Shown: piece after piece, positions 1 through 64,000 of the stretch
How the letters are laid out: each line of letters starts with the position of its first letter
Numbering within the stretch: position 1 is the first letter of the stretch
NCBI RefSeq assembly: GCF_002327105.1
Contig: NZ_CP023406.1
Span: 868,001-932,000 of the forward strand
Length of the DNA stretch: 64,000 nucleotides
Direction: 5' to 3'
Source of the DNA: Luteimonas chenhongjianii
GTDB taxonomy: Bacteria > Pseudomonadota > Gammaproteobacteria > Xanthomonadales > Xanthomonadaceae
The notes under the pieces: model-generated
What the model was told of the DNA's origin: nothing
Databases searched by the model: none
The model's input: only the letters and a program-made list of their open reading frames with translations
Position numbers and translations under genes: made by a program

Positions 1-34
1 GGGCGTGGGCCTCAATGAAGTCCGCAAGTCTCAT
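1..34 (-). CDS. Start of a gene running off the left edge (unidentified)
   Basis: An ATG at 34 opens a frame reading MRLADFIEAHA before the window ends. A purine-rich GGGAG lies a few bases upstream on the coding strand and could be its ribosome binding site. N termini of the form MRLADFI occur, from memory, in cytoplasmic sensor kinases and related signalling proteins, but eleven residues are far too few for a family call. The gene would read away from the broken methyltransferase just upstream. It is called because start and Shine-Dalgarno-like sequence coincide; it could still be chance. Confidence 0.4.
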   Translation of the reverse strand, partial: MRLADFIEAHA

Positions 35-229
35 CTGATTCGCTCCCGTACGCATTCAGGGTAAGAGCATAAGCGATGGATGTCGCGGCAATATTCATGT
101 CCGATGGCGCCCGGACACCCTTGCGGCGCTGCACTGGACGGAAAGTCGCAGCCAACCTCGCGGTCCGCTGCGGTGATACCGGCGCGCCGTCTGCGATCCC
201 GCGCAACAGCGTCACGTCCGCGAGAAGGC

Positions 230-899
230 TCGGGCCGTGTCCGGCTGAGCCAACCGTGATCAGCCCGGGCTGGAAGACCTGCAGCCGCCGCGCGAATCCA
301 CCGGCCTGCAGGATCGCGGCCACGTCGGCAGGTGGCAGCACGCCGACATCCCGCTCGTAGGTGTCGCGGATGCCTTGCAATGCGGCGGGCGCGACTTCGG
401 CCATCGTCATCATCTGCAGCCAGGCGGGCAGCAGCACCCCGTAGGCGGGCGATGCAGTATCGAAGGCAAGGTCGGAACTGGCCAGCAGTCGGCCGGGCGC
501 AGGCCCGCGGCAATGCCGCAGAAGAAGCGCGCGCGCTCTGCGCGGTCCACGATGAACTGCGAGACCAGGACGCATGTCGCGGCGTCCAAAGGCGTGTCGA
601 CGGCCAGCGACTCCAGGAACCCGTGACAGCGTCCGTCAAAGCCGTCGGGCCAGGGCACGGCAGGCCTCGATCGTCGCGCCGGACGGATCGACCGTCACGA
701 ACGTCCAGCGCGGAAAGGCCTTTGCCAGATGGGCAAGTTCCGGCCCCGTGCCTACGCCGACGCACAGGATGCGCGCTGCGTCGGGCAGCCCGGCCAGCAG
801 CGGGTACATGCAGTCGCGGATCGCCGCGGTCGTCGCCCGTTGGCGGTCGTCGCCGGCGGCCTGCTGGTCGAACAGGGCAACGAGTTCGTCGGACTGCAT
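230..899 (-). pseudogene. Class I SAM-dependent methyltransferase, broken by frameshifts
   Basis: From the ATG at 899 the frame reads MQSDELVALFDQQ and runs through a Rossmann motif I, ILCVGVGTGPELAHLAK, and the acidic strand-2 end VTVDPSG, then stops at 636. The protein continues in a second frame (about 640 to 500) with HGFLESLAVDTPLDAATC and RFFCGIAAGLRP. It then shifts again near 490 to a third frame reading LLASSDLAFDTASPAYG and VLPPADVAAILQAGGF. Pieced together these form one methyltransferase of about 220 residues. Intact members end shortly after the phrase read here as LQVFQPGLI, and this end also looks out of frame. At least two indels, possibly three, separate conserved blocks, so the gene is decayed or the assembly carries several indels. 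Substrate unknown. Confidence 0.65.
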
Positions 900-1045
900 C
901 TCGGGGCCTTTCGCGCCGGGTGGCAGCACCTTCGATCCTATCCAGCGCGTCAAGCCGCTTCGGCTGTCGCCTGCACTGCATCGCGCCGCGCTCACGGCGG
1001 TGCGGGCGCACGAACCGCGGATGGTGGTGGGCATCGCGCGCGACG

Positions 1046-2341
1046 CTAGCGCCGCTGGTGCTGCTGCAGATGCCTGCACAGCACCTGGAACGCAGGAATG
1101 GAGGTGGGGTCGATCAGCGGATTGGAGGGCTTGGGGAACGAGGCCAGGCGCACGATCACCACCCGCGCGGTGAAGTCCACGTAGATCGTCTGGCCGTGAA
1201 CCCCGCGTGCGGCAATCACCTCGTGCTCGCCCGGGTACACCCACCACAGGCTGGTATAGCTGCCGCCGATCAGCGCCGGATAGGCGGTGCCGAACTTCGA
1301 CGGATCGCCGCCGCCACGGATGTGGCGCACCACCTCGGCCGGGAACAGCTGCTCGTCGTTGATCTCGCCCTCGTTGAGCATCAGCAGGCCGAGCCGGCCG
1401 AGATCGCGCAGTCCGGCGCTGAGGCCGCCGCCGGCGTATGGCGTGCCGATGCCGTCGACCAGCATGTAGCCCGACTGCTCGGCGCCCATCGGCCGCCACA
1501 GGCGTTCGGAGGCCAGTTCGGCCACCGACTTGCCGGACGCGCGCGCGACCAGCCAGCCGGTCATGTCGGCGTTGACGGTGCGGTAGTGGAAAGCCTCGCC
1601 ATGCCGGCCCTCGGGCCGCACCTGCTGCAGGTACTCGAAGTAGCCGTTGGGACCGGTATAGCCGGCCGGCTTGGGCAACGGACTGGCCGCCGCCGAGTAC
1701 TTCCAGATGTCGGCCTCCGGATCGCTGTAGTCCTCCGAGTAGTGCAGGCCGGTGGTCATGTCCATCACCTGGCGCACGGTCGCGTCGGCGAATGCGCTTC
1801 CGGCGACCTCGGGGACGAGGTCCACCACGAGCGCCTGTTCGTCGAGCGCGCCTTCGGCCACCAGCATCTGCGCCAACAGCCCGGTCAGCGACTTGGTCAT
1901 CGACATCACCGCATGCTGGCCGTCCTCGGCCAGGCAGCCGAGGTAGCGCTCGTACACCACCCGGTTGTCGTGGAAGACGAGCATGCCGTCGGTGTAGTTC
2001 ACCCCCAGCGACTCCTCCCACGTCATCGGCGCGCGCTCGTCGAGCGGCTTGAACACCAGCGCGTCGATCTCGGCCTCCATCCGCTGCCGCTCGGAGCCGG
2101 GTGCATACGCCAGTGGCACCGCGTTGCCCAGGCCGCGGCTGACCTCAACGCTCGGCAGCAGCTGGCGCATGTGGCACACCGACCAGCGCAGTTTCGGAAA
2201 ACTGAAATACACGCTGTCGGGCTGGGTGATCCGTTTGTCGGGCGGCGGCGGAAAGCCCTGCATCCAGCCCATTACGGTCGGGTCGGATTGAGCGGCGGTC
2301 AGCGGAGCCTCGTCGCCAGGCACTGTCGGGCTGACGGTCAC
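1046..2341 (-). CDS. Serine hydrolase of the beta-lactamase / 6-aminohexanoate-dimer hydrolase type
   Basis: Predicted amide or ester hydrolase of the class C beta-lactamase fold, like NylB. The nucleophile motif SxxK is visible as SMTK inside VMSMTKSLTGLLAQML, and the downstream HYRTVNADMTGWL block is typical of the family. No signal peptide is evident, so it is probably cytoplasmic. I chose the GTG at 2341 because a GGGAG ribosome binding site lies seven bases upstream and the start sits 10 bases past the TAG of the preceding channel gene; an in-frame ATG at 2383 would overlap that gene by 32 bases. The spacing implies co-transcription with the outer-membrane channel at 2352-3815, so the pair may import and cleave a small substrate. 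Length (about 430 residues) fits. The substrate cannot be told from sequence. Confidence 0.85.
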   Translation of the reverse strand: MTVSPTVPGDEAPLTAAQSDPTVMGWMQGFPPPPDKRITQPDSVYFSFPKLRWSVCHMRQLLPSVEVSRGLGNAVPLAYAPGSERQRMEAEIDALVFKPLDERAPMTWEESLGVNYTDGMLVFHDNRVVYERYLGCLAEDGQHAVMSMTKSLTGLLAQMLVAEGALDEQALVVDLVPEVAGSAFADATVRQVMDMTTGLHYSEDYSDPEADIWKYSAAASPLPKPAGYTGPNGYFEYLQQVRPEGRHGEAFHYRTVNADMTGWLVARASGKSVAELASERLWRPMGAEQSGYMLVDGIGTPYAGGGLSAGLRDLGRLGLLMLNEGEINDEQLFPAEVVRHIRGGGDPSKFGTAYPALIGGSYTSLWWVYPGEHEVIAARGVHGQTIYVDFTARVVIVRLASFPKPSNPLIDPTSIPAFQVLCRHLQQHQRR

Positions 2342-2351
2342 GGACGGCTCC

Positions 2352-3815
2352 CTAGTAGGTGAAGAACAGGGTGGCGAAGGCATCGTGCCAGTCGGGGGTC
2401 TTCTGTCCCTGGCTCAACGCGCGGACGCCCTTGCCGGGTCTGGACACGCTGACGCCGAGGGTCAGGAACACGTGCGGATTGATGATGCGCACGTACTCCA
2501 GCAGCAGGTCATCGGACAGGTGCGTGTACGGCACGCCATTGACCACCGCCAGCCGGCTGCCCAGCCGTTCCAGGCGTGTGGCCTGGCCGAACTGCAGGGG
2601 GCTGTTGAGTTGGTTGGCATCCAGCCGCGCCAGGCGCACGGTCAGCGAATCGCGCTGGGTCGGATTGACCGCGAGCGCCAGTTCGTTGCTGCGCACGTTG
2701 GTGTTGATGAACACCATCGAGGACTTGGACCCCGACGCCCAGTTGCCGGGCGAGCCTTCGTAATACAGCGGATCGAAGCGCTCGAGCGCGCGCGTGTTCG
2801 GGTTGTCGCCGGAGAAGGTCTGGTACGTCCAGGTCAGCGATGGGGTCCAGTGCACGTCGTGGAAGGTGTAGCCCACGCGCACGCGCCCGCCCCAGGCGCG
2901 CAGGTCGATGCGGTGGTTGCGCTCGACGGCCAGGTCGGCCGAGAGCAGCCAGTTGCGCAGGTGCCCGGTCGTCGGCGTCAGCTGGAAATACAGGTTGAGC
3001 GCCTTGGTGCCATGGCGGCCGCCGGGGATGATCGTCGAGGGGCCGATGCCCTCGGGCGCGGCCTGGATGTAGGGCGAGGTCGACTTCAGCACGTGGATGT
3101 AGCTGGCGCCGGCGAAGTTGCCTGGCTTGCCGTCCCAGCGCCAGTCCAGACCGGCCAGGCGGTTGTGGCCGTCGTTGGACTTCAGTTCGTTGGGCGCGAT
3201 GCGGAATGCGGTCAGATGTCCGGGTCCGGTCTTGAAGCGGGCGATCGCGGCATGCCGCCATGCCTTGCGTGGGCCGAACTTGAGCGCGCCGCGCTCGAAG
3301 CCGCTCTCGCCGCCGGTCGCGATCAGCATGCCGTCGCCCAGCAGCAGCTCGCGCGGCCCTACCGAGACGTCCCAGGTCGGGTCTGCGCCCTGGGTGCGCA
3401 GGCCGATATAGCCCGACTCGATCGTGGTGGCGCCCTTGTTGGTCGCGTCGAAGGCGTCAGTGCCGCGCGTGAACGAGCCCACCACCGAGGCCATGCCGTA
3501 CACGTCGAGGTTGCCGGATTCATGGACGAAGCTCAGGCCGGGCTTGAAATATCCTTCCAGCCAGTGCGTGTCCGGGCCGAAGTTCGCCTGCGGGTCGTAA
3601 ACGCGCGACAGGTCCCAGAAGAGGTTGTACTCGGCCACCAGGTTGAGGCCGCCCTCCGCGTGCCAGTTGACCGTGGTGTTGTCCGTGCGCCAGAGCACCG
3701 TGCGCGAGTCCGTCTGTGCGGTGTTCCCGGAAGCGTCCTGTGCGTAGGCGGTGAACATGCAGGCCAGCAGACCGACACATGCCGCGCTCTTCGCCAACGT
3801 CCTGTGCGTACCCAT
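2352..3815 (-). CDS. Outer-membrane alginate-export-family beta-barrel channel
   Basis: A 487-residue protein with a signal peptide (basic start, then VGLLACMFTAYA and cleavage near AYA-QD). It has alternating beta-strand character throughout and a C-terminal FFTY ending in an aromatic residue, as outer-membrane barrels do. Blocks such as VAEYNLFWDLSRVYDP, WLEGYFKPGLSF and RELLLGDGMLIATGG match the general layout of the alginate export (AlgE-like) Pfam family, many members of which are general porin-like channels rather than alginate exporters. No alginate biosynthesis genes are nearby. The serine hydrolase gene follows 10 bases downstream in the same direction, suggesting uptake of the hydrolase substrate or release of its product. 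An AGGAGG-like element (read as tcctcc on the plus strand near 3822) lies just upstream of the ATG. Confidence 0.8.
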   Translation of the reverse strand: MGTHRTLAKSAACVGLLACMFTAYAQDASGNTAQTDSRTVLWRTDNTTVNWHAEGGLNLVAEYNLFWDLSRVYDPQANFGPDTHWLEGYFKPGLSFVHESGNLDVYGMASVVGSFTRGTDAFDATNKGATTIESGYIGLRTQGADPTWDVSVGPRELLLGDGMLIATGGESGFERGALKFGPRKAWRHAAIARFKTGPGHLTAFRIAPNELKSNDGHNRLAGLDWRWDGKPGNFAGASYIHVLKSTSPYIQAAPEGIGPSTIIPGGRHGTKALNLYFQLTPTTGHLRNWLLSADLAVERNHRIDLRAWGGRVRVGYTFHDVHWTPSLTWTYQTFSGDNPNTRALERFDPLYYEGSPGNWASGSKSSMVFINTNVRSNELALAVNPTQRDSLTVRLARLDANQLNSPLQFGQATRLERLGSRLAVVNGVPYTHLSDDLLLEYVRIINPHVFLTLGVSVSRPGKGVRALSQGQKTPDWHDAFATLFFTY

Positions 3816-4070
3816 CAGGTCCTCCTGAGCGAATATCGCCGGAGCGCGCCGTCAATCTAGGCTTGGAGGCGTGCCGGAAACGTGACGGTTACGCACCTGC
3901 AAGCCGTGCCGACGCGTCCGTTCTTTTTCGCCGCGCGCAGCTTGAAGCCGCGCGACCGAACGCGGATCCGCGGGCTGCGGGGTGGCGCCGGTCGGCGCGT
4001 GCGCGTCGAGCCACCGCACGGGCCGCCCCGGGTCTCAGGCGCTGAGGCACCGACAGGCCAGGCTGCGCCG

Positions 4071-4409
4071 ATGGAATGGCAGACCAACCCCTTGCTGCGG
4101 GAGGAGATCGAGGCGCCGCGCCGGGCGCGCCCCGTGATCCCGATGCTTTACCGCTGGTGCCCCTGCGTGGGCATGACCATGCTGATGTGGAAGGGGCAGG
4201 CGGTGGGGGCGGTCTATCCGGATGGACGCTACTGGCTGAAGTGGCGGCGCAGGCAGTACGCCGGCACCGCTGCATCGGCGGCCCAGGCCAGACGCTTCAT
4301 GACCCGCTGGCTCTCCGCGCGTCGCCATGCAGCCCCGCTGCTCGACGAGGACCTGCCACCGCCGGCACTGATGCCGCTCGATACCTTCCTGCGCGAATAC
4401 GACCACTGA
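4071..4409 (+). CDS. Hypothetical protein, 112 residues
   Basis: No family recognised. The protein is rich in Trp, Arg and Tyr in the middle (LYRWCPCVG, VYPDGRYWLKWRRRQYAG) and ends acidic (DTFLREYDH). I place the start at the ATG at 4071 because the open frame further upstream (to 3882) is an Arg/Gly/Pro-rich translation with no protein character. The conserved-looking aromatic core resembles short proteins restricted to this bacterial family, but that is an impression. No clear ribosome binding site is seen. It stands alone between the channel gene, which reads away from it, and the convergent NTF2-like gene. Confidence 0.6.
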   Translation: MEWQTNPLLREEIEAPRRARPVIPMLYRWCPCVGMTMLMWKGQAVGAVYPDGRYWLKWRRRQYAGTAASAAQARRFMTRWLSARRHAAPLLDEDLPPPALMPLDTFLREYDH

Positions 4410-4559
4410 GCCCGGTGGCCATGCAGCCGGGCCGATGCATGGTGCGACCGGGCTTCGGGAAACACCGGCGCGCGGCGCGCATGGTGCCGGCCCTGCATCG
4501 GTTCCGCGCGGCGCGGGGCGGTCTGGACGTGACACCGCATCCGCGAACGCCCGCAAACG

Positions 4560-4901
4560 TCAGATGACGAAGGCCTGCAGCTCGGCCATTTTGCCGTCGC
4601 GGAACCGCCAGACATCGCAATAGGCGCGGATGGTCGGAGCACCCTTGTCGTCGCTGTCCTTCAGCTCGCCCAGCGCCACCACATGGTCGGCATCGGCGAT
4701 CAAGCGGGTGACGGTGAAGTCCGGCGGCGGCGCATAGGCCACCGCCATCCACCGGCGCACCGCGTCCTTGCCCTCCAGCGTCGATTCACCGACCGTCGTC
4801 CAACGGATGTCATCGGTGCAATGGCGCAGGAATCCTTCGATGTCGCCGTCTGCGATGGCCGCATTGGCCTGCCGCAGGATTGCCTCCGGTCGCTCCAACA
4901 T
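4560..4901 (-). CDS. NTF2-like / SnoaL-fold protein
   Basis: A 113-residue single-domain protein with the cystatin-like alpha+beta cone of the SnoaL/NTF2 superfamily. It has an N-terminal helix (ILRQANAAIADGDIEGFLRH), then CTDDIRWTTVGESTLEGKDAVRRWM, and ends in the strand block RAYCDVWRFRDGKMAELQAFV that typifies the family. Members include small enzymes, such as isomerases and cyclases, and non-catalytic ligand binders, so the biochemical role is open. A strong AAGGAGA ribosome binding site lies seven bases before the ATG. The esterase gene upstream reads in the same direction and ends 34 bases before this start, so both may share a transcript. Confidence 0.85.
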   Translation of the reverse strand: MLERPEAILRQANAAIADGDIEGFLRHCTDDIRWTTVGESTLEGKDAVRRWMAVAYAPPPDFTVTRLIADADHVVALGELKDSDDKGAPTIRAYCDVWRFRDGKMAELQAFVI

Positions 4902-4935
4902 GCTGCTTCTCCTTGCCGGAATGGATGCCCCGCTT

Positions 4936-6120
4936 TCAGCGCGTCTGCGCGAGGCAGAACTGCAGGATCAGTGCCGACGCGTCCGGGCCCGTGGCGTCGG
5001 TATGGCTGCCGGTGGGGTCGCCGCCGCTCCAGGCATGGCCGGCGCCTTCGATCTCGATGTATTCGACCCACTCGCGGCCTTCTTCGTCGCGGTACCCGGT
5101 GCGGGTGACATCGCGGCCGCCCATCGTGCTGCGCGTGCTTGTGGCCGGTTGCAATGGGCGCGCGCCGGCACCGGCGGCGATCGCGTCATCGACGATGGCG
5201 CGGCCGTTGTCGACGGCGACGGTGCGGTCCGCGGTGCCGTGGATCACGATGGTCGGCACGCGCGTGCCCTGGGCGCCGGAATCGGTCCGGCGCGTGGCGC
5301 CGTGTCCCTGCATCGCGGCGAACGCACCGGGCATGTCGCGGGCGGCGGCGAACGGCAGGCCCGAATGCGCGCCGACGGCAGCGAACACGTCCGGATAGGT
5401 ACGGCCGAGGATCACCGCCATCGCTGCGCCGGCGGACAGGCCGGCCACATACACACGCCGCGGGTCCACGCGATGGCGGCGCGCGATGTCTTCGACGATG
5501 CCGGCCAGCACGGCGGGCTCACCGTCGCCGCGCTGCTGGTCCTGGGCACGGAACCAGTTCCAGCAGCGCGAGCCGTTGTCGCGCGCGGTCTGTTCCGGAT
5601 AGGCCACGAGCACGCCATGGATGTCGGCCAGTGCGTTCATGCGCGTGCCGGTGGCGAAATCGTCGGGCGTCTGGGTGCAGCCGTGCAGCATCACCATCAG
5701 GGGCACGCCGTCGCCTGTGGTCTCGTCCAGGCCAGGCGGTACGTACAGCGTGTAGGTGCGCGCGCCGGCCGGGTGCTGGAACGCGATGACGCTCGACGTT
5801 CCGCGCCCGCGTGCGGTCTCCGTCTGTTCCCGGGCTGGCTCGCCCCGCGCCTGCGCGGTATCGGTCGGCGCGTCGGCCCGCGCGCCCGTTGCGGGCGCAA
5901 GTCCGGCGCTCGCCAGGGCCTCGTCGATGGTCCTGCGGATGGTGGCGGCCGGACTGCCGTCGCCCTCCAGGCCGGCCGAACTCCAGGCGCGCCGCAGGGT
6001 GTCCTGCGCCCGCGCGGCCGCGGTCTGCGCCGCTTCGGACGCGGGCCGGATCCTCGACAGCAATGGCGAATCGGGCAAGGCTGCGCCGAAGCGGCGAACG
6101 AGCTTCTCGAAGGCTTTCAC
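4936..6120 (-). CDS. PHB depolymerase family esterase
   Basis: Alpha/beta-hydrolase of the poly(3-hydroxybutyrate)-depolymerase/feruloyl-esterase-like group. A variable N-terminal segment (about 1-110) is followed by the catalytic domain: an oxyanion-hole HGCTQ in LMVMLHGCTQTPDDF, the nucleophile elbow GLSAG with Ser229, an aspartate near VIHGTADRTV, and the histidine in EGAGHAWSGG. The last block is diagnostic of this family. No clear signal peptide is seen; many relatives are intracellular or use non-classical export, so location is uncertain. The start is a GTG with weak ribosome binding site. It is probably co-transcribed with the NTF2-like gene downstream. Substrate could be a polyester, an acylated polysaccharide or a phenolic ester. 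Confidence 0.88.
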   Translation of the reverse strand: MKAFEKLVRRFGAALPDSPLLSRIRPASEAAQTAAARAQDTLRRAWSSAGLEGDGSPAATIRRTIDEALASAGLAPATGARADAPTDTAQARGEPAREQTETARGRGTSSVIAFQHPAGARTYTLYVPPGLDETTGDGVPLMVMLHGCTQTPDDFATGTRMNALADIHGVLVAYPEQTARDNGSRCWNWFRAQDQQRGDGEPAVLAGIVEDIARRHRVDPRRVYVAGLSAGAAMAVILGRTYPDVFAAVGAHSGLPFAAARDMPGAFAAMQGHGATRRTDSGAQGTRVPTIVIHGTADRTVAVDNGRAIVDDAIAAGAGARPLQPATSTRSTMGGRDVTRTGYRDEEGREWVEYIEIEGAGHAWSGGDPTGSHTDATGPDASALILQFCLAQTR

Positions 6121-6319
6121 ATTGGCTACCAGGCGGTGGGGAAAGTCCGCTACGGCAGGCTATGCCATCACCCGTGAGTGCGCTGCAGCAACGGAGGCCA
6201 GCGGCCGTGTCGGGGCGGTCGATCGCTCCGTATATCCGTCTCCGGGGCGGCACCGCGAGGACTCGCAAAACATGATCGCGCAGCAATTGCGCCACCCCGC
6301 CCGACCGCCGGTGACCATC

Positions 6320-6331
6320 ACTGAATTCAGT
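6320..6331. promoter_or_regulatory. 12-bp perfect palindrome upstream of the stressosome operon
   Basis: ACTGAATTCAGT is a perfect inverted repeat in an AT-richer patch about 75 bases before the rsbR start at 6405. Its position fits an operator or promoter element for the six-gene operon. No regulator is identified and a chance palindrome of this length cannot be excluded. Confidence 0.3.
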
Positions 6332-6404
6332 TAGGATTTCCGGTCTTGGCCGGCGGTACGTCGTGTTGACGGGGCCGCCTCATCTCCAGGCAGGGGTCTT
6401 TCAT

Positions 6405-7256
6405 ATGTCCGCACTGAATCAACGCACGATCGCGCTCGTCAATGACCGTCAAGCCGTCATCAGCGAGGCATGGCTGGACAATCTCGTCGCCGAGGCGCGC
6501 GACGGCCGCACGTCGCGGCAGGAACTCGACGCCCAGGTCCGCGAATTCTGGAAGCTGCTGCTCGAGGCGATTGACGCCGGCGAGCCCCGCGATCTGCAGG
6601 GCCGCGAGTGGGCGGATATCCGCAACTTCCTCGAGGACTTCTCGCGCGACCGCGTACTCAAGGGTTTCAACTCGACCGAGACCGCGACCTTCATCTTCTC
6701 GCTCAAGCATCCGCTGTTCGAGGCAGTTCAGGCGGGCATGGCCGATGCGCCGCAGCAGCTGGGCCAGGAACTGTGGGCGATCTCGCAGTTGCTCGACGCG
6801 CTGGGCCTGTACACGATCACCGCGTTCCAGAAGACCCGCGAGGCGGTGATCCAGCGCCAGCAGGAGGAGATGCTCGAGCTCTCCACCCCGGTGGTGAAGC
6901 TGTGGGATGGCGTGCTCGCGCTGCCGATGATCGGCACGCTCGATTCGCAGCGCACCCAGGTGGTGATGGAGTCGCTGTTGCAGCGGATCGTCGAGACCGG
7001 CGCGGAAATCGCGATCATCGACATCACAGGCGTGCCCACCGTGGACACCCTGGTCGCCCAGCACCTGCTCAAGACCGTCACCGCGATCCGCCTGATGGGC
7101 GCCGACGCGATCATCAGCGGCGTGCGGCCGCAGATCGCCCAGACCATCGTGCACCTCGGCCTGGACCTGCAGGGTATCGTCACGAAGGCCAACTTGGCCG
7201 ACGCGCTGGCGCTGGCACTCAAGCGCACCGGCGTGACCGTGAACAAGGCGGCCTGA
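6405..7256 (+). CDS. rsbR: RsbR-type stressosome scaffold with RsbRD-like sensor domain
   Basis: A 283-residue protein. The N-terminal helical domain (about 1-150, with FSRDRVLKGFNSTETATFIFSLK) resembles the RsbRD sensor domain. The C-terminal STAS domain (about 155-275) opens with the linker LSTPVVKLWDGVLALPMIGTL. Both phosphorylation threonines of RsbR proteins are present: Thr215 in TVDTLV and Thr247 in RPQIAQT. In known stressosomes RsbR and RsbS form the core that sequesters the kinase RsbT until stress triggers phosphorylation. I start at the ATG at 6405, with AGGGG upstream, not at the in-frame GTG at 6363. It is the first of six overlapping or abutting genes. Confidence 0.93.
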   Translation: MSALNQRTIALVNDRQAVISEAWLDNLVAEARDGRTSRQELDAQVREFWKLLLEAIDAGEPRDLQGREWADIRNFLEDFSRDRVLKGFNSTETATFIFSLKHPLFEAVQAGMADAPQQLGQELWAISQLLDALGLYTITAFQKTREAVIQRQQEEMLELSTPVVKLWDGVLALPMIGTLDSQRTQVVMESLLQRIVETGAEIAIIDITGVPTVDTLVAQHLLKTVTAIRLMGADAIISGVRPQIAQTIVHLGLDLQGIVTKANLADALALALKRTGVTVNKAA

Positions 7257-7257
7257 G

Positions 7258-7623
7258 ATGGAGCGCATTCCGATCCTGCAGATGGGTGACATCCTGCTGG
7301 TCACCATCCAGGTCGACATGCACGACCAGCTGGCGCTGACCCTGCAGGACGATCTGACCGAACGCATCCGCGCCACGTCCGCGCGCGGCGTGCTGATCGA
7401 GATCTCCGCGCTCGACATCGTCGATTCCTTCATCGGCCGGATGATCGACACGATCTCGGCGCTGGCCCGGATCATGGATGCGCGCACCGTGGTGGTGGGC
7501 ATGCAGCCGGCGGTCGCGATTACGCTGGTGGAGCTGGGCCTCAACCTCGCGGGCGTGCGTACGGCGCTGAATGTCGATCGCGGCATGAAGCTGCTGCAGC
7601 AGATCGGCGACACCGACGCATGA
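7258..7623 (+). CDS. rsbS: RsbS stressosome core STAS protein
   Basis: A 121-residue single STAS domain. It begins IPILQMGDILLVTIQVDMHD and carries the phosphoacceptor serine, Ser57, in ALDIVDSFIGRM, equivalent to Ser59 of the Bacillus protein. RsbS is the non-sensing core partner of RsbR and the substrate of RsbT. The gene starts one base after the rsbR stop and overlaps rsbT by four bases, so translation is coupled. Length and motif match the family closely. Confidence 0.95.
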   Translation: MERIPILQMGDILLVTIQVDMHDQLALTLQDDLTERIRATSARGVLIEISALDIVDSFIGRMIDTISALARIMDARTVVVGMQPAVAITLVELGLNLAGVRTALNVDRGMKLLQQIGDTDA

Positions 7624-8018
7624 ACACCAGCGGCCAGTTGCCGGTCCGCACCGAGCAGGACGTCGTGCTGGCGCGCCAGGCGGCGCGCCAGGCGGCGGTC
7701 GGCTGCGGCCTGCGCCTGGTCGACCAGACCAAGCTGATCACCGCGGCGAGCGAACTGGCGCGCAACGCGGTGGTGTACGGCGGGGGCGGACTGATGCAGT
7801 GGACGATCGTGCAGGACGGGCTGCGCAAGGGCGTGCGCCTGGAATTCACCGACGAAGGACCCGGCATCCCGGACATCGAGCAGGCGCTGACCGACGGCTG
7901 GACATCCGGCAAGGGCATGGGGCTGGGGCTGTCGGGCTCCCGCCGGCTGGTCGATGTGTTCGAGCTCGACAGCGCGCCCGGTCGGGGCACGCGCGTGACG
8001 ATCACGAAATGGGCATAA
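7620..8018 (+). CDS. rsbT: RsbT serine kinase (switch kinase of the stressosome)
   Basis: A 132-residue GHKL ATPase. The N box is ELARNAVVYGGGG with Asn49, the G1 box is TDEGPGIPD (Asp78), and the G2 region is GKGMGLGLSGSRRLVD. In Bacillus it phosphorylates RsbS and RsbR, leaves the complex and activates the phosphatase RsbU. Here no RsbU or sigma-B gene is seen nearby; the genes that follow encode a phosphatase fusion and histidine kinases. The ATG overlaps the end of rsbS by four bases, and its 3' end overlaps the next start by ten. Confidence 0.95.
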   Translation: MNTSGQLPVRTEQDVVLARQAARQAAVGCGLRLVDQTKLITAASELARNAVVYGGGGLMQWTIVQDGLRKGVRLEFTDEGPGIPDIEQALTDGWTSGKGMGLGLSGSRRLVDVFELDSAPGRGTRVTITKWA

Positions 8019-9022
8019 GTTTTTCCGGCCATATCACGCGTGTCATACCGGTAGAAGAATCGTCGCAGGTGGGGCAGGTGCGGCGCGAGGCGCTCAGCCT
8101 GGCGACGCTGGCGGATTTCGACGAGACCGATGCCGGACGCGTGGCGCTGGCCGCCACCGAAATCACTACCAACCTGCTGCGCCACGGGCTGGGCGGGCGC
8201 GTGCTGCTGTCGCTGGTGCAGGGCGCGGCGGGCAAGGGCGTAGAGATCTGCAGCGTCGACCGCGGGCCGGGCTTCTCGCTCGCGCGCTGCCTGCCTGACG
8301 GCTATTCCACCGGCGGCAGCCAGGGACAGGGGCTGGGCGCGATCCAGCGCCAGGCCACGGTGCTGGACGTGTGGTCCGACGATGCCGGCGCGGTGGTGCT
8401 GGCGCGCATCTACGGCGCCCGCGCCAAGGACAACGACCTGCCTTACGGCGCGCTGCGCATCCCGATGCGCCACGAAGTGGTGTGCGGCGACAGCTGGCAC
8501 CTGGAGTGGAACGGACCGCGGTTGGTCGCCACATTGGTCGACGGCCTCGGCCACGGCCTGCCGGCCAGCGAAGCGTCCCAACTGGGTGTCGCTGCGGCGG
8601 CGGATGCAGGCGACATGGCGGCCGAAGACATCATCGGCCGGATGCATGCACGGATGAGCCGCTCGCGCGGCGGCGCCGCGGCGGTGTTCTGCTTCGACGG
8701 GGACACCCGGCTGGGGCAGTTCGCCGGTATCGGCAACATTTCGGCCGCGGTGCATGAAGGCGGCGCCTCGCGCGGAATGCCGTCGCATCCGGGTATCGTC
8801 GGCGGCAACTACCGCCGCGTGCAGGCCTTCGGGTTCCAGGTTCCCACCGACGCTCTGCTGCTGATGCACAGTGACGGGCTGCAGGCACGCTGGAGCCTCG
8901 CCCGGTACGAAGGACTGGCGTATCGGCATCCTGCGCTGGTGGCGGCGGTGCTGCATCGCGATTTCAACCGCGGCCGGGACGACACGGGAATTCTCGCGAT
9001 CCGCCTGGGAGGACGGGCATGA
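8009..9022 (+). CDS. RsbX-like phosphatase fused to an RsbT/RsbW-type ATPase domain
   Basis: A 337-residue two-domain protein. Residues about 1-140 form a second GHKL anti-sigma-type ATPase, with the N box in EITTNLLRHG (Asn55) and a DRGPGF G1 box (Asp84). Residues about 145-337 form a PP2C/SpoIIE-type phosphatase, with metal-binding Asp168 in VDGLGHG and further family motifs in GIGNISAAV and MHSDGLQARW. RsbX dephosphorylates RsbS/RsbR to reset the stressosome, so this protein likely resets the system, while its ATPase half may phosphorylate another STAS protein or regulate the phosphatase. Start at 8009 overlaps rsbT by ten bases. Fusions of this type are found in proteobacterial Rsb modules. 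Confidence 0.88.
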   Translation: MGISFSGHITRVIPVEESSQVGQVRREALSLATLADFDETDAGRVALAATEITTNLLRHGLGGRVLLSLVQGAAGKGVEICSVDRGPGFSLARCLPDGYSTGGSQGQGLGAIQRQATVLDVWSDDAGAVVLARIYGARAKDNDLPYGALRIPMRHEVVCGDSWHLEWNGPRLVATLVDGLGHGLPASEASQLGVAAAADAGDMAAEDIIGRMHARMSRSRGGAAAVFCFDGDTRLGQFAGIGNISAAVHEGGASRGMPSHPGIVGGNYRRVQAFGFQVPTDALLLMHSDGLQARWSLARYEGLAYRHPALVAAVLHRDFNRGRDDTGILAIRLGGRA

Positions 9023-9885
9023 GCGACATCGAAGGAACCGCCGCCGAGCTGGCCCGGGCGCTCGAAGAGAACGCCGCGCTGCGCGCGGAACTCGACGAAA
9101 CCAACCAGGGCGTGCTGGCGCTGTACGCCGAGCTCGACCAGCAGGCCGAGCAGCTCAGGGAAGTCTCCGAGCTCAAGAGCCGGTTCCTGTCCTACATGAG
9201 CCACGAATTCCGCACGCCGCTGGGTTCGATCCTCAGCATGACCAGGTTGCTCGAGGACGGCCTGGACGGTCCGCTCAATGCCGAACAGCTCAAGCAGGTG
9301 CGCTTCATCAATGCCGGCGCGGTGGAGTTGCGCGACATGGTGGATGACCTGCTGGACCTGGCCAAGATCGAGGCCGGCCGCATCTCGATCTCGCCGGCCT
9401 GGTTCGATCTGATGGATCTGTTCTCGGCGCTGCGCGGCATGTTCCGGCCGCTGGTCGAGGGCGCGGGCAGCGTGGAGCTGGTGTTCGAGGATCCGCCGTC
9501 CCTGCCGATGCTCTACACCGACGACACCAAGCTCGCGCAGATCCTGCGCAACTTCATTTCCAATGCGCTCAAGTTCACCCCGAACGGCAAGGTGACCGTG
9601 TCGGCGGGAATGGAGGACGAGGGGCATATCCGCTTCAGCGTGCGCGATACCGGTATCGGCATTCCCGAACACATGCTCGGCGCGCTGTTCGAGGATTTCG
9701 TGCAGGTGGATTCGCCGATCCAGAAGCGCCTGCGCGGCACCGGCCTGGGCCTGGCGCTGTGCCGGCGGTTCGCCGAACTGCTCGATGGCTCCGTGGGCGT
9801 GCACAGCGAGCTCGGAGAAGGCTCGGAGTTCTACGTGACCCTGCCGATCAAGCTCCAACCGGGGGTATCCGACGATGGCGCCTGA
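9019..9885 (+). CDS. Cytoplasmic sensor histidine kinase of the stressosome operon
   Basis: A 288-residue kinase without membrane segments. An N-terminal coiled coil (about 5-55, ELARALEENAALRAELDE) leads to the H box MSHEFRTPLGS with His62. The ATP domain has the N box RNFISNALKFTPNG, G1 DTGIGIPE and G2 GTGLGLAL. It has no sensory domain of its own, so it is probably controlled by a partner, most simply the stressosome proteins encoded just upstream. It overlaps the phosphatase gene by four bases and the hybrid kinase gene by eleven. Confidence 0.92.
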   Translation: MSDIEGTAAELARALEENAALRAELDETNQGVLALYAELDQQAEQLREVSELKSRFLSYMSHEFRTPLGSILSMTRLLEDGLDGPLNAEQLKQVRFINAGAVELRDMVDDLLDLAKIEAGRISISPAWFDLMDLFSALRGMFRPLVEGAGSVELVFEDPPSLPMLYTDDTKLAQILRNFISNALKFTPNGKVTVSAGMEDEGHIRFSVRDTGIGIPEHMLGALFEDFVQVDSPIQKRLRGTGLGLALCRRFAELLDGSVGVHSELGEGSEFYVTLPIKLQPGVSDDGA

Positions 9886-11812
9886 CCGTGTGCTGGTGGT
9901 GGACGACAACGTCGCCACGCGATATTCCATCCGTCGCGTGCTCGAGTTCCACGGCTGCCAGGTGGACGAAGCGGGTACCGGCACTGAAGGCCTGGCACGG
10001 CTGGCAGATGCGGCCTACGACGCGCTGGTGCTGGACGTCAATCTGCCCGACATGAGCGGCTTCGACGTGGTGCGCGCGCTGCGGGCTTCGCCACGCACCG
10101 CGTTGCTGCCGGTCGTGCACGTATCGGCGGCATCGATCGCGACCGGTGACCTGATCACCGGCCTGGAGGCGGGCGCGGATGCGTACCTGATCCACCCGGT
10201 CGACCGTGACGTGCTGATGGCCACGCTGCGTACGCTGTTGCGCGTGCGCCGGGCCGAGGATGCGCTGCACACGCGCGAGGCCCGCTTCCGCGAGATCTTC
10301 GAACATATCGGTGCGCCGATCGCCGCGGTCGCCGCCGACCTCCAGGTGCGCGAGGCCAACGCGGCGTTCAAGGCCCTGATGGACGAGGCCGGCGTGCAGA
10401 CGCTGTCGGCCCTGTTCGGCGACCAGCCGGTGTCCGAGCTGCAGGACGCGCTGCGCAGCGACGATGGCTGGCGCGGTACCTTCCGGCTGCAGATGCCCGG
10501 CGGCGTGCGCGTCACCGAGTGGCGGGTGACCCCCTACAAGGAGCCCGGCGTCGGCCTGCTGTATGTCGACGACCAGACCGAGCAGCACGCACGCGAACAG
10601 GCGCAGCGTCGCCAGCTCGATTCGGCCAACAGCGAACTCGCGTTGCAGATCGCCGAGCGCGAGCGCACCGAGATCGAGCTGCAGCAGGCGCTGAAGATGG
10701 ATTCGCTCGGCAAGCTGACCGGCGGAATCGCGCACGACTTCAACAACATGCTCACCGGCATCATCGGTGCGTTCGACATGATCAGCACCGCGGTCGAGCG
10801 CGACCGCCTCGACCGGGTTCCGCGTTATGTGGAGCTGGGCGTGGGCGCCGCGCTGCGGGCGGCCGCGTTGACCCAGCGCATGCTCGCGTTCGCCCGCAAG
10901 CAATCGCTCGATGCGGTGGCTTTCGATGTCGGCGCGCGCATCGAGGCGGTGTCGGCGCTGCTCGGCCAGTCGATCGGCGAGAACATCCAGCTGTCGCTGG
11001 ACATGCCGCAGGCGCCGCTGATCGCGGTCGCCGATCCCAACCAGCTCGACAACGTCGTGCTGAACCTGGCGATCAATGCACGCGATGCGCTCAAGGGCGC
11101 GGGACGCATCACGATTGCCGCGCGGCCGGTGTCGCTTGCGCAGTCGGCCGATCTCGAGGCCGGCGAGTACGTCAGCCTGACCGTCACCGACGACGGCCCC
11201 GGCATTCCAGCCGAGATCGTGCACAAGGTGTTCGAGCCGTTCTTCACCACCAAGCCGATCGGCGAGGGCACCGGGCTCGGCCTGTCGATGACCTATGGAT
11301 TCGCCCGCCAGAGTGGCGGCACCGCGCGCATCCGCAGCGTGGTCGACGAGGGCACGACGATCGAAGTGCTGTTGCCCCGCGGCGAGGCGCCGCAGACCGA
11401 GCCTGCTGTCGAGCCGCAGGCGCCCGCCGGCGGCGCAGAGCGCATCCTGCTCGTGGATGACGATGAAATGGTGCGCGCGATGGCGATGGAGGCGCTGCTC
11501 GATGCGGGTTACGACGTTGTCGCCTGCGCCAACGGCAGCGACGCGCTGGCCGCGGTCGAGGCCGCGGACCGCCCTTTCGATCTGCTGCTGACCGACGTCG
11601 GCCTGCCCGGCATCAGCGGCCGGGAACTGGCTGACCGGGTGCTCGAACGCCTGCCCGACATCCGCGTGCTCTTCATCACCGGCTATGCCGAGAACGCGCA
11701 GAACCGCCAGAGTTTCCTCGGCAACGGCATGGGCATGCTGCCCAAGCCGTTCAATCTCAAGGAACTGCTGAATGCGGTGCGTGAGAGTTTCCTGATGCTG
11801 CGCGGCGTCTGA
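9875..11812 (+). CDS. Hybrid histidine kinase: receiver - PAS - kinase - receiver
   Basis: A 645-residue soluble protein. Receiver 1 (about 4-125) has the acidic pocket VVDD and phosphoacceptor Asp54 in LVLDVNLPD, but the usual conserved Lys is His107 in AYLIHPVD. A PAS-like region follows (about 130-240), then a coiled coil and a kinase with His287 in GGIAHDFNNMLTGI, N box LNLAINARDAL, and the G boxes DDGPGIP and GTGLGLSM. Receiver 2 (about 525-640) starts ERILLVDDDEMVR, with acceptor Asp in LLTDVGLPG and Lys in MLPKPF. It is the last gene of the coupled run and is likely the phosphorelay output. No DNA-binding domain is present, so further partners must lie elsewhere. Confidence 0.92.
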   Translation: MAPDRVLVVDDNVATRYSIRRVLEFHGCQVDEAGTGTEGLARLADAAYDALVLDVNLPDMSGFDVVRALRASPRTALLPVVHVSAASIATGDLITGLEAGADAYLIHPVDRDVLMATLRTLLRVRRAEDALHTREARFREIFEHIGAPIAAVAADLQVREANAAFKALMDEAGVQTLSALFGDQPVSELQDALRSDDGWRGTFRLQMPGGVRVTEWRVTPYKEPGVGLLYVDDQTEQHAREQAQRRQLDSANSELALQIAERERTEIELQQALKMDSLGKLTGGIAHDFNNMLTGIIGAFDMISTAVERDRLDRVPRYVELGVGAALRAAALTQRMLAFARKQSLDAVAFDVGARIEAVSALLGQSIGENIQLSLDMPQAPLIAVADPNQLDNVVLNLAINARDALKGAGRITIAARPVSLAQSADLEAGEYVSLTVTDDGPGIPAEIVHKVFEPFFTTKPIGEGTGLGLSMTYGFARQSGGTARIRSVVDEGTTIEVLLPRGEAPQTEPAVEPQAPAGGAERILLVDDDEMVRAMAMEALLDAGYDVVACANGSDALAAVEAADRPFDLLLTDVGLPGISGRELADRVLERLPDIRVLFITGYAENAQNRQSFLGNGMGMLPKPFNLKELLNAVRESFLMLRGV

Positions 11813-11907
11813 TCGCCCGTCCGCCTGCGGAAGATTCTCCACGTCCCGGAGCTATATATGTTTGCTAGCGCACGCAGGCGGGCACGGTACGGCGCTATCG
11901 TCCCGCA

Positions 11908-12588
11908 ATGGAGCGTGCTTCGAATGGATTTCTCGACCAGCTCAGGTTTCTGGTGAGCTCGGGCAATCTGCTGGCGGCGCTGGAGCATCTGAACCTGCAA
12001 TCGGGACTGCGCTTCACCGCGCTGTACCGCTACGCCGGCGTCGCCACCGGTGATTTCCTGCTTGTGGACCGTGATGATTCCGGTCGCCCGACGGCCGAGT
12101 GGATGCAGCGGCACGAACTCTGCCGCAGCTTCGTCGAAGCGATGGCGGACATGCCGGCGGGGGATGACGCATCGCCCGATCTCACCTGCGTGGAGCATCC
12201 GCTTGCCGCGCTCGTCCAGGCGTATTGCAGCTTGCCCCTGTGCGTGGAGAGCGGCGCGATCTTCGGCCTGCTCTGCCAGTTCGACATGGCGCCGATCGTG
12301 ATCCAGCCGTCGACGATCGCCCTGATGCGGGAACTCGCCGCGGCCTTGAATCCAAGATCGGTGCGCGAGGCGCGCAGGACCTATTTCGAGGGGCGGGTCG
12401 ATCGGCTCTCCGACATGCAGGACCTGATTGCGGCGGCGGCCGACGCCGGCGACGACGCCCGGCAGATGTTCGACAGCTTCGCCGATCCACTGCGGGCCGA
12501 GGCGTTCCGCAAACTCGAGCCCGACGACGCGCTGGCCATCGAGGCCAGGATCAGCGCAATCTGGAGCAACGTAGACGCCCGACCCTGA
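11908..12588 (+). CDS. GAF-like domain protein, function unknown
   Basis: A 226-residue soluble protein. Residues about 10-155 resemble a GAF fold: helix LLAALEHLNLQSG, strand RFTALYRYAG, then SLPLCVESGAIFGLLCQFDM and a long helix PSTIALMRELAAAL. The C-terminal 70 residues are helical and acidic. GAF domains bind small ligands or chromophores; no cysteine-ligand motif that would name the ligand is seen. It starts 95 bases after the hybrid kinase, in the same direction, and may be co-expressed with the stressosome operon, but it has its own AT-rich upstream patch (ctatatatgtttgctagc) that could be a separate promoter. Confidence 0.75.
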   Translation: MERASNGFLDQLRFLVSSGNLLAALEHLNLQSGLRFTALYRYAGVATGDFLLVDRDDSGRPTAEWMQRHELCRSFVEAMADMPAGDDASPDLTCVEHPLAALVQAYCSLPLCVESGAIFGLLCQFDMAPIVIQPSTIALMRELAAALNPRSVREARRTYFEGRVDRLSDMQDLIAAAADAGDDARQMFDSFADPLRAEAFRKLEPDDALAIEARISAIWSNVDARP

Positions 12589-12720
12589 GCCCGGCAGTGC
12601 ACGGCCTCCGTTGGAGCCGGTTCGGGTACCGCGTGCTGGAGCAATGCGGAGTTGCGTACAGCGCATCTGGCGGCGGACACGGTGGGTCCGGGACCAGTGC
12701 CCACACGAACGCCCGTTGGC

Positions 12721-13260
12721 TCAGGGCGCGATCGCGCCTTCGATCGAGTCGTCCAGCGTCTTGCCGACCGCGGCACCGATCATCATCTTCGTCGCGGCGA
12801 CGAAGTCGCCATGCTTGTTGTCCCAGTAATAGCCGTCGGTCGGCGTCACCTTGATCACGGTGATACGCGGGTCGTCCTTGCCCTCGGTGAACCATGTTTT
12901 CACGATCGGGTTCCAGAGTTCCTCGATACGGTCGCGGTCGCGACTGATCGTCGCCGTGCCATGGAGGGCCAGAAACCCGGAGTGCCTGGAGGACTGCAGG
13001 AACAGGCGCACCGCAGGGTCGGCTGCGATCTCGGCGTTCTTGTGGCTGTCGGCCGCGCTGAGGAACCACAGCGCACCGGTTTCGTCGGCCTTTTTGATCG
13101 ACATCGGACGCGTACCGCCGGTCGGGCTGTCGGCCAGCGCAGTGGTGCAGAAGAAGCACGAGTCCGCATCGTCGGACATGTCCTGGATTCGCGCCACGGC
13201 GTCGGCTGCCGAGAGATCCTGGCGATTGTGCTCGGGCTGGTCACGGTTGATCGAATCCAT
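12721..13260 (-). CDS. Pyridoxamine-phosphate-oxidase-fold general stress protein (GSP26-like)
   Basis: A 179-residue split-barrel flavin-binding protein of the general stress protein 26 (YdaG) group. Core blocks include MSIKKADETGALWFLSAADSHK, with its strand-loop-strand flavin site, and VRLFLQSSRHSGFLALHGTATI, followed by LWNPIVKTWFTEGKDDP and ITVIKVTPTDGYYWDNKHG, typical of this subfamily. In Bacillus the relative belongs to the sigma-B stress regulon; the proteobacterial proteins are uncharacterised FMN/FAD binders. A GGAG ribosome binding site lies seven bases before the ATG. It lies about 1 kb past the stressosome genes. Confidence 0.88.
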   Translation of the reverse strand: MDSINRDQPEHNRQDLSAADAVARIQDMSDDADSCFFCTTALADSPTGGTRPMSIKKADETGALWFLSAADSHKNAEIAADPAVRLFLQSSRHSGFLALHGTATISRDRDRIEELWNPIVKTWFTEGKDDPRITVIKVTPTDGYYWDNKHGDFVAATKMMIGAAVGKTLDDSIEGAIAP

Positions 13261-13332
13261 CGGAATCTCCGTAAGGGAAAAATCGGCCGCTGCGCGCCAT
13301 CTCCGACGCGCAGCGGGAAAACACGGTACTGC

Positions 13333-13536
13333 TCAGGGTGCGTTGTTGCCCTGACTGCTGCGCATGCTGCCCTGCGGGTTGCCGGCGGATGCATCGGAGA
13401 TATCGCTCACCAGTCGCTGGGCCGTGCCCTCGCTGCGGTCATTGCCGAGTGGCGCGCTGTTCGCCTGCTTGCGCTGCAGGGCCTGGTAGGCGAAGTAACC
13501 GACTGCGCCAACGGCTGCCATCTTGAAAAGTCCCAT
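13333..13536 (-). CDS. Small single-pass membrane protein, 67 residues
   Basis: Starts MGLFKMAAVGAVGYFAYQAL, one membrane segment of about 15 residues, followed by a basic QRKQ and a polar, disordered Ser/Asn/Gly-rich tail ending QGNNAP. An AGGAG ribosome binding site is seven bases upstream. The N-terminal segment is clearly related to that of the protein at 14181-14468 (AAVGAVGYFAYQAL against VAAGALSYFAYKAF), so the two are paralogues. Function unknown. It lies between the GSP26-like gene and a 55-residue hydrophilic protein, all in the same direction. Confidence 0.65.
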   Translation of the reverse strand: MGLFKMAAVGAVGYFAYQALQRKQANSAPLGNDRSEGTAQRLVSDISDASAGNPQGSMRSSQGNNAP

Positions 13537-13573
13537 GCATCTGTCTCCTGTGGTGGTGGGTGAAAAGAAGAGT

Positions 13574-13741
13574 TCAGTCGGGCGTCCCGGGCGAGACTTC
13601 GTCGCCGGGGACGTCGGTGGTGGCTGGGTTGGCTTCCGGCCGAGGAGCGCCGGTCTGGCCCGCCTGCCGGCGCTCGCGACCTTGGGCCTGGTCGGAACGG
13701 GTAACGTCGGTATCGCGGTCGGGTGACGTGTTGTGGCTCAT
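13574..13741 (-). CDS. Hydrophilic small protein, 55 residues (tentative)
   Basis: Begins MSHNTSPDRDTDVTR and continues with a Gln/Arg/Pro/Glu-rich, low-complexity sequence ending PGDEVSPGTPD. It is predicted to be disordered, and no family is recognised. The start at 13741 has only a weak GGCGGA upstream. It reads in the same direction as the flanking small membrane protein genes, which is the main reason for calling it. Confidence 0.45.
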   Translation of the reverse strand: MSHNTSPDRDTDVTRSDQAQGRERRQAGQTGAPRPEANPATTDVPGDEVSPGTPD

Positions 13742-14180
13742 GCGGGTCCGCCTTCGCTGGAGGGCGTACGCTGCGCTGGAGGCCGTGAACTCCGGGCGAG
13801 GTGGCGGCATTCATGCGCAGCTTCGCGGAGATTCCGGACCGACCAGCTTCACCCCCGGCGCCATCGCTGCGCCGTCAGCCGTACATGAGATTGCCGGAGC
13901 AGAAGACGGGTCTACGCGCAGGGGCGAGGACTGGAAGACAGGCGCACCAGGTCGGCTGCATGGCCATCCGAAGCCGAGCGAGCTGGCCTGTTGCGGCGCG
14001 CCGCCACGTCGACCCGGATGCGTATTCATGCGCTCCGGCGCACGTCGGCACCGCCGCCTTCCGCAGGGCGTGGGCGAGGCTGGAGCCCCAACATCGCACC
14101 GATCGGGGCCCCGTCGGCGCCGGGCACGCGCCCGCCGAGGACTGCGCCGCAGCGAGCCGCTGCGGCGCCGATCCCAGCGA
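13742..14180. other. About 440 bases without a supported gene
   Basis: Both strands have open frames here, but all are Arg/Pro/Ser-rich translations without protein-like character or good starts. One minus-strand frame just after the stop at 14181 reads a Gly/Ala-rich stretch (ELIAGIGAAAARCGAVLGG) that looks like a glycine-zipper segment, but it lacks a start codon. It may be a decayed membrane-protein gene or chance. Confidence 0.4.
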
Positions 14181-14468
14181 TCAGCTCTCGCCGAAGCTCC
14201 GGCTCGACTGCGGGCTGCCCCCCACGTCGGCATCGTCGTCGATCATGTCCCGGGCGAGCGGGTCGCCATGGGGCGTCGTGCGCTCGCCTTCGTCTGCGAG
14301 CGGGGCACGAGAGCTCATACGTTCGTTGGAGTCGCGCTCACGCGAGTCGCCGATGGCTGCGTTGTCCGTGTCCTTGTCGCGCGACCCGCCCTGTGCGGTG
14401 CGCTTGGAGAAGGCCTTGTAGGCAAAATAGCTCAGCGCACCGGCGGCGACGATCCTCAGAATCTTCAT
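14181..14468 (-). CDS. Small single-pass membrane protein, 95 residues, paralogue of the 67-residue one
   Basis: MKILRIVAAGALSYFAYKAF forms one short membrane helix; SKRTAQGG follows and then a long acidic and basic, disordered tail (RDKDTDNAAIGDSRERD). The helix and the basic flank match the protein at 13333-13536. An upstream in-frame ATG at 14483 would add five residues; I prefer 14468 because MKILRI is the better membrane-protein start. Function unknown; membrane-anchored disordered tails of this kind occur near stress genes in this family of bacteria (recollection, unverified). Confidence 0.6.
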   Translation of the reverse strand: MKILRIVAAGALSYFAYKAFSKRTAQGGSRDKDTDNAAIGDSRERDSNERMSSRAPLADEGERTTPHGDPLARDMIDDDADVGGSPQSSRSFGES

Positions 14469-14655
14469 GGCAGAAATCCGCATGGGAAAGGGGCGTCAGG
14501 TTTAGAGCGCGGCGGGTGAGCCATGCGTGACTTTCGCCGGGGGTGCTCCCACAGGCGGGGGGCCAGCAGAACCCGGGTTCATCCGTTCCGCTCGCCAGGA
14601 TGCGCAGGAGCCCATGGGCGCGCGCGCGACACGACCGCGCCGGCCGGCGCGCTGC

Positions 14656-15498
14656 CTAGCGCTTGCTCGCGAGCACGCCGTCGAGCGCGAGTTCGCTGCG
14701 CAGCCCCGCCTTTTCCAGGCGGCGCGCGACCTCGCGCGGCACGTCACGGCCGCTGGTGAGCCGGTTCGGCGCGCCGGTGTAATGGAACAGCCGGCCGCCA
14801 CGACGCAGGACGCGGGCAAGCTGGTCGTAGAAGGCCTGCGAGTACAGCTCACCGGCGATGCCGAAGCGCGGCGGATCATGCAGCACGGCATCGACGCTGG
14901 CATCGGCGATGCCGAGGATCGCCTGCGAGACATCGCCGTGCGTGAGCTCGAGGCGTCCTGCGGTTTCGGCAGCGTCCGGATCTGGTGACCACGGGTTGAG
15001 CGTGCGCAGCCACAGCACGTCCTCGTTCTTCTCGAACGAGCGGATGCGGGTGACGCCAGACTCCAGGCAACATGCGGCGAAGTAGCCCAGTCCGCCGCAG
15101 GTGTCGAGCACCGTCTTGCCGCGCGGCGCCACCAGTGCGACCTTCTGCCGGGCATCGTCCATCGGCGAAATCCGCGCCGACACCAGCATCTTGATGCCGT
15201 CGATCTCGAAGGTCGGCGGGCCCCAGTCGGTGGGTACGAGCTTGATCAGTGACCGGCCGTAGCGCGAGACGGAGGCCCACTCATCTCCCTCGCGCACGTA
15301 GATCGTGCGCTCCTTGAGCGCGCCGGGCCAGGGCTGCGGGGTGCCGTTCCAGAGCCAGTGGTCGGGCGTCAAGGTCACGGTGGTGGTCGTGCGCCCCAGG
15401 TCCAGCGAACCCGTCCAGGCGGAGTGCCCGTCACCCTGGGCCGCGCGCATCGCCTCGACGGTCGCACGGGTCAGCAAGGGGCGGGGGACGTGGGGCAT
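14656..15498 (-). CDS. SAM-dependent methyltransferase, COG2521-like
   Basis: A 280-residue protein. Residues about 30-110 form an N-terminal strand-rich domain (TVTLTPDHWLWNGTPQ). The methyltransferase domain follows, with motif I VLDTCGGLGYFAACC, acidic turn SFEKNEDVLWL, and a catalytic-loop sequence DAVLHDPPRFGIAGELYS, then GGRLFHYTGAPN. The DPPRF and HYTG signatures resemble the group of predicted methyltransferases first noted in archaea (COG2521), whose substrate is unknown; the DPP(R/F) loop is common in nucleic-acid or small-molecule N-methyltransferases. I start at MPHVPRPLLTRATV (15498), since the upstream 34 codons of open frame look non-coding. Confidence 0.85.
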   Translation of the reverse strand: MPHVPRPLLTRATVEAMRAAQGDGHSAWTGSLDLGRTTTTVTLTPDHWLWNGTPQPWPGALKERTIYVREGDEWASVSRYGRSLIKLVPTDWGPPTFEIDGIKMLVSARISPMDDARQKVALVAPRGKTVLDTCGGLGYFAACCLESGVTRIRSFEKNEDVLWLRTLNPWSPDPDAAETAGRLELTHGDVSQAILGIADASVDAVLHDPPRFGIAGELYSQAFYDQLARVLRRGGRLFHYTGAPNRLTSGRDVPREVARRLEKAGLRSELALDGVLASKR

Positions 15499-15774
15499 GA
15501 GGGGTGGGGCGTACGCGGCGGCGCATCGTAACCTGCGCCCCGCGCATCCGCCCACAGAAACAGGTTGGCACTCGGGAGAGGGCGGCATCGCATTCATCAC
15601 AGCCGTAAACCTCGCTTGAACGGAAACCGCGCGAATGCGTGGAGGCCATGTGAAGGTTTGTGTGCGCTTCAGGTGCGGCCGTCTCTACTGCGCCCCCGAC
15701 GCCCGCTGGGTGTCGGGACATTTCCCCCGCAGATGCGCCCCCGCGCATCCAAGACCAGAAAGGATAGCCCCCCG

Positions 15775-16485
15775 ATGAAGAAGCTTCTGATTCCCGCCGC
15801 GATTGCGGCCGCGCTGTGCGCGCCGAGCGCGTTCGCCCAGAGCACCGCCGGCGACACCTATCGCCCGGACCTGCAGGTCGGTGAAGGCAACGCTTTCGTG
15901 GCCGGCAACGTGGGCCGCACCGATGGCGGTACCGCCGGCCGCTTCGGCACCGGTGATTTCAACGTGTTCGAGAGCCGCGACGGCCGCAAGACCGGCTACG
16001 GCCTGGTCGGCGGTTACCGCTGGAAGCTCTCGCAGAACTTCGGCCTGGGTGTCGAGGGTGGTTACACGGATCTGGGCAACATCGAAGTCCGCAACATCGA
16101 CAACGGCGACGACGTGAACCAGCGCAGCGACCGCAACGCGCTGCGCGGCTGGCAGGTCGGCGGCAACGCCCGCCTCAACGTGACGCCGGAGTGGTACATC
16201 AGCGGCCGCGGCGGCTTCTTCCGCGCGTCCGACAACAATATCGAGTACTACAACTCGGTCGGCCAGGATCTCGGTCTGGAAAGCGGCGGCAGCGACGGCC
16301 GCAACAGCTGGTACGCGGGTATCGGCACCGGCTGGAACGCCACCGAGAACTTCAGCATCGGTGTCCACTACGACTACTACCGCGCCAAGTCGGGCGATGT
16401 GCGTGATCCGGTCAGCGGTGTGCGTTTCGAAGGTCCCAAGCGCTCGACCGCGCTGCTCGGCCTGACCGCGGAATACGCGTTCTGA
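15775..16485 (+). CDS. Outer-membrane beta-barrel protein (OmpA/OmpW-like porin fold)
   Basis: A 236-residue protein with an obvious signal peptide (MKKLLIPAAIAAALCAPSAF, cleavage near AFA-Q) and an eight-strand-like barrel of alternating residues. Strand blocks include FVAGNVGRTDGG, GYGLVGGYRWKLSQNFGLGVEGGY, YISGRGGFFRASDN and FSIGVHYDYYRAKSGD, and it ends LTAEYAF with the C-terminal Phe used for barrel insertion. A good AAAGGA ribosome binding site precedes the ATG at 15775. It is monocistronic with a strong terminator 25 bases after the stop. Function is structural or unknown. Confidence 0.85.
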   Translation: MKKLLIPAAIAAALCAPSAFAQSTAGDTYRPDLQVGEGNAFVAGNVGRTDGGTAGRFGTGDFNVFESRDGRKTGYGLVGGYRWKLSQNFGLGVEGGYTDLGNIEVRNIDNGDDVNQRSDRNALRGWQVGGNARLNVTPEWYISGRGGFFRASDNNIEYYNSVGQDLGLESGGSDGRNSWYAGIGTGWNATENFSIGVHYDYYRAKSGDVRDPVSGVRFEGPKRSTALLGLTAEYAF

Positions 16486-16510
16486 TCGACGTGTTCGCGC
16501 GTGCGTGACC

Positions 16511-16545
16511 GAACGGGCGCCGCAAGGCGCCCGTTCTTGCTTCTG
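16511..16545 (+). terminator. Intrinsic terminator of the outer-membrane barrel gene
   Basis: An 11-bp perfect stem GAACGGGCGCC / GGCGCCCGTTC (16511-16521 and 16526-16536) with a GCAA tetraloop, followed by TTGCTTCT. The T-rich tail is interrupted but the stem is very stable, and the position right after the stop at 16485 supports the call. Confidence 0.75.
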
Positions 16546-16676
16546 CGCTGGCGGGTCGTCGAGCCTGCACCGTGCAGGAGGGACTTCGCCTCCGCCCGGG
16601 AAGGCGAACCAGTCTGTCGCGTCCGCGGGAGATGTGGCGCAGCGCTGGACCCGCGCGGCGCTGGCATCATCGGCGC

Positions 16677-17771
16677 ATGTCGCCGTTGACCCTCGACCAG
16701 CTCCGTCGCTATGCCCTGGCGCGTTCGCTGTTCAAGCCGACCACGTTGATGCGCGCGATCGAGCGGGTCGGCTTCGTCCAGGCCGATCCGATCCGTGCAC
16801 CGGCACGCGCGCAGGATCTGAGCCTGCGCCACCGCGTGATCGGCTATCGCGCCGGGGATCTGGAGCGGCGCTACCCGCGGCTGCCGCTGGAAGAGGACTT
16901 CTTCGTCAACTACGGATTCCTTCACCGCACGCACCAGGCGCTGATGCACCCGCGCATCGCCCGGGAGGACTGGACGGCCGCGCGTCGACGGCAGGCGCAG
17001 GCGGTCCTTGCGTTCGTTGCCGAACGTGGCAGCGCACATCCGCGCGAGGTCGACGCGCACTTCGCGCACGGCAAGGTCGTCAACTGGTTCGGCGGCTCGT
17101 CCAATGCCAGCACGCGACTGCTCGATGACATGCACTACCGCGGCCTGTTGCGCGTGGCGCGCCGGCACAACGGCACACGCGTCTATGCGGTCCGCGCACC
17201 GTTGCCGGCGCCAGCCGATCCCGACGCCGTCGCATTCCGCATGGACGCGCTGTTGGACCTGCTGGTGCGCACTTACGCGCCGCTGCCCGAGGCCAGCCTG
17301 CGGCAGCTGATGGCGTATCTGGCACGCGGCGTCCCGCAATGGCGCGATGCACGCGCCGCGGCGCTGGACCGCGCCCGCGCGCGCCTGGACGGGGCACGGA
17401 TCGATGGCGTCGATTGGCTCTGGCCCGCCGGCGAGACGCCGCGCACCAGACGCTGGCGGGCCGACGCCGCAGTGCGCTTGCTGACGCCGTTCGATCCGGT
17501 GGTCTGGGACCGTCGCCGGTTCGAACTGTTCTGGGGCTGGCGCTACCGCTTCGAGGCCTACACACCCGCACCGGAGCGACGGCTGGGCTATTACGCACTG
17601 CCGCTGCTGTGGGGTGAGCGGGTGATCGGCTGGGGCAACCTGGCGGTCGTCGGCGGCGCGCTGTCGGTGGAGTTGGGTTACGTGGAAGGCCGGCCGCCAC
17701 GCGACCCGGTATTCGCCGAGGGGCTGGCGCAGGAGCTGGACCGCATGCGTCTGTTCCTGGGTTCGAAGTGA
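16677..17771 (+). CDS. Winged-helix DNA glycosylase of the YcaQ/AlkX family
   Basis: A 364-residue HTH_42 family protein. The N-terminal block has the Q-x-D motif of the AlkX (YcaQ) branch in GFVQADPIRAPARAQDL, where the antibiotic-protective AlkZ branch has Q-x-Q. The C-terminal part has the family signature VRLLTPFDPVVWDRRRFELFWG and YRFEAYTPAPERRLGYYALP. E. coli YcaQ removes alkylated bases and unhooks interstrand crosslinks. The final segment reads VIGWGNLAVVGG, where many relatives have a more charged R-x-D-x-K stretch, so activity may differ. The ATG at 16677 matches the usual N terminus (LTLDQLRRYALARSLF). Confidence 0.85.
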   Translation: MSPLTLDQLRRYALARSLFKPTTLMRAIERVGFVQADPIRAPARAQDLSLRHRVIGYRAGDLERRYPRLPLEEDFFVNYGFLHRTHQALMHPRIAREDWTAARRRQAQAVLAFVAERGSAHPREVDAHFAHGKVVNWFGGSSNASTRLLDDMHYRGLLRVARRHNGTRVYAVRAPLPAPADPDAVAFRMDALLDLLVRTYAPLPEASLRQLMAYLARGVPQWRDARAAALDRARARLDGARIDGVDWLWPAGETPRTRRWRADAAVRLLTPFDPVVWDRRRFELFWGWRYRFEAYTPAPERRLGYYALPLLWGERVIGWGNLAVVGGALSVELGYVEGRPPRDPVFAEGLAQELDRMRLFLGSK

Positions 17772-17787
17772 AGGGGCTGCGCGCGCC

Positions 17788-18570
17788 TCACTGCTTCTCG
17801 CCGACCCACACCTGCATCTCCACCGTCTGCAGCAGCCCGTAGTTGGTCAGGAACGCCACGTCGGCGGCATCGCGTCCGTAGGCGATGACGATGCGTCCAC
17901 CGCGCGGCGCGTCCTGGGTCGCATCGAAGGTGTACCAGCGGTCATCGAGGTAAGCCTCGAACCAGGCATGCAGATCCATCGGCTCGAGGCCGTACAGATA
18001 GCCGACCACCATGCGGGCGGGAATGCGCAGGCTGCGGCACAGGGTGATGCCGACGTGCGCGTAGTCGCGGCACACACCGGCGCCGTGGGCGATGGTGTCG
18101 AGTGCATCGGTGGTCGCGTCACTGACGCCGTACCGGTAGGCGATGTGCCGGCGGATCCACGCCACGATGGCGCCGACCTGGCCGCTGCGCGGCCCCGCCT
18201 GATCGACGATCTCCTGCGCGCGCTCGAATGCACGATCGCTCGGGCAGTAACGGCTCGGCAGCAGGTACTGCAGGGTGTGGCCGGGCAGCGACGCCGGCGC
18301 CATCGGCGCCGACCACGGCGCCACCGCGATGCTGCGCTCGGTCTCGACCTCCAGTTCGGTGCGGATGCGCATCCGCCCGCTGGGCACGACGAAGCGCTGG
18401 CACAGGTTGCCGAAGGAATCCACGAACTCCGTCGGGCGCACGTGGGGGTCGAATGCGTAGTGCTCGCTGACCAGCCACTGGGCGTCGCCACTGCGGGGCC
18501 GGAGCATCGCGACGACCGCGCAATCGACATCCGCCTCGACGATGAGCTCGCAGCCGGCCAGCAGGCGCAT
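17788..18570 (-). CDS. Transglutaminase-like family protein
   Basis: A 260-residue protein. The N-terminal beta domain (about 1-110) precedes a cysteine-protease-like transglutaminase core. The catalytic triad is visible as Cys in GAGVCRDYAHVG, His in MDLHAWFEAYL and Asp in WYTFDATQ. This domain order is that of the bacterial transglutaminase family often found beside stress or peptide-processing genes; substrates are mostly unknown. No signal peptide is present. It diverges from the SDR gene at 18772 with about 200 bases between them. Confidence 0.9.
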   Translation of the reverse strand: MRLLAGCELIVEADVDCAVVAMLRPRSGDAQWLVSEHYAFDPHVRPTEFVDSFGNLCQRFVVPSGRMRIRTELEVETERSIAVAPWSAPMAPASLPGHTLQYLLPSRYCPSDRAFERAQEIVDQAGPRSGQVGAIVAWIRRHIAYRYGVSDATTDALDTIAHGAGVCRDYAHVGITLCRSLRIPARMVVGYLYGLEPMDLHAWFEAYLDDRWYTFDATQDAPRGGRIVIAYGRDAADVAFLTNYGLLQTVEMQVWVGEKQ

Positions 18571-18771
18571 CGTGAGTCCTTGGATAGCAAGAGCGGGGGC
18601 GTATCGTGGCGATCATCGCGTGTAGCGGGTGTCGCTGTCGCCACCCGCGCGTGATTCGGGCGCCGGTGTGCGGGTAACGCATGGGCGGCGCTGCGCGCCC
18701 GGGCTGCGGATTCACGGCCATGCGACGTGCGCGGCGCGAGCGTAGCGGGCCCCCAGCCAGGAGCATCCGCG

Positions 18772-19611
18772 ATGAATCAGCCCGCGCAGCAGCAGGACGT
18801 CCCAGGTGTCGAGAAGAAACTCGATCCCCAGGCCGACCATGGCGAGCAGAGCTACCGCGGCAGTGGCCGCCTCGAAGGCAAGGTCGCCATCATCACCGGT
18901 GGCGACAGCGGTATCGGTCGCGCGGTGGCGATCGCCTATGCGCGCGAAGGGGCCGACGTGCTGGTGAGTTATCTCAACGAGGACGAGGACGCGCGCGAGA
19001 CCAGGCGCTGGGTGGAGCAGGCCGGGCGACGCTGCGAGCTGTTGCCGGGTGACATCGCCGACCCGGCGCATTGCCGGGCGATCGTGCAGAAGGCCGTCGA
19101 TGCGTTCGGCCGTCTAGACATCCTGGTCAACAATGCGGCCTATCAGATGAGCTACGACTCGCTCGACGAGATTCCCGACGACAAGTGGGATTACACCTTC
19201 CAGGTCAATGTCACCGCGATGTTCCACCTGTGCAAGGCCGCGGTGCCGCACATGAAGCCCGGCGCCTCGATCATCAACACCAGCTCGATCAATTCCGACA
19301 AGCCCAACCCCACACTGCTGCCCTATGCGGCGACCAAGGGTGCGATCGCCAATTTCAGCGCGGGTCTGGCGCAGTTGCTGGCCGACAAGGGCATCCGGGT
19401 CAATTCGGTGGCGCCGGGTCCGATCTGGACCCCGCTGATCCCGGCGACCCTGTCCCCCGATGCGGTCGCCTCCTTCGGCAAGCAGACCCCTCTCAAGCGT
19501 CCCGGCCAGCCGGCCGAGTGCGCGCCGATCTATGTGCTGCTGGCCTCCGACGAAGGCAGCTACATGACTGGCGGCCGCTACGCCGTCACTGGCGGGATGC
19601 CGATCCTGTAG
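18772..19611 (+). CDS. Short-chain dehydrogenase of the YghA / GSP39 type
   Basis: A 279-residue NAD(P)-dependent oxidoreductase with the N-terminal extension (QDVPGVEKKLDPQADHGEQ) characteristic of E. coli YghA and Bacillus general stress protein 39 (YdaD). It has the Rossmann motif TGGDSGIGRAVA, NNAAYQ, the catalytic serine in INTSSINS and YxxxK in LPYAATKGAIANF. It ends GGRYAVTGGMPIL. An AGGAG ribosome binding site precedes the ATG at 18772. Relatives are stress-induced; the substrate is unknown. The CsbD-like gene follows 92 bases downstream in the same direction. Confidence 0.92.
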   Translation: MNQPAQQQDVPGVEKKLDPQADHGEQSYRGSGRLEGKVAIITGGDSGIGRAVAIAYAREGADVLVSYLNEDEDARETRRWVEQAGRRCELLPGDIADPAHCRAIVQKAVDAFGRLDILVNNAAYQMSYDSLDEIPDDKWDYTFQVNVTAMFHLCKAAVPHMKPGASIINTSSINSDKPNPTLLPYAATKGAIANFSAGLAQLLADKGIRVNSVAPGPIWTPLIPATLSPDAVASFGKQTPLKRPGQPAECAPIYVLLASDEGSYMTGGRYAVTGGMPIL

Positions 19612-19703
19612 CCCACTGACCGCGGCCGCGTTTCTTCACTTCGGCGTGGCGCGGTCGCGGGCATATCCCCTCACACCCTGCACTCCGCAGGCGGGAGAGA
19701 CCC

Positions 19704-19880
19704 ATGGACAAGAACCGCACAGAAGGCGCCAAGAACCAGGTCAAGGGCGCTGCGAAGGAAGTGGCTGGCAAGGTCACCGGCAATACGTCGAAAGAAGTCG
19801 CCGGCAAGGTCCAGAAAACGGCCGGCAAGGCGCAGAGCGCGGTCGGCAAGGCCAGCGACGACGCGCGCAAGAAGCGTTGA
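19704..19880 (+). CDS. CsbD-like small stress protein
   Basis: A 58-residue, Lys/Ala/Gly-rich protein beginning MDKNRTEGAKNQVKGAAKEV and made of near-repeats of the form AGKV-x4-x-K (EVAGKVTG, EVAGKVQKTAGKAQ, AVGKASDDARKK). This is the composition and repeat pattern of the CsbD/UPF0337 family, a sigma-B-dependent stress protein in Bacillus and an abundant stress-induced protein in many proteobacteria; its molecular role is unknown. A GGGAGAG ribosome binding site lies upstream. A terminator follows. Confidence 0.88.
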   Translation: MDKNRTEGAKNQVKGAAKEVAGKVTGNTSKEVAGKVQKTAGKAQSAVGKASDDARKKR

Positions 19881-19903
19881 ACTTGGCGCAGGATGCGTCG
19901 GAT

Positions 19904-19926
19904 GGGCGGCTTCGGCCGCCCTTTTC
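19904..19926 (+). terminator. Intrinsic terminator after the CsbD-like gene
   Basis: GGGCGGC / GCCGCCC stem of 7 bp with a TTCG tetraloop (19904-19921), followed by TTTTCC. It lies 24 bases after the stop of the CsbD-like gene and closes the SDR-CsbD unit. Confidence 0.75.
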
Positions 19927-19930
19927 CGTT

Positions 19931-20185
19931 CTAGGGCGCCGTCAGCCGTTCCAGCGTATCCAGGAAGAGGAACGCCGCGTCGCGCGAGTCCCCGCACATG
20001 TCGGGCGCCGGGCGCAGCGATGCGCAGAATGCAGGCCGTTCGGCCCGGCCGAAAAGACGGCAGCGCAGGTGCTCGTCGAGCTGCACGCAGGGCACCCCCG
20101 CCGGCTTGCCCTGCGGCATGCCGGGGATCGGCGAGGTGATCGACGGCGCGATGCAGCAGGCGGCGCAGAGGTGCCGGCAGTCCAC
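19931..20185 (-). CDS. YkgJ-family cysteine-cluster protein
   Basis: An 84-residue protein with a zinc- or iron-sulphur-type cysteine pattern: Cys3, then CAACC, a central PSITSPIPGMPQGKPAGVPC, RCRLF, RPAFC and DMCG. The motif PGMP-GKPAG with the spaced cysteines is characteristic of the YkgJ/UPF0153 family. Function is unknown. It lies just downstream of aroE in the same direction, about 90 bases on. Confidence 0.88.
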   Translation of the reverse strand: MDCRHLCAACCIAPSITSPIPGMPQGKPAGVPCVQLDEHLRCRLFGRAERPAFCASLRPAPDMCGDSRDAAFLFLDTLERLTAP

Positions 20186-20275
20186 CGGCCTAGCGCCCGC
20201 AGGGCAGTAACGCGCCGCCCGTCAGGCGGCGCGGGCTGACGCAGGGCATCGACACGGACGCGGCATCCACGAAGC

Positions 20276-21121
20276 CTAGTCGGCCGTGGTCAGCGAGATG
20301 TTCCGCGCCTGCAGTGCATCGAACACGGCATCGGTTTCCGGGCGTACGCCATGCCACAACTCGAAGCTCTCGGCCGCCTGTTCGACCAGCATGCCCAGAC
20401 CGTCGATCACTCCCTGGCAGCCGTGCGCGCGCGCCCACGCCAGGAACGGCACCGCCGCTTCCCCGTAGCTGAGGTCGACCGCATCGGTGCGCATGCCCAC
20501 GAGCGAGCGCGGCAGTGCCGGCACGCTGCCATCGCGGCCTGCCGAAGTCGCGTTGATGATCAGCTCGAACTCGCCCATCTCGCCGAGCTGTTCGAAATAG
20601 CGCGGATGCACCACGCCGGGCTCGCCGAGCGCGTCGGCCAGTGCGTCGGCGCGCGCGGGCGTGCGGTTGACCACGTAGAGCTCGGAGACCCCTGCGTCGA
20701 GCAGCGCGGGTGCCACGCTCCTTGCCGCGCCGCCTGCGCCGATCAGCAGGGTGCGACGCCCGCGCAGGTCGAGGCTGCGGCGGTCGGTCAGGTCGCGGAC
20801 CAGGCCGACGCCGTCGGTCGTGTCGCCATGCCAGGTCTCCCCGCGGCGCACGAGCGTATTGACCGCACCGGCGCGCGTGGCCCGCTCGCTGCGCGTCGAG
20901 GCCAGGTCGTAGGCGAGCGTCTTCAGCGGCAGGGTGATGTTGGCCCCGGTTCCGCCCGCGGCGGCGAAGGCCGCCAGCGCGTCGGCAAAGGTCGCCGGCG
21001 GCGCGTCGATCGCCTCGTACACCAGGTCGATGCCGGTCTGCCGGCCGAACGCCTGATGGATGCGGGGTGACAGGGAGTGTGCGACCGGATGGCCGAACAC
21101 GGCGTAGCGGGCGGTCGACAT
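20276..21121 (-). CDS. aroE: Shikimate dehydrogenase
   Basis: Reduces 3-dehydroshikimate to shikimate with NADPH in the cytoplasm, a step towards chorismate. 281 residues. The shikimate-binding serines are Ser16 and Ser18 in HSLSPRIH, and the catalytic pair is Lys67 (ITLPLKT) and Asp103 (GDTTDGVGL). The NADP domain has [14 protein letters not shown] and the [11 protein letters not shown] strand. The start at [16 protein letters not shown] (21121) matches the family; the longer frame upstream is not coding. Chorismate made by this pathway also feeds the XanB2-like chorismatase encoded 5 kb away, but the genes are not in one operon. Confidence 0.96.
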
Positions 21122-21402
21122 GGAAGCCTCGGTGGCGGGCGCGCCGGACTGGCGTGCCGACAAGTCTAGTGGGGGGGCGGACACGGGGCGTGCAGGCAGG
21201 CCTGCCTCACCGGACCAGACGCCGGGGTATGGCAAAAAAATGGCGGCGGCATGCCCTATCGGGGCAGAAAGTTGTGTAGAACGTCAGAGCCGGAGCGTGG
21301 CGCGTCAGGTTGTGCCGCCACCGGGGGAGAAGACGCTGGGGTCGATCGTTCGACGGCGGCGTCGTCTGGGTCAGGAAGGTCCATCCACGAGGGAACATCC
21401 GC

Positions 21403-24400
21403 ATGTCACGCATCCGAAAGGTGGGAGCGGCGTCCGCGCTGCTCGGCCTCGCTGTCGTCGCGGTCGCCAGTACCGCGCTTCCGTCCCGTGTCCCGGCCCT
21501 CGGGAATGCGGTCGATTCCGCCAAGGCCAGTATCGGTGCCCTGCTGGGCGGCACGTCGCCGGTCGACACGCGCGGCGCTGCAACCGTCACCCGCGGTGGC
21601 GGCACGGGCGCGCCGGCTGAACCCGGGGTCGCGCAGCCGGGTACGCCCGAGCGCTACATCGTCGTATTCGAAGAGCCGGCACTGGCCGCCTACAAGGGCG
21701 GCCTCGGCGGGCTGGCCGCACCCGCGCGGCGTGCCGACGCACGCGGCAAGTCGCGGCTGGACGTCAGGAGCGCCAGCGCGCGCAGCTACGTCAGCTACCT
21801 GCAGGGACGCCAGTCCGACCTCGTGGGGGCGATGGCCCTGCGCGTCGGCCGTCCGCTCGACGTCGAGCGGCGCATGCAGCACGCGGTCAACGGCGTCGTC
21901 GTCGAGTTGACCGCGACCGAGGCCGCCAGGATCGAGAAGCTCGACGATGTCCGCCTGGTCGAGGCCTATCGCGAGTACACGCTCGATACCGATACCGGTC
22001 CGCGCCTGATCGGCGCCGAGGCGGTCTGGGATGGCAGCTGGACCGGGGCAACCGGCCAGTTCCAGGGCGAGGGCATCGTCTACGGCATCCTCGATTCGGG
22101 CATCAACTTCGGCTCGCCCTCGTTCGCGGCGGTGGATCCGATCGACGGCTACCAGCACGTCAATCCGCTGGGCGCCGGCACCTATCTGGGCAGCTGCGCG
22201 GCCGGCGGTGTCGACGCGGGACGTTGCAACGACAAGCTCATCGGTGGCTACGACTTCGTCTGCGAAGCGCCGGGCAACACCTGCGGCAACTCCAGCTTCC
22301 GCGAGGAGCGCGGGTTCGGCGACACCAACGGCCACGGCACGCACGTGGCCTCGACCGTCGCCGGCAATCGCCGCGACGTGTCCTATCGCGGCAACACGCG
22401 TCGCATTTCGGGCGTGGCGCCGCGCGGCAACCTCGTCGCCTACGACATCTGCTACACCAACATCGCCACCGGCCAGGGCCAGTGCCCGAACGTCGCCGCG
22501 GTCGCGGCGATCAACCAGGCGATCGCCGACGGGGTAGTGGATGTCCTCAACTACTCGATCAGTGGCGGCGCCCAGCCCTGGACCGAAGTCGTCTCGCTGG
22601 CGTTCCTCAATGCGACCGATGCCGGCATCTACGTCGCGTCCTCGGCAGGCAACAGCGGCCCGGGGCCGAACACCATGGGGCATCTGGAACCATGGGTCTC
22701 CTCGACGGCAGCGGCGCAGCACGGCCGCGGCTCGTTCGCACTCGCCCTCGAGGTGACCGGTCCGGGCAACGTGCCCGAGCAGCTGCGTCCGGTGCTGGTC
22801 GACGAGGGCTCGGGCGGCGTGGCGTTCAATGCGACGATTCCGGGCAATACGCCGCTGCGGGTCAGCGCAACGCTCGATAGCGTCGACGACGGCTGCAACG
22901 GGTTCCCGGCCGGCAGCTTCCAGGGCGCGATCGCGGTGGTCCGCCGCGGCACCTGCTCGTTCGTGATCAAGGCCGACAATGCCCGCAACGCCGGCGCGAT
23001 CGCGGTGGTGATCGCCAACAACGCCGCCGGCGCCATCATTCCGTCGGTGCCCGGCGCCACGATTCCGGTGTTCGGCATGCCCCAGGCCGATGCCGACGTA
23101 CTGCGCGACTTCGTGCGGGCCAACCCGACTGCGACGGCCAGCGTGCTGTACCCGCCGATCGCGCTGCCCAACACCGCCGACGCGCTCGGCGCCTTCAGCT
23201 CGCGCGGCCCCGCAGGCACGTTCAACCTGGTCAAGCCCGACATCACCGCCCCCGGCGTGAGCATCCTCGCGGCCTACGCCGGAGCCACGATCACCGGCTT
23301 CGAGAGCCTGGTGGAGTCGATCAACGGCACCTCGATGGCATCGCCGCACCAGGCCGGCGCCGCCGGTCTGATCCGTCAGGCGCGGCCGGGCTGGTCCGTC
23401 CCCGAGATCAAGTCGGCGCTGGCGATGACCGCCAAGACCGAAGTGTTCAAGGAGGATTCGGTCACCCCGGCGACGCCGTTCGACAAGGGCAGCGGCCGGG
23501 TCCAGGTGGACCGCGCGATCAACGCCGGCCTGGTGATGCACGAAACGACCGCGAACTACCGCGCGGCCGATCCGGCGTTGGGTGGTGACGAGTCGGCGCT
23601 CAACCAGCCGAGCATCGCCAACCGCAGTTGCTACAGCAGCTGCAGCTTCGTGCGCACCTTCCGCAACCCGCACGGCAGCGCGTCGAGCTGGCGCATCAGC
23701 TTCAGCGGCGTCAACGCGACGGCGACGCCGTCGACGCTCAAGGTGCCTGCGGGCGGTACGGCCTCCGTCCGCATCACGGTCAACACCCGCGATGTGGCCG
23801 CCAACGGCAGCTGGAGCTTCGGCGAGATGCGGCTCGAGTCCAGCGGCCCGATCCTGGGCGTGCAGCGCACGCCGCTGACGCTGCCGATCGCCATCGCGGT
23901 CCAGGCGCCGGTGGTCAAGCTGCCCGAGTCGATTTCGCTGGCCCTTGCGGCCGGCCGCAGCGGGACCGCGACCGGTTCGGTGGCCAACGTCGGCGGCTCG
24001 CCGCTGGCCTACAGCGTCGCCAACACCGGCGCCGGCAGCCTGGCGCTTGTCGATCGCCTGCGTGGCACCCTGACCAACGGCTATCGCGGCATCTACCGCT
24101 CCGATGCCGGCAGCCCGGTGGCGCAGATGGTGGCCGACGATTTCGTCGTCGAATCGCCGACGCGGCTGACGGCGATCCTCAACGAGGGCTTTGCGGTCGG
24201 TGGCACGTTCACTGCCACCCAGGTGGGCTGGGCGATCTTCGCCGATGCCAATGGCGTGCCCGCCGGCAACCCGGTGACCACGCCCGGCGCCGCGGTGTGG
24301 CGTTTCCTCGGTGCGCCGAACGCCCCGGGGGTGCAGGTCTCGGGCACCAACCTCGGCTTCAACTTCGGTGCCGCGGGCCAGGACGTCGTGCTGCAGCCGG

Positions 24401-24771
24401 GCCGGTACTGGCTGGTCGCCTATACCCGCGGGCCCTATGCCTCGAGCTGGGCGTGGTACGCATCGCCGGCGGGTAACGGCAGCTTCGCGTTCATCGAGAT
24501 CGCCTCGACTGGCGCGGGCAGCTGGTCGCTGTTGAACAACTACGCGGGGCTGTCGGTGCAGGTGCGTGGCGAGGTGGCATGCGGCGCGCCGTGGATGGGT
24601 GCCGTCACCCCGGCCTCGGGCACGGTGCAGGCCGGTGCGGTCCAGGCCAACCGCGTCTCGCTCAGCGCGGCGGGGCTGTCGCCCGGGCGCCACGTCGGTC
24701 ACTTGTGCGTGAGCAGCAATGATCCGGCGACGCCGAAGGCGGCTGCGCCGGTGGTGCTGACAGTGAACTGA
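21403..24771 (+). CDS. Secreted S8 (subtilisin-like) serine protease with PA insert
   Basis: A 1122-residue exported protease. The signal segment is KVGAASALLGLAVVAVASTA. An inhibitor-I9-like propeptide follows (about 80-190, starting ERYIVVFEEPALAAYKGG). The catalytic residues are near Asp230 (YGILDSGIN), His311 (NGHGTHVAS) and Ser642 (NGTSMASPH), with the oxyanion Asn in SSAGNSGPG. A protease-associated domain lies between His and Ser (about 480-600: FQGAIAVVRRGTCSF). The C-terminal 450 residues are beta-sandwich-rich, with ANVGGSPLAYSV and an abnormal-spindle-like repeat near the end. Two Cys pairs (SCYSSC; GACGAP-like region) suggest disulphides. Likely a nutrient-acquisition or lytic protease. 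A terminator follows directly. Confidence 0.93.
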   Translation: MSRIRKVGAASALLGLAVVAVASTALPSRVPALGNAVDSAKASIGALLGGTSPVDTRGAATVTRGGGTGAPAEPGVAQPGTPERYIVVFEEPALAAYKGGLGGLAAPARRADARGKSRLDVRSASARSYVSYLQGRQSDLVGAMALRVGRPLDVERRMQHAVNGVVVELTATEAARIEKLDDVRLVEAYREYTLDTDTGPRLIGAEAVWDGSWTGATGQFQGEGIVYGILDSGINFGSPSFAAVDPIDGYQHVNPLGAGTYLGSCAAGGVDAGRCNDKLIGGYDFVCEAPGNTCGNSSFREERGFGDTNGHGTHVASTVAGNRRDVSYRGNTRRISGVAPRGNLVAYDICYTNIATGQGQCPNVAAVAAINQAIADGVVDVLNYSISGGAQPWTEVVSLAFLNATDAGIYVASSAGNSGPGPNTMGHLEPWVSSTAAAQHGRGSFALALEVTGPGNVPEQLRPVLVDEGSGGVAFNATIPGNTPLRVSATLDSVDDGCNGFPAGSFQGAIAVVRRGTCSFVIKADNARNAGAIAVVIANNAAGAIIPSVPGATIPVFGMPQADADVLRDFVRANPTATASVLYPPIALPNTADALGAFSSRGPAGTFNLVKPDITAPGVSILAAYAGATITGFESLVESINGTSMASPHQAGAAGLIRQARPGWSVPEIKSALAMTAKTEVFKEDSVTPATPFDKGSGRVQVDRAINAGLVMHETTANYRAADPALGGDESALNQPSIANRSCYSSCSFVRTFRNPHGSASSWRISFSGVNATATPSTLKVPAGGTASVRITVNTRDVAANGSWSFGEMRLESSGPILGVQRTPLTLPIAIAVQAPVVKLPESISLALAAGRSGTATGSVANVGGSPLAYSVANTGAGSLALVDRLRGTLTNGYRGIYRSDAGSPVAQMVADDFVVESPTRLTAILNEGFAVGGTFTATQVGWAIFADANGVPAGNPVTTPGAAVWRFLGAPNAPGVQVSGTNLGFNFGAAGQDVVLQPGRYWLVAYTRGPYASSWAWYASPAGNGSFAFIEIASTGAGSWSLLNNYAGLSVQVRGEVACGAPWMGAVTPASGTVQAGAVQANRVSLSAAGLSPGRHVGHLCVSSNDPATPKAAAPVVLTVN

Positions 24772-24792
24772 CCGGGCGCAATCGCACGACGG

Positions 24793-24824
24793 GAACGCCC
24801 GGGCTTGCCCGGGCGTTCTTTTTT
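24793..24824 (+). terminator. Intrinsic terminator of the S8 protease gene
   Basis: A perfect 11-bp stem GAACGCCCGGG / CCCGGGCGTTC (24793-24803 and 24808-24818) with a CTTG loop and a run of T after it (24819-24824). It begins about 20 bases after the protease stop. Confidence 0.92.
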
Positions 24825-24993
24825 GGGCACCGGCCCGACTGCAAGCCGAAGGCCCTTGCCCGGCTGGCGGTGGCGCCGGGCCGCCGCGGACCTTCAGTCG
24901 GTCCCGGCCACGCAGGGCGACGGGCATTGCCCGGCGCTTTCGGGCCCGCTGCCGCTGATGCGTCCAGCGCCGGCGCCGGACGCCTGCGGGTGC

Positions 24994-26067
<1,074 letters not shown>

Positions 26068-26151
26068 TCACGGGCCACCCGGCGACCGCTTGCGCAGGGC
26101 GCAGGCGGTCGAGACGACGTTCGCCAACCCTGGCGCGGCCGCGCGCCAGCC

Positions 26152-27183
26152 TCAGCCGGCGTCGTGGACGCCGTCGATCTCCAGCGCGAGCTCCCGCCGG
26201 CAGATCGCCGCATGCAGCAGCAGGCGCGGCAGGCGATCGCCGTAGCGGGTTTCGAACGCCTCCGCGACCGCCGGCAGGTCGCTGGCATCGCGCACGTACA
26301 CCTTGAGCCGCGAACCGGGGCCGAATTCGGCCGGCAGTTCCGGGCGGTGCCGCCGCGCCGAGGCGATCAAGGCATCGAAATTGGCGAAGGTCTCGTCGAG
26401 CTGGGCGAGCAACTCGCCTTCGTGCTGCGAGGCATGGCCGACCACGCTGGCGGTGCCCGACAGCATCAGCGGCATCTCGCTGCCGGCCGGCGGCAGCATC
26501 GCGCGGGCGAAGCTCGGCGCCTGCGGCCCGTACTGGCGCGGGTAGCGGTAGGCGCTGACCTGGCGAGGGTTTTCGACCGGCGTACCCGGCAGGCGCCCGG
26601 CCAGCCAGTAGACCTGGATCCGGCGATCGGCGTCGCAACGGCCGATCGCGGTCGCGGCGGGCAGCTGGGAGGTGTCGAACGCCCCCAGCCCGCGCGCCCG
26701 GCCCACGCAGAACTGGCGGTAGCGCTCGCTGTCGCCGTCCCCATGGGTGATCGCGTCGAGGTAGTTCCAGATCCGCAGCAGGTGCGGGAATTCCCCGGCG
26801 CCGATGAAATCGGTCAGCTCGCGGTAGGCCTGCTCGGCGGCGAGCAGGATGCCGGAGTGGTCGCCCTCGCCGGTGTGGCCCTCGGGTTCGTCGACCTCGA
26901 TCGCGCCGAAGATCAGTTCCCCATCGGTCGACCAGGCGATGTTGCCGTCACGGCCGTGCCGCACCGGCGCCTGGCCGCGCCAGACTTCGAGCAGCGAGGC
27001 CCCGAAAGGCTGCAGCGGCACGCGCAGCCAGCGCGGGTCGTCGATGGCCGGGGCCGCGTCGCCGAACCCGAACACGGCGAGGACATCGGCCTGCGCCAGC
27101 AAGCTCTCCGGCGACACGCCGTCGACGTAATCGACGCGCAGGCGGGGCAGCGGCGGCACGGGATGCGTGGCGGGACGGTTCAT
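26152..27183 (-). CDS. xanB2: XanB2-like chorismatase (3-/4-hydroxybenzoate synthase)
   Basis: A 343-residue member of the FkbO/Hyg5/XanB2 chorismatase family, which hydrolyses chorismate; XanB2 of Xanthomonas gives 3- and 4-hydroxybenzoate, the aryl starter of xanthomonadin and a precursor of ubiquinone. Family blocks seen: DGNIAWSTDGELIFG, LLRIWNYLDAITHGDGDSERYRQFCVGRARGL, QVYWLAGRLPGTPVENPRQVSAYRYPRQYG and MLSGTASVVGHASQHEGEL. Its start overlaps the stop of the flavin enzyme gene by four bases, so the two are translated together. The symbol is given by homology and cluster context. Confidence 0.9.
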   Translation of the reverse strand: MNRPATHPVPPLPRLRVDYVDGVSPESLLAQADVLAVFGFGDAAPAIDDPRWLRVPLQPFGASLLEVWRGQAPVRHGRDGNIAWSTDGELIFGAIEVDEPEGHTGEGDHSGILLAAEQAYRELTDFIGAGEFPHLLRIWNYLDAITHGDGDSERYRQFCVGRARGLGAFDTSQLPAATAIGRCDADRRIQVYWLAGRLPGTPVENPRQVSAYRYPRQYGPQAPSFARAMLPPAGSEMPLMLSGTASVVGHASQHEGELLAQLDETFANFDALIASARRHRPELPAEFGPGSRLKVYVRDASDLPAVAEAFETRYGDRLPRLLLHAAICRRELALEIDGVHDAG

Positions 27184-28565
27184 GGGTTGCCCTCGTGCAG
27201 AGTCTCGCCGCGGAAGCCGGCCAGCCCCTGGCGGCGGCGGATCAGCCAGCCGTGCAGCGCCCGGGGGGCGATCGCGATGGCGTTCATGGCGTAGATCATG
27301 CGGAACAGGTAAAGGCGCCAGCGGACCGCGTCATTGTCGAAGACATCGCCCGCCAGCATCGAAATCACCGCCTGCTCCACCTGCAGGGCGTTGCGCGGCG
27401 CCGCGAACAGGCGTTGCATGACCGGCGTGTTGAAGCGGTGGATGAACCAGGTGAAATGGCGCAGGCCGCGCCGCAGCTGCGCCTGCATCGCGCGCTGCAG
27501 CGAGGCCTCGCGCTCGGGCGCGTGCAGCGCCGCATCGACCAGCGCGGCGCCGCGGCGCGCGCTGTCCATCGCCAGGAATACGCCCGACGAGAAGATCGGA
27601 TCGATGAAGGTGTAGGCATCGCCGACCAGCAGCCAGCCCGGGCCGCACATGCGGGTCGCGCCGTACGAATAGTTGCCGGTGGCGTGCACGGGCGCGATGC
27701 GCTCGGCCGCCTGCATGCGCGCCCGGACCGCGGGGATGCCCTGCAGCGTGCGCATCAGCAGCGCTTCGTTGTCGAGACGCTCCGGGCCTGCGCCACGCTG
27801 TTTGAGGTAGTCGGGAAAACACACCGCGCCGACGCTCATCACGTCGTCGGGCAGCGGAATCATCCACATCCAGCCGGACGCGAAACGGGCGATGGTGATG
27901 TTGCCGGCGTCCGCGCCGGGCTGCCGGCGCACGCCGCGGAAATGGCTGAAGAGCGCCGCCGACTGGTGGGTGCGGCTGCGGCGCTTGGTGCCGAGCTTCG
28001 AGGCCAGGAAGGTGTCGCGGCCGCTCGCGTCGATCACGTAGCGCGGGGCAAAGCGCAGGCGCGTGCCGTCGTGCGTCGCCGCCTCGACCCGCGCGGGGCG
28101 ACCGTCGTCGCCGAAGACGACGTCGGTGACCCGGGTCCGCTGGTGCGCCTCCACGCCGTTTCGCTGCGCATGCGCAAACAGCAACTGGTCGAACTGGTCG
28201 CGGCGCACGTGCACGGCGAAGTCCGATTTCGGATCGAGCGCGCGGGTGAAGTGGAACACATGGCTGCGGCCCGTCTCGCCCGGCATCGGGAAGTCGGCGC
28301 CGGCCTTGAGCACGCCGATCGCGCGGACCTCGTCGAGCACGCCCAGCTCGTCGAGGATGGGCATGTTCATCGGCAGCAGCGATTCGCCGATGTGGAACCG
28401 CGGGTGGGCGTCCTTCTCGAGCATCACCACCGAATGCCCGGCGCGGGCGAGCAGGGTGGCCGCGGTGCTGCCGGCCGGACCGCCGCCGATGACCACCACG
28501 TCGATGTCGCGCAGATCGGCATCGGCAGTGGAAGCAGGGGCTGCAGCGTGCGGCGTCGGTGTCAT
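27180..28565 (-). CDS. Flavin-dependent halogenase-like oxidoreductase of the pigment cluster
   Basis: A 461-residue FAD enzyme. The dinucleotide-binding motif is VVIGGGPAGSTAATLL (near 25-40), followed by PRFHIGESLLPMN, typical of the tryptophan-halogenase-like superfamily. The halogenase signature WxWxIP is intact as GWMWMIPLPDD, and the flavin-binding GWLLVGDAYTFIDPIFSSGVFLA block is present. Xanthomonadins carry halogen on the aryl ring, so ring halogenation or another FAD oxidation of the aryl unit is the expected role. It is transcribed divergently from the acyl carrier protein gene (123 bases apart) and coupled to xanB2. Start taken at the ATG at 28565; the preceding open codons look non-coding. 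Confidence 0.85.
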   Translation of the reverse strand: MTPTPHAAAPASTADADLRDIDVVVIGGGPAGSTAATLLARAGHSVVMLEKDAHPRFHIGESLLPMNMPILDELGVLDEVRAIGVLKAGADFPMPGETGRSHVFHFTRALDPKSDFAVHVRRDQFDQLLFAHAQRNGVEAHQRTRVTDVVFGDDGRPARVEAATHDGTRLRFAPRYVIDASGRDTFLASKLGTKRRSRTHQSAALFSHFRGVRRQPGADAGNITIARFASGWMWMIPLPDDVMSVGAVCFPDYLKQRGAGPERLDNEALLMRTLQGIPAVRARMQAAERIAPVHATGNYSYGATRMCGPGWLLVGDAYTFIDPIFSSGVFLAMDSARRGAALVDAALHAPEREASLQRAMQAQLRRGLRHFTWFIHRFNTPVMQRLFAAPRNALQVEQAVISMLAGDVFDNDAVRWRLYLFRMIYAMNAIAIAPRALHGWLIRRRQGLAGFRGETLHEGNP

Positions 28566-28688
28566 CCAGCTGGAATGGGCGGCGAACAGGCGCGCATCAT
28601 AGCGGAAGCGCCGCGGCGCCCGGCCCGCCCTTGCGCCCGCGGGGCCGATGCCGGATCGTTGCAGCCCTGTCACCCCACGGAAGTCCCG

Positions 28689-28958
28689 ATGTCCGCACAA
28701 ACCGAAGCCGAACGCGCGCTGGCCGACCTGCTGGTCGAGAGCCTGAACCTCGAGGACGTGCAAGCGGCCGACATCGATCCCGAGGCTCCGCTGTTCAATG
28801 CCGGCCTCGGCCTGGACTCGATCGACGCGCTGGAACTCGCGCTGGCGATCAGCAAGCGCTACGGCTTCCAGCTGCGCTCCGACAACGACGAGAACCGCAA
28901 GATCTTCGCCTCGCTGCGCGCCCTGTCGGCGCACGTCGAGCAGCACCGCACCACTTGA
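28689..28958 (+). CDS. Acyl carrier protein of the aryl-polyene cluster
   Basis: An 89-residue acyl carrier protein. The phosphopantetheine attachment serine lies in AGLGLDSIDALELALAI. It is the expected carrier for the growing aryl polyene, like XanC of Xanthomonas or ApeE/ApeF of E. coli. It is the first gene of a long plus-strand operon, and its TGA overlaps the TTG start of the next gene. No second carrier protein is seen in the window. Confidence 0.93.
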   Translation: MSAQTEAERALADLLVESLNLEDVQAADIDPEAPLFNAGLGLDSIDALELALAISKRYGFQLRSDNDENRKIFASLRALSAHVEQHRTT

Positions 28959-29641
28959 TCCTGCTGCTGCAACTGCTGCTGGGGCTCGGCTACACGGCCC
29001 TGGCGCACCTGGCCAGTCTCCGGCATCACGACGGTCTCGCCCTCGGCGCCCTCGCGGCGTTGATCGCGATGCTGGTCGTCGAGCCGCTGCTGGCGCGCCG
29101 GCCCTGGGCCTTCGTCGCCTTGCCGCTGCTTGCCTGGGGCGCTTGGGCGCTCTACGCCGCAGGCCATGCGGCCCTGCCGCTGCTGCTGGTGCCGGTGGTG
29201 TTCGTGGTCGGCATCGCCTGGATCTTCGCGCGCACCTTGCGGCCCGGCCGCACGGCGCTGATCACCCGCATCGTGATCGGCATCGAAGGCCATGCTGATG
29301 CGACCGAACTGGCGCCCGACCTGCTGCGCTACACCCGCGGCCTGACCGCCGCCTGGGCCGCCGTGCTGCTGGGCATGGCCGGCGGCAACCTGCTGCTCGC
29401 CCTGCTGGCCAGCCCGGCCGGCCTGCTCGAAAGTCTCGGCGTGCCGTCGCCGCTGCCGATCAGCCAGGCGCAGTGGTCGTGGTGGGCGAACCTGTTGAAC
29501 TACGGCGTGATCGGCGGCTTCTTCGTCATCGAGTTCGCGATCCGGAAACGGCGTTTCCCGGGCCGATATCACGGATTTTTCGATTTTCTGCGCAAGCTGG
29601 CCGATCTCGGCCCGACGTTCTGGCGCGACCTGCTGCGCTGA
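28955..29641 (+). CDS. Aryl-polyene cluster membrane protein (COG4648-like)
   Basis: A 228-residue integral membrane protein with about five to six hydrophobic helices (ILLLQLLLGLGYTALAHLA, LALGALAALIAMLVVEPLLA, LPLLLVPVVFVVGIAWIFAR, AAWAAVLLGMAGGNLLLAL, LLNYGVIGGFFVIEFAIR) and the conserved polar segment ITRIVIGIEG. Proteins of this type are found in aryl-polyene clusters beside the acyl carrier gene; the function is not established. The only good start is TTG at 28955, where TTGA overlaps the stop of the carrier protein, so translation is coupled. Confidence 0.8.
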   Translation: MILLLQLLLGLGYTALAHLASLRHHDGLALGALAALIAMLVVEPLLARRPWAFVALPLLAWGAWALYAAGHAALPLLLVPVVFVVGIAWIFARTLRPGRTALITRIVIGIEGHADATELAPDLLRYTRGLTAAWAAVLLGMAGGNLLLALLASPAGLLESLGVPSPLPISQAQWSWWANLLNYGVIGGFFVIEFAIRKRRFPGRYHGFFDFLRKLADLGPTFWRDLLR

Positions 29642-29711
29642 AGGCCGCTCCGCCCCCATCGGCTTGCTGAACGGACCTGCCGCGATCAGCGCGCGTCACA
29701 CGGGATATCCT

Positions 29712-30491
29712 ATGCGCCTCATGGAATACCGACAGACCCGCGCCGAGACCGGGGCGACGGCGCTCGCGGCCCTGTCCGCGCGGACGCTCAACGTTCTGGA
29801 ATGTCTCTACACCCTGCTATGGACGGCGGGCTGGATCAGCGTGGCGTTGATCCGCCAGGCGGTGACCGGTCGGCGCGATCTCGCCCTGACGATGGCGCGC
29901 ACCCACTGGGCGCCGGGCCTGGTCGGACCGGCCGGCGGACTGACCGTGGAAGGCCGCGAGGCGGTGGACTGGTCGCGTCCGTACATGGTGGTCGCCAACC
30001 ACGAATCCCTGCTCGACATCTGCGTGCTGTTCATGGCCGTGCCGGCGCCGCTGCGTTTCCTGCTCAAGGAGGAAATGCGCCGGGTGCCGTTCCTGGCCGG
30101 CTACGCGCGTGCCACCGGCATGCTGTTCATCAGCCGCGAGGATCGCCGCGCCGGGCCGGTGCTGCGGCGCCAGGTCGCCGGGCTGCTGGCGGCGGGCAAG
30201 TCGTTGTGCCTGTTCCCCGAAGGCACGCGTTCGCGCGACGGGCGCCTGGGGGAGTTCAAGTCGGGCTCGTTCCAGGCCGCGATCGACGCGGGCGTCGACG
30301 TACTGCCGATCGCGCTGCATGGCACCGGCGATGTGTTGCCGGCCACCGGTTTTTTCCGCACCTGCCGCGGCCCGATGCAGGCCACGGTGGGCAAGCCGAT
30401 CCCGGTCCAGGGCCGGATCGGCGCCGCCGGCCGCCAGGCCCTCGCCCGCGAGGCGCAGGACGCCGTGGCCGCGATGCTCGGCAGGCGCTGA
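29712..30491 (+). CDS. 1-acyl-glycerol-3-phosphate acyltransferase-like protein (pigment cluster)
   Basis: A 259-residue PlsC-domain protein. One N-terminal membrane segment (LLWTAGWISVALIRQAV) precedes the acyltransferase core, with the HX4D motif in VANHESLLD, then GMLFISREDRRAG, the FPEGTRSRDGRLGEFKSGSF block, and PIALHGTGDVLP. In aryl-polyene clusters such enzymes are thought to attach the polyene to a glycerol-phosphate or other lipid anchor. It starts about 70 bases after the membrane protein and ends three bases before the dehydratase gene. An ATG nine bases further in (29721) is an alternative start. Confidence 0.9.
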   Translation: MRLMEYRQTRAETGATALAALSARTLNVLECLYTLLWTAGWISVALIRQAVTGRRDLALTMARTHWAPGLVGPAGGLTVEGREAVDWSRPYMVVANHESLLDICVLFMAVPAPLRFLLKEEMRRVPFLAGYARATGMLFISREDRRAGPVLRRQVAGLLAAGKSLCLFPEGTRSRDGRLGEFKSGSFQAAIDAGVDVLPIALHGTGDVLPATGFFRTCRGPMQATVGKPIPVQGRIGAAGRQALAREAQDAVAAMLGRR

Positions 30492-30494
30492 ACG

Positions 30495-30809
30495 ATGGCG
30501 ACGCACCCGTTCGTGATCGAGGCGACCCATCCCTGCCTGCCCGGCCATTTTCCCGGACAGCCGCTGGTGCCGGGCGTGGTGATCCTGGACCGGGTGGTCG
30601 CCGCGGTCGAGGCGCTGCATGGGCCGCTCGCCACGCTGCGACTGCCGCAGGTGAAGTTCGTCCAGCCCCTGCGGCCCGGCGAGCGCGCGAGCATCGTGCT
30701 CGAAGACACCCGCCGTGACGGCACCCCGCGCTGGCGCTTCCGGGTGGAGCGCGAGGGGGCGTTGCTGGCCAGCGGTGAACTCGTCGCCGACGGCCCGGCG
30801 CTGGCATGA
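30495..30809 (+). CDS. Beta-hydroxyacyl-ACP dehydratase, FabA/FabZ-like hotdog (ApeI-like)
   Basis: A 104-residue single hotdog domain with the dehydratase sequence HPCLPGHFPGQPLVPGVVILD, whose His and the following helix are conserved in ApeI-type dehydratases. It should remove water from 3-hydroxyacyl-carrier protein during polyene extension. It lies between two acyltransferase genes, its end overlapping the next start by four bases. Confidence 0.9.
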   Translation: MATHPFVIEATHPCLPGHFPGQPLVPGVVILDRVVAAVEALHGPLATLRLPQVKFVQPLRPGERASIVLEDTRRDGTPRWRFRVEREGALLASGELVADGPALA

Positions 30810-31783
30810 GCAGCGAGTGGAAGGCGCGCCGCGAAGGCGGCGGGCGGATCGCATTGCGGACCCTGATCGCGGTCGCTTCGGTCCTCGGCCGCGGCCCCTC
30901 ACGCGCGTTGCTGTATCCGATCGCGTTGTATTTCATGCTGCGGCGGGGCGCCGAGCGTCGCGATTCGCGCCTGTACCTGACGCGCATGTTCGGCCGGCCA
31001 GCCACGCTGCGCGAAGTGGGCCGCCACTTCCTGACCTTCGCCGCAACCATCCTCGACCGGCTGTTCCTGCTCAGCGAGAACACGCGCCGCTTCGACGTCC
31101 ACGCGCAGGGGCTCGACATCCTGCACGGCCATCTCGATACCGGTCGCGGCGTGCTGCTGTTCGGCTCGCACCTGGGCAGTTTCGAAGTGTTGCGCGTACT
31201 CGCGAGCCAGCGGCCGGACTACGCCATCCGGGTCGTCCTCGACCGCGCGCACGGTCAGGCGATGACCGAACTGCTCGAGACCCTCAATCCGGACATTGCC
31301 GCGACGGTGATCGATGCCGGCGACGGCGGGCCCGCGGTCGCACTGGCGATCCAGGAAGGCCTCGCACAAGGCGCGATGGTCGCGTTGCTGGTGGACCGCA
31401 GCCAGGAGGGCGGCAGCACCCTCGGCGTGCCTTTCCTCGGCGAGACGGCGCAGTTCCCGGTCGCGCCCTGGTTGCTGGCCTCGGTACTCAAGGTGCCGGT
31501 GATGCTGGCCTTCGGCCTGTACCGTGGGGGCAACCGCTACGACCTGTTGTTCGAACCCTTCAGCGACGGCATCGACCTGCCGCGCCGCGAACGCCAGGCC
31601 GGTGTGGCCGCGCTTATCCACCGTTACGCCGCGCGGCTGGAACATCACGCGCGCAGTGCCCCCTACAACTGGTTCAATTTCTATGACTTCTGGAAACGCG
31701 ACGACGAGGCGCCGGTCCAGGCGCACGCATCTGCTGCTGGCGACGCTGCTGCTGCCGGGCTGGGCCGCAGCGCAGAACACTGA
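30806..31783 (+). CDS. LpxL/HtrB-like acyltransferase of the pigment cluster
   Basis: A 325-residue member of the lysophospholipid acyltransferase group that includes the lipid A late acyltransferases. Family blocks: GVLLFGSHLGSFEVLRVLA, with the catalytic His-x4-Glu, and MVALLVDRSQEGGSTLGVPFLGETAQFPVAPWLLA, ending with APYNWFNFYDFW. The last 25 residues (after FYDFW) are low-complexity and overlap the signal peptide region of the next gene by 101 bases. It is a second lipid acyltransferase of the cluster, presumably acting in membrane anchoring of the pigment. Confidence 0.9.
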   Translation: MSSEWKARREGGGRIALRTLIAVASVLGRGPSRALLYPIALYFMLRRGAERRDSRLYLTRMFGRPATLREVGRHFLTFAATILDRLFLLSENTRRFDVHAQGLDILHGHLDTGRGVLLFGSHLGSFEVLRVLASQRPDYAIRVVLDRAHGQAMTELLETLNPDIAATVIDAGDGGPAVALAIQEGLAQGAMVALLVDRSQEGGSTLGVPFLGETAQFPVAPWLLASVLKVPVMLAFGLYRGGNRYDLLFEPFSDGIDLPRRERQAGVAALIHRYAARLEHHARSAPYNWFNFYDFWKRDDEAPVQAHASAAGDAAAAGLGRSAEH

Positions 31784-32414
31784 GGCGGCGCGCGCGAGCC
31801 AGTCGCGCGACCGCGTGCCGGCGCCGGCCGCCGTTGCGCCGCGCAGCGTCGATGCGGACTGGATCCTGCATCGGCTGACCCAGGGCGCGGCAAGCGCCAC
31901 GCCGTTCGTCGAGTTGCGCGTCTCCCCGATGCTCAAGCGGCCGCTGCTGCTGTCGGGCGAGTACCGGCGCCCCGATGCCGATACCCTGGTGCGCGAAGTG
32001 CGCACGCCCTATGTCGAGACCACGACGATCCGTGGCGGCGAAGCGACGATCGCCCGCGAGGGCCGCAGCCCGCGTACGTTCTCGCTCTCGCGCGTGCCGG
32101 AACTTGCGGTGCTGCAGGGCAGCTTCGGCGCGCTGCTCGCCGGGGACCGCAAGGCGCTGGAAACCGTCTATGCCGTCGAGGCCGATGGCGTGCCGGCCGA
32201 CTGGACGCTGACCCTGGTCCCGCGCGAGCCGCGGACCGCCGCGCGCATTGCCGGCATCGTGCTGCGCGGCCGTGATGGCGAACTGCGCTGCATCGAGACC
32301 CGCCCGAAGCAGGGCGAGCCGCAGCCGACCCTGCTCGGCAGCGCCGCGACCGCGGCGGCCGGCCTCGATTCGCTCGAAGCGGCGCAGCGGCTGTGCCACG
32401 ACGTGCCGCGTTGA
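31683..32414 (+). CDS. LolA-like periplasmic carrier protein of the pigment cluster
   Basis: A 243-residue exported protein. The signal peptide is basic (TTRRRSRRT) with hydrophobic core HLLLATLLLPGWAAA. The mature part has the LolA-type beta-barrel pattern: WILHRLTQGAASATPFVELR, LLSGEYRRPDADTLVREV and ALLAGDRKALETVYAVEADG. LolA-like proteins are constant partners of MMPL exporters in aryl-polyene clusters and are thought to carry the lipidated pigment across the periplasm. The ATG at 31683 lies 101 bases inside the preceding gene; no later start would keep the signal peptide. It overlaps the exporter start. Confidence 0.85.
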   Translation: MTSGNATTRRRSRRTHLLLATLLLPGWAAAQNTEAARASQSRDRVPAPAAVAPRSVDADWILHRLTQGAASATPFVELRVSPMLKRPLLLSGEYRRPDADTLVREVRTPYVETTTIRGGEATIAREGRSPRTFSLSRVPELAVLQGSFGALLAGDRKALETVYAVEADGVPADWTLTLVPREPRTAARIAGIVLRGRDGELRCIETRPKQGEPQPTLLGSAATAAAGLDSLEAAQRLCHDVPR

Positions 32415-34816
32415 GCGGGCGCCCGGGACTGCGTGATGCGCTGCTGCAGCGTCCCGGCCTGCGGCTGACGCTTGCGGTCGCGTGGCTGCTCGCCCTGCTC
32501 GCGCTCGGTGCGATCGCCGCCTCGCAACTCCAGTTCAGTGGCGACCTGCGCCGCTTCCTGCCCGATGCGCGCACGCCCGAGCAGCGCCTGCTGATGGAAG
32601 AACTCGGCGACGGGCCGGGCTCGCGCCTGCTGATGCTGGCGATCTCGGGCGATGCGCCTGAAGTGCTCGCCGCGCGCGCGCGCGATCTGCATGCCGCACT
32701 GGCCGGCGATCCGCGCTTCACCCTGGTCACCAATGGCGGCGAAGCCGGGCTGGACGCGTTTCCCGAAGACCTGCTGGCGTATCGCTATCTGCTGACATCC
32801 TCGTTCGACGATGCGCCGCTGGATGCCGCTGTCCTGCGCGACGCGCTCGATGCGCGGCTGCAGGACCTCGGCTCGCCTGCCGCTGGCCTTGTCGAGCCCT
32901 TGATCCCGTCCGACCCGACGCTCGAGGTCCTGACGCTGGCCGAAGCCTGGCAGCCCGCGGGCGCGCCGCAGCGGCTGCACGATGTGTGGTTCGACAAGGC
33001 GGGCGAACAGGCGCTGCTGCTGGTGGAGACGCGTGCGGCCGGCTTCGACCCCACGGGTCAGCTCGACGCGGTGGGCACGATCCGCGACACCTTCGCGCAA
33101 CAGGCGGGCGGGAGCGGGGCGGTGCTCGAAGTCGTCGGGCCCGGCGCGTTCTCGGTCGACATCGGTGGCCGCACCCAGGCCGAGGCGCAGCGTATCGGCA
33201 TGGTCGACACCATCGGCCTGATCCTGTTGCTGCTCGTCGCGTACCGCAGCTGGAAGATGCCGCTGCTCGGCGTGCTGCCGCTCGCCAGCGCGGGCATCGC
33301 CGGACTCACCGCGGTGGCATTGCTGTTCCCCGGCGGCGTGCACGGCATCACCATCGCGTTCGGCTTCACCCTGATCGGCGTGGTGCAGGACTACCCGATC
33401 CACTTCTTCAGCCACCAGCGCGCCGGCCTGTCGCCGTGGAAGAACGTGCGCGGGCTGTGGCCCGCGTTGTCGACCGGCGTCATCGCGACCTGCATCGCGT
33501 ACGCGACGTTCCTGTTCTCCGGCGTCGACGGGCTGCGCCAGCTCGCGGTGTTCACGATCACCGCGCTGGCCGTCGCCGCGCTGACCACGCGCTATCTGCT
33601 GCCGGGTCTGGTCGACCCCTCGCCGCCGGATCTCGCGGGTTCGCTGCGGCTGCAGCGCCTGTGGCACCGCATCGAAGCGCTGCCGCGGCCGAAGTGGTCG
33701 CTGGCGGTGCTGGCCGTCGCGGCTGGCGCGGCGATCGCTTTGAGCCCCGGTGCGTTCTGGCAGAACGACCTGTCGAAGCTGACGCCGGTCGATCCGGATT
33801 CGATACAGCGCGACACCGAACTGCGCGCCGAACTCGGTGCGCCCGACGTGCGTTATGTCCTGGTCGCACAGGCCGACGACAGCGACGCCGTACTCGGTGC
33901 CACCGCCGCGCTGCGACCGTCGCTGGACGCGCTGGTCGCCGCGGGTCGCCTCGACGGCTACGACATGGCGGCCCGTTACCTGCCCGACGCCGCCACGCAA
34001 CGCGCGCGTCAGGATGCGCTGCCGGACACGCCCGCGCTGCGCGCGATGCTGGCCGAGGCGCTGGCAGGCTCGCCGTTCAACGACGATGCCTTCGAGCCCT
34101 TCGTCGAGGACGTCGCGCGGGCCAGGGCGGCGGCGCCGCTGACCCGGGCCACGCTCGACGGCTCGCCGCTCGCGACCGCGGTCTCGGGTCTGCTGCTGGA
34201 AGGGGAAGGCAGCTCGACCGCCCTGGTCTCGCTCAGCGGTCTGGACGACCCGGCGGATGTTGCCGCGCTCGCCGCGCAGGCGGCTGCCCCCGGCATCGAT
34301 GTGCGCCTGCTCGACATGAAGGACGCATCCGAATCGCTGGTGATCGAGTACCGCGGCCGGGTACTGGCGGCGATGGCGGTCGCGCTGGTGCTGCTGGTCG
34401 TCACGGTGTGGATCGCGCTCCGGCAGCCGCGCCGGGTCTGGCGCGTGCTGCTGCCGACCTTGCTGACCCTGGTGGTGGTGGTGGCCGTGCTGCGGCTGGC
34501 GGGCGTGGAGCTCACCCTGTTCCATCTGGTGGCCCTGATCCTCGCCGCCGGCCTCGGCCTGGACTACGCGCTCTTCTTCGAACACGCCGGCGATGATCGC
34601 GACGACCAGATCCGCACCCTGCATGCGGTGCTCGTCTGCAGCCTGATGACGCTGCTGGTCTTCAGCCTGCTGGCGCTTTCGTCGATCCCGGTGCTGCGGG
34701 CGATCGGCAGCACCGTCGCGCTCGGCGTGGTCTGCAACTTCGTCCTGTCGCTGCTGGTCGCGCGCCGGCGGGCCGCGATCACTGCGGCGCGCGCCGAACC
34801 GGCCCCGGTGCCATGA
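32393..34816 (+). CDS. MMPL/RND-family exporter of the pigment cluster
   Basis: An 807-residue (or 801-residue) membrane exporter. The pattern is an N-terminal helix (LTLAVAWLLALLALGAIAA), a large periplasmic domain with FSGDLRRFLPDARTPEQRLL, then a block of five to six helices (IGLILLLLVAYRSWKMPLLG onward), repeated in the second half (RVLAAMAVALVLLVVTVWIAL onward). The MMPL/SSD-like motif GVVQDYPIHFFSHQR and GLGLDYALFFEH occur at equivalent places in the two halves, where the conserved acidic residues lie. It likely extracts the aryl-polyene lipid from the inner membrane and hands it to the LolA-like protein. The start may be GTG at 32393 or TTG at 32411, whose TTGA overlaps the preceding stop. 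Confidence 0.9.
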   Translation: MPRRAALSGRPGLRDALLQRPGLRLTLAVAWLLALLALGAIAASQLQFSGDLRRFLPDARTPEQRLLMEELGDGPGSRLLMLAISGDAPEVLAARARDLHAALAGDPRFTLVTNGGEAGLDAFPEDLLAYRYLLTSSFDDAPLDAAVLRDALDARLQDLGSPAAGLVEPLIPSDPTLEVLTLAEAWQPAGAPQRLHDVWFDKAGEQALLLVETRAAGFDPTGQLDAVGTIRDTFAQQAGGSGAVLEVVGPGAFSVDIGGRTQAEAQRIGMVDTIGLILLLLVAYRSWKMPLLGVLPLASAGIAGLTAVALLFPGGVHGITIAFGFTLIGVVQDYPIHFFSHQRAGLSPWKNVRGLWPALSTGVIATCIAYATFLFSGVDGLRQLAVFTITALAVAALTTRYLLPGLVDPSPPDLAGSLRLQRLWHRIEALPRPKWSLAVLAVAAGAAIALSPGAFWQNDLSKLTPVDPDSIQRDTELRAELGAPDVRYVLVAQADDSDAVLGATAALRPSLDALVAAGRLDGYDMAARYLPDAATQRARQDALPDTPALRAMLAEALAGSPFNDDAFEPFVEDVARARAAAPLTRATLDGSPLATAVSGLLLEGEGSSTALVSLSGLDDPADVAALAAQAAAPGIDVRLLDMKDASESLVIEYRGRVLAAMAVALVLLVVTVWIALRQPRRVWRVLLPTLLTLVVVVAVLRLAGVELTLFHLVALILAAGLGLDYALFFEHAGDDRDDQIRTLHAVLVCSLMTLLVFSLLALSSIPVLRAIGSTVALGVVCNFVLSLLVARRRAAITAARAEPAPVP

Positions 34817-35256
34817 CGCTCGTCGATCGCGACACCATCGAATCGATGATCCCGCACCAGGGTGCGATGTGCCTGTGGGACGCGGTGACTGGGTGGGATG
34901 CGTCGAGCGTCAGGCTGCGCAGCGCAAGCCATCGCGATCCGGCCAATCCGCTGCGCAGCGACGGCATGCTGCGCGCGCTGCATCTGTGCGAATACGGTGC
35001 GCAGGCAATGGCGGTCCACGGTGGCCTGCGCGCGCGTGCGAGCGGCGCGTCCGTGCGTCCCGGCATGCTGGTGGCGCTGCGCGGCGTGCAGCTGCACGTG
35101 GCGCGGATCGACGCGCTTTCCGGCGACGTGGAATGCGTCGCCGAGGTGCTTGTCGAATCGGAGGACAGCCAGCAGTACGCCTTCCGCATCGTGTGTGACG
35201 GCGTACTGCTCGCCGAGGGTCGCGCTGCGGTGATGCTGGGGCCGGCGCCGCCCTAG
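34813..35256 (+). CDS. ApeP-like hotdog dehydratase of the pigment cluster
   Basis: A 147-residue hotdog-fold protein with the N-terminal SMIPHQGAMCLWDAVTGWD block, the equivalent of the FabA/FabZ substrate-entry helix, and LHLCEYGAQAMAVHGG, with the conserved Glu-Tyr of the ApeP subgroup. In E. coli ApeP pairs with ApeI as a second dehydratase for the polyene. Its start overlaps the exporter by four bases. It is the last gene of the coupled run; the ketoreductase follows after 282 bases. Confidence 0.88.
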   Translation: MTLVDRDTIESMIPHQGAMCLWDAVTGWDASSVRLRSASHRDPANPLRSDGMLRALHLCEYGAQAMAVHGGLRARASGASVRPGMLVALRGVQLHVARIDALSGDVECVAEVLVESEDSQQYAFRIVCDGVLLAEGRAAVMLGPAPP

Positions 35257-35538
35257 GCGTCCCGCTCGAGGGCTTCGATCCGGGGAAGGAAACGGATGCC
35301 CGCGCGCCGCTTCGCTGCGGACGCGTCAATGCGCGACGTGCGTCATCGGCCCGGCGCCCTGCATGGGCCCAGTCGGGGCGCATGCAGCTGATCGTCCCAT
35401 GGCCCGGAGCCCGACCCGCGTGATCCGCCCGGCTCCGACCTTGCCGCGTGCGGCCGACATCGAGCGCATCGCAGTGCACACGGCCGATGCGCATTCCATG
35501 CCCGCGAGCAATCGCGGCGCGCTCGCTACAATCACCCG

Positions 35539-36285
35539 ATGAGCGAATCCCCGAACCAGGCGCCCGCGCGCCGTGCACTCGTGACCGGCGGCAGTGGCGA
35601 CATCGGTGGCGCGGTCTGTCGCCGGCTCGCGGCCGACGGATTGCATGTGATCGTCCACGCCAACGCCAATCTCGCACGTGCCCAAAGCGTGGTCGCCGAC
35701 ATCGTTGCCGCGGGCGGCAGCGCCGAGGCGATCGCCTTCGATGTCGCCGATGGGGCCGCGACCCGCGGCGCGCTCGACGCCTTGCTCGAAGCCGGGCCGG
35801 TCCAGGTGGTCGTCAACAATGCCGGTGTGCACGACGACGCGCCAATGGCCGGCATGTCGGAAGTGCAGTGGAAGCGGGTGATCGATGTCTCGCTGCACGG
35901 CTTCTTCCATGTCACCCAGCCGCTGCTGCTGCCGATGGCGCGCAAGCGCTGGGGTCGCATCGTCAGCGTATCGTCCGTGGCCGCGGTGACCGGCAACCGG
36001 GGGCAGACCAACTACGCAGCCGCGAAAGCGGCGCTGCACGGCGCCTCGAAGTCGCTGGCGCGCGAGATGGCCAGCCGCGGCATCACCGTGAACGTGGTCG
36101 CTCCGGGCGTGATCGCCGGCAGCATGGCCGACGAGGCGTTTCCGGCCGAGACCATCCGGCAGATCGTGCCGGCGGCCCGGCCCGGCACTCCCGACGAGGT
36201 CGCAGCGCTGGTCGCCTTCCTGTGCTCGGAGCAGGCGGGCTACATCAACGGCCAGGTCATCGGCATCAACGGCGGCATGGGCTGA
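35539..36285 (+). CDS. 3-oxoacyl-ACP reductase (FabG-like ketoreductase) of the pigment cluster
   Basis: A 248-residue SDR with TGGSGDIGGAVCRRLA, NNAGVHDDAPM, Ser in VSVSSVAAVTGN, YAAAKAALHGASK (Tyr and Lys) and an end GQVIGINGGMG, all standard for FabG. It reduces the beta-keto group in each polyene extension cycle, the role ApeQ plays in E. coli. The 282-base gap upstream has no gene and may contain a promoter. It is followed by the lipoprotein gene. Confidence 0.93.
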   Translation: MSESPNQAPARRALVTGGSGDIGGAVCRRLAADGLHVIVHANANLARAQSVVADIVAAGGSAEAIAFDVADGAATRGALDALLEAGPVQVVVNNAGVHDDAPMAGMSEVQWKRVIDVSLHGFFHVTQPLLLPMARKRWGRIVSVSSVAAVTGNRGQTNYAAAKAALHGASKSLAREMASRGITVNVVAPGVIAGSMADEAFPAETIRQIVPAARPGTPDEVAALVAFLCSEQAGYINGQVIGINGGMG

Positions 36286-36384
36286 GCGCCCGCGCATGGC
36301 CGCGTCGTGTCCACGCCAGCTTTATGTCGCCGGGCAGATGATCGCGCAGTACCCGTCCGGGTCCCGACCGACCGAGGAATCGCC

Positions 36385-36855
36385 ATGCGCGTCTTCCGCA
36401 CCGTAGTGCTGCTGGCCACCCTTGCCCTTGCCGGGTGCGCCAGTTCCCACGTCCTGACCGGGACGCCGCGGGCGCCGATCGATCCGGCCCAGGTCCGCAT
36501 CTACTACGGCCCGCCGCCGGGCCAGTACGAGGAAATCGCCATCCTCAACGCCAGCAGTGGCGCGCTGACCTATGGCGACCAGAACAAGATCGATTCGGCG
36601 CTGCAGAAGCTGCGTCGGGAGGCGGCCAAGCTCGGCGCCAATGGCGTGCTGTTCCAGGGCACCGCGGATGGCCACCGCGACGGTGGCATCAGGGTCGGCG
36701 GCGGCTTGGGTCGCGGCAGCGGGCGCTGGTTCTCGTCGGCCGGTGTGGGCGTGAACGTCAGTCCGAGGCCGAAGTACGCCAACGGCATCGCGATCTGGGT
36801 GCCGAATCCGCCGCCCGAAACCGCGCCACAGGTGACGTCGCCGCCCCAGCGCTGA
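36385..36855 (+). CDS. Small lipoprotein of the pigment region
   Basis: A 156-residue lipoprotein with signal MRVFRTVVLLATLALAGCAS, whose lipobox LALAGC places lipidated Cys at 18. The mature part has EEIAILNASSGALTYGDQNKID, ALQKLRREAAKLGANGVLF and a Gly-rich strand region (GGLGRGSGRWFSS), a pattern seen in YbjQ/DUF4156-like sorting proteins but not named with confidence. A GAGGAA ribosome binding site precedes the ATG. Its stop lies only five bases from the end of the convergent flavin enzyme gene, so no terminator fits between. Confidence 0.7.
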   Translation: MRVFRTVVLLATLALAGCASSHVLTGTPRAPIDPAQVRIYYGPPPGQYEEIAILNASSGALTYGDQNKIDSALQKLRREAAKLGANGVLFQGTADGHRDGGIRVGGGLGRGSGRWFSSAGVGVNVSPRPKYANGIAIWVPNPPPETAPQVTSPPQR

Positions 36856-36860
36856 GGGGC

Positions 36861-38501
36861 TCAGGCCGCGTCGGCGTACCAGCTGGCGTCGAGCGACACG
36901 GGAAGCTGGGACGTGTCGCCGAGCAGGGCGTCGAGACCGTGGTCGCCGATCGCCGGGTGCTCGCTGCGCGCGCGTTGCAGCAGTTCCGCGGCCAGCCAGC
37001 GCATGCGCTCGACGTTCGCGCCAATGCGCGCCACGAAGGCAGCCGTGTCGAGCGTATCCGACAGCGCGCCGTTCATCTCCCGGAACCAGTCGATACGGAA
37101 CTGGTCGAGCAGGCGCGCACCGGGCACCGGACGCCCCGCGTTCCGCTGGCCCCATTCGCGCAGCAGTGGCTGGATCGCCAGATTGAGCGCGCCGGCCTGC
37201 TGGAACGCCGGACGCAGCCGGCCGAGCGTGGCCAGGTCGGTCATCCGGTCGGCGAAGAACAGCGGCGCCAGCAGCGCCCAGTAATAGGTGTAGTCCCAGA
37301 TCACCTTGAGCGGCATCACCTGCGTATCGCCGAACAGCGGGTACTGGTCCTGATAGAGGGTCAGGGTGTTCTCGTAGAACGAGACGTACAGCTGCTGGTA
37401 GAGATCGGCATAGGGCGTGAGGTCGGCACCCGCGCGATCCTTGTCGATCAGATCGCAGATGTAGGTATTGCTGATCGCGATGAAGTCGCTGCCCGGTGAA
37501 TAGAACGGATCCAGGAACAGGCCGGCATCGCCGGTCAGCGCCCAGCGCCGGCTGGAGAACACCTGTTTGGCGCCGTGGGAAAAATGCCGCAGGAACATGA
37601 AGTCCTGCAGGGCATGCTGACCACCGTCGAGAGTCGCTGCGACCTGTGGCTGGTGGCGGCGCAGCCAGGCCATCGCCTTGGCGTGGGTGTTCATGGTCTC
37701 GAGCGGATGCATCTGCCCGTCGCAGACGATGCCTACCGAATGCGCGCCCGACGACAGCGGGATCAGCCAGAACCAGTAGCCTGGCCCGCACATGTGGTTG
37801 GTCGAACGCCAACGATCCGGTGGATCGCAGCGCTGCAGCCACTGCGGGTCCTGGGACCAGCTGTTGGGATCGATGAACCCGTCGACGCGCCACCACACCG
37901 CATTGGCGTCGTGGCCGTTGGCCATGGCCAGGCCGAGCTTGCGCTTGAGCAGTCCGGCGCGCCCGCCGGCATCGACCAGCCAGCGACAGGTCACCCTGTG
38001 CCTGGAGTCGCCCTGTTCGACCTGGACCGCATGGTCGCCATCGTCTTCGGCCAGATCGATCTCGCGCACCGTCGCGCCGTCATCGAAACGCACCCCCAGT
38101 TCGCGCGCGCGCACGCCCAGATGGTTCTCGAAGCGGCCGCGGTCGATCTGCCACGACGGGGTCGGCATCAGTTCGCTGACCCCGAGCTCGGTGCACTGGT
38201 CGACGCGATCGCTGCCGTCGGAGAAGAAGAACCGGAAGCCGAACTTGCGGATGTGTTGCTGGTCGAGATGCTCGCGCAGGCCGAGCACGCTGGCGAAGTA
38301 ATGCGCGCCGATCTCGACGCTGGATTCGCCGACCTTGTGCGCGGCTTCGCGAACGGGATGTTGGCGCCGTTCGATCACGGTCACCGCGAGGTCGGGATGG
38401 CGCTGGCGCAGCTGGATCGCCAGCGTCAGGCCGGACAGGCCGCCACCCAGGATCGCGACATCGGTCCGATGGTCACGGGCCACCGCAGGTTCGGCGCGCA
38501 T
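36861..38501 (-). CDS. Second flavin-dependent halogenase-like oxidoreductase of the pigment cluster
   Basis: A 546-residue FAD enzyme. The dinucleotide motif is VAILGGGLSGLTLAIQL, with VGESSVEIGAHYF as in tryptophan-halogenase-like proteins. The halogenase signature WxWxIP is present as GPGYWFWLIPLSSG, and the FAD domain motif RWALTGDAGLFLDPFYSPGSDFIAI follows. A long C-terminal helical domain (about 400-546) is larger than in simple halogenases. With the first flavin enzyme it gives this cluster two candidates for aryl-ring halogenation or another flavin reaction. It is the last gene of the four-gene minus operon; its ATG overlaps the glycosyltransferase stop as TGATG. Confidence 0.82.
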   Translation of the reverse strand: MRAEPAVARDHRTDVAILGGGLSGLTLAIQLRQRHPDLAVTVIERRQHPVREAAHKVGESSVEIGAHYFASVLGLREHLDQQHIRKFGFRFFFSDGSDRVDQCTELGVSELMPTPSWQIDRGRFENHLGVRARELGVRFDDGATVREIDLAEDDGDHAVQVEQGDSRHRVTCRWLVDAGGRAGLLKRKLGLAMANGHDANAVWWRVDGFIDPNSWSQDPQWLQRCDPPDRWRSTNHMCGPGYWFWLIPLSSGAHSVGIVCDGQMHPLETMNTHAKAMAWLRRHQPQVAATLDGGQHALQDFMFLRHFSHGAKQVFSSRRWALTGDAGLFLDPFYSPGSDFIAISNTYICDLIDKDRAGADLTPYADLYQQLYVSFYENTLTLYQDQYPLFGDTQVMPLKVIWDYTYYWALLAPLFFADRMTDLATLGRLRPAFQQAGALNLAIQPLLREWGQRNAGRPVPGARLLDQFRIDWFREMNGALSDTLDTAAFVARIGANVERMRWLAAELLQRARSEHPAIGDHGLDALLGDTSQLPVSLDASWYADAA

Positions 38502-39331
38502 CAGCCGGCGCCCTGCGCGTGTTCGGCCATGGGTGCGGCGCCGTCGGCCGCCGCACCTGGATCGAAGATCACCGGCGGCCGGGCGCGGGCGCTGCGGTAG
38601 GTGGCGATGGGATGACCATGCGACAGCGCCTGGACCACGACATGCGAGGTGATGTTGTAGAGATCGCGGAACAGCCGGAAGTGACTCTTGCGGAACTGCT
38701 CGGTCGATTCCGCGCAGTGGTAGCGCGTTTCCACCGGCACCGACACCAGCCGGTACCCGAGCCGGCGGGCCGCGCTGATCAGGATCTGCGCCTCGAACAC
38801 GAAGCCCTCGGCGGATACGTCGTCGAGGGCGAGGACCGCGGCCGGGTACAGGCGCTGGCCGCTCTGGGTGTCGACCATGCCGAAGCCGCAGGCCGCGGAG
38901 ATGCCCCAGTCGCCGAAATCGTTGCCGATGCGGCGGTACCAGGGCTGCGAGTCGCGCTTGCGCAGCCGGGCCCCGTTGACGATGCAGTCGGGATAGCGGT
39001 TCGCGGCATCGATCATCCGTGGGATGTCGCTGGCGCGGTGCTGTCCGTCGCCGTCCATGGTCACCACGGCGGCGAATCCGCGCCGCCGCGCTTCGGCGAA
39101 ACCGGCTCGAAGCGCCTGACCCTTGCCCATGCGCCGGGGGTGACGCAGCAGCGTCACCGGCAGGGCGGCGACGATATCGGCGGTGGCATCCTCGGAACCG
39201 TCGTCGACCACGATCACGTGCTCGCAGTGGGCCAGCGCATCGCCGACCACGCCATCGATGCGCAGCGCTTCGTTGAGCGCCGGGATCACCACGGCGACGT
39301 TGCCGCGGTGCAGCTGGACCTGCTCAGTCAT
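38501..39331 (-). CDS. Family 2 glycosyltransferase of the pigment cluster
   Basis: A 276-residue GT2 enzyme. The nucleotide-sugar site has VAVVIPALNEALRIDGVV and IVVDDGSEDATAD, and the DXD-type motif is VTMDGDGQH. The acceptor region is SAEGFVFEAQILISAARRLGY with VETRYHCAESTEQFRKSHF. Glycosyltransferases of this kind are usual in xanthomonadin and other aryl-polyene loci, probably decorating the lipid or sugar anchor. It has no membrane helix and acts at the cytoplasmic face. The start at 39331 overlaps the chain-length-factor gene by eight bases. Confidence 0.9.
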   Translation of the reverse strand: MTEQVQLHRGNVAVVIPALNEALRIDGVVGDALAHCEHVIVVDDGSEDATADIVAALPVTLLRHPRRMGKGQALRAGFAEARRRGFAAVVTMDGDGQHRASDIPRMIDAANRYPDCIVNGARLRKRDSQPWYRRIGNDFGDWGISAACGFGMVDTQSGQRLYPAAVLALDDVSAEGFVFEAQILISAARRLGYRLVSVPVETRYHCAESTEQFRKSHFRLFRDLYNITSHVVVQALSHGHPIATYRSARARPPVIFDPGAAADGAAPMAEHAQGAG

Positions 39332-40118
39332 GGGCGAGCTCCAGGGACAGGAGGCGGTGCGGGCCGGCGCGCAGGAGGGTGCGCGCCGCGCCCGAGGCGA
39401 GTGCGTCGAACAGCGGCAGCATCTGCACCATCGCATTGTTCGCGGCGTGCGCCTGCAGCGGGCCGGGCGGCGCGAGCTCGGCACCATCGCCCAGGCGCGC
39501 GCTCAGGCGTGGGCCGCCGCCGTCCCGGACCAGCACAAGGGCGGCGCCGAGCAGGCCTTCGCTATGGGTCACGGTGCCGAGCAGGCCGCTCGACGCAGTG
39601 TCGTAGGCGACCAGCAGCACTGCAGGCGCACCGGTCGCCAGCTGCATCAGCGCTTCGAGCAGGCCCTGGGCGAAGGTCGCATCGAAGGCGCTCAGCGCGG
39701 TCGTGGCCTCGGTGCAGCCGGTGCCGATGGTCCAGTACCCGGCAGCGGCGTTGTGCACGGAGTTGTGGAACCGGGTGGGCGAGATCGCAGTGGCATCGGT
39801 CGCCAGCGTCTCGCACATGTAGTCGGTGATGCCCAGGTCGCCATGGGTGGATGCGAACACCGAAGGCAATGTCTCCGGCGCGATGCCGGCATCCCGGCAT
39901 GCGGCCAGCGCGACTTCCAGTGCGACCGCGACCGAGCCCGGCGCGCGGCGGCGTTCGTTGGGCGCGAGCAGCTGCGGCGAGGGGCGCGCGGGCGCTGCGT
40001 CCGGGCGCGTTCCATCGATCGCGAAGGCGCGCGCCGAGGGCCAGTCGGGCAGGCCGTCGGTCCAGAAGCCGACACCGGCGATCGTCGCCGTCAGGCCGTC
40101 CTGCACGGCGGCGCTCAT
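39324..40118 (-). CDS. Ketosynthase chain-length factor-like protein (ApeC-type)
   Basis: A 264-residue protein corresponding only to the N-terminal half of a beta-ketoacyl synthase, the size usual for the ApeC-type partner in aryl-polyene clusters. It has VFASTHGDLGITDYMC and the region NAAAGYWTIGTGCTEATTALSAF at the place of the ketosynthase nucleophile, but no C-terminal histidine motifs. It is expected to form a heterodimer with the ketosynthase encoded just upstream and to control chain length. The ATG at 40118 overlaps the ketosynthase stop by four bases. Confidence 0.88.
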   Translation of the reverse strand: MSAAVQDGLTATIAGVGFWTDGLPDWPSARAFAIDGTRPDAAPARPSPQLLAPNERRRAPGSVAVALEVALAACRDAGIAPETLPSVFASTHGDLGITDYMCETLATDATAISPTRFHNSVHNAAAGYWTIGTGCTEATTALSAFDATFAQGLLEALMQLATGAPAVLLVAYDTASSGLLGTVTHSEGLLGAALVLVRDGGGPRLSARLGDGAELAPPGPLQAHAANNAMVQMLPLFDALASGAARTLLRAGPHRLLSLELAHD

Positions 40119-41314
40119 GCCGCCACCTTGCCGAACACCAGCGAGCAGTTGTTGCCGCCGAAGCCGAAGGAGTTGTTCATCGCGAATCCGATATCGGCCT
40201 CGGCGTTGTCGAAGCGGATCTGCGGCCCGCAGGCGGGATCGCGCACGCTGCTTTCGAGGATCCCCGGCAGGACGCCGGTCTCGAGCGCGAGCAGGGCGAT
40301 CACGGACTCGACGATGCCGGCCGCGCCGAGCGTGTGGCCGGTCCAGCCCTTGGTCGAACTGGCGTGCAGCGATGCGGGGAACAGCGCGTCGACCGCGCGC
40401 GCTTCGACCGAATCGTTGGCCGGGGTCGAAGTGCCGTGCAGGTTGAGATAGCCGACCGCGTCCGGCGCGATGGCGGCGCGGTCGAGCGCCGCGCGCATCG
40501 CCAGCGTCGCGCCGAGGCCCTCGGGGTGCGGCGCCGACATGTGATGCGCATCGCTGGACTCGCCGTAGCCGCGCAGCTGCAAGCCGGTGTCGGCGGGCCC
40601 CGCCCGCTCGAGTACCGCGAATCCGCCGGCCTCGCCGAGCGACAGGCCGTCGCGGGCGGCATCGAACGGACGGCAGGGCGCGCTCGACACCAGGCCCAGG
40701 GCGTTGAAGCCGAACAGCACGCTGCCGCAGAGCGTGTCGACGCCGCCGACCAGCGCCGCGTCGACCAGGCCCGCCTCGATCATCCGGGCGGCCTGCGCAA
40801 AGACCTTGGCGCTCGACGAGCACGCAGTGGCCACGGTGATGCACGGGCCACGCAGGCCGGTGGCGTGCTGCAGGAAATCGCCCAGCGAATGCGGGGTATG
40901 GACGATGGGCCGGGCCAGATCGTCCGGGAACCGGCGGGTGCCGGTTTCATCCTCCTGCGCGCGCGAATAGGCCTCCTCGCTGGCACCGATGCTCGAGGTC
41001 GACGTGCCCACCACGAGGGCCACGCGGTCGACGCCATGCCGCGCGACCACGGCCTCGAGTGCGGTTTGCACGCCGTCGTGCTGCAGGGCGATCCAGGCCA
41101 GCCGGTTGTTGCGGCATTCCCAGCGCGACAGCGCCGACGGCAGCGGCGCGTCTTCGACGCCATCGACGCGGCCGATCCAGGTCGGCAGCGGCGTCGGGCC
41201 GAAATCGTTGCGCCGCAGGCCACCGCGCCGCGTGCGCAGCGCCGCCGCGTGCGCCGCATTGCCGCGACCGAGTGCGCTCGTCGCGGTGAAGGCGCGGATG
41301 GCGATCGCCGGCAT
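40115..41314 (-). CDS. Beta-ketoacyl-ACP synthase of the pigment cluster
   Basis: A 399-residue KAS II-type ketosynthase with the full triad: Cys165 in VATACSSSAKVF, His293 in NLHGTSTPAND and His327 in TGHTLGAAG. It also has VVGTSTSSIGASEE at the malonyl loop and the GFGGNNCSLVFG C terminus. It extends the hydroxybenzoyl starter with malonyl units on the carrier protein. First gene of the minus-strand operon with chain-length factor, glycosyltransferase and flavin enzyme. The start MPAIAIRAFTATSALGRG (41314) is preferred over an ATG 15 bases upstream. Confidence 0.93.
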   Translation of the reverse strand: MPAIAIRAFTATSALGRGNAAHAAALRTRRGGLRRNDFGPTPLPTWIGRVDGVEDAPLPSALSRWECRNNRLAWIALQHDGVQTALEAVVARHGVDRVALVVGTSTSSIGASEEAYSRAQEDETGTRRFPDDLARPIVHTPHSLGDFLQHATGLRGPCITVATACSSSAKVFAQAARMIEAGLVDAALVGGVDTLCGSVLFGFNALGLVSSAPCRPFDAARDGLSLGEAGGFAVLERAGPADTGLQLRGYGESSDAHHMSAPHPEGLGATLAMRAALDRAAIAPDAVGYLNLHGTSTPANDSVEARAVDALFPASLHASSTKGWTGHTLGAAGIVESVIALLALETGVLPGILESSVRDPACGPQIRFDNAEADIGFAMNNSFGFGGNNCSLVFGKVAA

Positions 41315-41433
41315 CGGCGGAGGCTGCATTTGGGGCACGCGATGGATCCGGGGGCGGGGCGGCGGCCGAGTATAACGACAGCCTCGTGGCGGGACCGGGA
41401 GGGCCCGGCATGCGTTCACCTGCAGGCGACATA

Positions 41434-42147
41434 ATGGCCGGCATGGCCGTCAGCCACATCGCCCATCGCCTGCGCCTGCTCAGAGACGCGCATGCCCTGC
41501 ACGCGCTCGCCGTGGCCGGCGCAGCCTGCGTGCTCAGCATGGGAGTGGTGTACGTGGGCTATTTCCTGCACGTGTGGCGGACTGCGCGCAACGCGCCCTG
41601 CGTGCCCGAGCGCGGTGACTGCGTGCTGGTCTTCGGCAAGCACGCCCCGGCAGGACGGCTCGACCGGGATTTCAACGCGCGCCTCACGCGCGCCGCGGCG
41701 CTGTGGGATTCGCATGCGCCCAGTCGTGTGCTGCTCCTGGGCGGTGGCCCCGCGGGCAGTCCGACCGAGGCGGCGGTCGCGCGTAAGACGCTGTTGGCAC
41801 TGGGCGTGGCACCGGACGCGCCACTGCTGCTCGAGGATACGTCGCGCGACACCCTGCAGAACCTGCGCAACGCGCGCAGCCTGCTGGCGACTGCGGAGCT
41901 CGATTCCGCGTCAGCCACGCGCGAAGTCACCCTCCTCAGCAGCCGCTATCACCTCGCCCGCTGCGCGCTGTTCGCCGGCAATCTGGGCCTGCGCTGGGAA
42001 CTGTGCGCAGCCGAGCCGAAGCTGGACTGGCGGCCGGGCACGCTCTGGCGCATCGCCGGTGAGGCGGGCTACGTCTGCTGGCTGGACATCGGCGCGCGCT
42101 GGGCGCGGCTGATCGGTTATCGCCGGCTGCTGGAACGCCTGAGCTGA
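41434..42147 (+). CDS. DUF218 / YdcF-family membrane-anchored protein
   Basis: A 237-residue protein with one N-terminal membrane helix (AVAGAACVLSMGVVYVGYFLHV) and a periplasmic DUF218 domain of the SanA/ElyC/YdcF type: GDCVLVFGKHAPAGRLDRDF, SRVLLLGGGPAGSPTEAAVARKTL, DTSRDTLQNLRNA and SSRYHLARCALFAGNL. Family members act in envelope maintenance; the reaction is unknown. It diverges from the ketosynthase operon with about 120 bases between starts, and its own stop is followed by a strong terminator. ATG at 41434 preferred; a further ATG occurs at 41443. Confidence 0.85.
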   Translation: MAGMAVSHIAHRLRLLRDAHALHALAVAGAACVLSMGVVYVGYFLHVWRTARNAPCVPERGDCVLVFGKHAPAGRLDRDFNARLTRAAALWDSHAPSRVLLLGGGPAGSPTEAAVARKTLLALGVAPDAPLLLEDTSRDTLQNLRNARSLLATAELDSASATREVTLLSSRYHLARCALFAGNLGLRWELCAAEPKLDWRPGTLWRIAGEAGYVCWLDIGARWARLIGYRRLLERLS

Positions 42148-42148
42148 C

Positions 42149-42179
42149 ACGACGGCCGCAGCTGCGGCCGTCGTTTTTT
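42149..42179 (+). terminator. Intrinsic terminator after the DUF218 gene
   Basis: A near-perfect palindrome ACGACGGCCGCAG / CTGCGGCCGTCGT (42149-42174) directly followed by a T run to 42179. It starts two bases after the stop codon and lies between two convergent genes. Confidence 0.88.
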
Positions 42180-42202
42180 GTCCGGATGCGCGCTGGCGCC
42201 CC

Positions 42203-44023
42203 TCAGCGGGGTTGGCGCGGGCCCTGCATCTGCGCCGGAATGAACGTCGTCTCCACCGCCTCGGCCAGCTGGTCGGGCGGCAGCAGGCCCTGGTCGAGCA
42301 GGAAGTTGTTGAACGCGCGTCGGTCGAACTTGTCGCCGAGCGCGAGTTCGGTGCGCATGCGCAGTTCGAGGATGCGGGTGTAGCCGTAGAAGTAGCTCGT
42401 GGCCTGGCCCGGTGCGTTGAAGGTGTAGCGGTCGAGTTCCTGGCGCGCCATCGCCGGCGACAGCATCACCTCTTCGGTCAGCACGCGGCCGGCGCGTTCG
42501 CGGTCGATCATGCCGAGGTTGAGCATCGGGTCGAGCATGGCGCGCGCGGCCCGCAGCAGGCGGAACTGCAGCGCGATCAGCTGGCCGTCGAGCGGTTCGT
42601 AGGGCACCAGTTCGGCCTCGGCATACAGCGCCCAGCCTTCGACGTTGACCGAATTGAACGCGAACATCGAACGCGCCAGCGACACGCCGCGTTCGACCAT
42701 CGCGGTGAACTGCAGCTCGTGGCCCGGGCGGCCCTCGTGCGCGGACAGCGTCCAGCGCACCGCGTCGAAGTTGAAATCGTCGTAGGCATCGCCGGCAGCG
42801 TCGCCGCTTCCGCCCGGATTGCCGACCGGCAGCACGAACGTTCCCTGCTGTCCGGTGTTGCCCACCAGCGGCGCGGGACGGAAATGCGGCGCGGGTTGTG
42901 CAGCCGATTCGGCTGCAGAACCCAGGCGCATCTGCATCTCGCGTTGCGGCACGTCGACGATCCCCTCGCGGTCGATGATCGGATCGATCGCGTCGATGAC
43001 CTGGCGGTAACTGGCCTCGAGCCGGTCGTTGGGAATCGTGTCGCGCTTGAGCGCGGTGATGACACCGCGGTAGTCGGTCGCGTCGATGCCTTTCGCCTGC
43101 GCAACCAGCGGCGCAAGCTGCTGCATCTGGGCGCGGATCTCCATGAAGGCCAGCTGCGCGCGCTGCATCAGCAGCTGCGGATCGATGTCGGTGCCGTACT
43201 GCTTCAACCCGAACGCATACAGTTCCGGCGGCAGGCGCGTGTCTTCGCGCGCCTTGGGCAGGACGTTGGTGCGGGTCCAGTCGGCGTAGGCGGTGATCTC
43301 CCTGGCGATCGCGTCGAGCGCTTCGTCAGCGCCCTGGATTCCGTATTCCTCGAACAGCTTGCGGATGCCGGCGACGTAGGTGTCGGCGCTGTCGATGGCC
43401 CGCTGGACCTCGAGCTTCGTGGGCTGCAACAGGTCGGGGTTCGTCAGGCGCTCCTCGTAGCGCTGGCGGGCGAGCATGGTGATCGGGGTGCTGCCTTCGG
43501 CCAGTCCGGCGTAACGCTTGAGCCGCTCGAGTGCGAACGCCCGCCGCTCAGGGGGCGTCTGCGCCGACAGCAGGCCGTTGATGCCGCCGAAGATCAGCTG
43601 CGGCGCATCGGTCCACGGCAACAGGTAACGCTCGCTGAGCGTGCTGCCCTCGATGCTCTCGTCGATGCTGCCGAGCAGGATCTGCAAGTCCTGGCGCACG
43701 TTCGCATCGCGTTCGACCTCCAGCCGGGCCTGCAGCTTGGCGCGCGCGCCGGCCATCGCAGCGCGGTAGCGTTCCGCATGGTCGGGACCGAGGTCGGCGA
43801 CCCGATCGTCGTAGCCGGGAATGCCGAAGAAGCCGGCCCATTCGGGCTGGAACGGGGCCTGCGCGTCGATCAGGATCTGCGACAGCGCATTGCTGCGGGC
43901 AACCCAGGCCGGCGACGCGGCAGGCGCCGCGGTCGCGGCTGCCGCCCTGGCGTCGTCGGTATGGGCAAACGCGCCGAGCGGCGCGGCGAGGGACAGGGCG
44001 ATCGCGAGGACGAGTGGTTTCAT
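42203..44023 (-). CDS. DUF885 family exported metallopeptidase-like protein
   Basis: A 606-residue exported protein. Signal peptide MKPLVLAIALSLAAPLGAFA, cleavage near AFA-H. The DUF885 domain fills the rest; the likely zinc site is HEGRPGHELQF, an HExxxxH-type motif with EVMLSPAMARQELDRYTFNAPGQATSY further on. Families of this kind behave as carboxypeptidase-like metalloenzymes, but few members are characterised. The gene stands alone on its strand; the convergent DUF218 gene ends 55 bases away. Confidence 0.9.
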   Translation of the reverse strand: MKPLVLAIALSLAAPLGAFAHTDDARAAAATAAPAASPAWVARSNALSQILIDAQAPFQPEWAGFFGIPGYDDRVADLGPDHAERYRAAMAGARAKLQARLEVERDANVRQDLQILLGSIDESIEGSTLSERYLLPWTDAPQLIFGGINGLLSAQTPPERRAFALERLKRYAGLAEGSTPITMLARQRYEERLTNPDLLQPTKLEVQRAIDSADTYVAGIRKLFEEYGIQGADEALDAIAREITAYADWTRTNVLPKAREDTRLPPELYAFGLKQYGTDIDPQLLMQRAQLAFMEIRAQMQQLAPLVAQAKGIDATDYRGVITALKRDTIPNDRLEASYRQVIDAIDPIIDREGIVDVPQREMQMRLGSAAESAAQPAPHFRPAPLVGNTGQQGTFVLPVGNPGGSGDAAGDAYDDFNFDAVRWTLSAHEGRPGHELQFTAMVERGVSLARSMFAFNSVNVEGWALYAEAELVPYEPLDGQLIALQFRLLRAARAMLDPMLNLGMIDRERAGRVLTEEVMLSPAMARQELDRYTFNAPGQATSYFYGYTRILELRMRTELALGDKFDRRAFNNFLLDQGLLPPDQLAEAVETTFIPAQMQGPRQPR

Positions 44024-44105
44024 CGAGGTACCAGCGGCGAAGGACGAATGTCGTATGTAGGCGTTCGCGCGCGTCGCGGCAATGGCCGTAGGTCATTGCG
44101 GTAGG

Positions 44106-44581
44106 TCATTGCGGTGCTGGCGGCTCCCCGATCGACGTACCCGGCGCGGCGAGCGGGAATGCGTCGTCGTCATCGAGCGTCGGTGATTCGTACCGCCAGA
44201 CTTCGCCTCGGCGCTCGGCGACCGCGACCAGGCGCGCCTCGCCCCGCGGCCCCCGCAGCGGAATGCGCAAGGCGGCGCTGCCGCTGCCGTCGGTGGACAT
44301 GCTGATGTCGCCCAGCGGCATGAAACCCGGCTTGATCGGCGTCCCCAGCCGCGCAGCCACCTGCGGATGCAGGCGGGCGCGTTCCACGGCATCGGCCTAC
44401 ACCGCCGAGTTCCGCAGCAGGGCGCGAACCGGCAGCATGGCGATGCACACGAGCACCACGACGAGGCTGGCCACGCCCAGGGCGAGGGCCCACTTCCCGT
44501 TGGGCTGCCGCCAGCCACGCAGCGCAGGCGACGCGCTGGCCGGCTCCGGCGATGGCGGCAACGGCGGCGGGACCGCGGACA

Positions 44582-44582
<1 letters not shown>
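44106..44582 (-). pseudogene. Coa1-like cytochrome oxidase assembly protein gene with one in-frame amber codon
   Basis: From the ATG at 44582 the frame reads MSAVPPPLPPSPEPASA, then a membrane helix GKWALALGVASLVVVLVCIAML and LLRNSAV. It then meets TAG at 44399-44397 and continues in the same frame with ADAVERARLHPQVAARLGTPIKPGFMPLGDI and a Coa1-type beta domain (AALRIPLRGPRGEARLVAVAER) to 44106. Relatives of this family carry a Tyr or another residue at such positions, and a single base change (C to G at 44397 on the plus strand) restores Tyr. So the gene is intact apart from one nonsense codon. The ATG overlaps the stop of the S9 peptidase gene. A restart at the ATG at 44387 would give a helix-less 93-residue remnant. 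Confidence 0.75.
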
Positions 44583-46876
<2,294 letters not shown>

Positions 46877-46910
46877 TCAGTGTATCGGGCGGGCAGAGCG
46901 CGCTGACGCT

Positions 46911-47255
46911 TCAGTCCGCGCAGGCCTCCCGGCGCGTCGCGCCGCCTGACCAGGCCCACATGCGATGCACCTGCGGCTGGAAGGTGTGCAGCACATGGCC
47001 GCAGGTGCCGACTGTGGCCGCCGGCAGGCACGCGGCCCGCGCGCCATCGGGGGCCAGATACCAGAGCGCGCGCTCGGGCGCCGCAGTCACATGCGCCAGC
47101 GTGAGCAGTTCCGCAGCCACGTCGGGCGCCGCCGTGGGTTGCCGGTCATCGCCGGCGAGTGCATCGCAGCGCGTCGGGTCGGCGGTCAGGGATGCAGGCG
47201 TCGTCGCGCATGCGGCGAGCAGGCAGGTCGCGGTCGAAAGCGCGATCGTTCGCAT
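46911..47255 (-). CDS. Small lipoprotein, function unknown
   Basis: A 114-residue protein with signal peptide MRTIALSTATCLLAACATT and a plausible lipobox LAAC (Cys16). The mature part contains several more cysteines (TRCDALAG, AACLPA, GTCGHV, EACAD) and a conserved-looking LAHVTAAPERALWYLAPDG and LHTFQPQVHRMWAW. No family recognised. The cysteines suggest disulphides in the periplasm. It reads in the same direction as the S9 peptidase, ending about 60 bases upstream of it. Confidence 0.7.
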   Translation of the reverse strand: MRTIALSTATCLLAACATTPASLTADPTRCDALAGDDRQPTAAPDVAAELLTLAHVTAAPERALWYLAPDGARAACLPAATVGTCGHVLHTFQPQVHRMWAWSGGATRREACAD

Positions 47256-47337
47256 CGGACATCATCCTTGATCCGGAGAGGCGACCGATCCTACGCAAGC
47301 GCGCGTGGCGGTGCAGGCCGCCACGCATATCGGTGCC

Positions 47338-48033
47338 TCAGCGCCGGCCCTGCCCGAACAGCAGCTGCTTCTCCTCCTCGCTCATCGGCTTGCCGGCATC
47401 CGGATTGACCTCCTTCGCCTTCGCATAGGCACGCTGCGTTGCCGGGCGCGCCTTGATCGCGGCGTGCCAGCGCTGGACTTGCGGGTAGGGCGTCATGTCG
47501 ATCGGCGCCTTGTCGTAGACGCCGATCCACGGATAGGCCGCCATGTCGGCGATCGAATACGCGTTGCCGGCGATGAAGTCGCGGCCCTTCAGGTGCGTGT
47601 CGAGGACCTGCAGCAGGCGGTTGACCTCGTTGGTGTAGCGCTCGATCGCGTAGGGAATCTTCTCCGGCGCATAGACGTTGAAGTGGCCGTACTGGCCGGT
47701 CATCGGGCCAAGGCCGGCCATCTGCCAGAACAGCCATTCCAGCGTCTCGATGCGCGTGCGCGGCTCGGTGGACAGGAACTGGCCGGACTTCTCCGCCAGA
47801 TACAGCAGGATCGCCCCGGATTCGAACACGGTCTGCGGCGCGCCGCCGTCGGCAGGAGCATGGTCGATGATCGCCGGCATCTTGTTGTTCGGCGAGAACG
47901 CGAGGAATTCCGGCTTGAACTGGTCGCCCTTGCCGATGTTGACCGGACGGAGCGTGTAATCGAGTCCGGCCTCTTCGAGGAAGAGGGTGATCTTGTGGCC
48001 GTTGGGCGTTGGCCAGTAGTAGAGGTCGATCAT
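47338..48033 (-). CDS. Glutathione S-transferase (Nu/YfcG-like)
   Basis: A 231-residue GST. The thioredoxin-fold N-terminal domain has MIDLYYWPTPNGHKITLFLEEAGLDY, with the Asn-Gly-His motif of the YfcG/Nu class, PAIIDHAP and FESGAILLYLAEK. The C-terminal helical domain has WLFWQMAGLGPMTGQYGHF and YSIADMAAYPWIGV. Nu-class enzymes reduce disulphides with glutathione. I start at MIDLYYW (48033); the upstream open codons show no protein pattern. Confidence 0.92.
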   Translation of the reverse strand: MIDLYYWPTPNGHKITLFLEEAGLDYTLRPVNIGKGDQFKPEFLAFSPNNKMPAIIDHAPADGGAPQTVFESGAILLYLAEKSGQFLSTEPRTRIETLEWLFWQMAGLGPMTGQYGHFNVYAPEKIPYAIERYTNEVNRLLQVLDTHLKGRDFIAGNAYSIADMAAYPWIGVYDKAPIDMTPYPQVQRWHAAIKARPATQRAYAKAKEVNPDAGKPMSEEEKQLLFGQGRR

Positions 48034-48189
48034 GGGAGATCCACTCGTAGTCGGGTGCTTGAAGTCTAGGCGCGTCGGTGACGGGCAACCTCCACACGAC
48101 GCGTACGGTGTGTTGCGGTTGCCGCCCAAGCGCGCATATGACGACGCCGCCCCGGGGGGCGGCGTCGGAGGGGGTTCCCGCGGCAGGCC

Positions 48190-50790
48190 TTACTGCGCGG
48201 CGCAGTCGAGCCGGTGCGTGGCATCGGTGCCGATGCGCACCTCTGCCAGACCCAGGGTCAGACCTGCCGGAGCGCGCAGCGCGAACGGCGTGCTGACACG
48301 CGTGGTGTCGAGGCCCGCGCCCGCCAGGCACTTGAGCGGAATGCCCGCGGTCACCCACTCGTTGCGCGGCAACGTGGCCAGCCATTCGCGCACCGGCAGC
48401 TCGCCCTTGCAGGCTTCGCCGCAACCGGCGGACAGGACGATGTCGCCACTGGCCGGCAGTGCATCGACACGCAGCGTCACCAGCAGCAGCGAATCGCCAT
48501 TGGTCTCGCGGCTCAGATCGACCGGCGAATGCGACAGCAGTTCGGCGGTGGCATTGCCGGTCCAGGTGAGCAGTCGAGCGCCTTCCTGGGTCTGGTGATC
48601 GACCGCGGCGAGGGTCAACGTGCCGTCGGGCGTGGCGACGCGCGGGTGCAGCACGTCGGCGCCGCGGCCATCCGCGCCGGTGACCACCAGGCGGATGCCG
48701 GGTCCCGGCACGCCACGGGCGAAGAAACCGGCGCTCTTGCCGTCCTCGGCGCTGACCCCGGCGTCTTCCGGCAACGCGGCGAGATTGCCGTCATCGGCGT
48801 AGGTCAGGCCATGGCCGAACGCGAACAGTGGGTCGTAGCCTTCCATGCCCACGTTGTTGACGTACTGGTCGGCGCGGCGCGGCCAGGAGAAGCTGAGCTT
48901 GCCCTTGAAGTCGTGCTGCGGCTGACCGTCTGCGCCGCGCAGGAGCACGTCGGCGATGCCGGCACCCTCCGAGCCCGGCAGCCAGGCTGCGACGAAGGCA
49001 TTGGACGCGTTGATCTCGCGGTTCATCCACAACGGACGGCCGCTGAGGAACACCGAGACCACCGGAATGCCGTCGGCGCGCAGGCGCTTGACCAGCTCGA
49101 GGTCGGCGTCGTCGCCGGGCTTGTACAACAGGTTCGGCAGGTCGCCGAGGAACTCGGCATAGGGCTCCTCGCCGAACACCACGATCGCGACGTCCGGCTT
49201 CTGCCGGTAGCTGCCGTCGATCGCGAGTTCCGCGGTGCCGCCGGCGGCGCCGACCTGCTTGCTGATGCCGTCCCAGATGGTGTCGCCGTTGGGGTAGTCG
49301 GCGCGCTTGGTGCCCGTGCCCTGCCAGTTCAACGTCCAGCCGCCGGACTGCTTGCCCATGTCGTCGGCGCCGTCGCCGGCCACCAGTACGCGCTGGTTCG
49401 CGGCGATCGGCAGGATGCCGTCCTGGTTCTTCAGCAGCACCAGCGATTCGCGCACCGCGCGACGCGCGACCTCGCGATGTTCGGGTGCGCCGAGCAGTTC
49501 GAACTTGCCGCCGAGCGCGCGCTCCGAGGGCTTGGGCGCATCGAACAGGCCCATGCGGAACTTCACCCGCAGGATGCGGCGCACCGCGTCGTCGAGGCGC
49601 TCCATCGGAATCTCACCCGACTGCACGTGCTTGACCGTGCTATCAAAGAGGCCGCGCCAGCTGTCGGGCGCCATCGCCATGTCGAGCCCGGCGTTGAACG
49701 TCGCTGCGCAATCGGTCGTGGTGCAGCCCGGCAGCTGGCCGTGGCCGTTCCAGTCACCCACGACAAAGCCGCCGAAGTTCATGCGGTCCTTCAGCACGTC
49801 GGTCAGCAGTGCCTTGTGTCCGTGCATGCGCTGGCCGTGGACGCTGTTGAAGGAGGCCATGACCGCTTGCGCGCCCGCGGCGATCGCCGGCGGATAGCCG
49901 GCGCCGTGGATGTCGCGCAGTTGCGCTTCGCTCACGGCGGTCTCGCCCTGGTCCTTGCCGCCGGCGGTGCCGCCGTCGCCCAGGTAGTGCTTCACCGAGA
50001 CCATCACATGCTGGTCGTTGAGGAACTCCGGCGAGCCCGCCTTGCCCTGCATGCCTTCGACCACGGCCGGCGCGAACGCAGCGACGATGTCGGGCGATTC
50101 GGAATAGCCCTCGTAGGTACGACCCCAGCGGTCGTCCTGCGGCACGGCGACGGTCGGCGCGAACGCCCATTCCATGCCGGTGGTCCGCGTCTCGATTGCG
50201 GTGACGCGTCCGATCTCGCGCATCAGCTCGGCATTGCGGGTCGCGCCAAGGCCGATGTTGTGCGGGAACAGCGTCGCGCCGACGATGTTGCTCTGGCCGT
50301 GTACGGCGTCGATGCCGAAGATCACCGGGATCGCCTTGCCGCCGCCCGACGTGTCCATCGACGCTTCCCAGAAGGCATCCGACAGCGCCAGCCATGCCGC
50401 CGGCGAGGCGTCATAGCGGCCGCCCGGATCGGAGTTGCCGCCGGCGAGGATCGACCCCAGGCGGTACTTGCGCACGTCCTCGGGCGTGACGTCGGCGATG
50501 TCGCCCTGCACGATCTGGCCGACCTTTTCCTCGACGCTCATCGTCGCCAGCAGGTCGTCGATCTTCTTCTCCAGCTCGGCGTCGTGCGGCAGGGGCCATG
50601 CGGTATCGGGCCAGTTCGCTGCATCGATGGCGCCCGGGTCGGCATCGGCTGCACCGGCCTGTGCGGTTGCCTGGGCGGCGGGGGTCTCGTCGCGCGCACA
50701 TCCGGCGACGCCAACGACAAGCGCGGCGAGCATGGCCGGCAACAGTGCGCGGCGAAGGACATGGCGGACGGGGCGACGCGATTCGATCAT
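48190..50790 (-). CDS. Exported GH3 beta-glucosidase / exo-beta-glucan glucohydrolase
   Basis: An 866-residue glycoside hydrolase. A lipoprotein-type signal (AMLAALVVGVAGCARD) places lipidated Cys near 31. The GH3 TIM-barrel domain has the start-region KIDDLLATMSVEEKVGQIVQ, KHYLGDGG and the nucleophile Asp in GGFVVGDWNGHGQLPG. The alpha/beta domain carries the likely acid/base Glu in VVFGEEPYAEFLGDLPN, the pattern of ExoP/ExoI-type glucohydrolases. A C-terminal beta domain (about 670-866) has disulphide-type cysteines. A cell-envelope enzyme releasing glucose from beta-glucan oligosaccharides is likely. An operator palindrome lies 60 bases upstream of its ATG, shared with the divergent LacI gene. 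GGAGC ribosome binding site. Confidence 0.94.
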   Translation of the reverse strand: MIESRRPVRHVLRRALLPAMLAALVVGVAGCARDETPAAQATAQAGAADADPGAIDAANWPDTAWPLPHDAELEKKIDDLLATMSVEEKVGQIVQGDIADVTPEDVRKYRLGSILAGGNSDPGGRYDASPAAWLALSDAFWEASMDTSGGGKAIPVIFGIDAVHGQSNIVGATLFPHNIGLGATRNAELMREIGRVTAIETRTTGMEWAFAPTVAVPQDDRWGRTYEGYSESPDIVAAFAPAVVEGMQGKAGSPEFLNDQHVMVSVKHYLGDGGTAGGKDQGETAVSEAQLRDIHGAGYPPAIAAGAQAVMASFNSVHGQRMHGHKALLTDVLKDRMNFGGFVVGDWNGHGQLPGCTTTDCAATFNAGLDMAMAPDSWRGLFDSTVKHVQSGEIPMERLDDAVRRILRVKFRMGLFDAPKPSERALGGKFELLGAPEHREVARRAVRESLVLLKNQDGILPIAANQRVLVAGDGADDMGKQSGGWTLNWQGTGTKRADYPNGDTIWDGISKQVGAAGGTAELAIDGSYRQKPDVAIVVFGEEPYAEFLGDLPNLLYKPGDDADLELVKRLRADGIPVVSVFLSGRPLWMNREINASNAFVAAWLPGSEGAGIADVLLRGADGQPQHDFKGKLSFSWPRRADQYVNNVGMEGYDPLFAFGHGLTYADDGNLAALPEDAGVSAEDGKSAGFFARGVPGPGIRLVVTGADGRGADVLHPRVATPDGTLTLAAVDHQTQEGARLLTWTGNATAELLSHSPVDLSRETNGDSLLLVTLRVDALPASGDIVLSAGCGEACKGELPVREWLATLPRNEWVTAGIPLKCLAGAGLDTTRVSTPFALRAPAGLTLGLAEVRIGTDATHRLDCAAQ

Positions 50791-50849
50791 CGAAGAGCTC
50801 CGGGAAAGCGGCAGAGGCCGCAGGATGGGCTGTCACGCTGGCGCAGCGA

Positions 50850-50863
50850 TGACAGCGTTGTCA
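50850..50863. promoter_or_regulatory. LacI-type operator between the GH3 and LacI-regulator genes
   Basis: TGACAGCGTTGTCA, half-sites TGACA and TGTCA around GCGT. The same pattern occurs at 58477-58492 and 60160-60173 (core ACGC in the latter). Its place between the divergent GH3 gene (60 bases upstream of its start) and the regulator (110 bases upstream) suggests control of the hydrolase and autoregulation. Confidence 0.75.
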
Positions 50864-50972
50864 CGCGGCGGCTAGCATACCGGCGCAAGCCCGCGGGCGC
50901 TTGCTGCACGGCGACATGCACGCCGGCGCGGGATCCTGCGGCGACTCTGGCAGAATCGGGACCGAAACGAGG

Positions 50973-51998
50973 ATGGCCGGATTGAACAGCATGCGGGTGC
51001 GGATCGAGGATGTCGCGGAAGCGGCGGGCGTGTCGATGAAGACGGTCTCGCGCGTGCTCAACCATGAGCCGAATGTCTCGGAGCGCACGCGCGTCGCCGT
51101 CGAGACGGCAGTGGAAAAGCTGCAGTACCGCCCGCTGGCATCGGCCCGGCTGCTGGCCGGCCGCCGCTCCTATCTGGTCGCGATGCTCTACGACAATCCA
51201 TCGAGCAACTATCTGATGGAGGTCGAACTCGGCGTGCTCGATGCCTGCCAGTCGCAGCACTACAACCTGATGCTGGCGCCGGTCGACTACACCGCGCGCG
51301 ACATCGTGGCCAAGGTCGAGGCGATGATCGCGCAGTCCCAGCTCGATGGCGTGGTGCTCACGCCACCGATCACCGACGATGCCTCGCTACTGGCGCGGCT
51401 GGATGAACTGGGCGTCCCGTACGCGAGCATTTCGGCGCAGGAGCAGAACCGCCGCATCGGCACGGTGGTCGACGAGCGCAGCGCCGCCCGCGACGTCGTG
51501 CTGCATCTCGCATCGCTCGGCCACCGGCGCATCGCCCACATCAAGGGCCACGCCGCGCACGGCGCCAGCCGCTGGCGCCTGGCGGGCTACCGCGATGGAC
51601 TCAAGGAGGCGGGTCTGGAGTACGACGCCTCGCTGGTGGTTGCCGGCAAGTTCTTCTACGAATCCGGCTTCGATGCGACCAACAGGCTGCTCGACCTGCC
51701 GCAGCCGCCGACCGCCGTCTTCGCTGCCAACGACGACATGGCCGCCGGCGCGATCTGCGCCATCTGCGAGCGCGGTCTCTCGGTCCCCAGGGACGTTTCG
51801 GTCTGCGGCTTCGACGACATGCCGATCGCACGGCACATCTATCCGTCACTGACCACGGTGCGCCAGCCCAGCCGCGAGATGGGGCGCCTGGCTGGCCTGG
51901 AACTGCTCAAGGCGATCCGCGACAGCAGCGCCGGCGAAACCCTGGAGCTGCCCTACGCGCTGCAGGTGCGCAAATCGACGGGACCGGTGCGCGCCTGA
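50973..51998 (+). CDS. LacI-family transcriptional regulator of the glucan locus
   Basis: A 341-residue repressor. The HTH and hinge are [31 protein letters not shown] and [14 protein letters not shown]. The periplasmic-binding-protein-like ligand domain follows ([50 protein letters not shown] and [26 protein letters not shown]). The effector is probably a glucose-type sugar or cello-/laminari-oligosaccharide, judged from the GH3 and the transporter. Start at the ATG at 50973; another ATG at 50991 would remove six residues. Its proposed targets are the three palindromes in the locus. Confidence 0.93.
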
Positions 51999-52010
51999 CG
52001 CGCGCACCGG
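51984..52010. terminator. GC-rich hairpin between the convergent LacI and halogenase-like genes
   Basis: A 10-bp inverted repeat CCGGTGCGCG / CGCGCACCGG (51984-51993 and 52001-52010) with a 7-base loop that contains the TGA of the LacI gene. It has no T run on either strand, so termination is inferred from position between two convergent genes only. Confidence 0.4.
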
Positions 52011-52020
52011 ACCTGCAGGC

Positions 52021-53523
52021 TCAGACCGGAGCGGCAGGGCAGTAGCCGCGTACGTAGGTCTCGTGCGCGGGCAGCTGGGCGAGCGTGCGCGCCACGCGTT
52101 CGCGGATCTGGCCCAGGAAGCGTGAGAGTTCCGCATCGTCCATCAGGTCGGCCGTCGGGTGGTGGCTGCGCGGCACGAGCCCCTGGCCGAGCATGACCTG
52201 GACCCACGAATTCTCGGCGAACAGCTCGAAGCCCTCGCGGAACACCCGGCCGCTGTCGGCGAACAGGGCGATGCGATGCGCCAGCGAGTCGGGCACCTGC
52301 ATCTCCCGGCAGGCGCGCCAGAACGGGGTGTCGTCGCGGTCGGTCACCTTGTAGTGCAGGATCACGAAATCGCGGATGCTCTCGATCTCCTCGCGCGACT
52401 GCCGGTTGTACTCGTCGACATCGGTCTGCCTGATGCCGGCGGCGGGGAACAGCTGGAGCAGGCGGATGATGCCGCGCTGGATCAGATGGATGCTGGTCGA
52501 TTCCAGCGGTTCGAGAAAGCCGCTCGCAAGCCCGAGCGCGACGCAGTTGCCGTGCCAGGTACGCTCGCGCTGACCCGGGCGGAAGCGGATGGTGCGCGGC
52601 TCCACCAGTCGCTCGCCCTGGAGGTTGGCCAGCAGCGTCTCGCGCGCCTGCGCATCGTCGATGTAGCGGCTGGCGTAGACGATGCCGTTGCCGACGCGGT
52701 GCTGCAGCGGAATCCGCCATTGCCAGCCCGCCTCGCGCGCGGTCGAGCGCGTGTACGGCACCGCGGGCCCGACCGACGCGGTCTGGACCGCGATCGCGCT
52801 GTCGCACAGCAGCCAGTGCGACCAGTCCTCGTAGCCCACACCGAGCGCCTGCTCGATCAGCAGGCCGCGAAAACCCGTGCAATCGATGAAGAGATCGCCT
52901 TCGATGCGCTCGCCCGAAGCGAGCACCAGGGCCTCGATATTCCCCGAGGCACGGTCGGCCTGCACCTCGGCGATGCGTCCCTCGATGCGGCGCACGCCAT
53001 GCGATTCGCTAAACCTGCGCAGGTAGCGCGCGTACAGGCCGGCGTCCATGTGGAAGGCATAGTTGAGACCGTTCTCGGGCAGATGCGCGAAGCGGTCCTC
53101 GAGCGCGGCGCGCAGTTCCAGGCAGTAGTCGCCGTAATCGCCGGCGAGGCCGCGCGAGCGGCCGCGATGCCAGAAGTGCTGGAAGCCCGCGCTCCAATGG
53201 TCCTTGCCGGTGGTGCCGAACGAATGGACGTACTCCTCGCCGCGCGCCTTCCAGTCGGCGAAGCGGATGCCGAGCTTGAAGGTGGCCTGGGTCGCGGCCA
53301 TGAACTCGCGCTCGTCGAGCCCGAGCGCGCGGTGGAACGTCACCAGTGTCGGGATCGTCGCCTCGCCGACGCCGACGGTCGGAATCTCGTCCGACTCGAC
53401 GAGCACGATGTCGAGCATCGGACCCAGCGTGCGGGAAATGCCGGCGGCCGCCATCCAGCCCGCGGTGCCGCCGCCGGCAATCACGACGCGGCGTACCGCC
53501 GTGTTGGGAGGGGTCTCTTGCAT
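52021..53523 (-). CDS. Tryptophan-7-halogenase-like flavoprotein of the glucan locus
   Basis: A 500-residue flavoprotein with the full halogenase signature set: GGGTAGW at 18-23, the catalytic-type Lys83 in QATFKLGIRF, WxWxIP as GWQWRIPLQ, and Glu in SGFLEPLESTSIHL, the position of the second catalytic residue of PrnA. No biosynthetic genes are near; instead it is the last gene of a receptor-SapC-cupin-halogenase series that recurs in glycan-utilisation loci of xanthomonads and caulobacters. The natural substrate is unknown; modification of a protein, peptide or sugar is possible. Start is 11 bases after the cupin gene stop. Confidence 0.9.
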   Translation of the reverse strand: MQETPPNTAVRRVVIAGGGTAGWMAAAGISRTLGPMLDIVLVESDEIPTVGVGEATIPTLVTFHRALGLDEREFMAATQATFKLGIRFADWKARGEEYVHSFGTTGKDHWSAGFQHFWHRGRSRGLAGDYGDYCLELRAALEDRFAHLPENGLNYAFHMDAGLYARYLRRFSESHGVRRIEGRIAEVQADRASGNIEALVLASGERIEGDLFIDCTGFRGLLIEQALGVGYEDWSHWLLCDSAIAVQTASVGPAVPYTRSTAREAGWQWRIPLQHRVGNGIVYASRYIDDAQARETLLANLQGERLVEPRTIRFRPGQRERTWHGNCVALGLASGFLEPLESTSIHLIQRGIIRLLQLFPAAGIRQTDVDEYNRQSREEIESIRDFVILHYKVTDRDDTPFWRACREMQVPDSLAHRIALFADSGRVFREGFELFAENSWVQVMLGQGLVPRSHHPTADLMDDAELSRFLGQIRERVARTLAQLPAHETYVRGYCPAAPV

Positions 53524-53534
53524 CGTGTGCTCCG

Positions 53535-54551
53535 TCAGCGGTTGAGTCGTTGCAGCAGGCGGGTGCGCAGCCTGCGCGCGAGCTCGTCATCGAGCGGTGC
53601 CAGCAGGCCGCGCGCCGCCTCGGGAATATGGCCGGCGGTGTCGGCATCGGCGCCGAAGACGTAGTGGTCGAACACGTCGCGCCAGATCTCGCGCTGCGCC
53701 GGCGGCAGGTCGCGCACCGTCATCAACGCCAGCATCAGGGCGTTCATCGGCGTGTCCATCCGGGCCGGCGACTGGCGCCACCAGTAGTTCACCAGCACGT
53801 TGAAATCCGCGAGGCCTTCCATGTGGTGCCACCACATCGAGGGGATGAGGATCGCATCGCCCGGGTCGAGCTCGGCGACCATCGCATGGCGCATCGCTTC
53901 GGCAAAGCGCGGGAAACGCTGCAGGTCGGGCGCTGCGAAATCGACCAGGCTGATCGGCTGGCCGGCCGGGGTGAGGTCCAGCGGACCGATGTAGAGATTG
54001 CGCAGCTGCCCGGGTGGAAACAGCGTCACGCGGCGCCGTCCGGCGACGACGCAGGCCAGATTGTCCGGTACGTCCTGGTGCGCGGCGATGCGGCTGCGGT
54101 TGCCGATCCAGATGCTCGCCAGCGGATCGCGCGGGCCGAAACCGATGGGGTTGTCGGAGCGGAAGCCCGGCAGCCAGGTATCGACCGTCGTCGAGGCGAC
54201 ATAGATCGACGGCGGCGCCGCGGATGCGGCCTCGCGCAGCAGCGTGCGCAGGACCACGTCGAGCGGCACGTGCTCGCGGCGGAAGTTGAAGCCGCGCAGG
54301 TCGTCGTTGTAGAAGAAGCGCCCCCGGATTTCCGGCGGCCCGACCGTAGCCACGACCGGTGCAGCGTCGGGACGCAGGAAGCCGCGCAGATACTCCGCTG
54401 CCGACGCCGCGCCTGCGCGGGCGGCCTGCACCATCGGCCAATGGCCGACCACGCCGCGCAGCACCACGGGGCGATCGCCGTCGAGGAGTGCGTCGGGCAG
54501 CGCCTCCGCACGCACGTCGTGACGCTCGGGGATCGCCTCAGGCCCGGACAT
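53535..54551 (-). CDS. Cupin-like (JmjC-type) domain protein
   Basis: A 338-residue cupin_8-type 2-oxoglutarate-oxygenase-like protein. The iron facial triad is His158 and Asp160 in RIAAHQDVPDNLACVV and a distal His in MWWHHMEGL (242/243). The common neighbours RRRVTLFPPGQLRNLYIGPLD and GDAILIPSMWWHHM are diagnostic. Such enzymes hydroxylate proteins or small molecules. It is located between SapC and the halogenase-like gene, with a 14-base overlap with SapC, so the three are co-translated. The substrate is unknown; proteins of the outer membrane or the receptor are candidates. Confidence 0.9.
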   Translation of the reverse strand: MSGPEAIPERHDVRAEALPDALLDGDRPVVLRGVVGHWPMVQAARAGAASAAEYLRGFLRPDAAPVVATVGPPEIRGRFFYNDDLRGFNFRREHVPLDVVLRTLLREAASAAPPSIYVASTTVDTWLPGFRSDNPIGFGPRDPLASIWIGNRSRIAAHQDVPDNLACVVAGRRRVTLFPPGQLRNLYIGPLDLTPAGQPISLVDFAAPDLQRFPRFAEAMRHAMVAELDPGDAILIPSMWWHHMEGLADFNVLVNYWWRQSPARMDTPMNALMLALMTVRDLPPAQREIWRDVFDHYVFGADADTAGHIPEAARGLLAPLDDELARRLRTRLLQRLNR

Positions 54552-55239
54552 GGCGCCGGTTCATGCGGTCGATGAGGTCGCGGAAACGCGACATGGAGGC
54601 GATCGCCATGTAGATCGGCTCGAGATGGCCGCCAGTGTGCAATGCCGCGATCGCAGCGCCGTCGAGTGCGCGCAGCCGAGCCTCGTCGATGATGTGGAAG
54701 CCGCTCAGCCGGTGCGGCTGGCCATCGTCGAGCCGGATGTCGAGCGTGAATGGTTCGAGCAGTGCATGGCTCTGCAACGCGGCCACGAAGTCCGGCAGGG
54801 CGGCGATGCCGGCCTGCAGACGCAGCAGGATCTCCTGGATGCGCTGCAGATGCGGCGCGATGCCGCCGTGCGCCAGGAACAGCGGTTCGCCCTCGCCACT
54901 GCGGGCGCGTGGATGATCCAGGTCGATGTGGATCGTGGACGAGCCGCCGCTCATGCCGATCAGGAAAGGTTGCCGCGCGATCGCAAGCGGCACGTGGTGG
55001 GCGCCCCATCCGGACGCGTCGAGAAAAAGGTTGCTGCCTTGCTGCAGGCCGAGCAGCGCCAGTGGTTGCACGCGGTCGCCGTCGACGCGGAAGACGACGG
55101 GGTAATGCGGCTGCAGGTCGCGGAACTCTTCGGGGAAGGTCGGGGCGACCATGACATCGTCGCCGAGCGAGGGCGCATGGCGGATATCGATACGCAGGTC
55201 GCGATGCGCGACCGGATCGAGCTGTACGTGATTGGTCAT
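54538..55239 (-). CDS. SapC family protein
   Basis: A 233-residue SapC-like protein; the name comes from a surface-layer/toxin-associated protein of Campylobacter, but the role is unknown. Seen blocks: APTFPEEFRDLQPHYPVVF, LLGLQQGSNLFLDASGWGAHHVPLAIARQPFLIG, and the C-terminal LSGFHIIDEARLRALDGAAIAALHTGGHLEPIYMAIASM, highly conserved in this family. No signal peptide, so cytoplasmic. It is placed directly downstream of the TonB-dependent receptor (105 bases). ATG at 55239. Confidence 0.9.
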   Translation of the reverse strand: MTNHVQLDPVAHRDLRIDIRHAPSLGDDVMVAPTFPEEFRDLQPHYPVVFRVDGDRVQPLALLGLQQGSNLFLDASGWGAHHVPLAIARQPFLIGMSGGSSTIHIDLDHPRARSGEGEPLFLAHGGIAPHLQRIQEILLRLQAGIAALPDFVAALQSHALLEPFTLDIRLDDGQPHRLSGFHIIDEARLRALDGAAIAALHTGGHLEPIYMAIASMSRFRDLIDRMNRRHVRA

Positions 55240-55343
55240 CGGGTGCCGACGGTTCCTGGCGCGGGAAGCGCGTGCGCAGCATAACGCTGCGTGGACCACG
55301 GGACCGCCGCGCACCCCTTGCAGGTGCGCGGCGGCATGACGCG

Positions 55344-58300
55344 TCAGAAGCTGTAGCGCGCGCCGAACATGTAACGCGGACCGGTCTGGGTGGCGAACCG
55401 CAGCTGGTTGGTGTGCCGCGCGTGCGTGCGGTACGTCTCGTCGGTCAGGTTGATCGCCTCGGCATGCAGCGAGAACTGCGGCGTGACCTGGTAGCTGATG
55501 TTGAGGTCGAGCTGGCCATAGGCTTCGGTGTAGTTCGGGTTCGGACCCTGGCCACCGATGCCCGACAGGAACTCGTCGCGCCAGTTGTAGGCCGCACGCA
55601 CCTGCCACTTGTTCTTGTCGTAGAACGCGACAACGTTGGCCGAATCGCTCAGCCCGATCATCGGGTACTGGTCGCCGAGGCTGAGGTTGTCGAAGGTCAG
55701 ACCCGAATCGACGATGGTGTAGTTTGCCGCTACGCCGAAACCGCTCTCTCCGAACATGTGCTGGACGTTGAACTCCCAGCCGTCAAGCGAATCGGAGCGC
55801 TGGTTGGCCGGCGTGTTGATGTCGAAACCGGCGATCGGATCGGTCGGCAGACCGACGATGCTGCCGGTGCGCTCGCCGTTGGCGTTGATGCCGGTATAGG
55901 TGACGCCCGGATCGCCGGCGTGGTTGATGAAGATGTAGTTGCGGATGCAGACCAGATCGGACGTTCCGCAGCCATTGGCGACGGCGTCGTTCCAGTACGC
56001 CCCGCCCACCGGCGTGTGGAGGTTGAACGGCGTGTCGCGGACGATGGTGTTGCTGATGAAGTTCGAGATGTTCTTGCGGAACCAGCCGACCGACACGTAG
56101 CTGGCCTCGCCGTAGTACCACTCGAACGACAGGTCGAAGTTGCTGGACTTGAGCGGCTCGAGCGCCGGATTGCCCTGCGAGCCGTCACCGCCGTCCACGC
56201 GCACGATGTTGGCCAGGCTCAGGCCGCCCTGGATCTGCTGCCAGCCGGGGCGTCCGATGGTCTGGCTGTAGCTGCCGCGCAGGACCATGTTCTCGGCCAC
56301 TTCCAGGCTCAGGTCGAGGCTCGGCAGGAAGTGGTCGTACTTGCCGGTCTGGGAAATGAAGTCGCGCTCACCGTCGTAGACCACGTAGAGCTCGTTCGCC
56401 GAGTCCCAGCTGATGCCGTTGGCGACGCGGGCCAGCGCCTCGGACGTGACGTCGGTTTCCTCGTAGCGCACGCCGGCGGCGACGCGCAGCGGCATCGACC
56501 AGTCGAATACGGTGTTCCACTGCACGTACGCGGCCTTCGACTTCTCTTCGGTGCGCAGGTCTTCGGTGAACTCGGTCGGGGCGCGATAGAGCGCGTCATC
56601 CCCGGCGATTTCGGCCGCACGGGTACGCAGGCGGTCGAAGTCGAACATCATGAAGCGGCCGGTGAAGCGCGGATCGTCATGGCCGCGGAAGGCGTCGAAG
56701 TAACGGCCCATGTCGTCGGCGTAGAAGATGCTGTCGTCGTAGTCCGACGGATTGCCCACGCCGCCCCAGGTGTCGCGCTGCATGACGGCCGATGCGGTGC
56801 GGTTGTTGACCTCGGTCATCGACACGCCGAAATCGAGGTTGGAGTAGTTCTCGAACGTGAAGCGGCCACCAGCCTGGATCTGCTCCACTTCGGATTTGTT
56901 GTAGCTGTTCTGGAAGACCGAGCCGGTCACCACGACATCCGACGGGGAGATCTGGTCCACGCCCGGCGGCAGGCCGATCGTGAGGATCGGGAAGTCGCCG
57001 CTGTAGTCCACCGACGTGGACGCACGACGGAACGCCGCCGTGCCGAGCACGCCGGCCGAGCCGAACGGGCTGTCGGGGCGCGATTCGGCCGTGGAGTTGT
57101 GGTAGTCGAGGTACAGCTTCAGCGAATCGCTCGCATCCCACTCGACATTGAAGCCCGTGGATTCCAGCGTATTGCGGGTCGCCAGCTCCATGCCGCCCAT
57201 CGCGATGTCGGCGTAGACCGGGTTGCCGTTCTCGTCGAACGACACGTTGTCCTCGCCGTAGACGATCGGCGCGGCGATCGGGCCGTCGGCCCAGCTGCTG
57301 TCGCCGGGGCCGTAGTTGAACCACACAGACAGTTCGTTACGCTGCTGCTGCACCTTGTTCTCGGCGTAGGTGTAGTCGAGCGTGGTGCGCACGTTGTCGG
57401 TGGGCTGCCACTGGAAGGTGGCCTGGCCGTTGGTGCGCTGGCGCTGCACGCCGTTGACGCTGTAGCCGGTGTTCTGCGGACGGCCGTAGATGGTGTCCGG
57501 GCCCGGGCGATTGGTGATGCGGTCGAAGCCGGGCTCGCCGGCGACCGGCAGGCGGTTCCACGAGTCGGTGTCGTCGCCGCGGAACATCGCCCAGCCATCG
57601 GCCACCGAAGCCTGGCTGAAGCCGGAGTCACGCTCCTGGTAGCTGCCGCTCAGGGCGATGCCGAAACGGTCGTCGCCGAAGGTGTGGCTGAAGATGCCGG
57701 ACAGTTCACCGGTGATCGACTGGCCCGGATACGTGTCGGGCAGGTTGTCGACGGACGTGTCGTGCACGCCCTTGATGCCCACGTTGGCGACGGAACCGGG
57801 GTTGTCGAGCGGGCGCGCAGTCTTGACGTTGATCGTCGCGCCGATGCCACCCGTTGGAGCCGATGCGCGGCTGGTCTTGAAGACTTCGATCTCCGACACC
57901 GATTCCGATGCCAGGTTGGCGAAGTCGAAGGCGCGCGAGTTCGACGTGCCGCCGCCGCCCGGGCCGAGGTTCGAGGCCGGCATCTGGCGGCCGTTGAGCA
58001 GGACGAGGTTGAAATCCGGGCCGACGCCACGGACCGTGACCTTCGAGCCTTCGCCGCTGGAGGTGCGGTCGATCGACACGCCCGAGATGCGCTGCAGCGA
58101 TTCGGCCAGGTTGGTATCGGGGAACTTGCCGATGTCTTCGGCGACGATGCCGTCGACGATGCCCTGCGAATCGCGCTTGAGGTTCATCGAGGACGTCAGG
58201 CTGCCGCGGATACCGGTGACGGTGATCGCGTCGAGCTCGGTCGGGTCATCGGAGCTGGCGGTGGTGTAGGGCGTCGCGGTCTGGTTCTCGTCGGCGACCT

Positions 58301-58382
58301 GTGCGGCCAGCGGCGGCGCGAGGGCCAGCAGCAGGGCGGAGGTCAGAAGCCGTTTTCTGGGCGCAGTGTTGATGGTTTTCAT
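55344..58382 (-). CDS. TonB-dependent receptor (Xanthomonas/Caulobacter carbohydrate type)
   Basis: A 1012-residue outer-membrane receptor. Signal MKTINTAPRKRLLTSALLLALAPP. A TonB-box-like stretch with LDAITVTGIRGSLTSSM is followed by the plug domain (DIGKFPDTNLAESLQRISGVSIDR, VRGVGPDFNLVLLNGRQMP) and a 22-strand barrel ending TGPRYMFGARYSF. The plug wording FPDTNLAESLQRI is characteristic of the TonB-dependent receptor subfamily of xanthomonads and caulobacters that imports plant or marine glycans. It is expected to take up beta-glucan oligosaccharides. A GGAGGGG ribosome binding site is seven bases before the ATG at 58382. Operator palindrome about 100 bases upstream. Confidence 0.95.
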   Translation of the reverse strand: MKTINTAPRKRLLTSALLLALAPPLAAQVADENQTATPYTTASSDDPTELDAITVTGIRGSLTSSMNLKRDSQGIVDGIVAEDIGKFPDTNLAESLQRISGVSIDRTSSGEGSKVTVRGVGPDFNLVLLNGRQMPASNLGPGGGGTSNSRAFDFANLASESVSEIEVFKTSRASAPTGGIGATINVKTARPLDNPGSVANVGIKGVHDTSVDNLPDTYPGQSITGELSGIFSHTFGDDRFGIALSGSYQERDSGFSQASVADGWAMFRGDDTDSWNRLPVAGEPGFDRITNRPGPDTIYGRPQNTGYSVNGVQRQRTNGQATFQWQPTDNVRTTLDYTYAENKVQQQRNELSVWFNYGPGDSSWADGPIAAPIVYGEDNVSFDENGNPVYADIAMGGMELATRNTLESTGFNVEWDASDSLKLYLDYHNSTAESRPDSPFGSAGVLGTAAFRRASTSVDYSGDFPILTIGLPPGVDQISPSDVVVTGSVFQNSYNKSEVEQIQAGGRFTFENYSNLDFGVSMTEVNNRTASAVMQRDTWGGVGNPSDYDDSIFYADDMGRYFDAFRGHDDPRFTGRFMMFDFDRLRTRAAEIAGDDALYRAPTEFTEDLRTEEKSKAAYVQWNTVFDWSMPLRVAAGVRYEETDVTSEALARVANGISWDSANELYVVYDGERDFISQTGKYDHFLPSLDLSLEVAENMVLRGSYSQTIGRPGWQQIQGGLSLANIVRVDGGDGSQGNPALEPLKSSNFDLSFEWYYGEASYVSVGWFRKNISNFISNTIVRDTPFNLHTPVGGAYWNDAVANGCGTSDLVCIRNYIFINHAGDPGVTYTGINANGERTGSIVGLPTDPIAGFDINTPANQRSDSLDGWEFNVQHMFGESGFGVAANYTIVDSGLTFDNLSLGDQYPMIGLSDSANVVAFYDKNKWQVRAAYNWRDEFLSGIGGQGPNPNYTEAYGQLDLNISYQVTPQFSLHAEAINLTDETYRTHARHTNQLRFATQTGPRYMFGARYSF

Positions 58383-58751
58383 GGATTTCCCCTCCCAAGG
58401 AATTCTCATGTGGTTTTAAAGATGGACCCGTCGTCCACAGTGCGGACGCGCCGAGGCAGCGGAATTGGAAGTCAGGTTGACAGCGTTGTCAATGAAACGG
58501 CGACTCGCCATTGCAAGTGCGCGGAACCTTGAGGAAATACGCTTGCGCTTGTTGCGCTGCAGCAGATATTGGCGAGTGCGATGCGCGGTTGCGCACTGCA
58601 TCTCGCCGTCGAAACACGACGTCCTGGAGGCGGGACCCCGCTTTTTTGCGGGGTTCGAGAGCCCGCGAGCCCGGATGCGGTCCGGCGGATGCGGGCCAAC
58701 GACTGCGTCCACGCTCCCGCGCTGGGGCATCACCGGGACCGCAGGGCTGCG
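58383..58751. other. Intergenic region upstream of the TonB-dependent receptor
   Basis: A 369-base gene-free region between two same-strand genes. It holds the receptor's operator at 58477-58492 and a 7-bp hairpin ACCCCGC / GCGGGGT with a six-T loop at 58635-58654. Beyond the operator and hairpin no other structure is evident. Confidence 0.5.
58477..58492. promoter_or_regulatory. LacI-type operator upstream of the TonB-dependent receptor
   Basis: TTGACAGCGTTGTCAA, six-base half-sites TTGACA and TGTCAA with core GCGT. It lies about 95 bases upstream of the receptor start, the likely promoter region. The 14-base core is identical to the site at 50850-50863. Confidence 0.8.
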
Positions 58752-60062
58752 TCAGTGCATCGCCCCGGAGCGCGACACGACTGCGCTGCCGCCGACCGGC
58801 GTCGAACCGTGCAGGCGCGAACCGCGCAGGCCGTACCAGATGATGTAGACGTAGCAGACCAGCGGCACGACGAACGCCAGCTGGATGCCGATGCGATCGG
58901 CCAGTGCACCCTGGGCCAGCGGGATCACCGCGCCGCCGACGATCGCCATCACCAGCAGGCTGGAGGCCTTGCTGGTCAGCGTGCCGAGGCGTTCGATCGC
59001 GGTGGTGAAGATGGTCGGGAACATGATCGAGTTGAACAGGCCGATCGCCAGTGCGCTCCACATCGCGACGCTGCCCGTGGTGGTCATCGTCGTCACCAGC
59101 AGCACGCAGACCATCGCGCCGGCGAAGCCGAGCAGGCGACGCGCGTCGATGCGGGTCATCAATGCTGCGCCGATGAAGCGGCCGACCATCGCGCCGCCCC
59201 AGTAGAAGGCCAGGAACCGCGACGCCTCCGCTTCGCTCAGGCCGCCGATCGAAGGCTCGGCCATGTAGTTGATCAGGAAGCTGCCGATCGCGACCTCGGC
59301 GCCGACATAGCAGAAGATGCCGAGCACGCCCCAGCGCAGGTGCGGCTGGCGCAGTGCTTCGAGATAGGTGTGGTAGACGGCGGGGCCGGCCTCCGTGGCG
59401 TCGCGCAGGCTGGGGATGCGCATCAGCAGCACGAAAACCGCGAGCAGCAGCAGGGCGCCCGACAGCATCAGATAGGGCATCTCGACCGAGCGCGCCTCGG
59501 CGGCGCGGTAGGCCATCTGCTCGGCGGCGCCCATCGCCGCGATCTCGTCGGCGCCCAGCACCGCGCCGACCAGGATCAGCGGGCCGATCAGCAGCGGGAA
59601 TACCGTGGTGCCGAGCGAGTTCAGCGCCTGCGCGAGATTCAGCCGGCTGTGCGAGGTTTCCGGTCGGCCCAGCAGGCTGATGTAGGGATTGGCGGCGACC
59701 TGCAGCAGCGTGATGCCGCTGGCGAGCACGAACAGCGCGGTCAGGAACACCGGATAGGACGGCATGCGCGCGGCCGGATAGAACAGCGCCGCGCCGACCG
59801 CGGCGACCACGAGCCCCATGACGATGCCCGCCTTGTATCCCACGCGCGCGACCAGCGCGCCCGCCGGCATCGACATCAGGAAGTACGCGCCGAAGAACGT
59901 GAACTGGATCAGCATCGTCTGCGTGTAGTTCATCGAGAACACGGCTTTGAGATGCGGGATCAGCACGTCGTTGAGGCTGGTCAGGCCGCCCCAGGTGAAG
60001 AAGATGAGGCTGACGACCGCGATCGCGGCCGGCTTCGAAAGCGTCGAGGACTGTGCGTTCAT
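58752..60062 (-). CDS. Glucose/galactose-type MFS transporter (FucP/GluP family)
   Basis: A 436-residue 12-helix sugar:H+ symporter. The first helix carries IFFTWGGLTSLNDVLIPHLK, characteristic of the glucose/galactose and fucose transporter group; ANPYISLLGRPETSHSRLNLAQALNSLG and the second-half FLAFYWGGAMVGRFIGAAL are also conserved. It moves monosaccharide, probably the glucose released by GH3, across the inner membrane. Start at MNAQSSTLSKPAA (60062) preferred; an ATG at 60113 would add 17 residues. The operator is about 98 bases upstream. Confidence 0.92.
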   Translation of the reverse strand: MNAQSSTLSKPAAIAVVSLIFFTWGGLTSLNDVLIPHLKAVFSMNYTQTMLIQFTFFGAYFLMSMPAGALVARVGYKAGIVMGLVVAAVGAALFYPAARMPSYPVFLTALFVLASGITLLQVAANPYISLLGRPETSHSRLNLAQALNSLGTTVFPLLIGPLILVGAVLGADEIAAMGAAEQMAYRAAEARSVEMPYLMLSGALLLLAVFVLLMRIPSLRDATEAGPAVYHTYLEALRQPHLRWGVLGIFCYVGAEVAIGSFLINYMAEPSIGGLSEAEASRFLAFYWGGAMVGRFIGAALMTRIDARRLLGFAGAMVCVLLVTTMTTTGSVAMWSALAIGLFNSIMFPTIFTTAIERLGTLTSKASSLLVMAIVGGAVIPLAQGALADRIGIQLAFVVPLVCYVYIIWYGLRGSRLHGSTPVGGSAVVSRSGAMH

Positions 60063-60159
60063 GCGTAGCGACCGGCTTGGGCGGAGATCTGTCGATGCAT
60101 CTTGTGTCCTCAAGGACGGCAGACCCGAGCGGTCCAGGGGCGGACTTGTAAGCGACGCA

Positions 60160-60173
60160 TGACAACGCTGTCA
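60160..60173. promoter_or_regulatory. LacI-type operator upstream of the MFS transporter
   Basis: TGACAACGCTGTCA, the reverse-complement core version of the other two sites. It lies between the transporter and the divergent UPF0114 gene (start 60347), nearer the transporter. Together the three sites define a regulon of receptor, transporter and hydrolase. Confidence 0.78.
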
Positions 60174-60346
60174 ACGCGAAATCGCAATCGCGCGGCGACG
60201 GTCCAGCCATCGGCGACATGGCGCAACGCTGCGGTCCGCGGGTGTTGCAGCGCAGCACGTCGCGGCGCTACCGTATCGCGGCATTCATCGCGGTCGGCAA
60301 GGCGCTGAGCCGTCGCTCCCCCGCGCGTCCCCAAGGAATCTGCCCC

Positions 60347-60994
60347 ATGTCGATCGCCCCGAACCCGCCGCGCCAGGCGCCGCTGACCTACATCATCTTC
60401 GGTTCGCGCTGGCTGCAGCTGCCGCTCTATCTCGGATTGATCGTCGCCCAGTGCGTGTACGTGTTCCTGTTCGTCAAGGAACTCACCCACCTGGTCCAGG
60501 ACGCCAACACGCTGACCGAACAGGGGATCATGCTGCTGGTGCTGGGGCTCATCGACGTGGTGATGATCTCCAACCTGCTGGTGATGGTGATCGTCGGTGG
60601 CTACGAGACTTTCGTCTCGCGCCTGGGGCTGCAGAACCATCCCGACCAGCCCGAGTGGCTGAGCCACGTCAACGCCAGCGTGCTGAAGGTCAAGCTGGCG
60701 ATGGCGATCATCGGCATTTCGTCGATCCACCTGCTGAAGACCTTCATCGCCGCGGGCGAGGTGGGCCTGCCGGTCTGCGGTTCGGGCGACTTCATCGCCG
60801 CATCGGTCGCCCATGCCCAGGCGATTGCCGGCGGCCTGTCGCTGGCGGCGCCGGTGTGCACCAAGGTCACCGCGGCGGGCGTGATGTGGCAGACGATCAT
60901 CCACGGCGGTTTCATCCTGTCGGCGATCGGCATCGCCTACACCGACCGGTTGATGACCGGCAGCACCGCCAAGCGCGAGCACGTGGCCCACTGA
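60347..60994 (+). CDS. UPF0114 family membrane protein
   Basis: A 215-residue integral membrane protein of the UPF0114/TIGR00645 family (E. coli YqhA). Family blocks: [45 protein letters not shown] and [15 protein letters not shown]. Three to four helices. Function is not established. An AAGGAA ribosome binding site precedes the ATG at 60347. It diverges from the transporter gene, with the operator palindrome closer to the latter. Confidence 0.9.
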
Positions 60995-61041
60995 CCGGCG
61001 GGGTCTCATCCCGTTAGACGGTGCACGCGTAGAATGCGGCG

Positions 61042-63222
61042 ATGGATGTTTCGCATTTGCTCGACGGGCTGAACCCGGCCCAGCGCCAGGCGGTTTCCGC
61101 GCCCGATTCCCACTATCTCGTGCTCGCCGGCGCCGGCAGCGGCAAGACCCGCGTGCTGACGCATCGCATCGCCTGGCTGAACGAGGTGGTCGGCGTGCCT
61201 GCGCACGGCATCTTCGCGGTGACCTTCACCAACAAGGCCGCGGCGGAGATGCGCCATCGGGTCGATGCGCAACTGCGTCATGGCGCGCGCGGGGCGTGGA
61301 TCGGCACCTTCCATGGCCTGGCCCATCGCCTGCTGCGCCTGCACTGGCAGGACGCGAAGCTGCCCGAGGGCTTCCAGATTCTCGACAGCGACGACCAGCT
61401 GCGCCTGGTCAAGCGCGTGGTCCAGCAGCTTGAGCTCGACGATGCGCGCTTCCCGCCGCGTCAGATCGCCTGGTGGATCAACGCCCAGAAGGACGAGGGA
61501 CGGCGGCCGCAGCACATCCAGGATGGCGCCGACGAGTGGTCGGACGTCATGCGCAAGGCGTATGCGCTCTACCAGGAGCGTTGCGACCGGGCGGGTCTGG
61601 TCGACTTTGCCGAAATCCTGCTGCGCGCGCACGAACTGCTGCGCGACACGCCGGCGCTGCTGGCGCACTACCGCCAGCGTTTCGGCCACCTGCTGGTCGA
61701 CGAGTTCCAGGACACCAATGCCATCCAGTACGCCTTCATCCGCGTGCTGGCCGGCGACACCGGCAAGGTGTTCGTCGTCGGCGACGACGACCAGGCGATC
61801 TATGGCTGGCGCGGCGCCAAGGTCGAGAACGTGCAGCGCTTCCTGACCGACTACCCGGGCGCCGAGACGATCCGCCTGGAACAGAACTACCGCTCCAGCG
61901 CCAACATTCTCGGGGCCGCCAATGCGGTGATCGCCCACAACCCCGAACGCCTCGGCAAGCAGCTGTGGACCGACAGCGGCGATGGCGACCCGATCGATCT
62001 CTACGCGGCCTACAACGAGATCGACGAAGCCCGCTATGTCGTCGAGCGCGCGCTGCAATGGGTGCGCGACGGCGGCAGCCACGGGGAGATCGCGATTCTC
62101 TACCGCAGCAATGCGCAATCGCGCGCGCTCGAGGAACAGCTGGTCGCCGAGCAGGTGCCATACCGCGTCTACGGCGGTGTGCGCTTCTTCGAGCGTGCCG
62201 AGATCAAGGACACGCTCGCCTACCTGCGTCTGGTCAGCAACCGCGACGACGATGCCGCGTTCGAGCGCGCGGTCAATACGCCACCGCGCGGCATCGGCGA
62301 GCGCACGCTCGACGAAGTGCGCCAGCAGGCGCGCGCGCACGGCATCCCGCTGTGGGAAGCGGCGCTGCGATGCGCACAGGGCGATGTGCTGGCCGGACGC
62401 GCACGCAATGCGCTGGCCGGCTTCGCCCAGCTCATCGACCAGCTGTCAGTGGAACTGGCCGACCTGCCGCTCAAGGACAAGATCGACCACGTGCTGGCGC
62501 GTTCCAACCTGCGCGTGCATTACGCCAACGAATCCAAGGGCAGCGCCGATTCGCGGGTCGAGAACCTCGACGAGCTGGTTTCGGTGGCCTCGCGCTTCAC
62601 CCGCGGTGACGACGAGGAAAGTGCGCAGCTGACCGAGCTCGTCGCCTTCCTCGCCTATGCCTCGCTCGAGGCCGGCGAAGGCCAGGCCCAGGCCGGCGAG
62701 GACGGCGTGCAGTTGATGACGCTGCACAGCGCCAAGGGGCTCGAGTTTCCGCTGGTCTTCCTGGTCGGCCTCGAGGAAGGCCTGTTTCCCAGCGCCCGCA
62801 CCGCCGAAGAAAGCGGCCGGCTGGAGGAAGAGCGCCGGCTGGCCTACGTGGGCATCACCCGCGCGCGGCAGAAGCTGGTGCTGACCTATGCCGAGGCGCG
62901 GCGGCTGCACGGCCAGGACATGCTCGGCATTCCGTCGCGGTTCCTGCGCGAGATTCCACCCGTGCTGCTCCACGAGGTGCGGCCCAAGCCGCAGGTCATG
63001 CGCGCCTCGTTCCCGCAGCGCCAGCGCGCCGGCTACGGGCACGCCAGCCTTGCGCCTTCGGTCGGCGTGCGCCTGGGCCAGAACGTGACCCATGCGAAGT
63101 TCGGTGCCGGCACCGTGACCGACATCGAAGGCGATGGCGCCCATGCGCGCGTGCAGGTCAATTTCGACGAGGCCGGCAGCAAGTGGCTGGTGCTGGCTTA
63201 CGCGAACCTGCAACCGGCCTGA
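61042..63222 (+). CDS. uvrD: DNA helicase II
   Basis: A 726-residue superfamily 1 helicase for nucleotide-excision and mismatch repair. Motifs in order: Q motif LNPAQRQAV, Walker A GAGSGKTR (Lys35), Ia TFTNKAAAEM, Walker B LLVDEFQDTN, III DDDQAIYGWRGA, IV EQNYRSS, V LMTLHSAKGLEF and VI VGITRARQKLVL. The C-terminal Tudor-like domain (VTHAKFGAGTVTDIEGDG) that distinguishes UvrD from Rep is present. Length is typical. It starts about 50 bases after the UPF0114 gene. Confidence 0.96.
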   Translation: MDVSHLLDGLNPAQRQAVSAPDSHYLVLAGAGSGKTRVLTHRIAWLNEVVGVPAHGIFAVTFTNKAAAEMRHRVDAQLRHGARGAWIGTFHGLAHRLLRLHWQDAKLPEGFQILDSDDQLRLVKRVVQQLELDDARFPPRQIAWWINAQKDEGRRPQHIQDGADEWSDVMRKAYALYQERCDRAGLVDFAEILLRAHELLRDTPALLAHYRQRFGHLLVDEFQDTNAIQYAFIRVLAGDTGKVFVVGDDDQAIYGWRGAKVENVQRFLTDYPGAETIRLEQNYRSSANILGAANAVIAHNPERLGKQLWTDSGDGDPIDLYAAYNEIDEARYVVERALQWVRDGGSHGEIAILYRSNAQSRALEEQLVAEQVPYRVYGGVRFFERAEIKDTLAYLRLVSNRDDDAAFERAVNTPPRGIGERTLDEVRQQARAHGIPLWEAALRCAQGDVLAGRARNALAGFAQLIDQLSVELADLPLKDKIDHVLARSNLRVHYANESKGSADSRVENLDELVSVASRFTRGDDEESAQLTELVAFLAYASLEAGEGQAQAGEDGVQLMTLHSAKGLEFPLVFLVGLEEGLFPSARTAEESGRLEEERRLAYVGITRARQKLVLTYAEARRLHGQDMLGIPSRFLREIPPVLLHEVRPKPQVMRASFPQRQRAGYGHASLAPSVGVRLGQNVTHAKFGAGTVTDIEGDGAHARVQVNFDEAGSKWLVLAYANLQPA

Positions 63223-63245
63223 GGCCGGCGCAGGGTCGCGGGTTG

Positions 63246-63425
63246 TCAGGCCGCCGGCGGGTCCGGACGCCGTGTCCGCGAAACGGCCTTGACAATGCCG
63301 AGGCCCAAAAGCACGACCACGCCGACCGCGATCCATTGCGGCGCCAGGCCGGCGAGATAGGCACCGTAGGCGAGGCCGCCGATGAGTACCAGCATGCCTA
63401 CCAGATAGATCGAGAACGAAGACAT
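63246..63425 (-). CDS. Small two-helix membrane protein, 59 residues
   Basis: Short gene with an AGGAG ribosome binding site six bases before the ATG at 63425. It encodes MSSFSIYLVGMLVLIGGLAY as a first membrane helix, a turn (LAGLAPQ) and a second helix WIAVGVVVLLGLGIVKAV, ending in a basic, Pro-rich tail RTRRPDPPAA. The pattern and ribosome binding site are convincing though the gene is very short. Function unknown. It is convergent with uvrD, the stops lying 23 bases apart. Confidence 0.7.
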   Translation of the reverse strand: MSSFSIYLVGMLVLIGGLAYGAYLAGLAPQWIAVGVVVLLGLGIVKAVSRTRRPDPPAA

Positions 63426-63483
63426 CGGCCGCTCCTATGGAAATGACGGCGGATGCTAGCGGGGCCGATGTGAGGGCCGTCCG

Positions 63484-63497
63484 CATTCAGCTGAATG
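63484..63497. repeat. 14-bp perfect palindrome between two small genes
   Basis: CATTCAGCTGAATG is a perfect inverted repeat about 60 bases upstream of the start of the 59-residue membrane protein gene, on its promoter side. It could be a regulator site; no other copies were spotted in the window. Confidence 0.3.
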
Positions 63498-63508
63498 ATC
63501 CAACGACA

Positions 63509-63751
63509 TCATTCGCGGATTTCGAAACCCGGGTTCTCCTCCAGGGCGCCGTCGCCATCCACGACGATCCAGCGGTTGCCGCTCTTGTCGAACAGTACCG
63601 GCACCGGATCGCGGAACAACGGGCGGCGGACGAAGCGCAGTTTCCAGCCGAAGACCTCGAGGGTCGCGATCGCACTCGCCTGGGCCGGCGTAAGGCCGGC
63701 GCGAAGGGTGGCGGTGTCGGGCGGCTCAGGGCTGCGGCGTTCGCGGCTCAT
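63509..63751 (-). CDS. Hypothetical protein, 80 residues
   Basis: Starts MSRERRSPEPPDTATLRAGL and ends ENPGFEIRE. The middle LEVFGWKLRFVRRPLFRDPVPVLFD and RWIVVDGDGALEE form a plausible small beta domain; the VLFD-sGNRWIVVDGDG run resembles a short conserved protein of gamma-proteobacteria in this family, but no name can be given. ATG at 63751, ribosome binding site weak. Confidence 0.65.
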   Translation of the reverse strand: MSRERRSPEPPDTATLRAGLTPAQASAIATLEVFGWKLRFVRRPLFRDPVPVLFDKSGNRWIVVDGDGALEENPGFEIRE

Positions 63752-63931
63752 GGGGTCCTCGGGCGTCGTGACAGGCGACGGCGCGCGCCGCGCACAATCG
63801 GACATGCTACGTGAAGGGGTAATTGCGGCCAAACCGGCCGCGAGCCCGGGCTGCCGCCTTCGCAGGCGCCTTCGGCGGGCGTACGCTGGCGGCCCAGCGG
63901 CCGCGTCGAGGTCGCATCGACTGGAGATCCC

Positions 63932-64000
63932 ATGGCGCCTGCCGCTTCCGCGTTCACCCGATCGCGCCCCGTCCGCTCCCGCCATCTGCTTGCCGTGTGC
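63932..64000 (+). CDS. Start of a gene running off the right edge (possible exported protein)
   Basis: An ATG at 63932 is preceded by TGGAGATCC, a good ribosome binding site. The 23 codons read MAPAASAFTRSRPVRSRHLL and AVC, a basic stretch followed by the beginning of a hydrophobic segment, which could be a signal peptide. No family assignment possible. Confidence 0.5.
   Translation, partial: MAPAASAFTRSRPVRSRHLLAVC

What the first reader, a model, noticed from the sequence alone, without database searches (positions are those of the whole stretch)
52021..55239. Receptor-linked SapC, JmjC-like oxygenase and tryptophan-halogenase-like enzyme
These three genes are co-translated (14-base overlap, 11-base gap) directly behind a sugar TonB-dependent receptor. 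The set recurs in glycan loci of xanthomonads and caulobacters, with no natural-product genes near. A halogenase with complete catalytic motifs and an oxygenase with complete iron ligands suggest modification of something linked to the receptor, e.g. a protein, peptide or the imported glycan. I know of no assigned function; this is the best candidate here for an undescribed system.
Basis: partly seen in the sequence, partly recalled or inferred. Interest (0 to 1): 0.75.

Follow-up and report, generated by a model that had tools for sequence, protein, structure and literature searches.

The report
Receptor-dedicated halogenase and oxygenase cassette
A bacterial sugar receptor of the outer membrane travels, across three classes of Proteobacteria, with its own halogenase, oxygenase and helper protein, which suggests that bacteria may chemically modify their own nutrient receptors, an activity that has not yet been shown.

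Summary
In detail: SapC, a JmjC-like Cupin_8 oxygenase and a flavin-dependent halogenase lie in a row, 104 bases behind a TonB-Xanth-Caul receptor (TIGR01782) in a beta-glucan-type locus; the genome has a second copy. The usual form is larger. In a scan anchored on the halogenase alone, 73 of 80 loci have the receptor beside it, and 56 read receptor - halogenase B - SapC - Cupin_8 - halogenase A, in three classes of Proteobacteria; the window lacks B. Halogenase-linked SapC form one clade, catalytic residues are kept and the parts diverge together. The halogenase groups with Xcc4156 and BrvH: open site, free tryptophan not accepted, native substrate unknown. Best reading: a cytosolic module that modifies the receptor, or a peptide bound to it, before export. 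For: receptor dedication, and tryptophan-specific constraint in halogenase-linked receptor groups (3 against 4). Against: no receptor tryptophan is lost with halogenase B; a weak pairs test found nothing. The target is unproven. No paper on the cassette was listed in ten open-access searches.

The parts
55344..58409 (-). TonB-dependent receptor, TonB-Xanth-Caul type (1021 aa), with an N-terminal signal sequence judged by eye
   Evidence: TIGR01782 E 2.2e-204. Fold model pLDDT 87.2; Foldseek best match PirA 5fr8 2.5e-30. No PDB sequence relative at E 0.001 by phmmer.
55289..55342 (-). Stem-loop straight after the receptor stop codon (-36.3 kcal/mol, no T-tract): possible attenuator or RNA-stability hairpin between receptor and enzymes
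   Evidence: z -2.3 against mononucleotide shuffles; one search finds no T-tract terminator there.
54538..55239 (-). SapC (PF07277), 233 aa, no signal sequence by eye; AlphaFold2 model without a match in the PDB
53535..54551 (-). Cupin_8 / JmjC-like 2-oxoglutarate oxygenase, 338 aa; iron ligands H158, D160, H242
   Evidence: 3.1e-68; PDB relatives FIH 1.9e-18 and JMJD5 1.9e-17; residues kept in at least 97% of 84 cassette copies.
52021..53523 (-). Flavin-dependent halogenase, position A (Xcc4156-like), 500 aa; K83, E341-S342, WxWxIP at 267-272
   Evidence: 9.4e-198; PDB 6y1w 1.9e-230; K83, E341, S342 kept in at least 97% of 91 copies.
50901..51998 (+). LacI-family regulator, convergent with the trio; likely regulator of the locus (inferred)
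   Evidence: LacI 4.7e-18, Peripla_BP_3 1.9e-37.
48190..50790 (-). GH3 beta-glucosidase/exo-glucanase with Exop_C domain
   Evidence: 4.4e-76; Exop_C 3.6e-31.
58752..60113 (-). MFS sugar permease, glucose/galactose type
   Evidence: TIGR01272 4.8e-105, over its cut-off.

Best explanation
The trio is a receptor-dedicated, cytosolic modification module. In most of the loci found it has a second halogenase, which is missing here. Proposed mechanism: the receptor is made and kept unfolded in the cytosol before Sec export. SapC binds it, or presents a stretch of it, to the enzymes. The JmjC-like Cupin_8 enzyme hydroxylates a residue, and the flavin-dependent halogenase, whose relatives have an open active site, brominates or chlorinates aromatic side chains, most likely tryptophans that end up near the extracellular mouth of the barrel. 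The modified receptor is then exported and assembled, with altered ligand binding, stability or resistance to receptor-targeting agents. Shown here: linkage, gene order, dedication of the SapC clade, co-divergence, conserved catalytic residues, absence of signal sequences (by eye). Inferred: cytosolic action, the adaptor role of SapC, the receptor as target, the residue, the halide, the benefit.
For: Receptor beside the halogenase in 73 of 80 halogenase-anchored loci. 51 PF04820 genes (E at most 1e-70, at most 10 candidates scored per genome) in 150 genomes: 38 lie within 2.5 kb of a TIGR01782-type receptor, plus one whose receptor, about 95 bases away, shows only; tandem copies are counted separately. 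Linked SapC (85) are separated from unlinked (82) by one branch, support 98. Distances co-vary over 73 cassettes: receptor-halogenase A r 0.86, receptor-SapC 0.82, receptor-cupin 0.72. Catalytic residues kept. Cupin_8 relatives in the PDB include FIH and JMJD5, protein hydroxylases by established knowledge. Xcc4156 and BrvH have open sites, spare free tryptophan, and their authors proposed larger, possibly peptide, substrates (passages). Trp invariance relative to other residues at similar identity: linked groups 2.22, 1.62, 1.40; unlinked 1.04, 0.06, 1.04, 0.00; Phe/Tyr 0.86-1.33 throughout. W363, W548, W668, W943 fall at the outer ends of predicted strands (topology inferred from strand alternation).
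Against: Loss of halogenase B is not accompanied by loss of any conserved receptor Trp (56 five-gene against 19 four-gene receptors). A pairs test on the receptor tree found no Trp column that follows linkage (6 independent pairs, little power). The Trp-constraint result rests on 7 groups chosen after seeing the tree, not all strict clades nor independent, and sugar-stacking tryptophans would give the same. Co-divergence has no species control. Cytosolic enzymes would have to catch the receptor before export. No flavin reductase in the cassette. One receptor of the clade stands without the cassette (L252), though its genome has another set. No halogenated or hydroxylated receptor peptide has been observed.
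Confidence: 0.42

Rival explanations
1. Aglycone detoxification: the receptor imports beta-glucosides with aromatic aglycones; beta-glucosidases of the locus free the indole or phenol, and halogenase and oxygenase convert it in the cytosol.
For: GH3 in 11 of 43 downstream and 5 of 47 upstream neighbours scanned at linked loci, GH1 and GH16 too. BrvH brominates free indole.
Against: BrvH is slow on indole and its authors doubt that it is natural. The constant partner is the receptor, not a glucosidase. Does not explain SapC or two halogenases. Receptors of other clades also carry halogenases.
Confidence: 0.2
2. A small halogenated signal or ligand is made by the enzymes and taken up or sensed through the receptor, as with a siderophore-receptor pair.
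For: Receptor next to biosynthetic enzymes is the usual layout of siderophore loci (established knowledge); the receptor model resembles siderophore receptors such as PirA and PfeA, but that is the general TonB receptor fold.
Against: No synthetase or carrier gene among the neighbour families shown (first 25 each); glycoside hydrolases and sugar permeases are seen instead.
Confidence: 0.12
3. The halogenase proteins no longer halogenate in the cell: they act as flavin oxidases, redox sensors or peroxide makers that tune locus or receptor.
For: In halogenase B the residue after the catalytic Glu is Ala where A has Ser. No flavin reductase in the cassette.
Against: Lys and Glu are kept in both; the A relatives Xcc4156 and BrvH halogenate in vitro.
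Confidence: 0.1
4. The enzymes modify another protein of the envelope, not the receptor; linkage only ensures co-expression when the glycan is present.
For: Some unlinked SapC genes stand by export-related genes: outer membrane efflux protein in 5 and trigger factor in 3 of 42 downstream neighbours, PPIase in 2 of 38 upstream, single SecA and RTX cases, so SapC may serve other exported proteins. Unrelated genes are as common there (FAD-linked oxidase in 5 of 38).
Against: Receptor and enzymes stay together and diverge together across three classes.
Confidence: 0.13

Closest known systems
Xcc4156 (PDB 6y1w) and BrvH (PDB 6frl), indole-type flavin-dependent halogenases
   Same: Sequence (1.9e-230 and 1.5e-150; 9luq, named only tryptophan halogenase, lies between), catalytic Lys and Glu-Ser. 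The BrvH paper notes a second halogenase gene upstream of brvH.
   Different: Those papers treat the enzymes alone; term searches found no TonB or SapC in their main text. Their native substrates are stated to be unknown.
MibH, SrpI and MppI, peptide halogenases of RiPP pathways
   Same: Halogenation of tryptophan in a ribosomal peptide (passages; for MppI the passage says only that it brominates a lanthipeptide): the nearest precedent for the proposed chemistry.
   Different: They act in natural-product pathways on small precursor peptides; here no precursor gene was seen and the partner is an outer membrane receptor. Xcc4156 is stated to share 26% identity with MibH.
FIH, JMJD5 and JMJD7, JmjC protein hydroxylases
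   Same: Solved relatives of the Cupin_8 protein; HxD...H ligands kept.
   Different: Bacterial, and Arg (R173) where FIH has its 2-oxoglutarate-binding Lys (FIH numbering recalled). Substrate unknown.
SapC family PF07277 (name from the Campylobacter surface-array locus, recalled)
   Same: Pfam match 4.1e-63.
   Different: The linked SapC form a separate clade. Unrelated to the peptide-transport permease also called SapC (recalled).
CUT loci of Xanthomonas (TonB receptors for plant carbohydrates)
   Same: Receptor, sugar permease, regulator, glycosidase.
   Different: The CUT paper (PMC1790865, term search) has no occurrence of halogen, tryptophan, SapC or Pass1 in its main text.

Membership tests
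Flavin-dependent (tryptophan-type) halogenase, PF04820 | Whole-length family match | tested here: met
   Positions 1-457 of 458, 658 bits
Flavin-dependent (tryptophan-type) halogenase, PF04820 | FAD motif, catalytic Lys and Glu, WxWxIP | tested here: met
   Present in the window protein. In 91 position-A copies the Gly residues, K83, E341, S342, W267, W269, I271 reach 97%; P272 does not
Flavin-dependent (tryptophan-type) halogenase, PF04820 | Halogenation of an aromatic substrate | not testable with these tools
   Reported for relatives only
JmjC / 2-oxoglutarate oxygenase | HxD...H iron ligands | tested here: met
   H158, D160, H242 at 97% or more of 84 copies
JmjC / 2-oxoglutarate oxygenase | 2-oxoglutarate-binding basic residue | tested here: inconclusive
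   R173 conserved; its equivalence to the FIH Lys rests on recalled numbering
JmjC / 2-oxoglutarate oxygenase | Hydroxylation of a protein or other substrate | not testable with these tools
   No activity data
SapC, PF07277 | Family match | tested here: met
   Positions 1-220 of 220
SapC, PF07277 | Link to a surface-layer protein (recalled as the origin of the name) | tested here: not met
   The neighbours are a TonB receptor and Cupin_8. Only the lone third copy in this genome stands before a giant open frame
TonB-Xanth-Caul receptor, TIGR01782 | Score over the curated cut-off | tested here: met
   681.3 against 310 bits
RiPP cluster with halogenase | Precursor peptide gene in the cluster | tested here: inconclusive
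   Median distance from receptor stop to the next family domain is 151.5 bases in 84 cassettes, little room; no systematic small-ORF search was made
TonB carbohydrate utilisation (CUT) locus | Receptor with glycosidase, sugar permease and regulator | tested here: met

The most novel reading that the evidence does not exclude
Proteobacteria halogenate (and hydroxylate) tryptophans of their own outer membrane sugar receptors before export, with SapC as a receptor-specific chaperone or presenter: a post-translational modification system for TonB-dependent receptors. It would also give the native substrate of the Xcc4156/BrvH halogenases.
Probability: 0.33. Interest if true: 0.92.

Novelty: categorically new. 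Interest (0 to 1): 0.72.

Why it matters
The native substrates of Xcc4156 and BrvH are described as unknown in the passages read. The cassette names a concrete candidate, the neighbouring receptor, and gives residues to look at, so that open question becomes directly testable. If the receptor is the target, halogenation would be a regular protein modification in the bacterial envelope, which could tune sugar capture or protect receptors from phages and bacteriocins (speculation). It would also give a function to the SapC family, whose model here matched no solved fold.

Tried and rejected
Label too narrow at first: looked only downstream on the same strand, so several receptors with a divergent or upstream halogenase were called unlinked. 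One search showed this; replace it, and the frequencies should not be used.

Receptor tryptophan as target: W363 is present in 79 of 79 cassette receptors, but so is N327, and R998 in 77 of 79; clade-specific conservation is not proof. Four-gene against five-gene contrast: negative. Pairs test: negative, no power.

Groups: C 77, H1 9, H2 9, U1 12, U2 10, U3 8, U4 5 receptors. They were taken from the tree by hand; H1 surrounds two unlinked receptors (L239), H2 and U4 are not strict clades, and U3 includes one cupin-linked (L243) and one undecidable receptor (L228). Two receptors of H2 (L225, L226) were set by hand as linked from the coordinates.

SapC: fold searches in PDB and BFVD gave nothing; seven SapC proteins with long extensions carry no second Pfam domain, so no fusion to halogenase or oxygenase was found among them. 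SapC as an obligatory halogenase partner is rejected for the family at large (13 of 99 loci).

Co-translation with the receptor: rejected (104-base gap, hairpin).

One 32-residue SapC fragment of 97 foreign hits was not fetched (96 of 97). Duplicate sequences were dropped before counts. Neighbour scans used 38 and 42 (unlinked) and 43 and 47 (linked) neighbours out of longer lists. One search scored only 5 receptor candidates per genome and only 10 halogenase candidates. Halogenases were classed A or B by position, not by sequence.

Papers: term-search passages only for PMC7336383, PMC5945002, PMC8269204, PMC12615548, PMC6864650, PMC1790865, PMC5507952 (no occurrence), PMC11337851, PMC6680617, PMC4911050; search listings for the rest. 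Listings were cut (20 of 31; 15 of 128; 15 of 40; 15 of 47). The library is open access only.
Full report
WHAT IS THERE. On the minus strand of the window, in order of transcription: a TonB-dependent receptor (55344-58409), SapC (54538-55239), a Cupin_8 protein (53535-54551) and a flavin-dependent halogenase (52021-53523). The receptor is a clear member of TIGR01782, TonB-Xanth-Caul. Between receptor and SapC lie 104 bases, about half of them in a stem-loop of -36.3 kcal/mol without a T-tract, so receptor and trio are not co-translated. In 44 of 84 cassettes the 60 bases after the receptor stop fold with z below -2 against simple shuffles; 19 of 84 have at least four T in the eight bases after the last paired base, so some may be true terminators. 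Such a hairpin would fit high receptor and low enzyme output (inference). The flanking GH3 enzyme, LacI regulator and glucose/galactose permease point to beta-glucan or beta-glucoside use.

A SECOND COPY. The genome (3.35 Mb, one contig) has three SapC, two full-length halogenases and five receptors over the TIGR01782 cut-off. Both halogenases are in receptor-SapC-Cupin_8-halogenase sets; the other is at G000:C1:1961131-1967755 (L028). The two halogenases are 53% identical, the receptors 38% and the SapC 41%. The third SapC stands alone, followed within 70 bases of its domain by an open frame of 2,702 codons that runs to the end of the fetched stretch. The three other receptors have no such set (labelled U).

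THE USUAL FORM HAS FIVE GENES. Order found: receptor-halogenase-SapC-cupin-halogenase in 56 of 80 (one with an extra cupin), receptor-SapC-cupin-halogenase in 12, receptor-cupin-halogenase in 3, one receptor-halogenase-SapC-halogenase, one receptor-halogenase, 5 without receptor because the contig ends, 2 lone halogenases. So 73 of 80 have the receptor. Taxa: 46 Gamma-, 19 Beta-, 12 Alphaproteobacteria, 3 not placed. The anchor was the halogenase, so the neighbours were not selected for, but the 80 are the closest relatives of the query (58% identity or more). The two halogenases, classed by position, fall apart on the tree: A (86 rows) needs 4 and B (63 rows) 2 label changes, against shuffled means of 62 and 53. 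A is nearest to Xcc4156 (6y1w), then 9luq and BrvH (6frl); B is nearest to 2pyx. The window has lost, or never had, B.

SAPC VIEW. In 150 genomes of the phylum, 54 have SapC, 100 hits in all. Around 99 SapC genes (96 fetched, 3 own), only 13 have an adjacent halogenase, and 12 of those 13 also the receptor. On a tree of 167 SapC, the 85 linked to a halogenase are separated from the 82 others by one branch of support 98: a dedicated subfamily. Genes next to unlinked SapC are mixed. Downstream (42 scanned): outer membrane efflux protein 5, trigger factor 3, epimerase 3, mechanosensitive channel 3. Upstream (38 scanned): FAD-linked oxidase 5, DUF3641 3, PPIase 2, TonB receptor 2, single SecA and RTX cases. 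That hints at exported proteins in part but is weak. The SapC model is very confident (pLDDT 96.9) and matches nothing in the PDB or the viral library.

RECEPTOR VIEW. The association is wider than the cassette. In the same 150 genomes there are 51 halogenase hits in 15 genomes: 38 lie within 2.5 kb and 43 within 7 kb of a TIGR01782-type receptor, and one more is about 95 bases from a receptor that appears only. Layouts vary: downstream, divergent, upstream. Of 147 receptors gathered, 79 have the cassette, 25 a halogenase without adjacent SapC, 40 nothing, 1 a cupin only, 2 are undecidable. On the receptor tree, halogenase linkage needs 8 changes. Over 73 complete cassettes, pairwise distances of receptor and halogenase A correlate with r 0.86, receptor and SapC 0.82, receptor and cupin 0.72, none reached in 300 permutations; species history was not removed.

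ARE THE ENZYMES COMPETENT? In 91 A copies K83, E341 and S342 are kept at 97% or more; in 62 B copies the Lys and Glu are kept but the Ser is Ala. In 84 Cupin_8 copies H158, D160, H242, N164 and R173 are kept; solved relatives are FIH, JMJD5, JMJD7 and C2orf60. None of the three proteins has a visible signal sequence (by eye), so they are taken as cytosolic.

WHAT THE LITERATURE SAYS. Xcc4156 has an open substrate site, brominates indoles but not free tryptophan, and its authors suggest larger substrates, possibly peptides; native substrates of it and of BrvH remain unknown (PMC7336383, passages). BrvH is likewise open, slow on indole, prefers bromide, and has a second halogenase gene upstream (PMC5945002, passages). 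Halogenases that act on ribosomal peptides exist: MibH, SrpI, MppI (PMC12615548, passages). None of ten library searches (four lists cut) listed a paper on the SapC-oxygenase-halogenase-receptor set. The library is open access only, and regulon papers in closed journals may mention the genes.

TESTING THE RECEPTOR AS TARGET. If tryptophans of the receptor are the target they should be under special constraint where a halogenase is present. In samples of five sequences at similar identity (means 0.35-0.44), the share of invariant Trp divided by that of other residues (Phe and Tyr left out) is 2.22, 1.62 and 1.40 in three halogenase-linked groups, and 1.04, 0.06, 1.04 and 0.00 in four unlinked groups; the same ratio for Phe and Tyr is 0.86-1.33 everywhere. 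With 3 against 4 groups the chance of that order is 1 in 35, but the groups were picked by hand after the tree was seen, some are not strict clades, and they are not all independent. In the receptor model (pLDDT 87.2) W363, W548, W668 and W943 fall at the ends of strands that, by alternation, run outwards, that is, near the outer mouth (inferred topology). Two tests went the other way: no conserved Trp is lost in 19 four-gene receptors compared with 56 five-gene ones, and a pairs test found no Trp column that follows linkage, with only 6 pairs. Sugar-stacking tryptophans remain an equal explanation of the constraint.

CONCLUSION. The finding is real and larger than described: a widespread, receptor-dedicated cassette, usually of five genes in the loci sampled. 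The most economical mechanism is modification of the receptor polypeptide, or a peptide bound to it, in the cytosol before export, with SapC as presenter. This is my reading at 0.42; the target is not shown. The strongest rival is conversion of aromatic aglycones set free by the glucosidases of the locus (0.2). Rated categorically new because I know of no described system, and found none in the searches named, that joins a TonB receptor to halogenases, a JmjC-like oxygenase and SapC; the enzymes taken singly are known types.

Noticed in passing
L028:6131-12755 (G000:C1:1961131-1967755): A second complete receptor-SapC-Cupin_8-halogenase set in the same genome, same order.
   Followed up: yes
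L029:7122-7871 and 7895-16000: Lone SapC followed closely by a giant open frame (2,702 codons to the end of the stretch, no Pfam match), near frames that look like transposase by eye.
   Followed up: partly
   Followed up: partly
L252:6069-8912: A receptor of the cassette clade with the signature tryptophans but no cassette beside it; its genome (G015) holds another halogenase-SapC receptor set (L119).
   Followed up: partly
L119, L123: Receptors with one halogenase and SapC only (no cupin) lack Trp at positions 548, 668 and 943; they branch apart from the rest of the clade.
   Followed up: partly
L055:2-16072: SapC beside a giant open frame of over 3,000 codons, with a halogenase-like gene on the same strand about 4.5 kb away and no receptor found.
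   Followed up: no
L153:9009-9963: In this Xanthomonas genome the Cupin_8 frame of the cassette is split into two pieces; the other cassette genes are not split. Described only.
   Followed up: no
window 27468-28502 and 37416-38462: Weak PF04820 matches in two long open frames; by score these look like other FAD-dependent oxidoreductases, not halogenases (not checked further).
   Followed up: no
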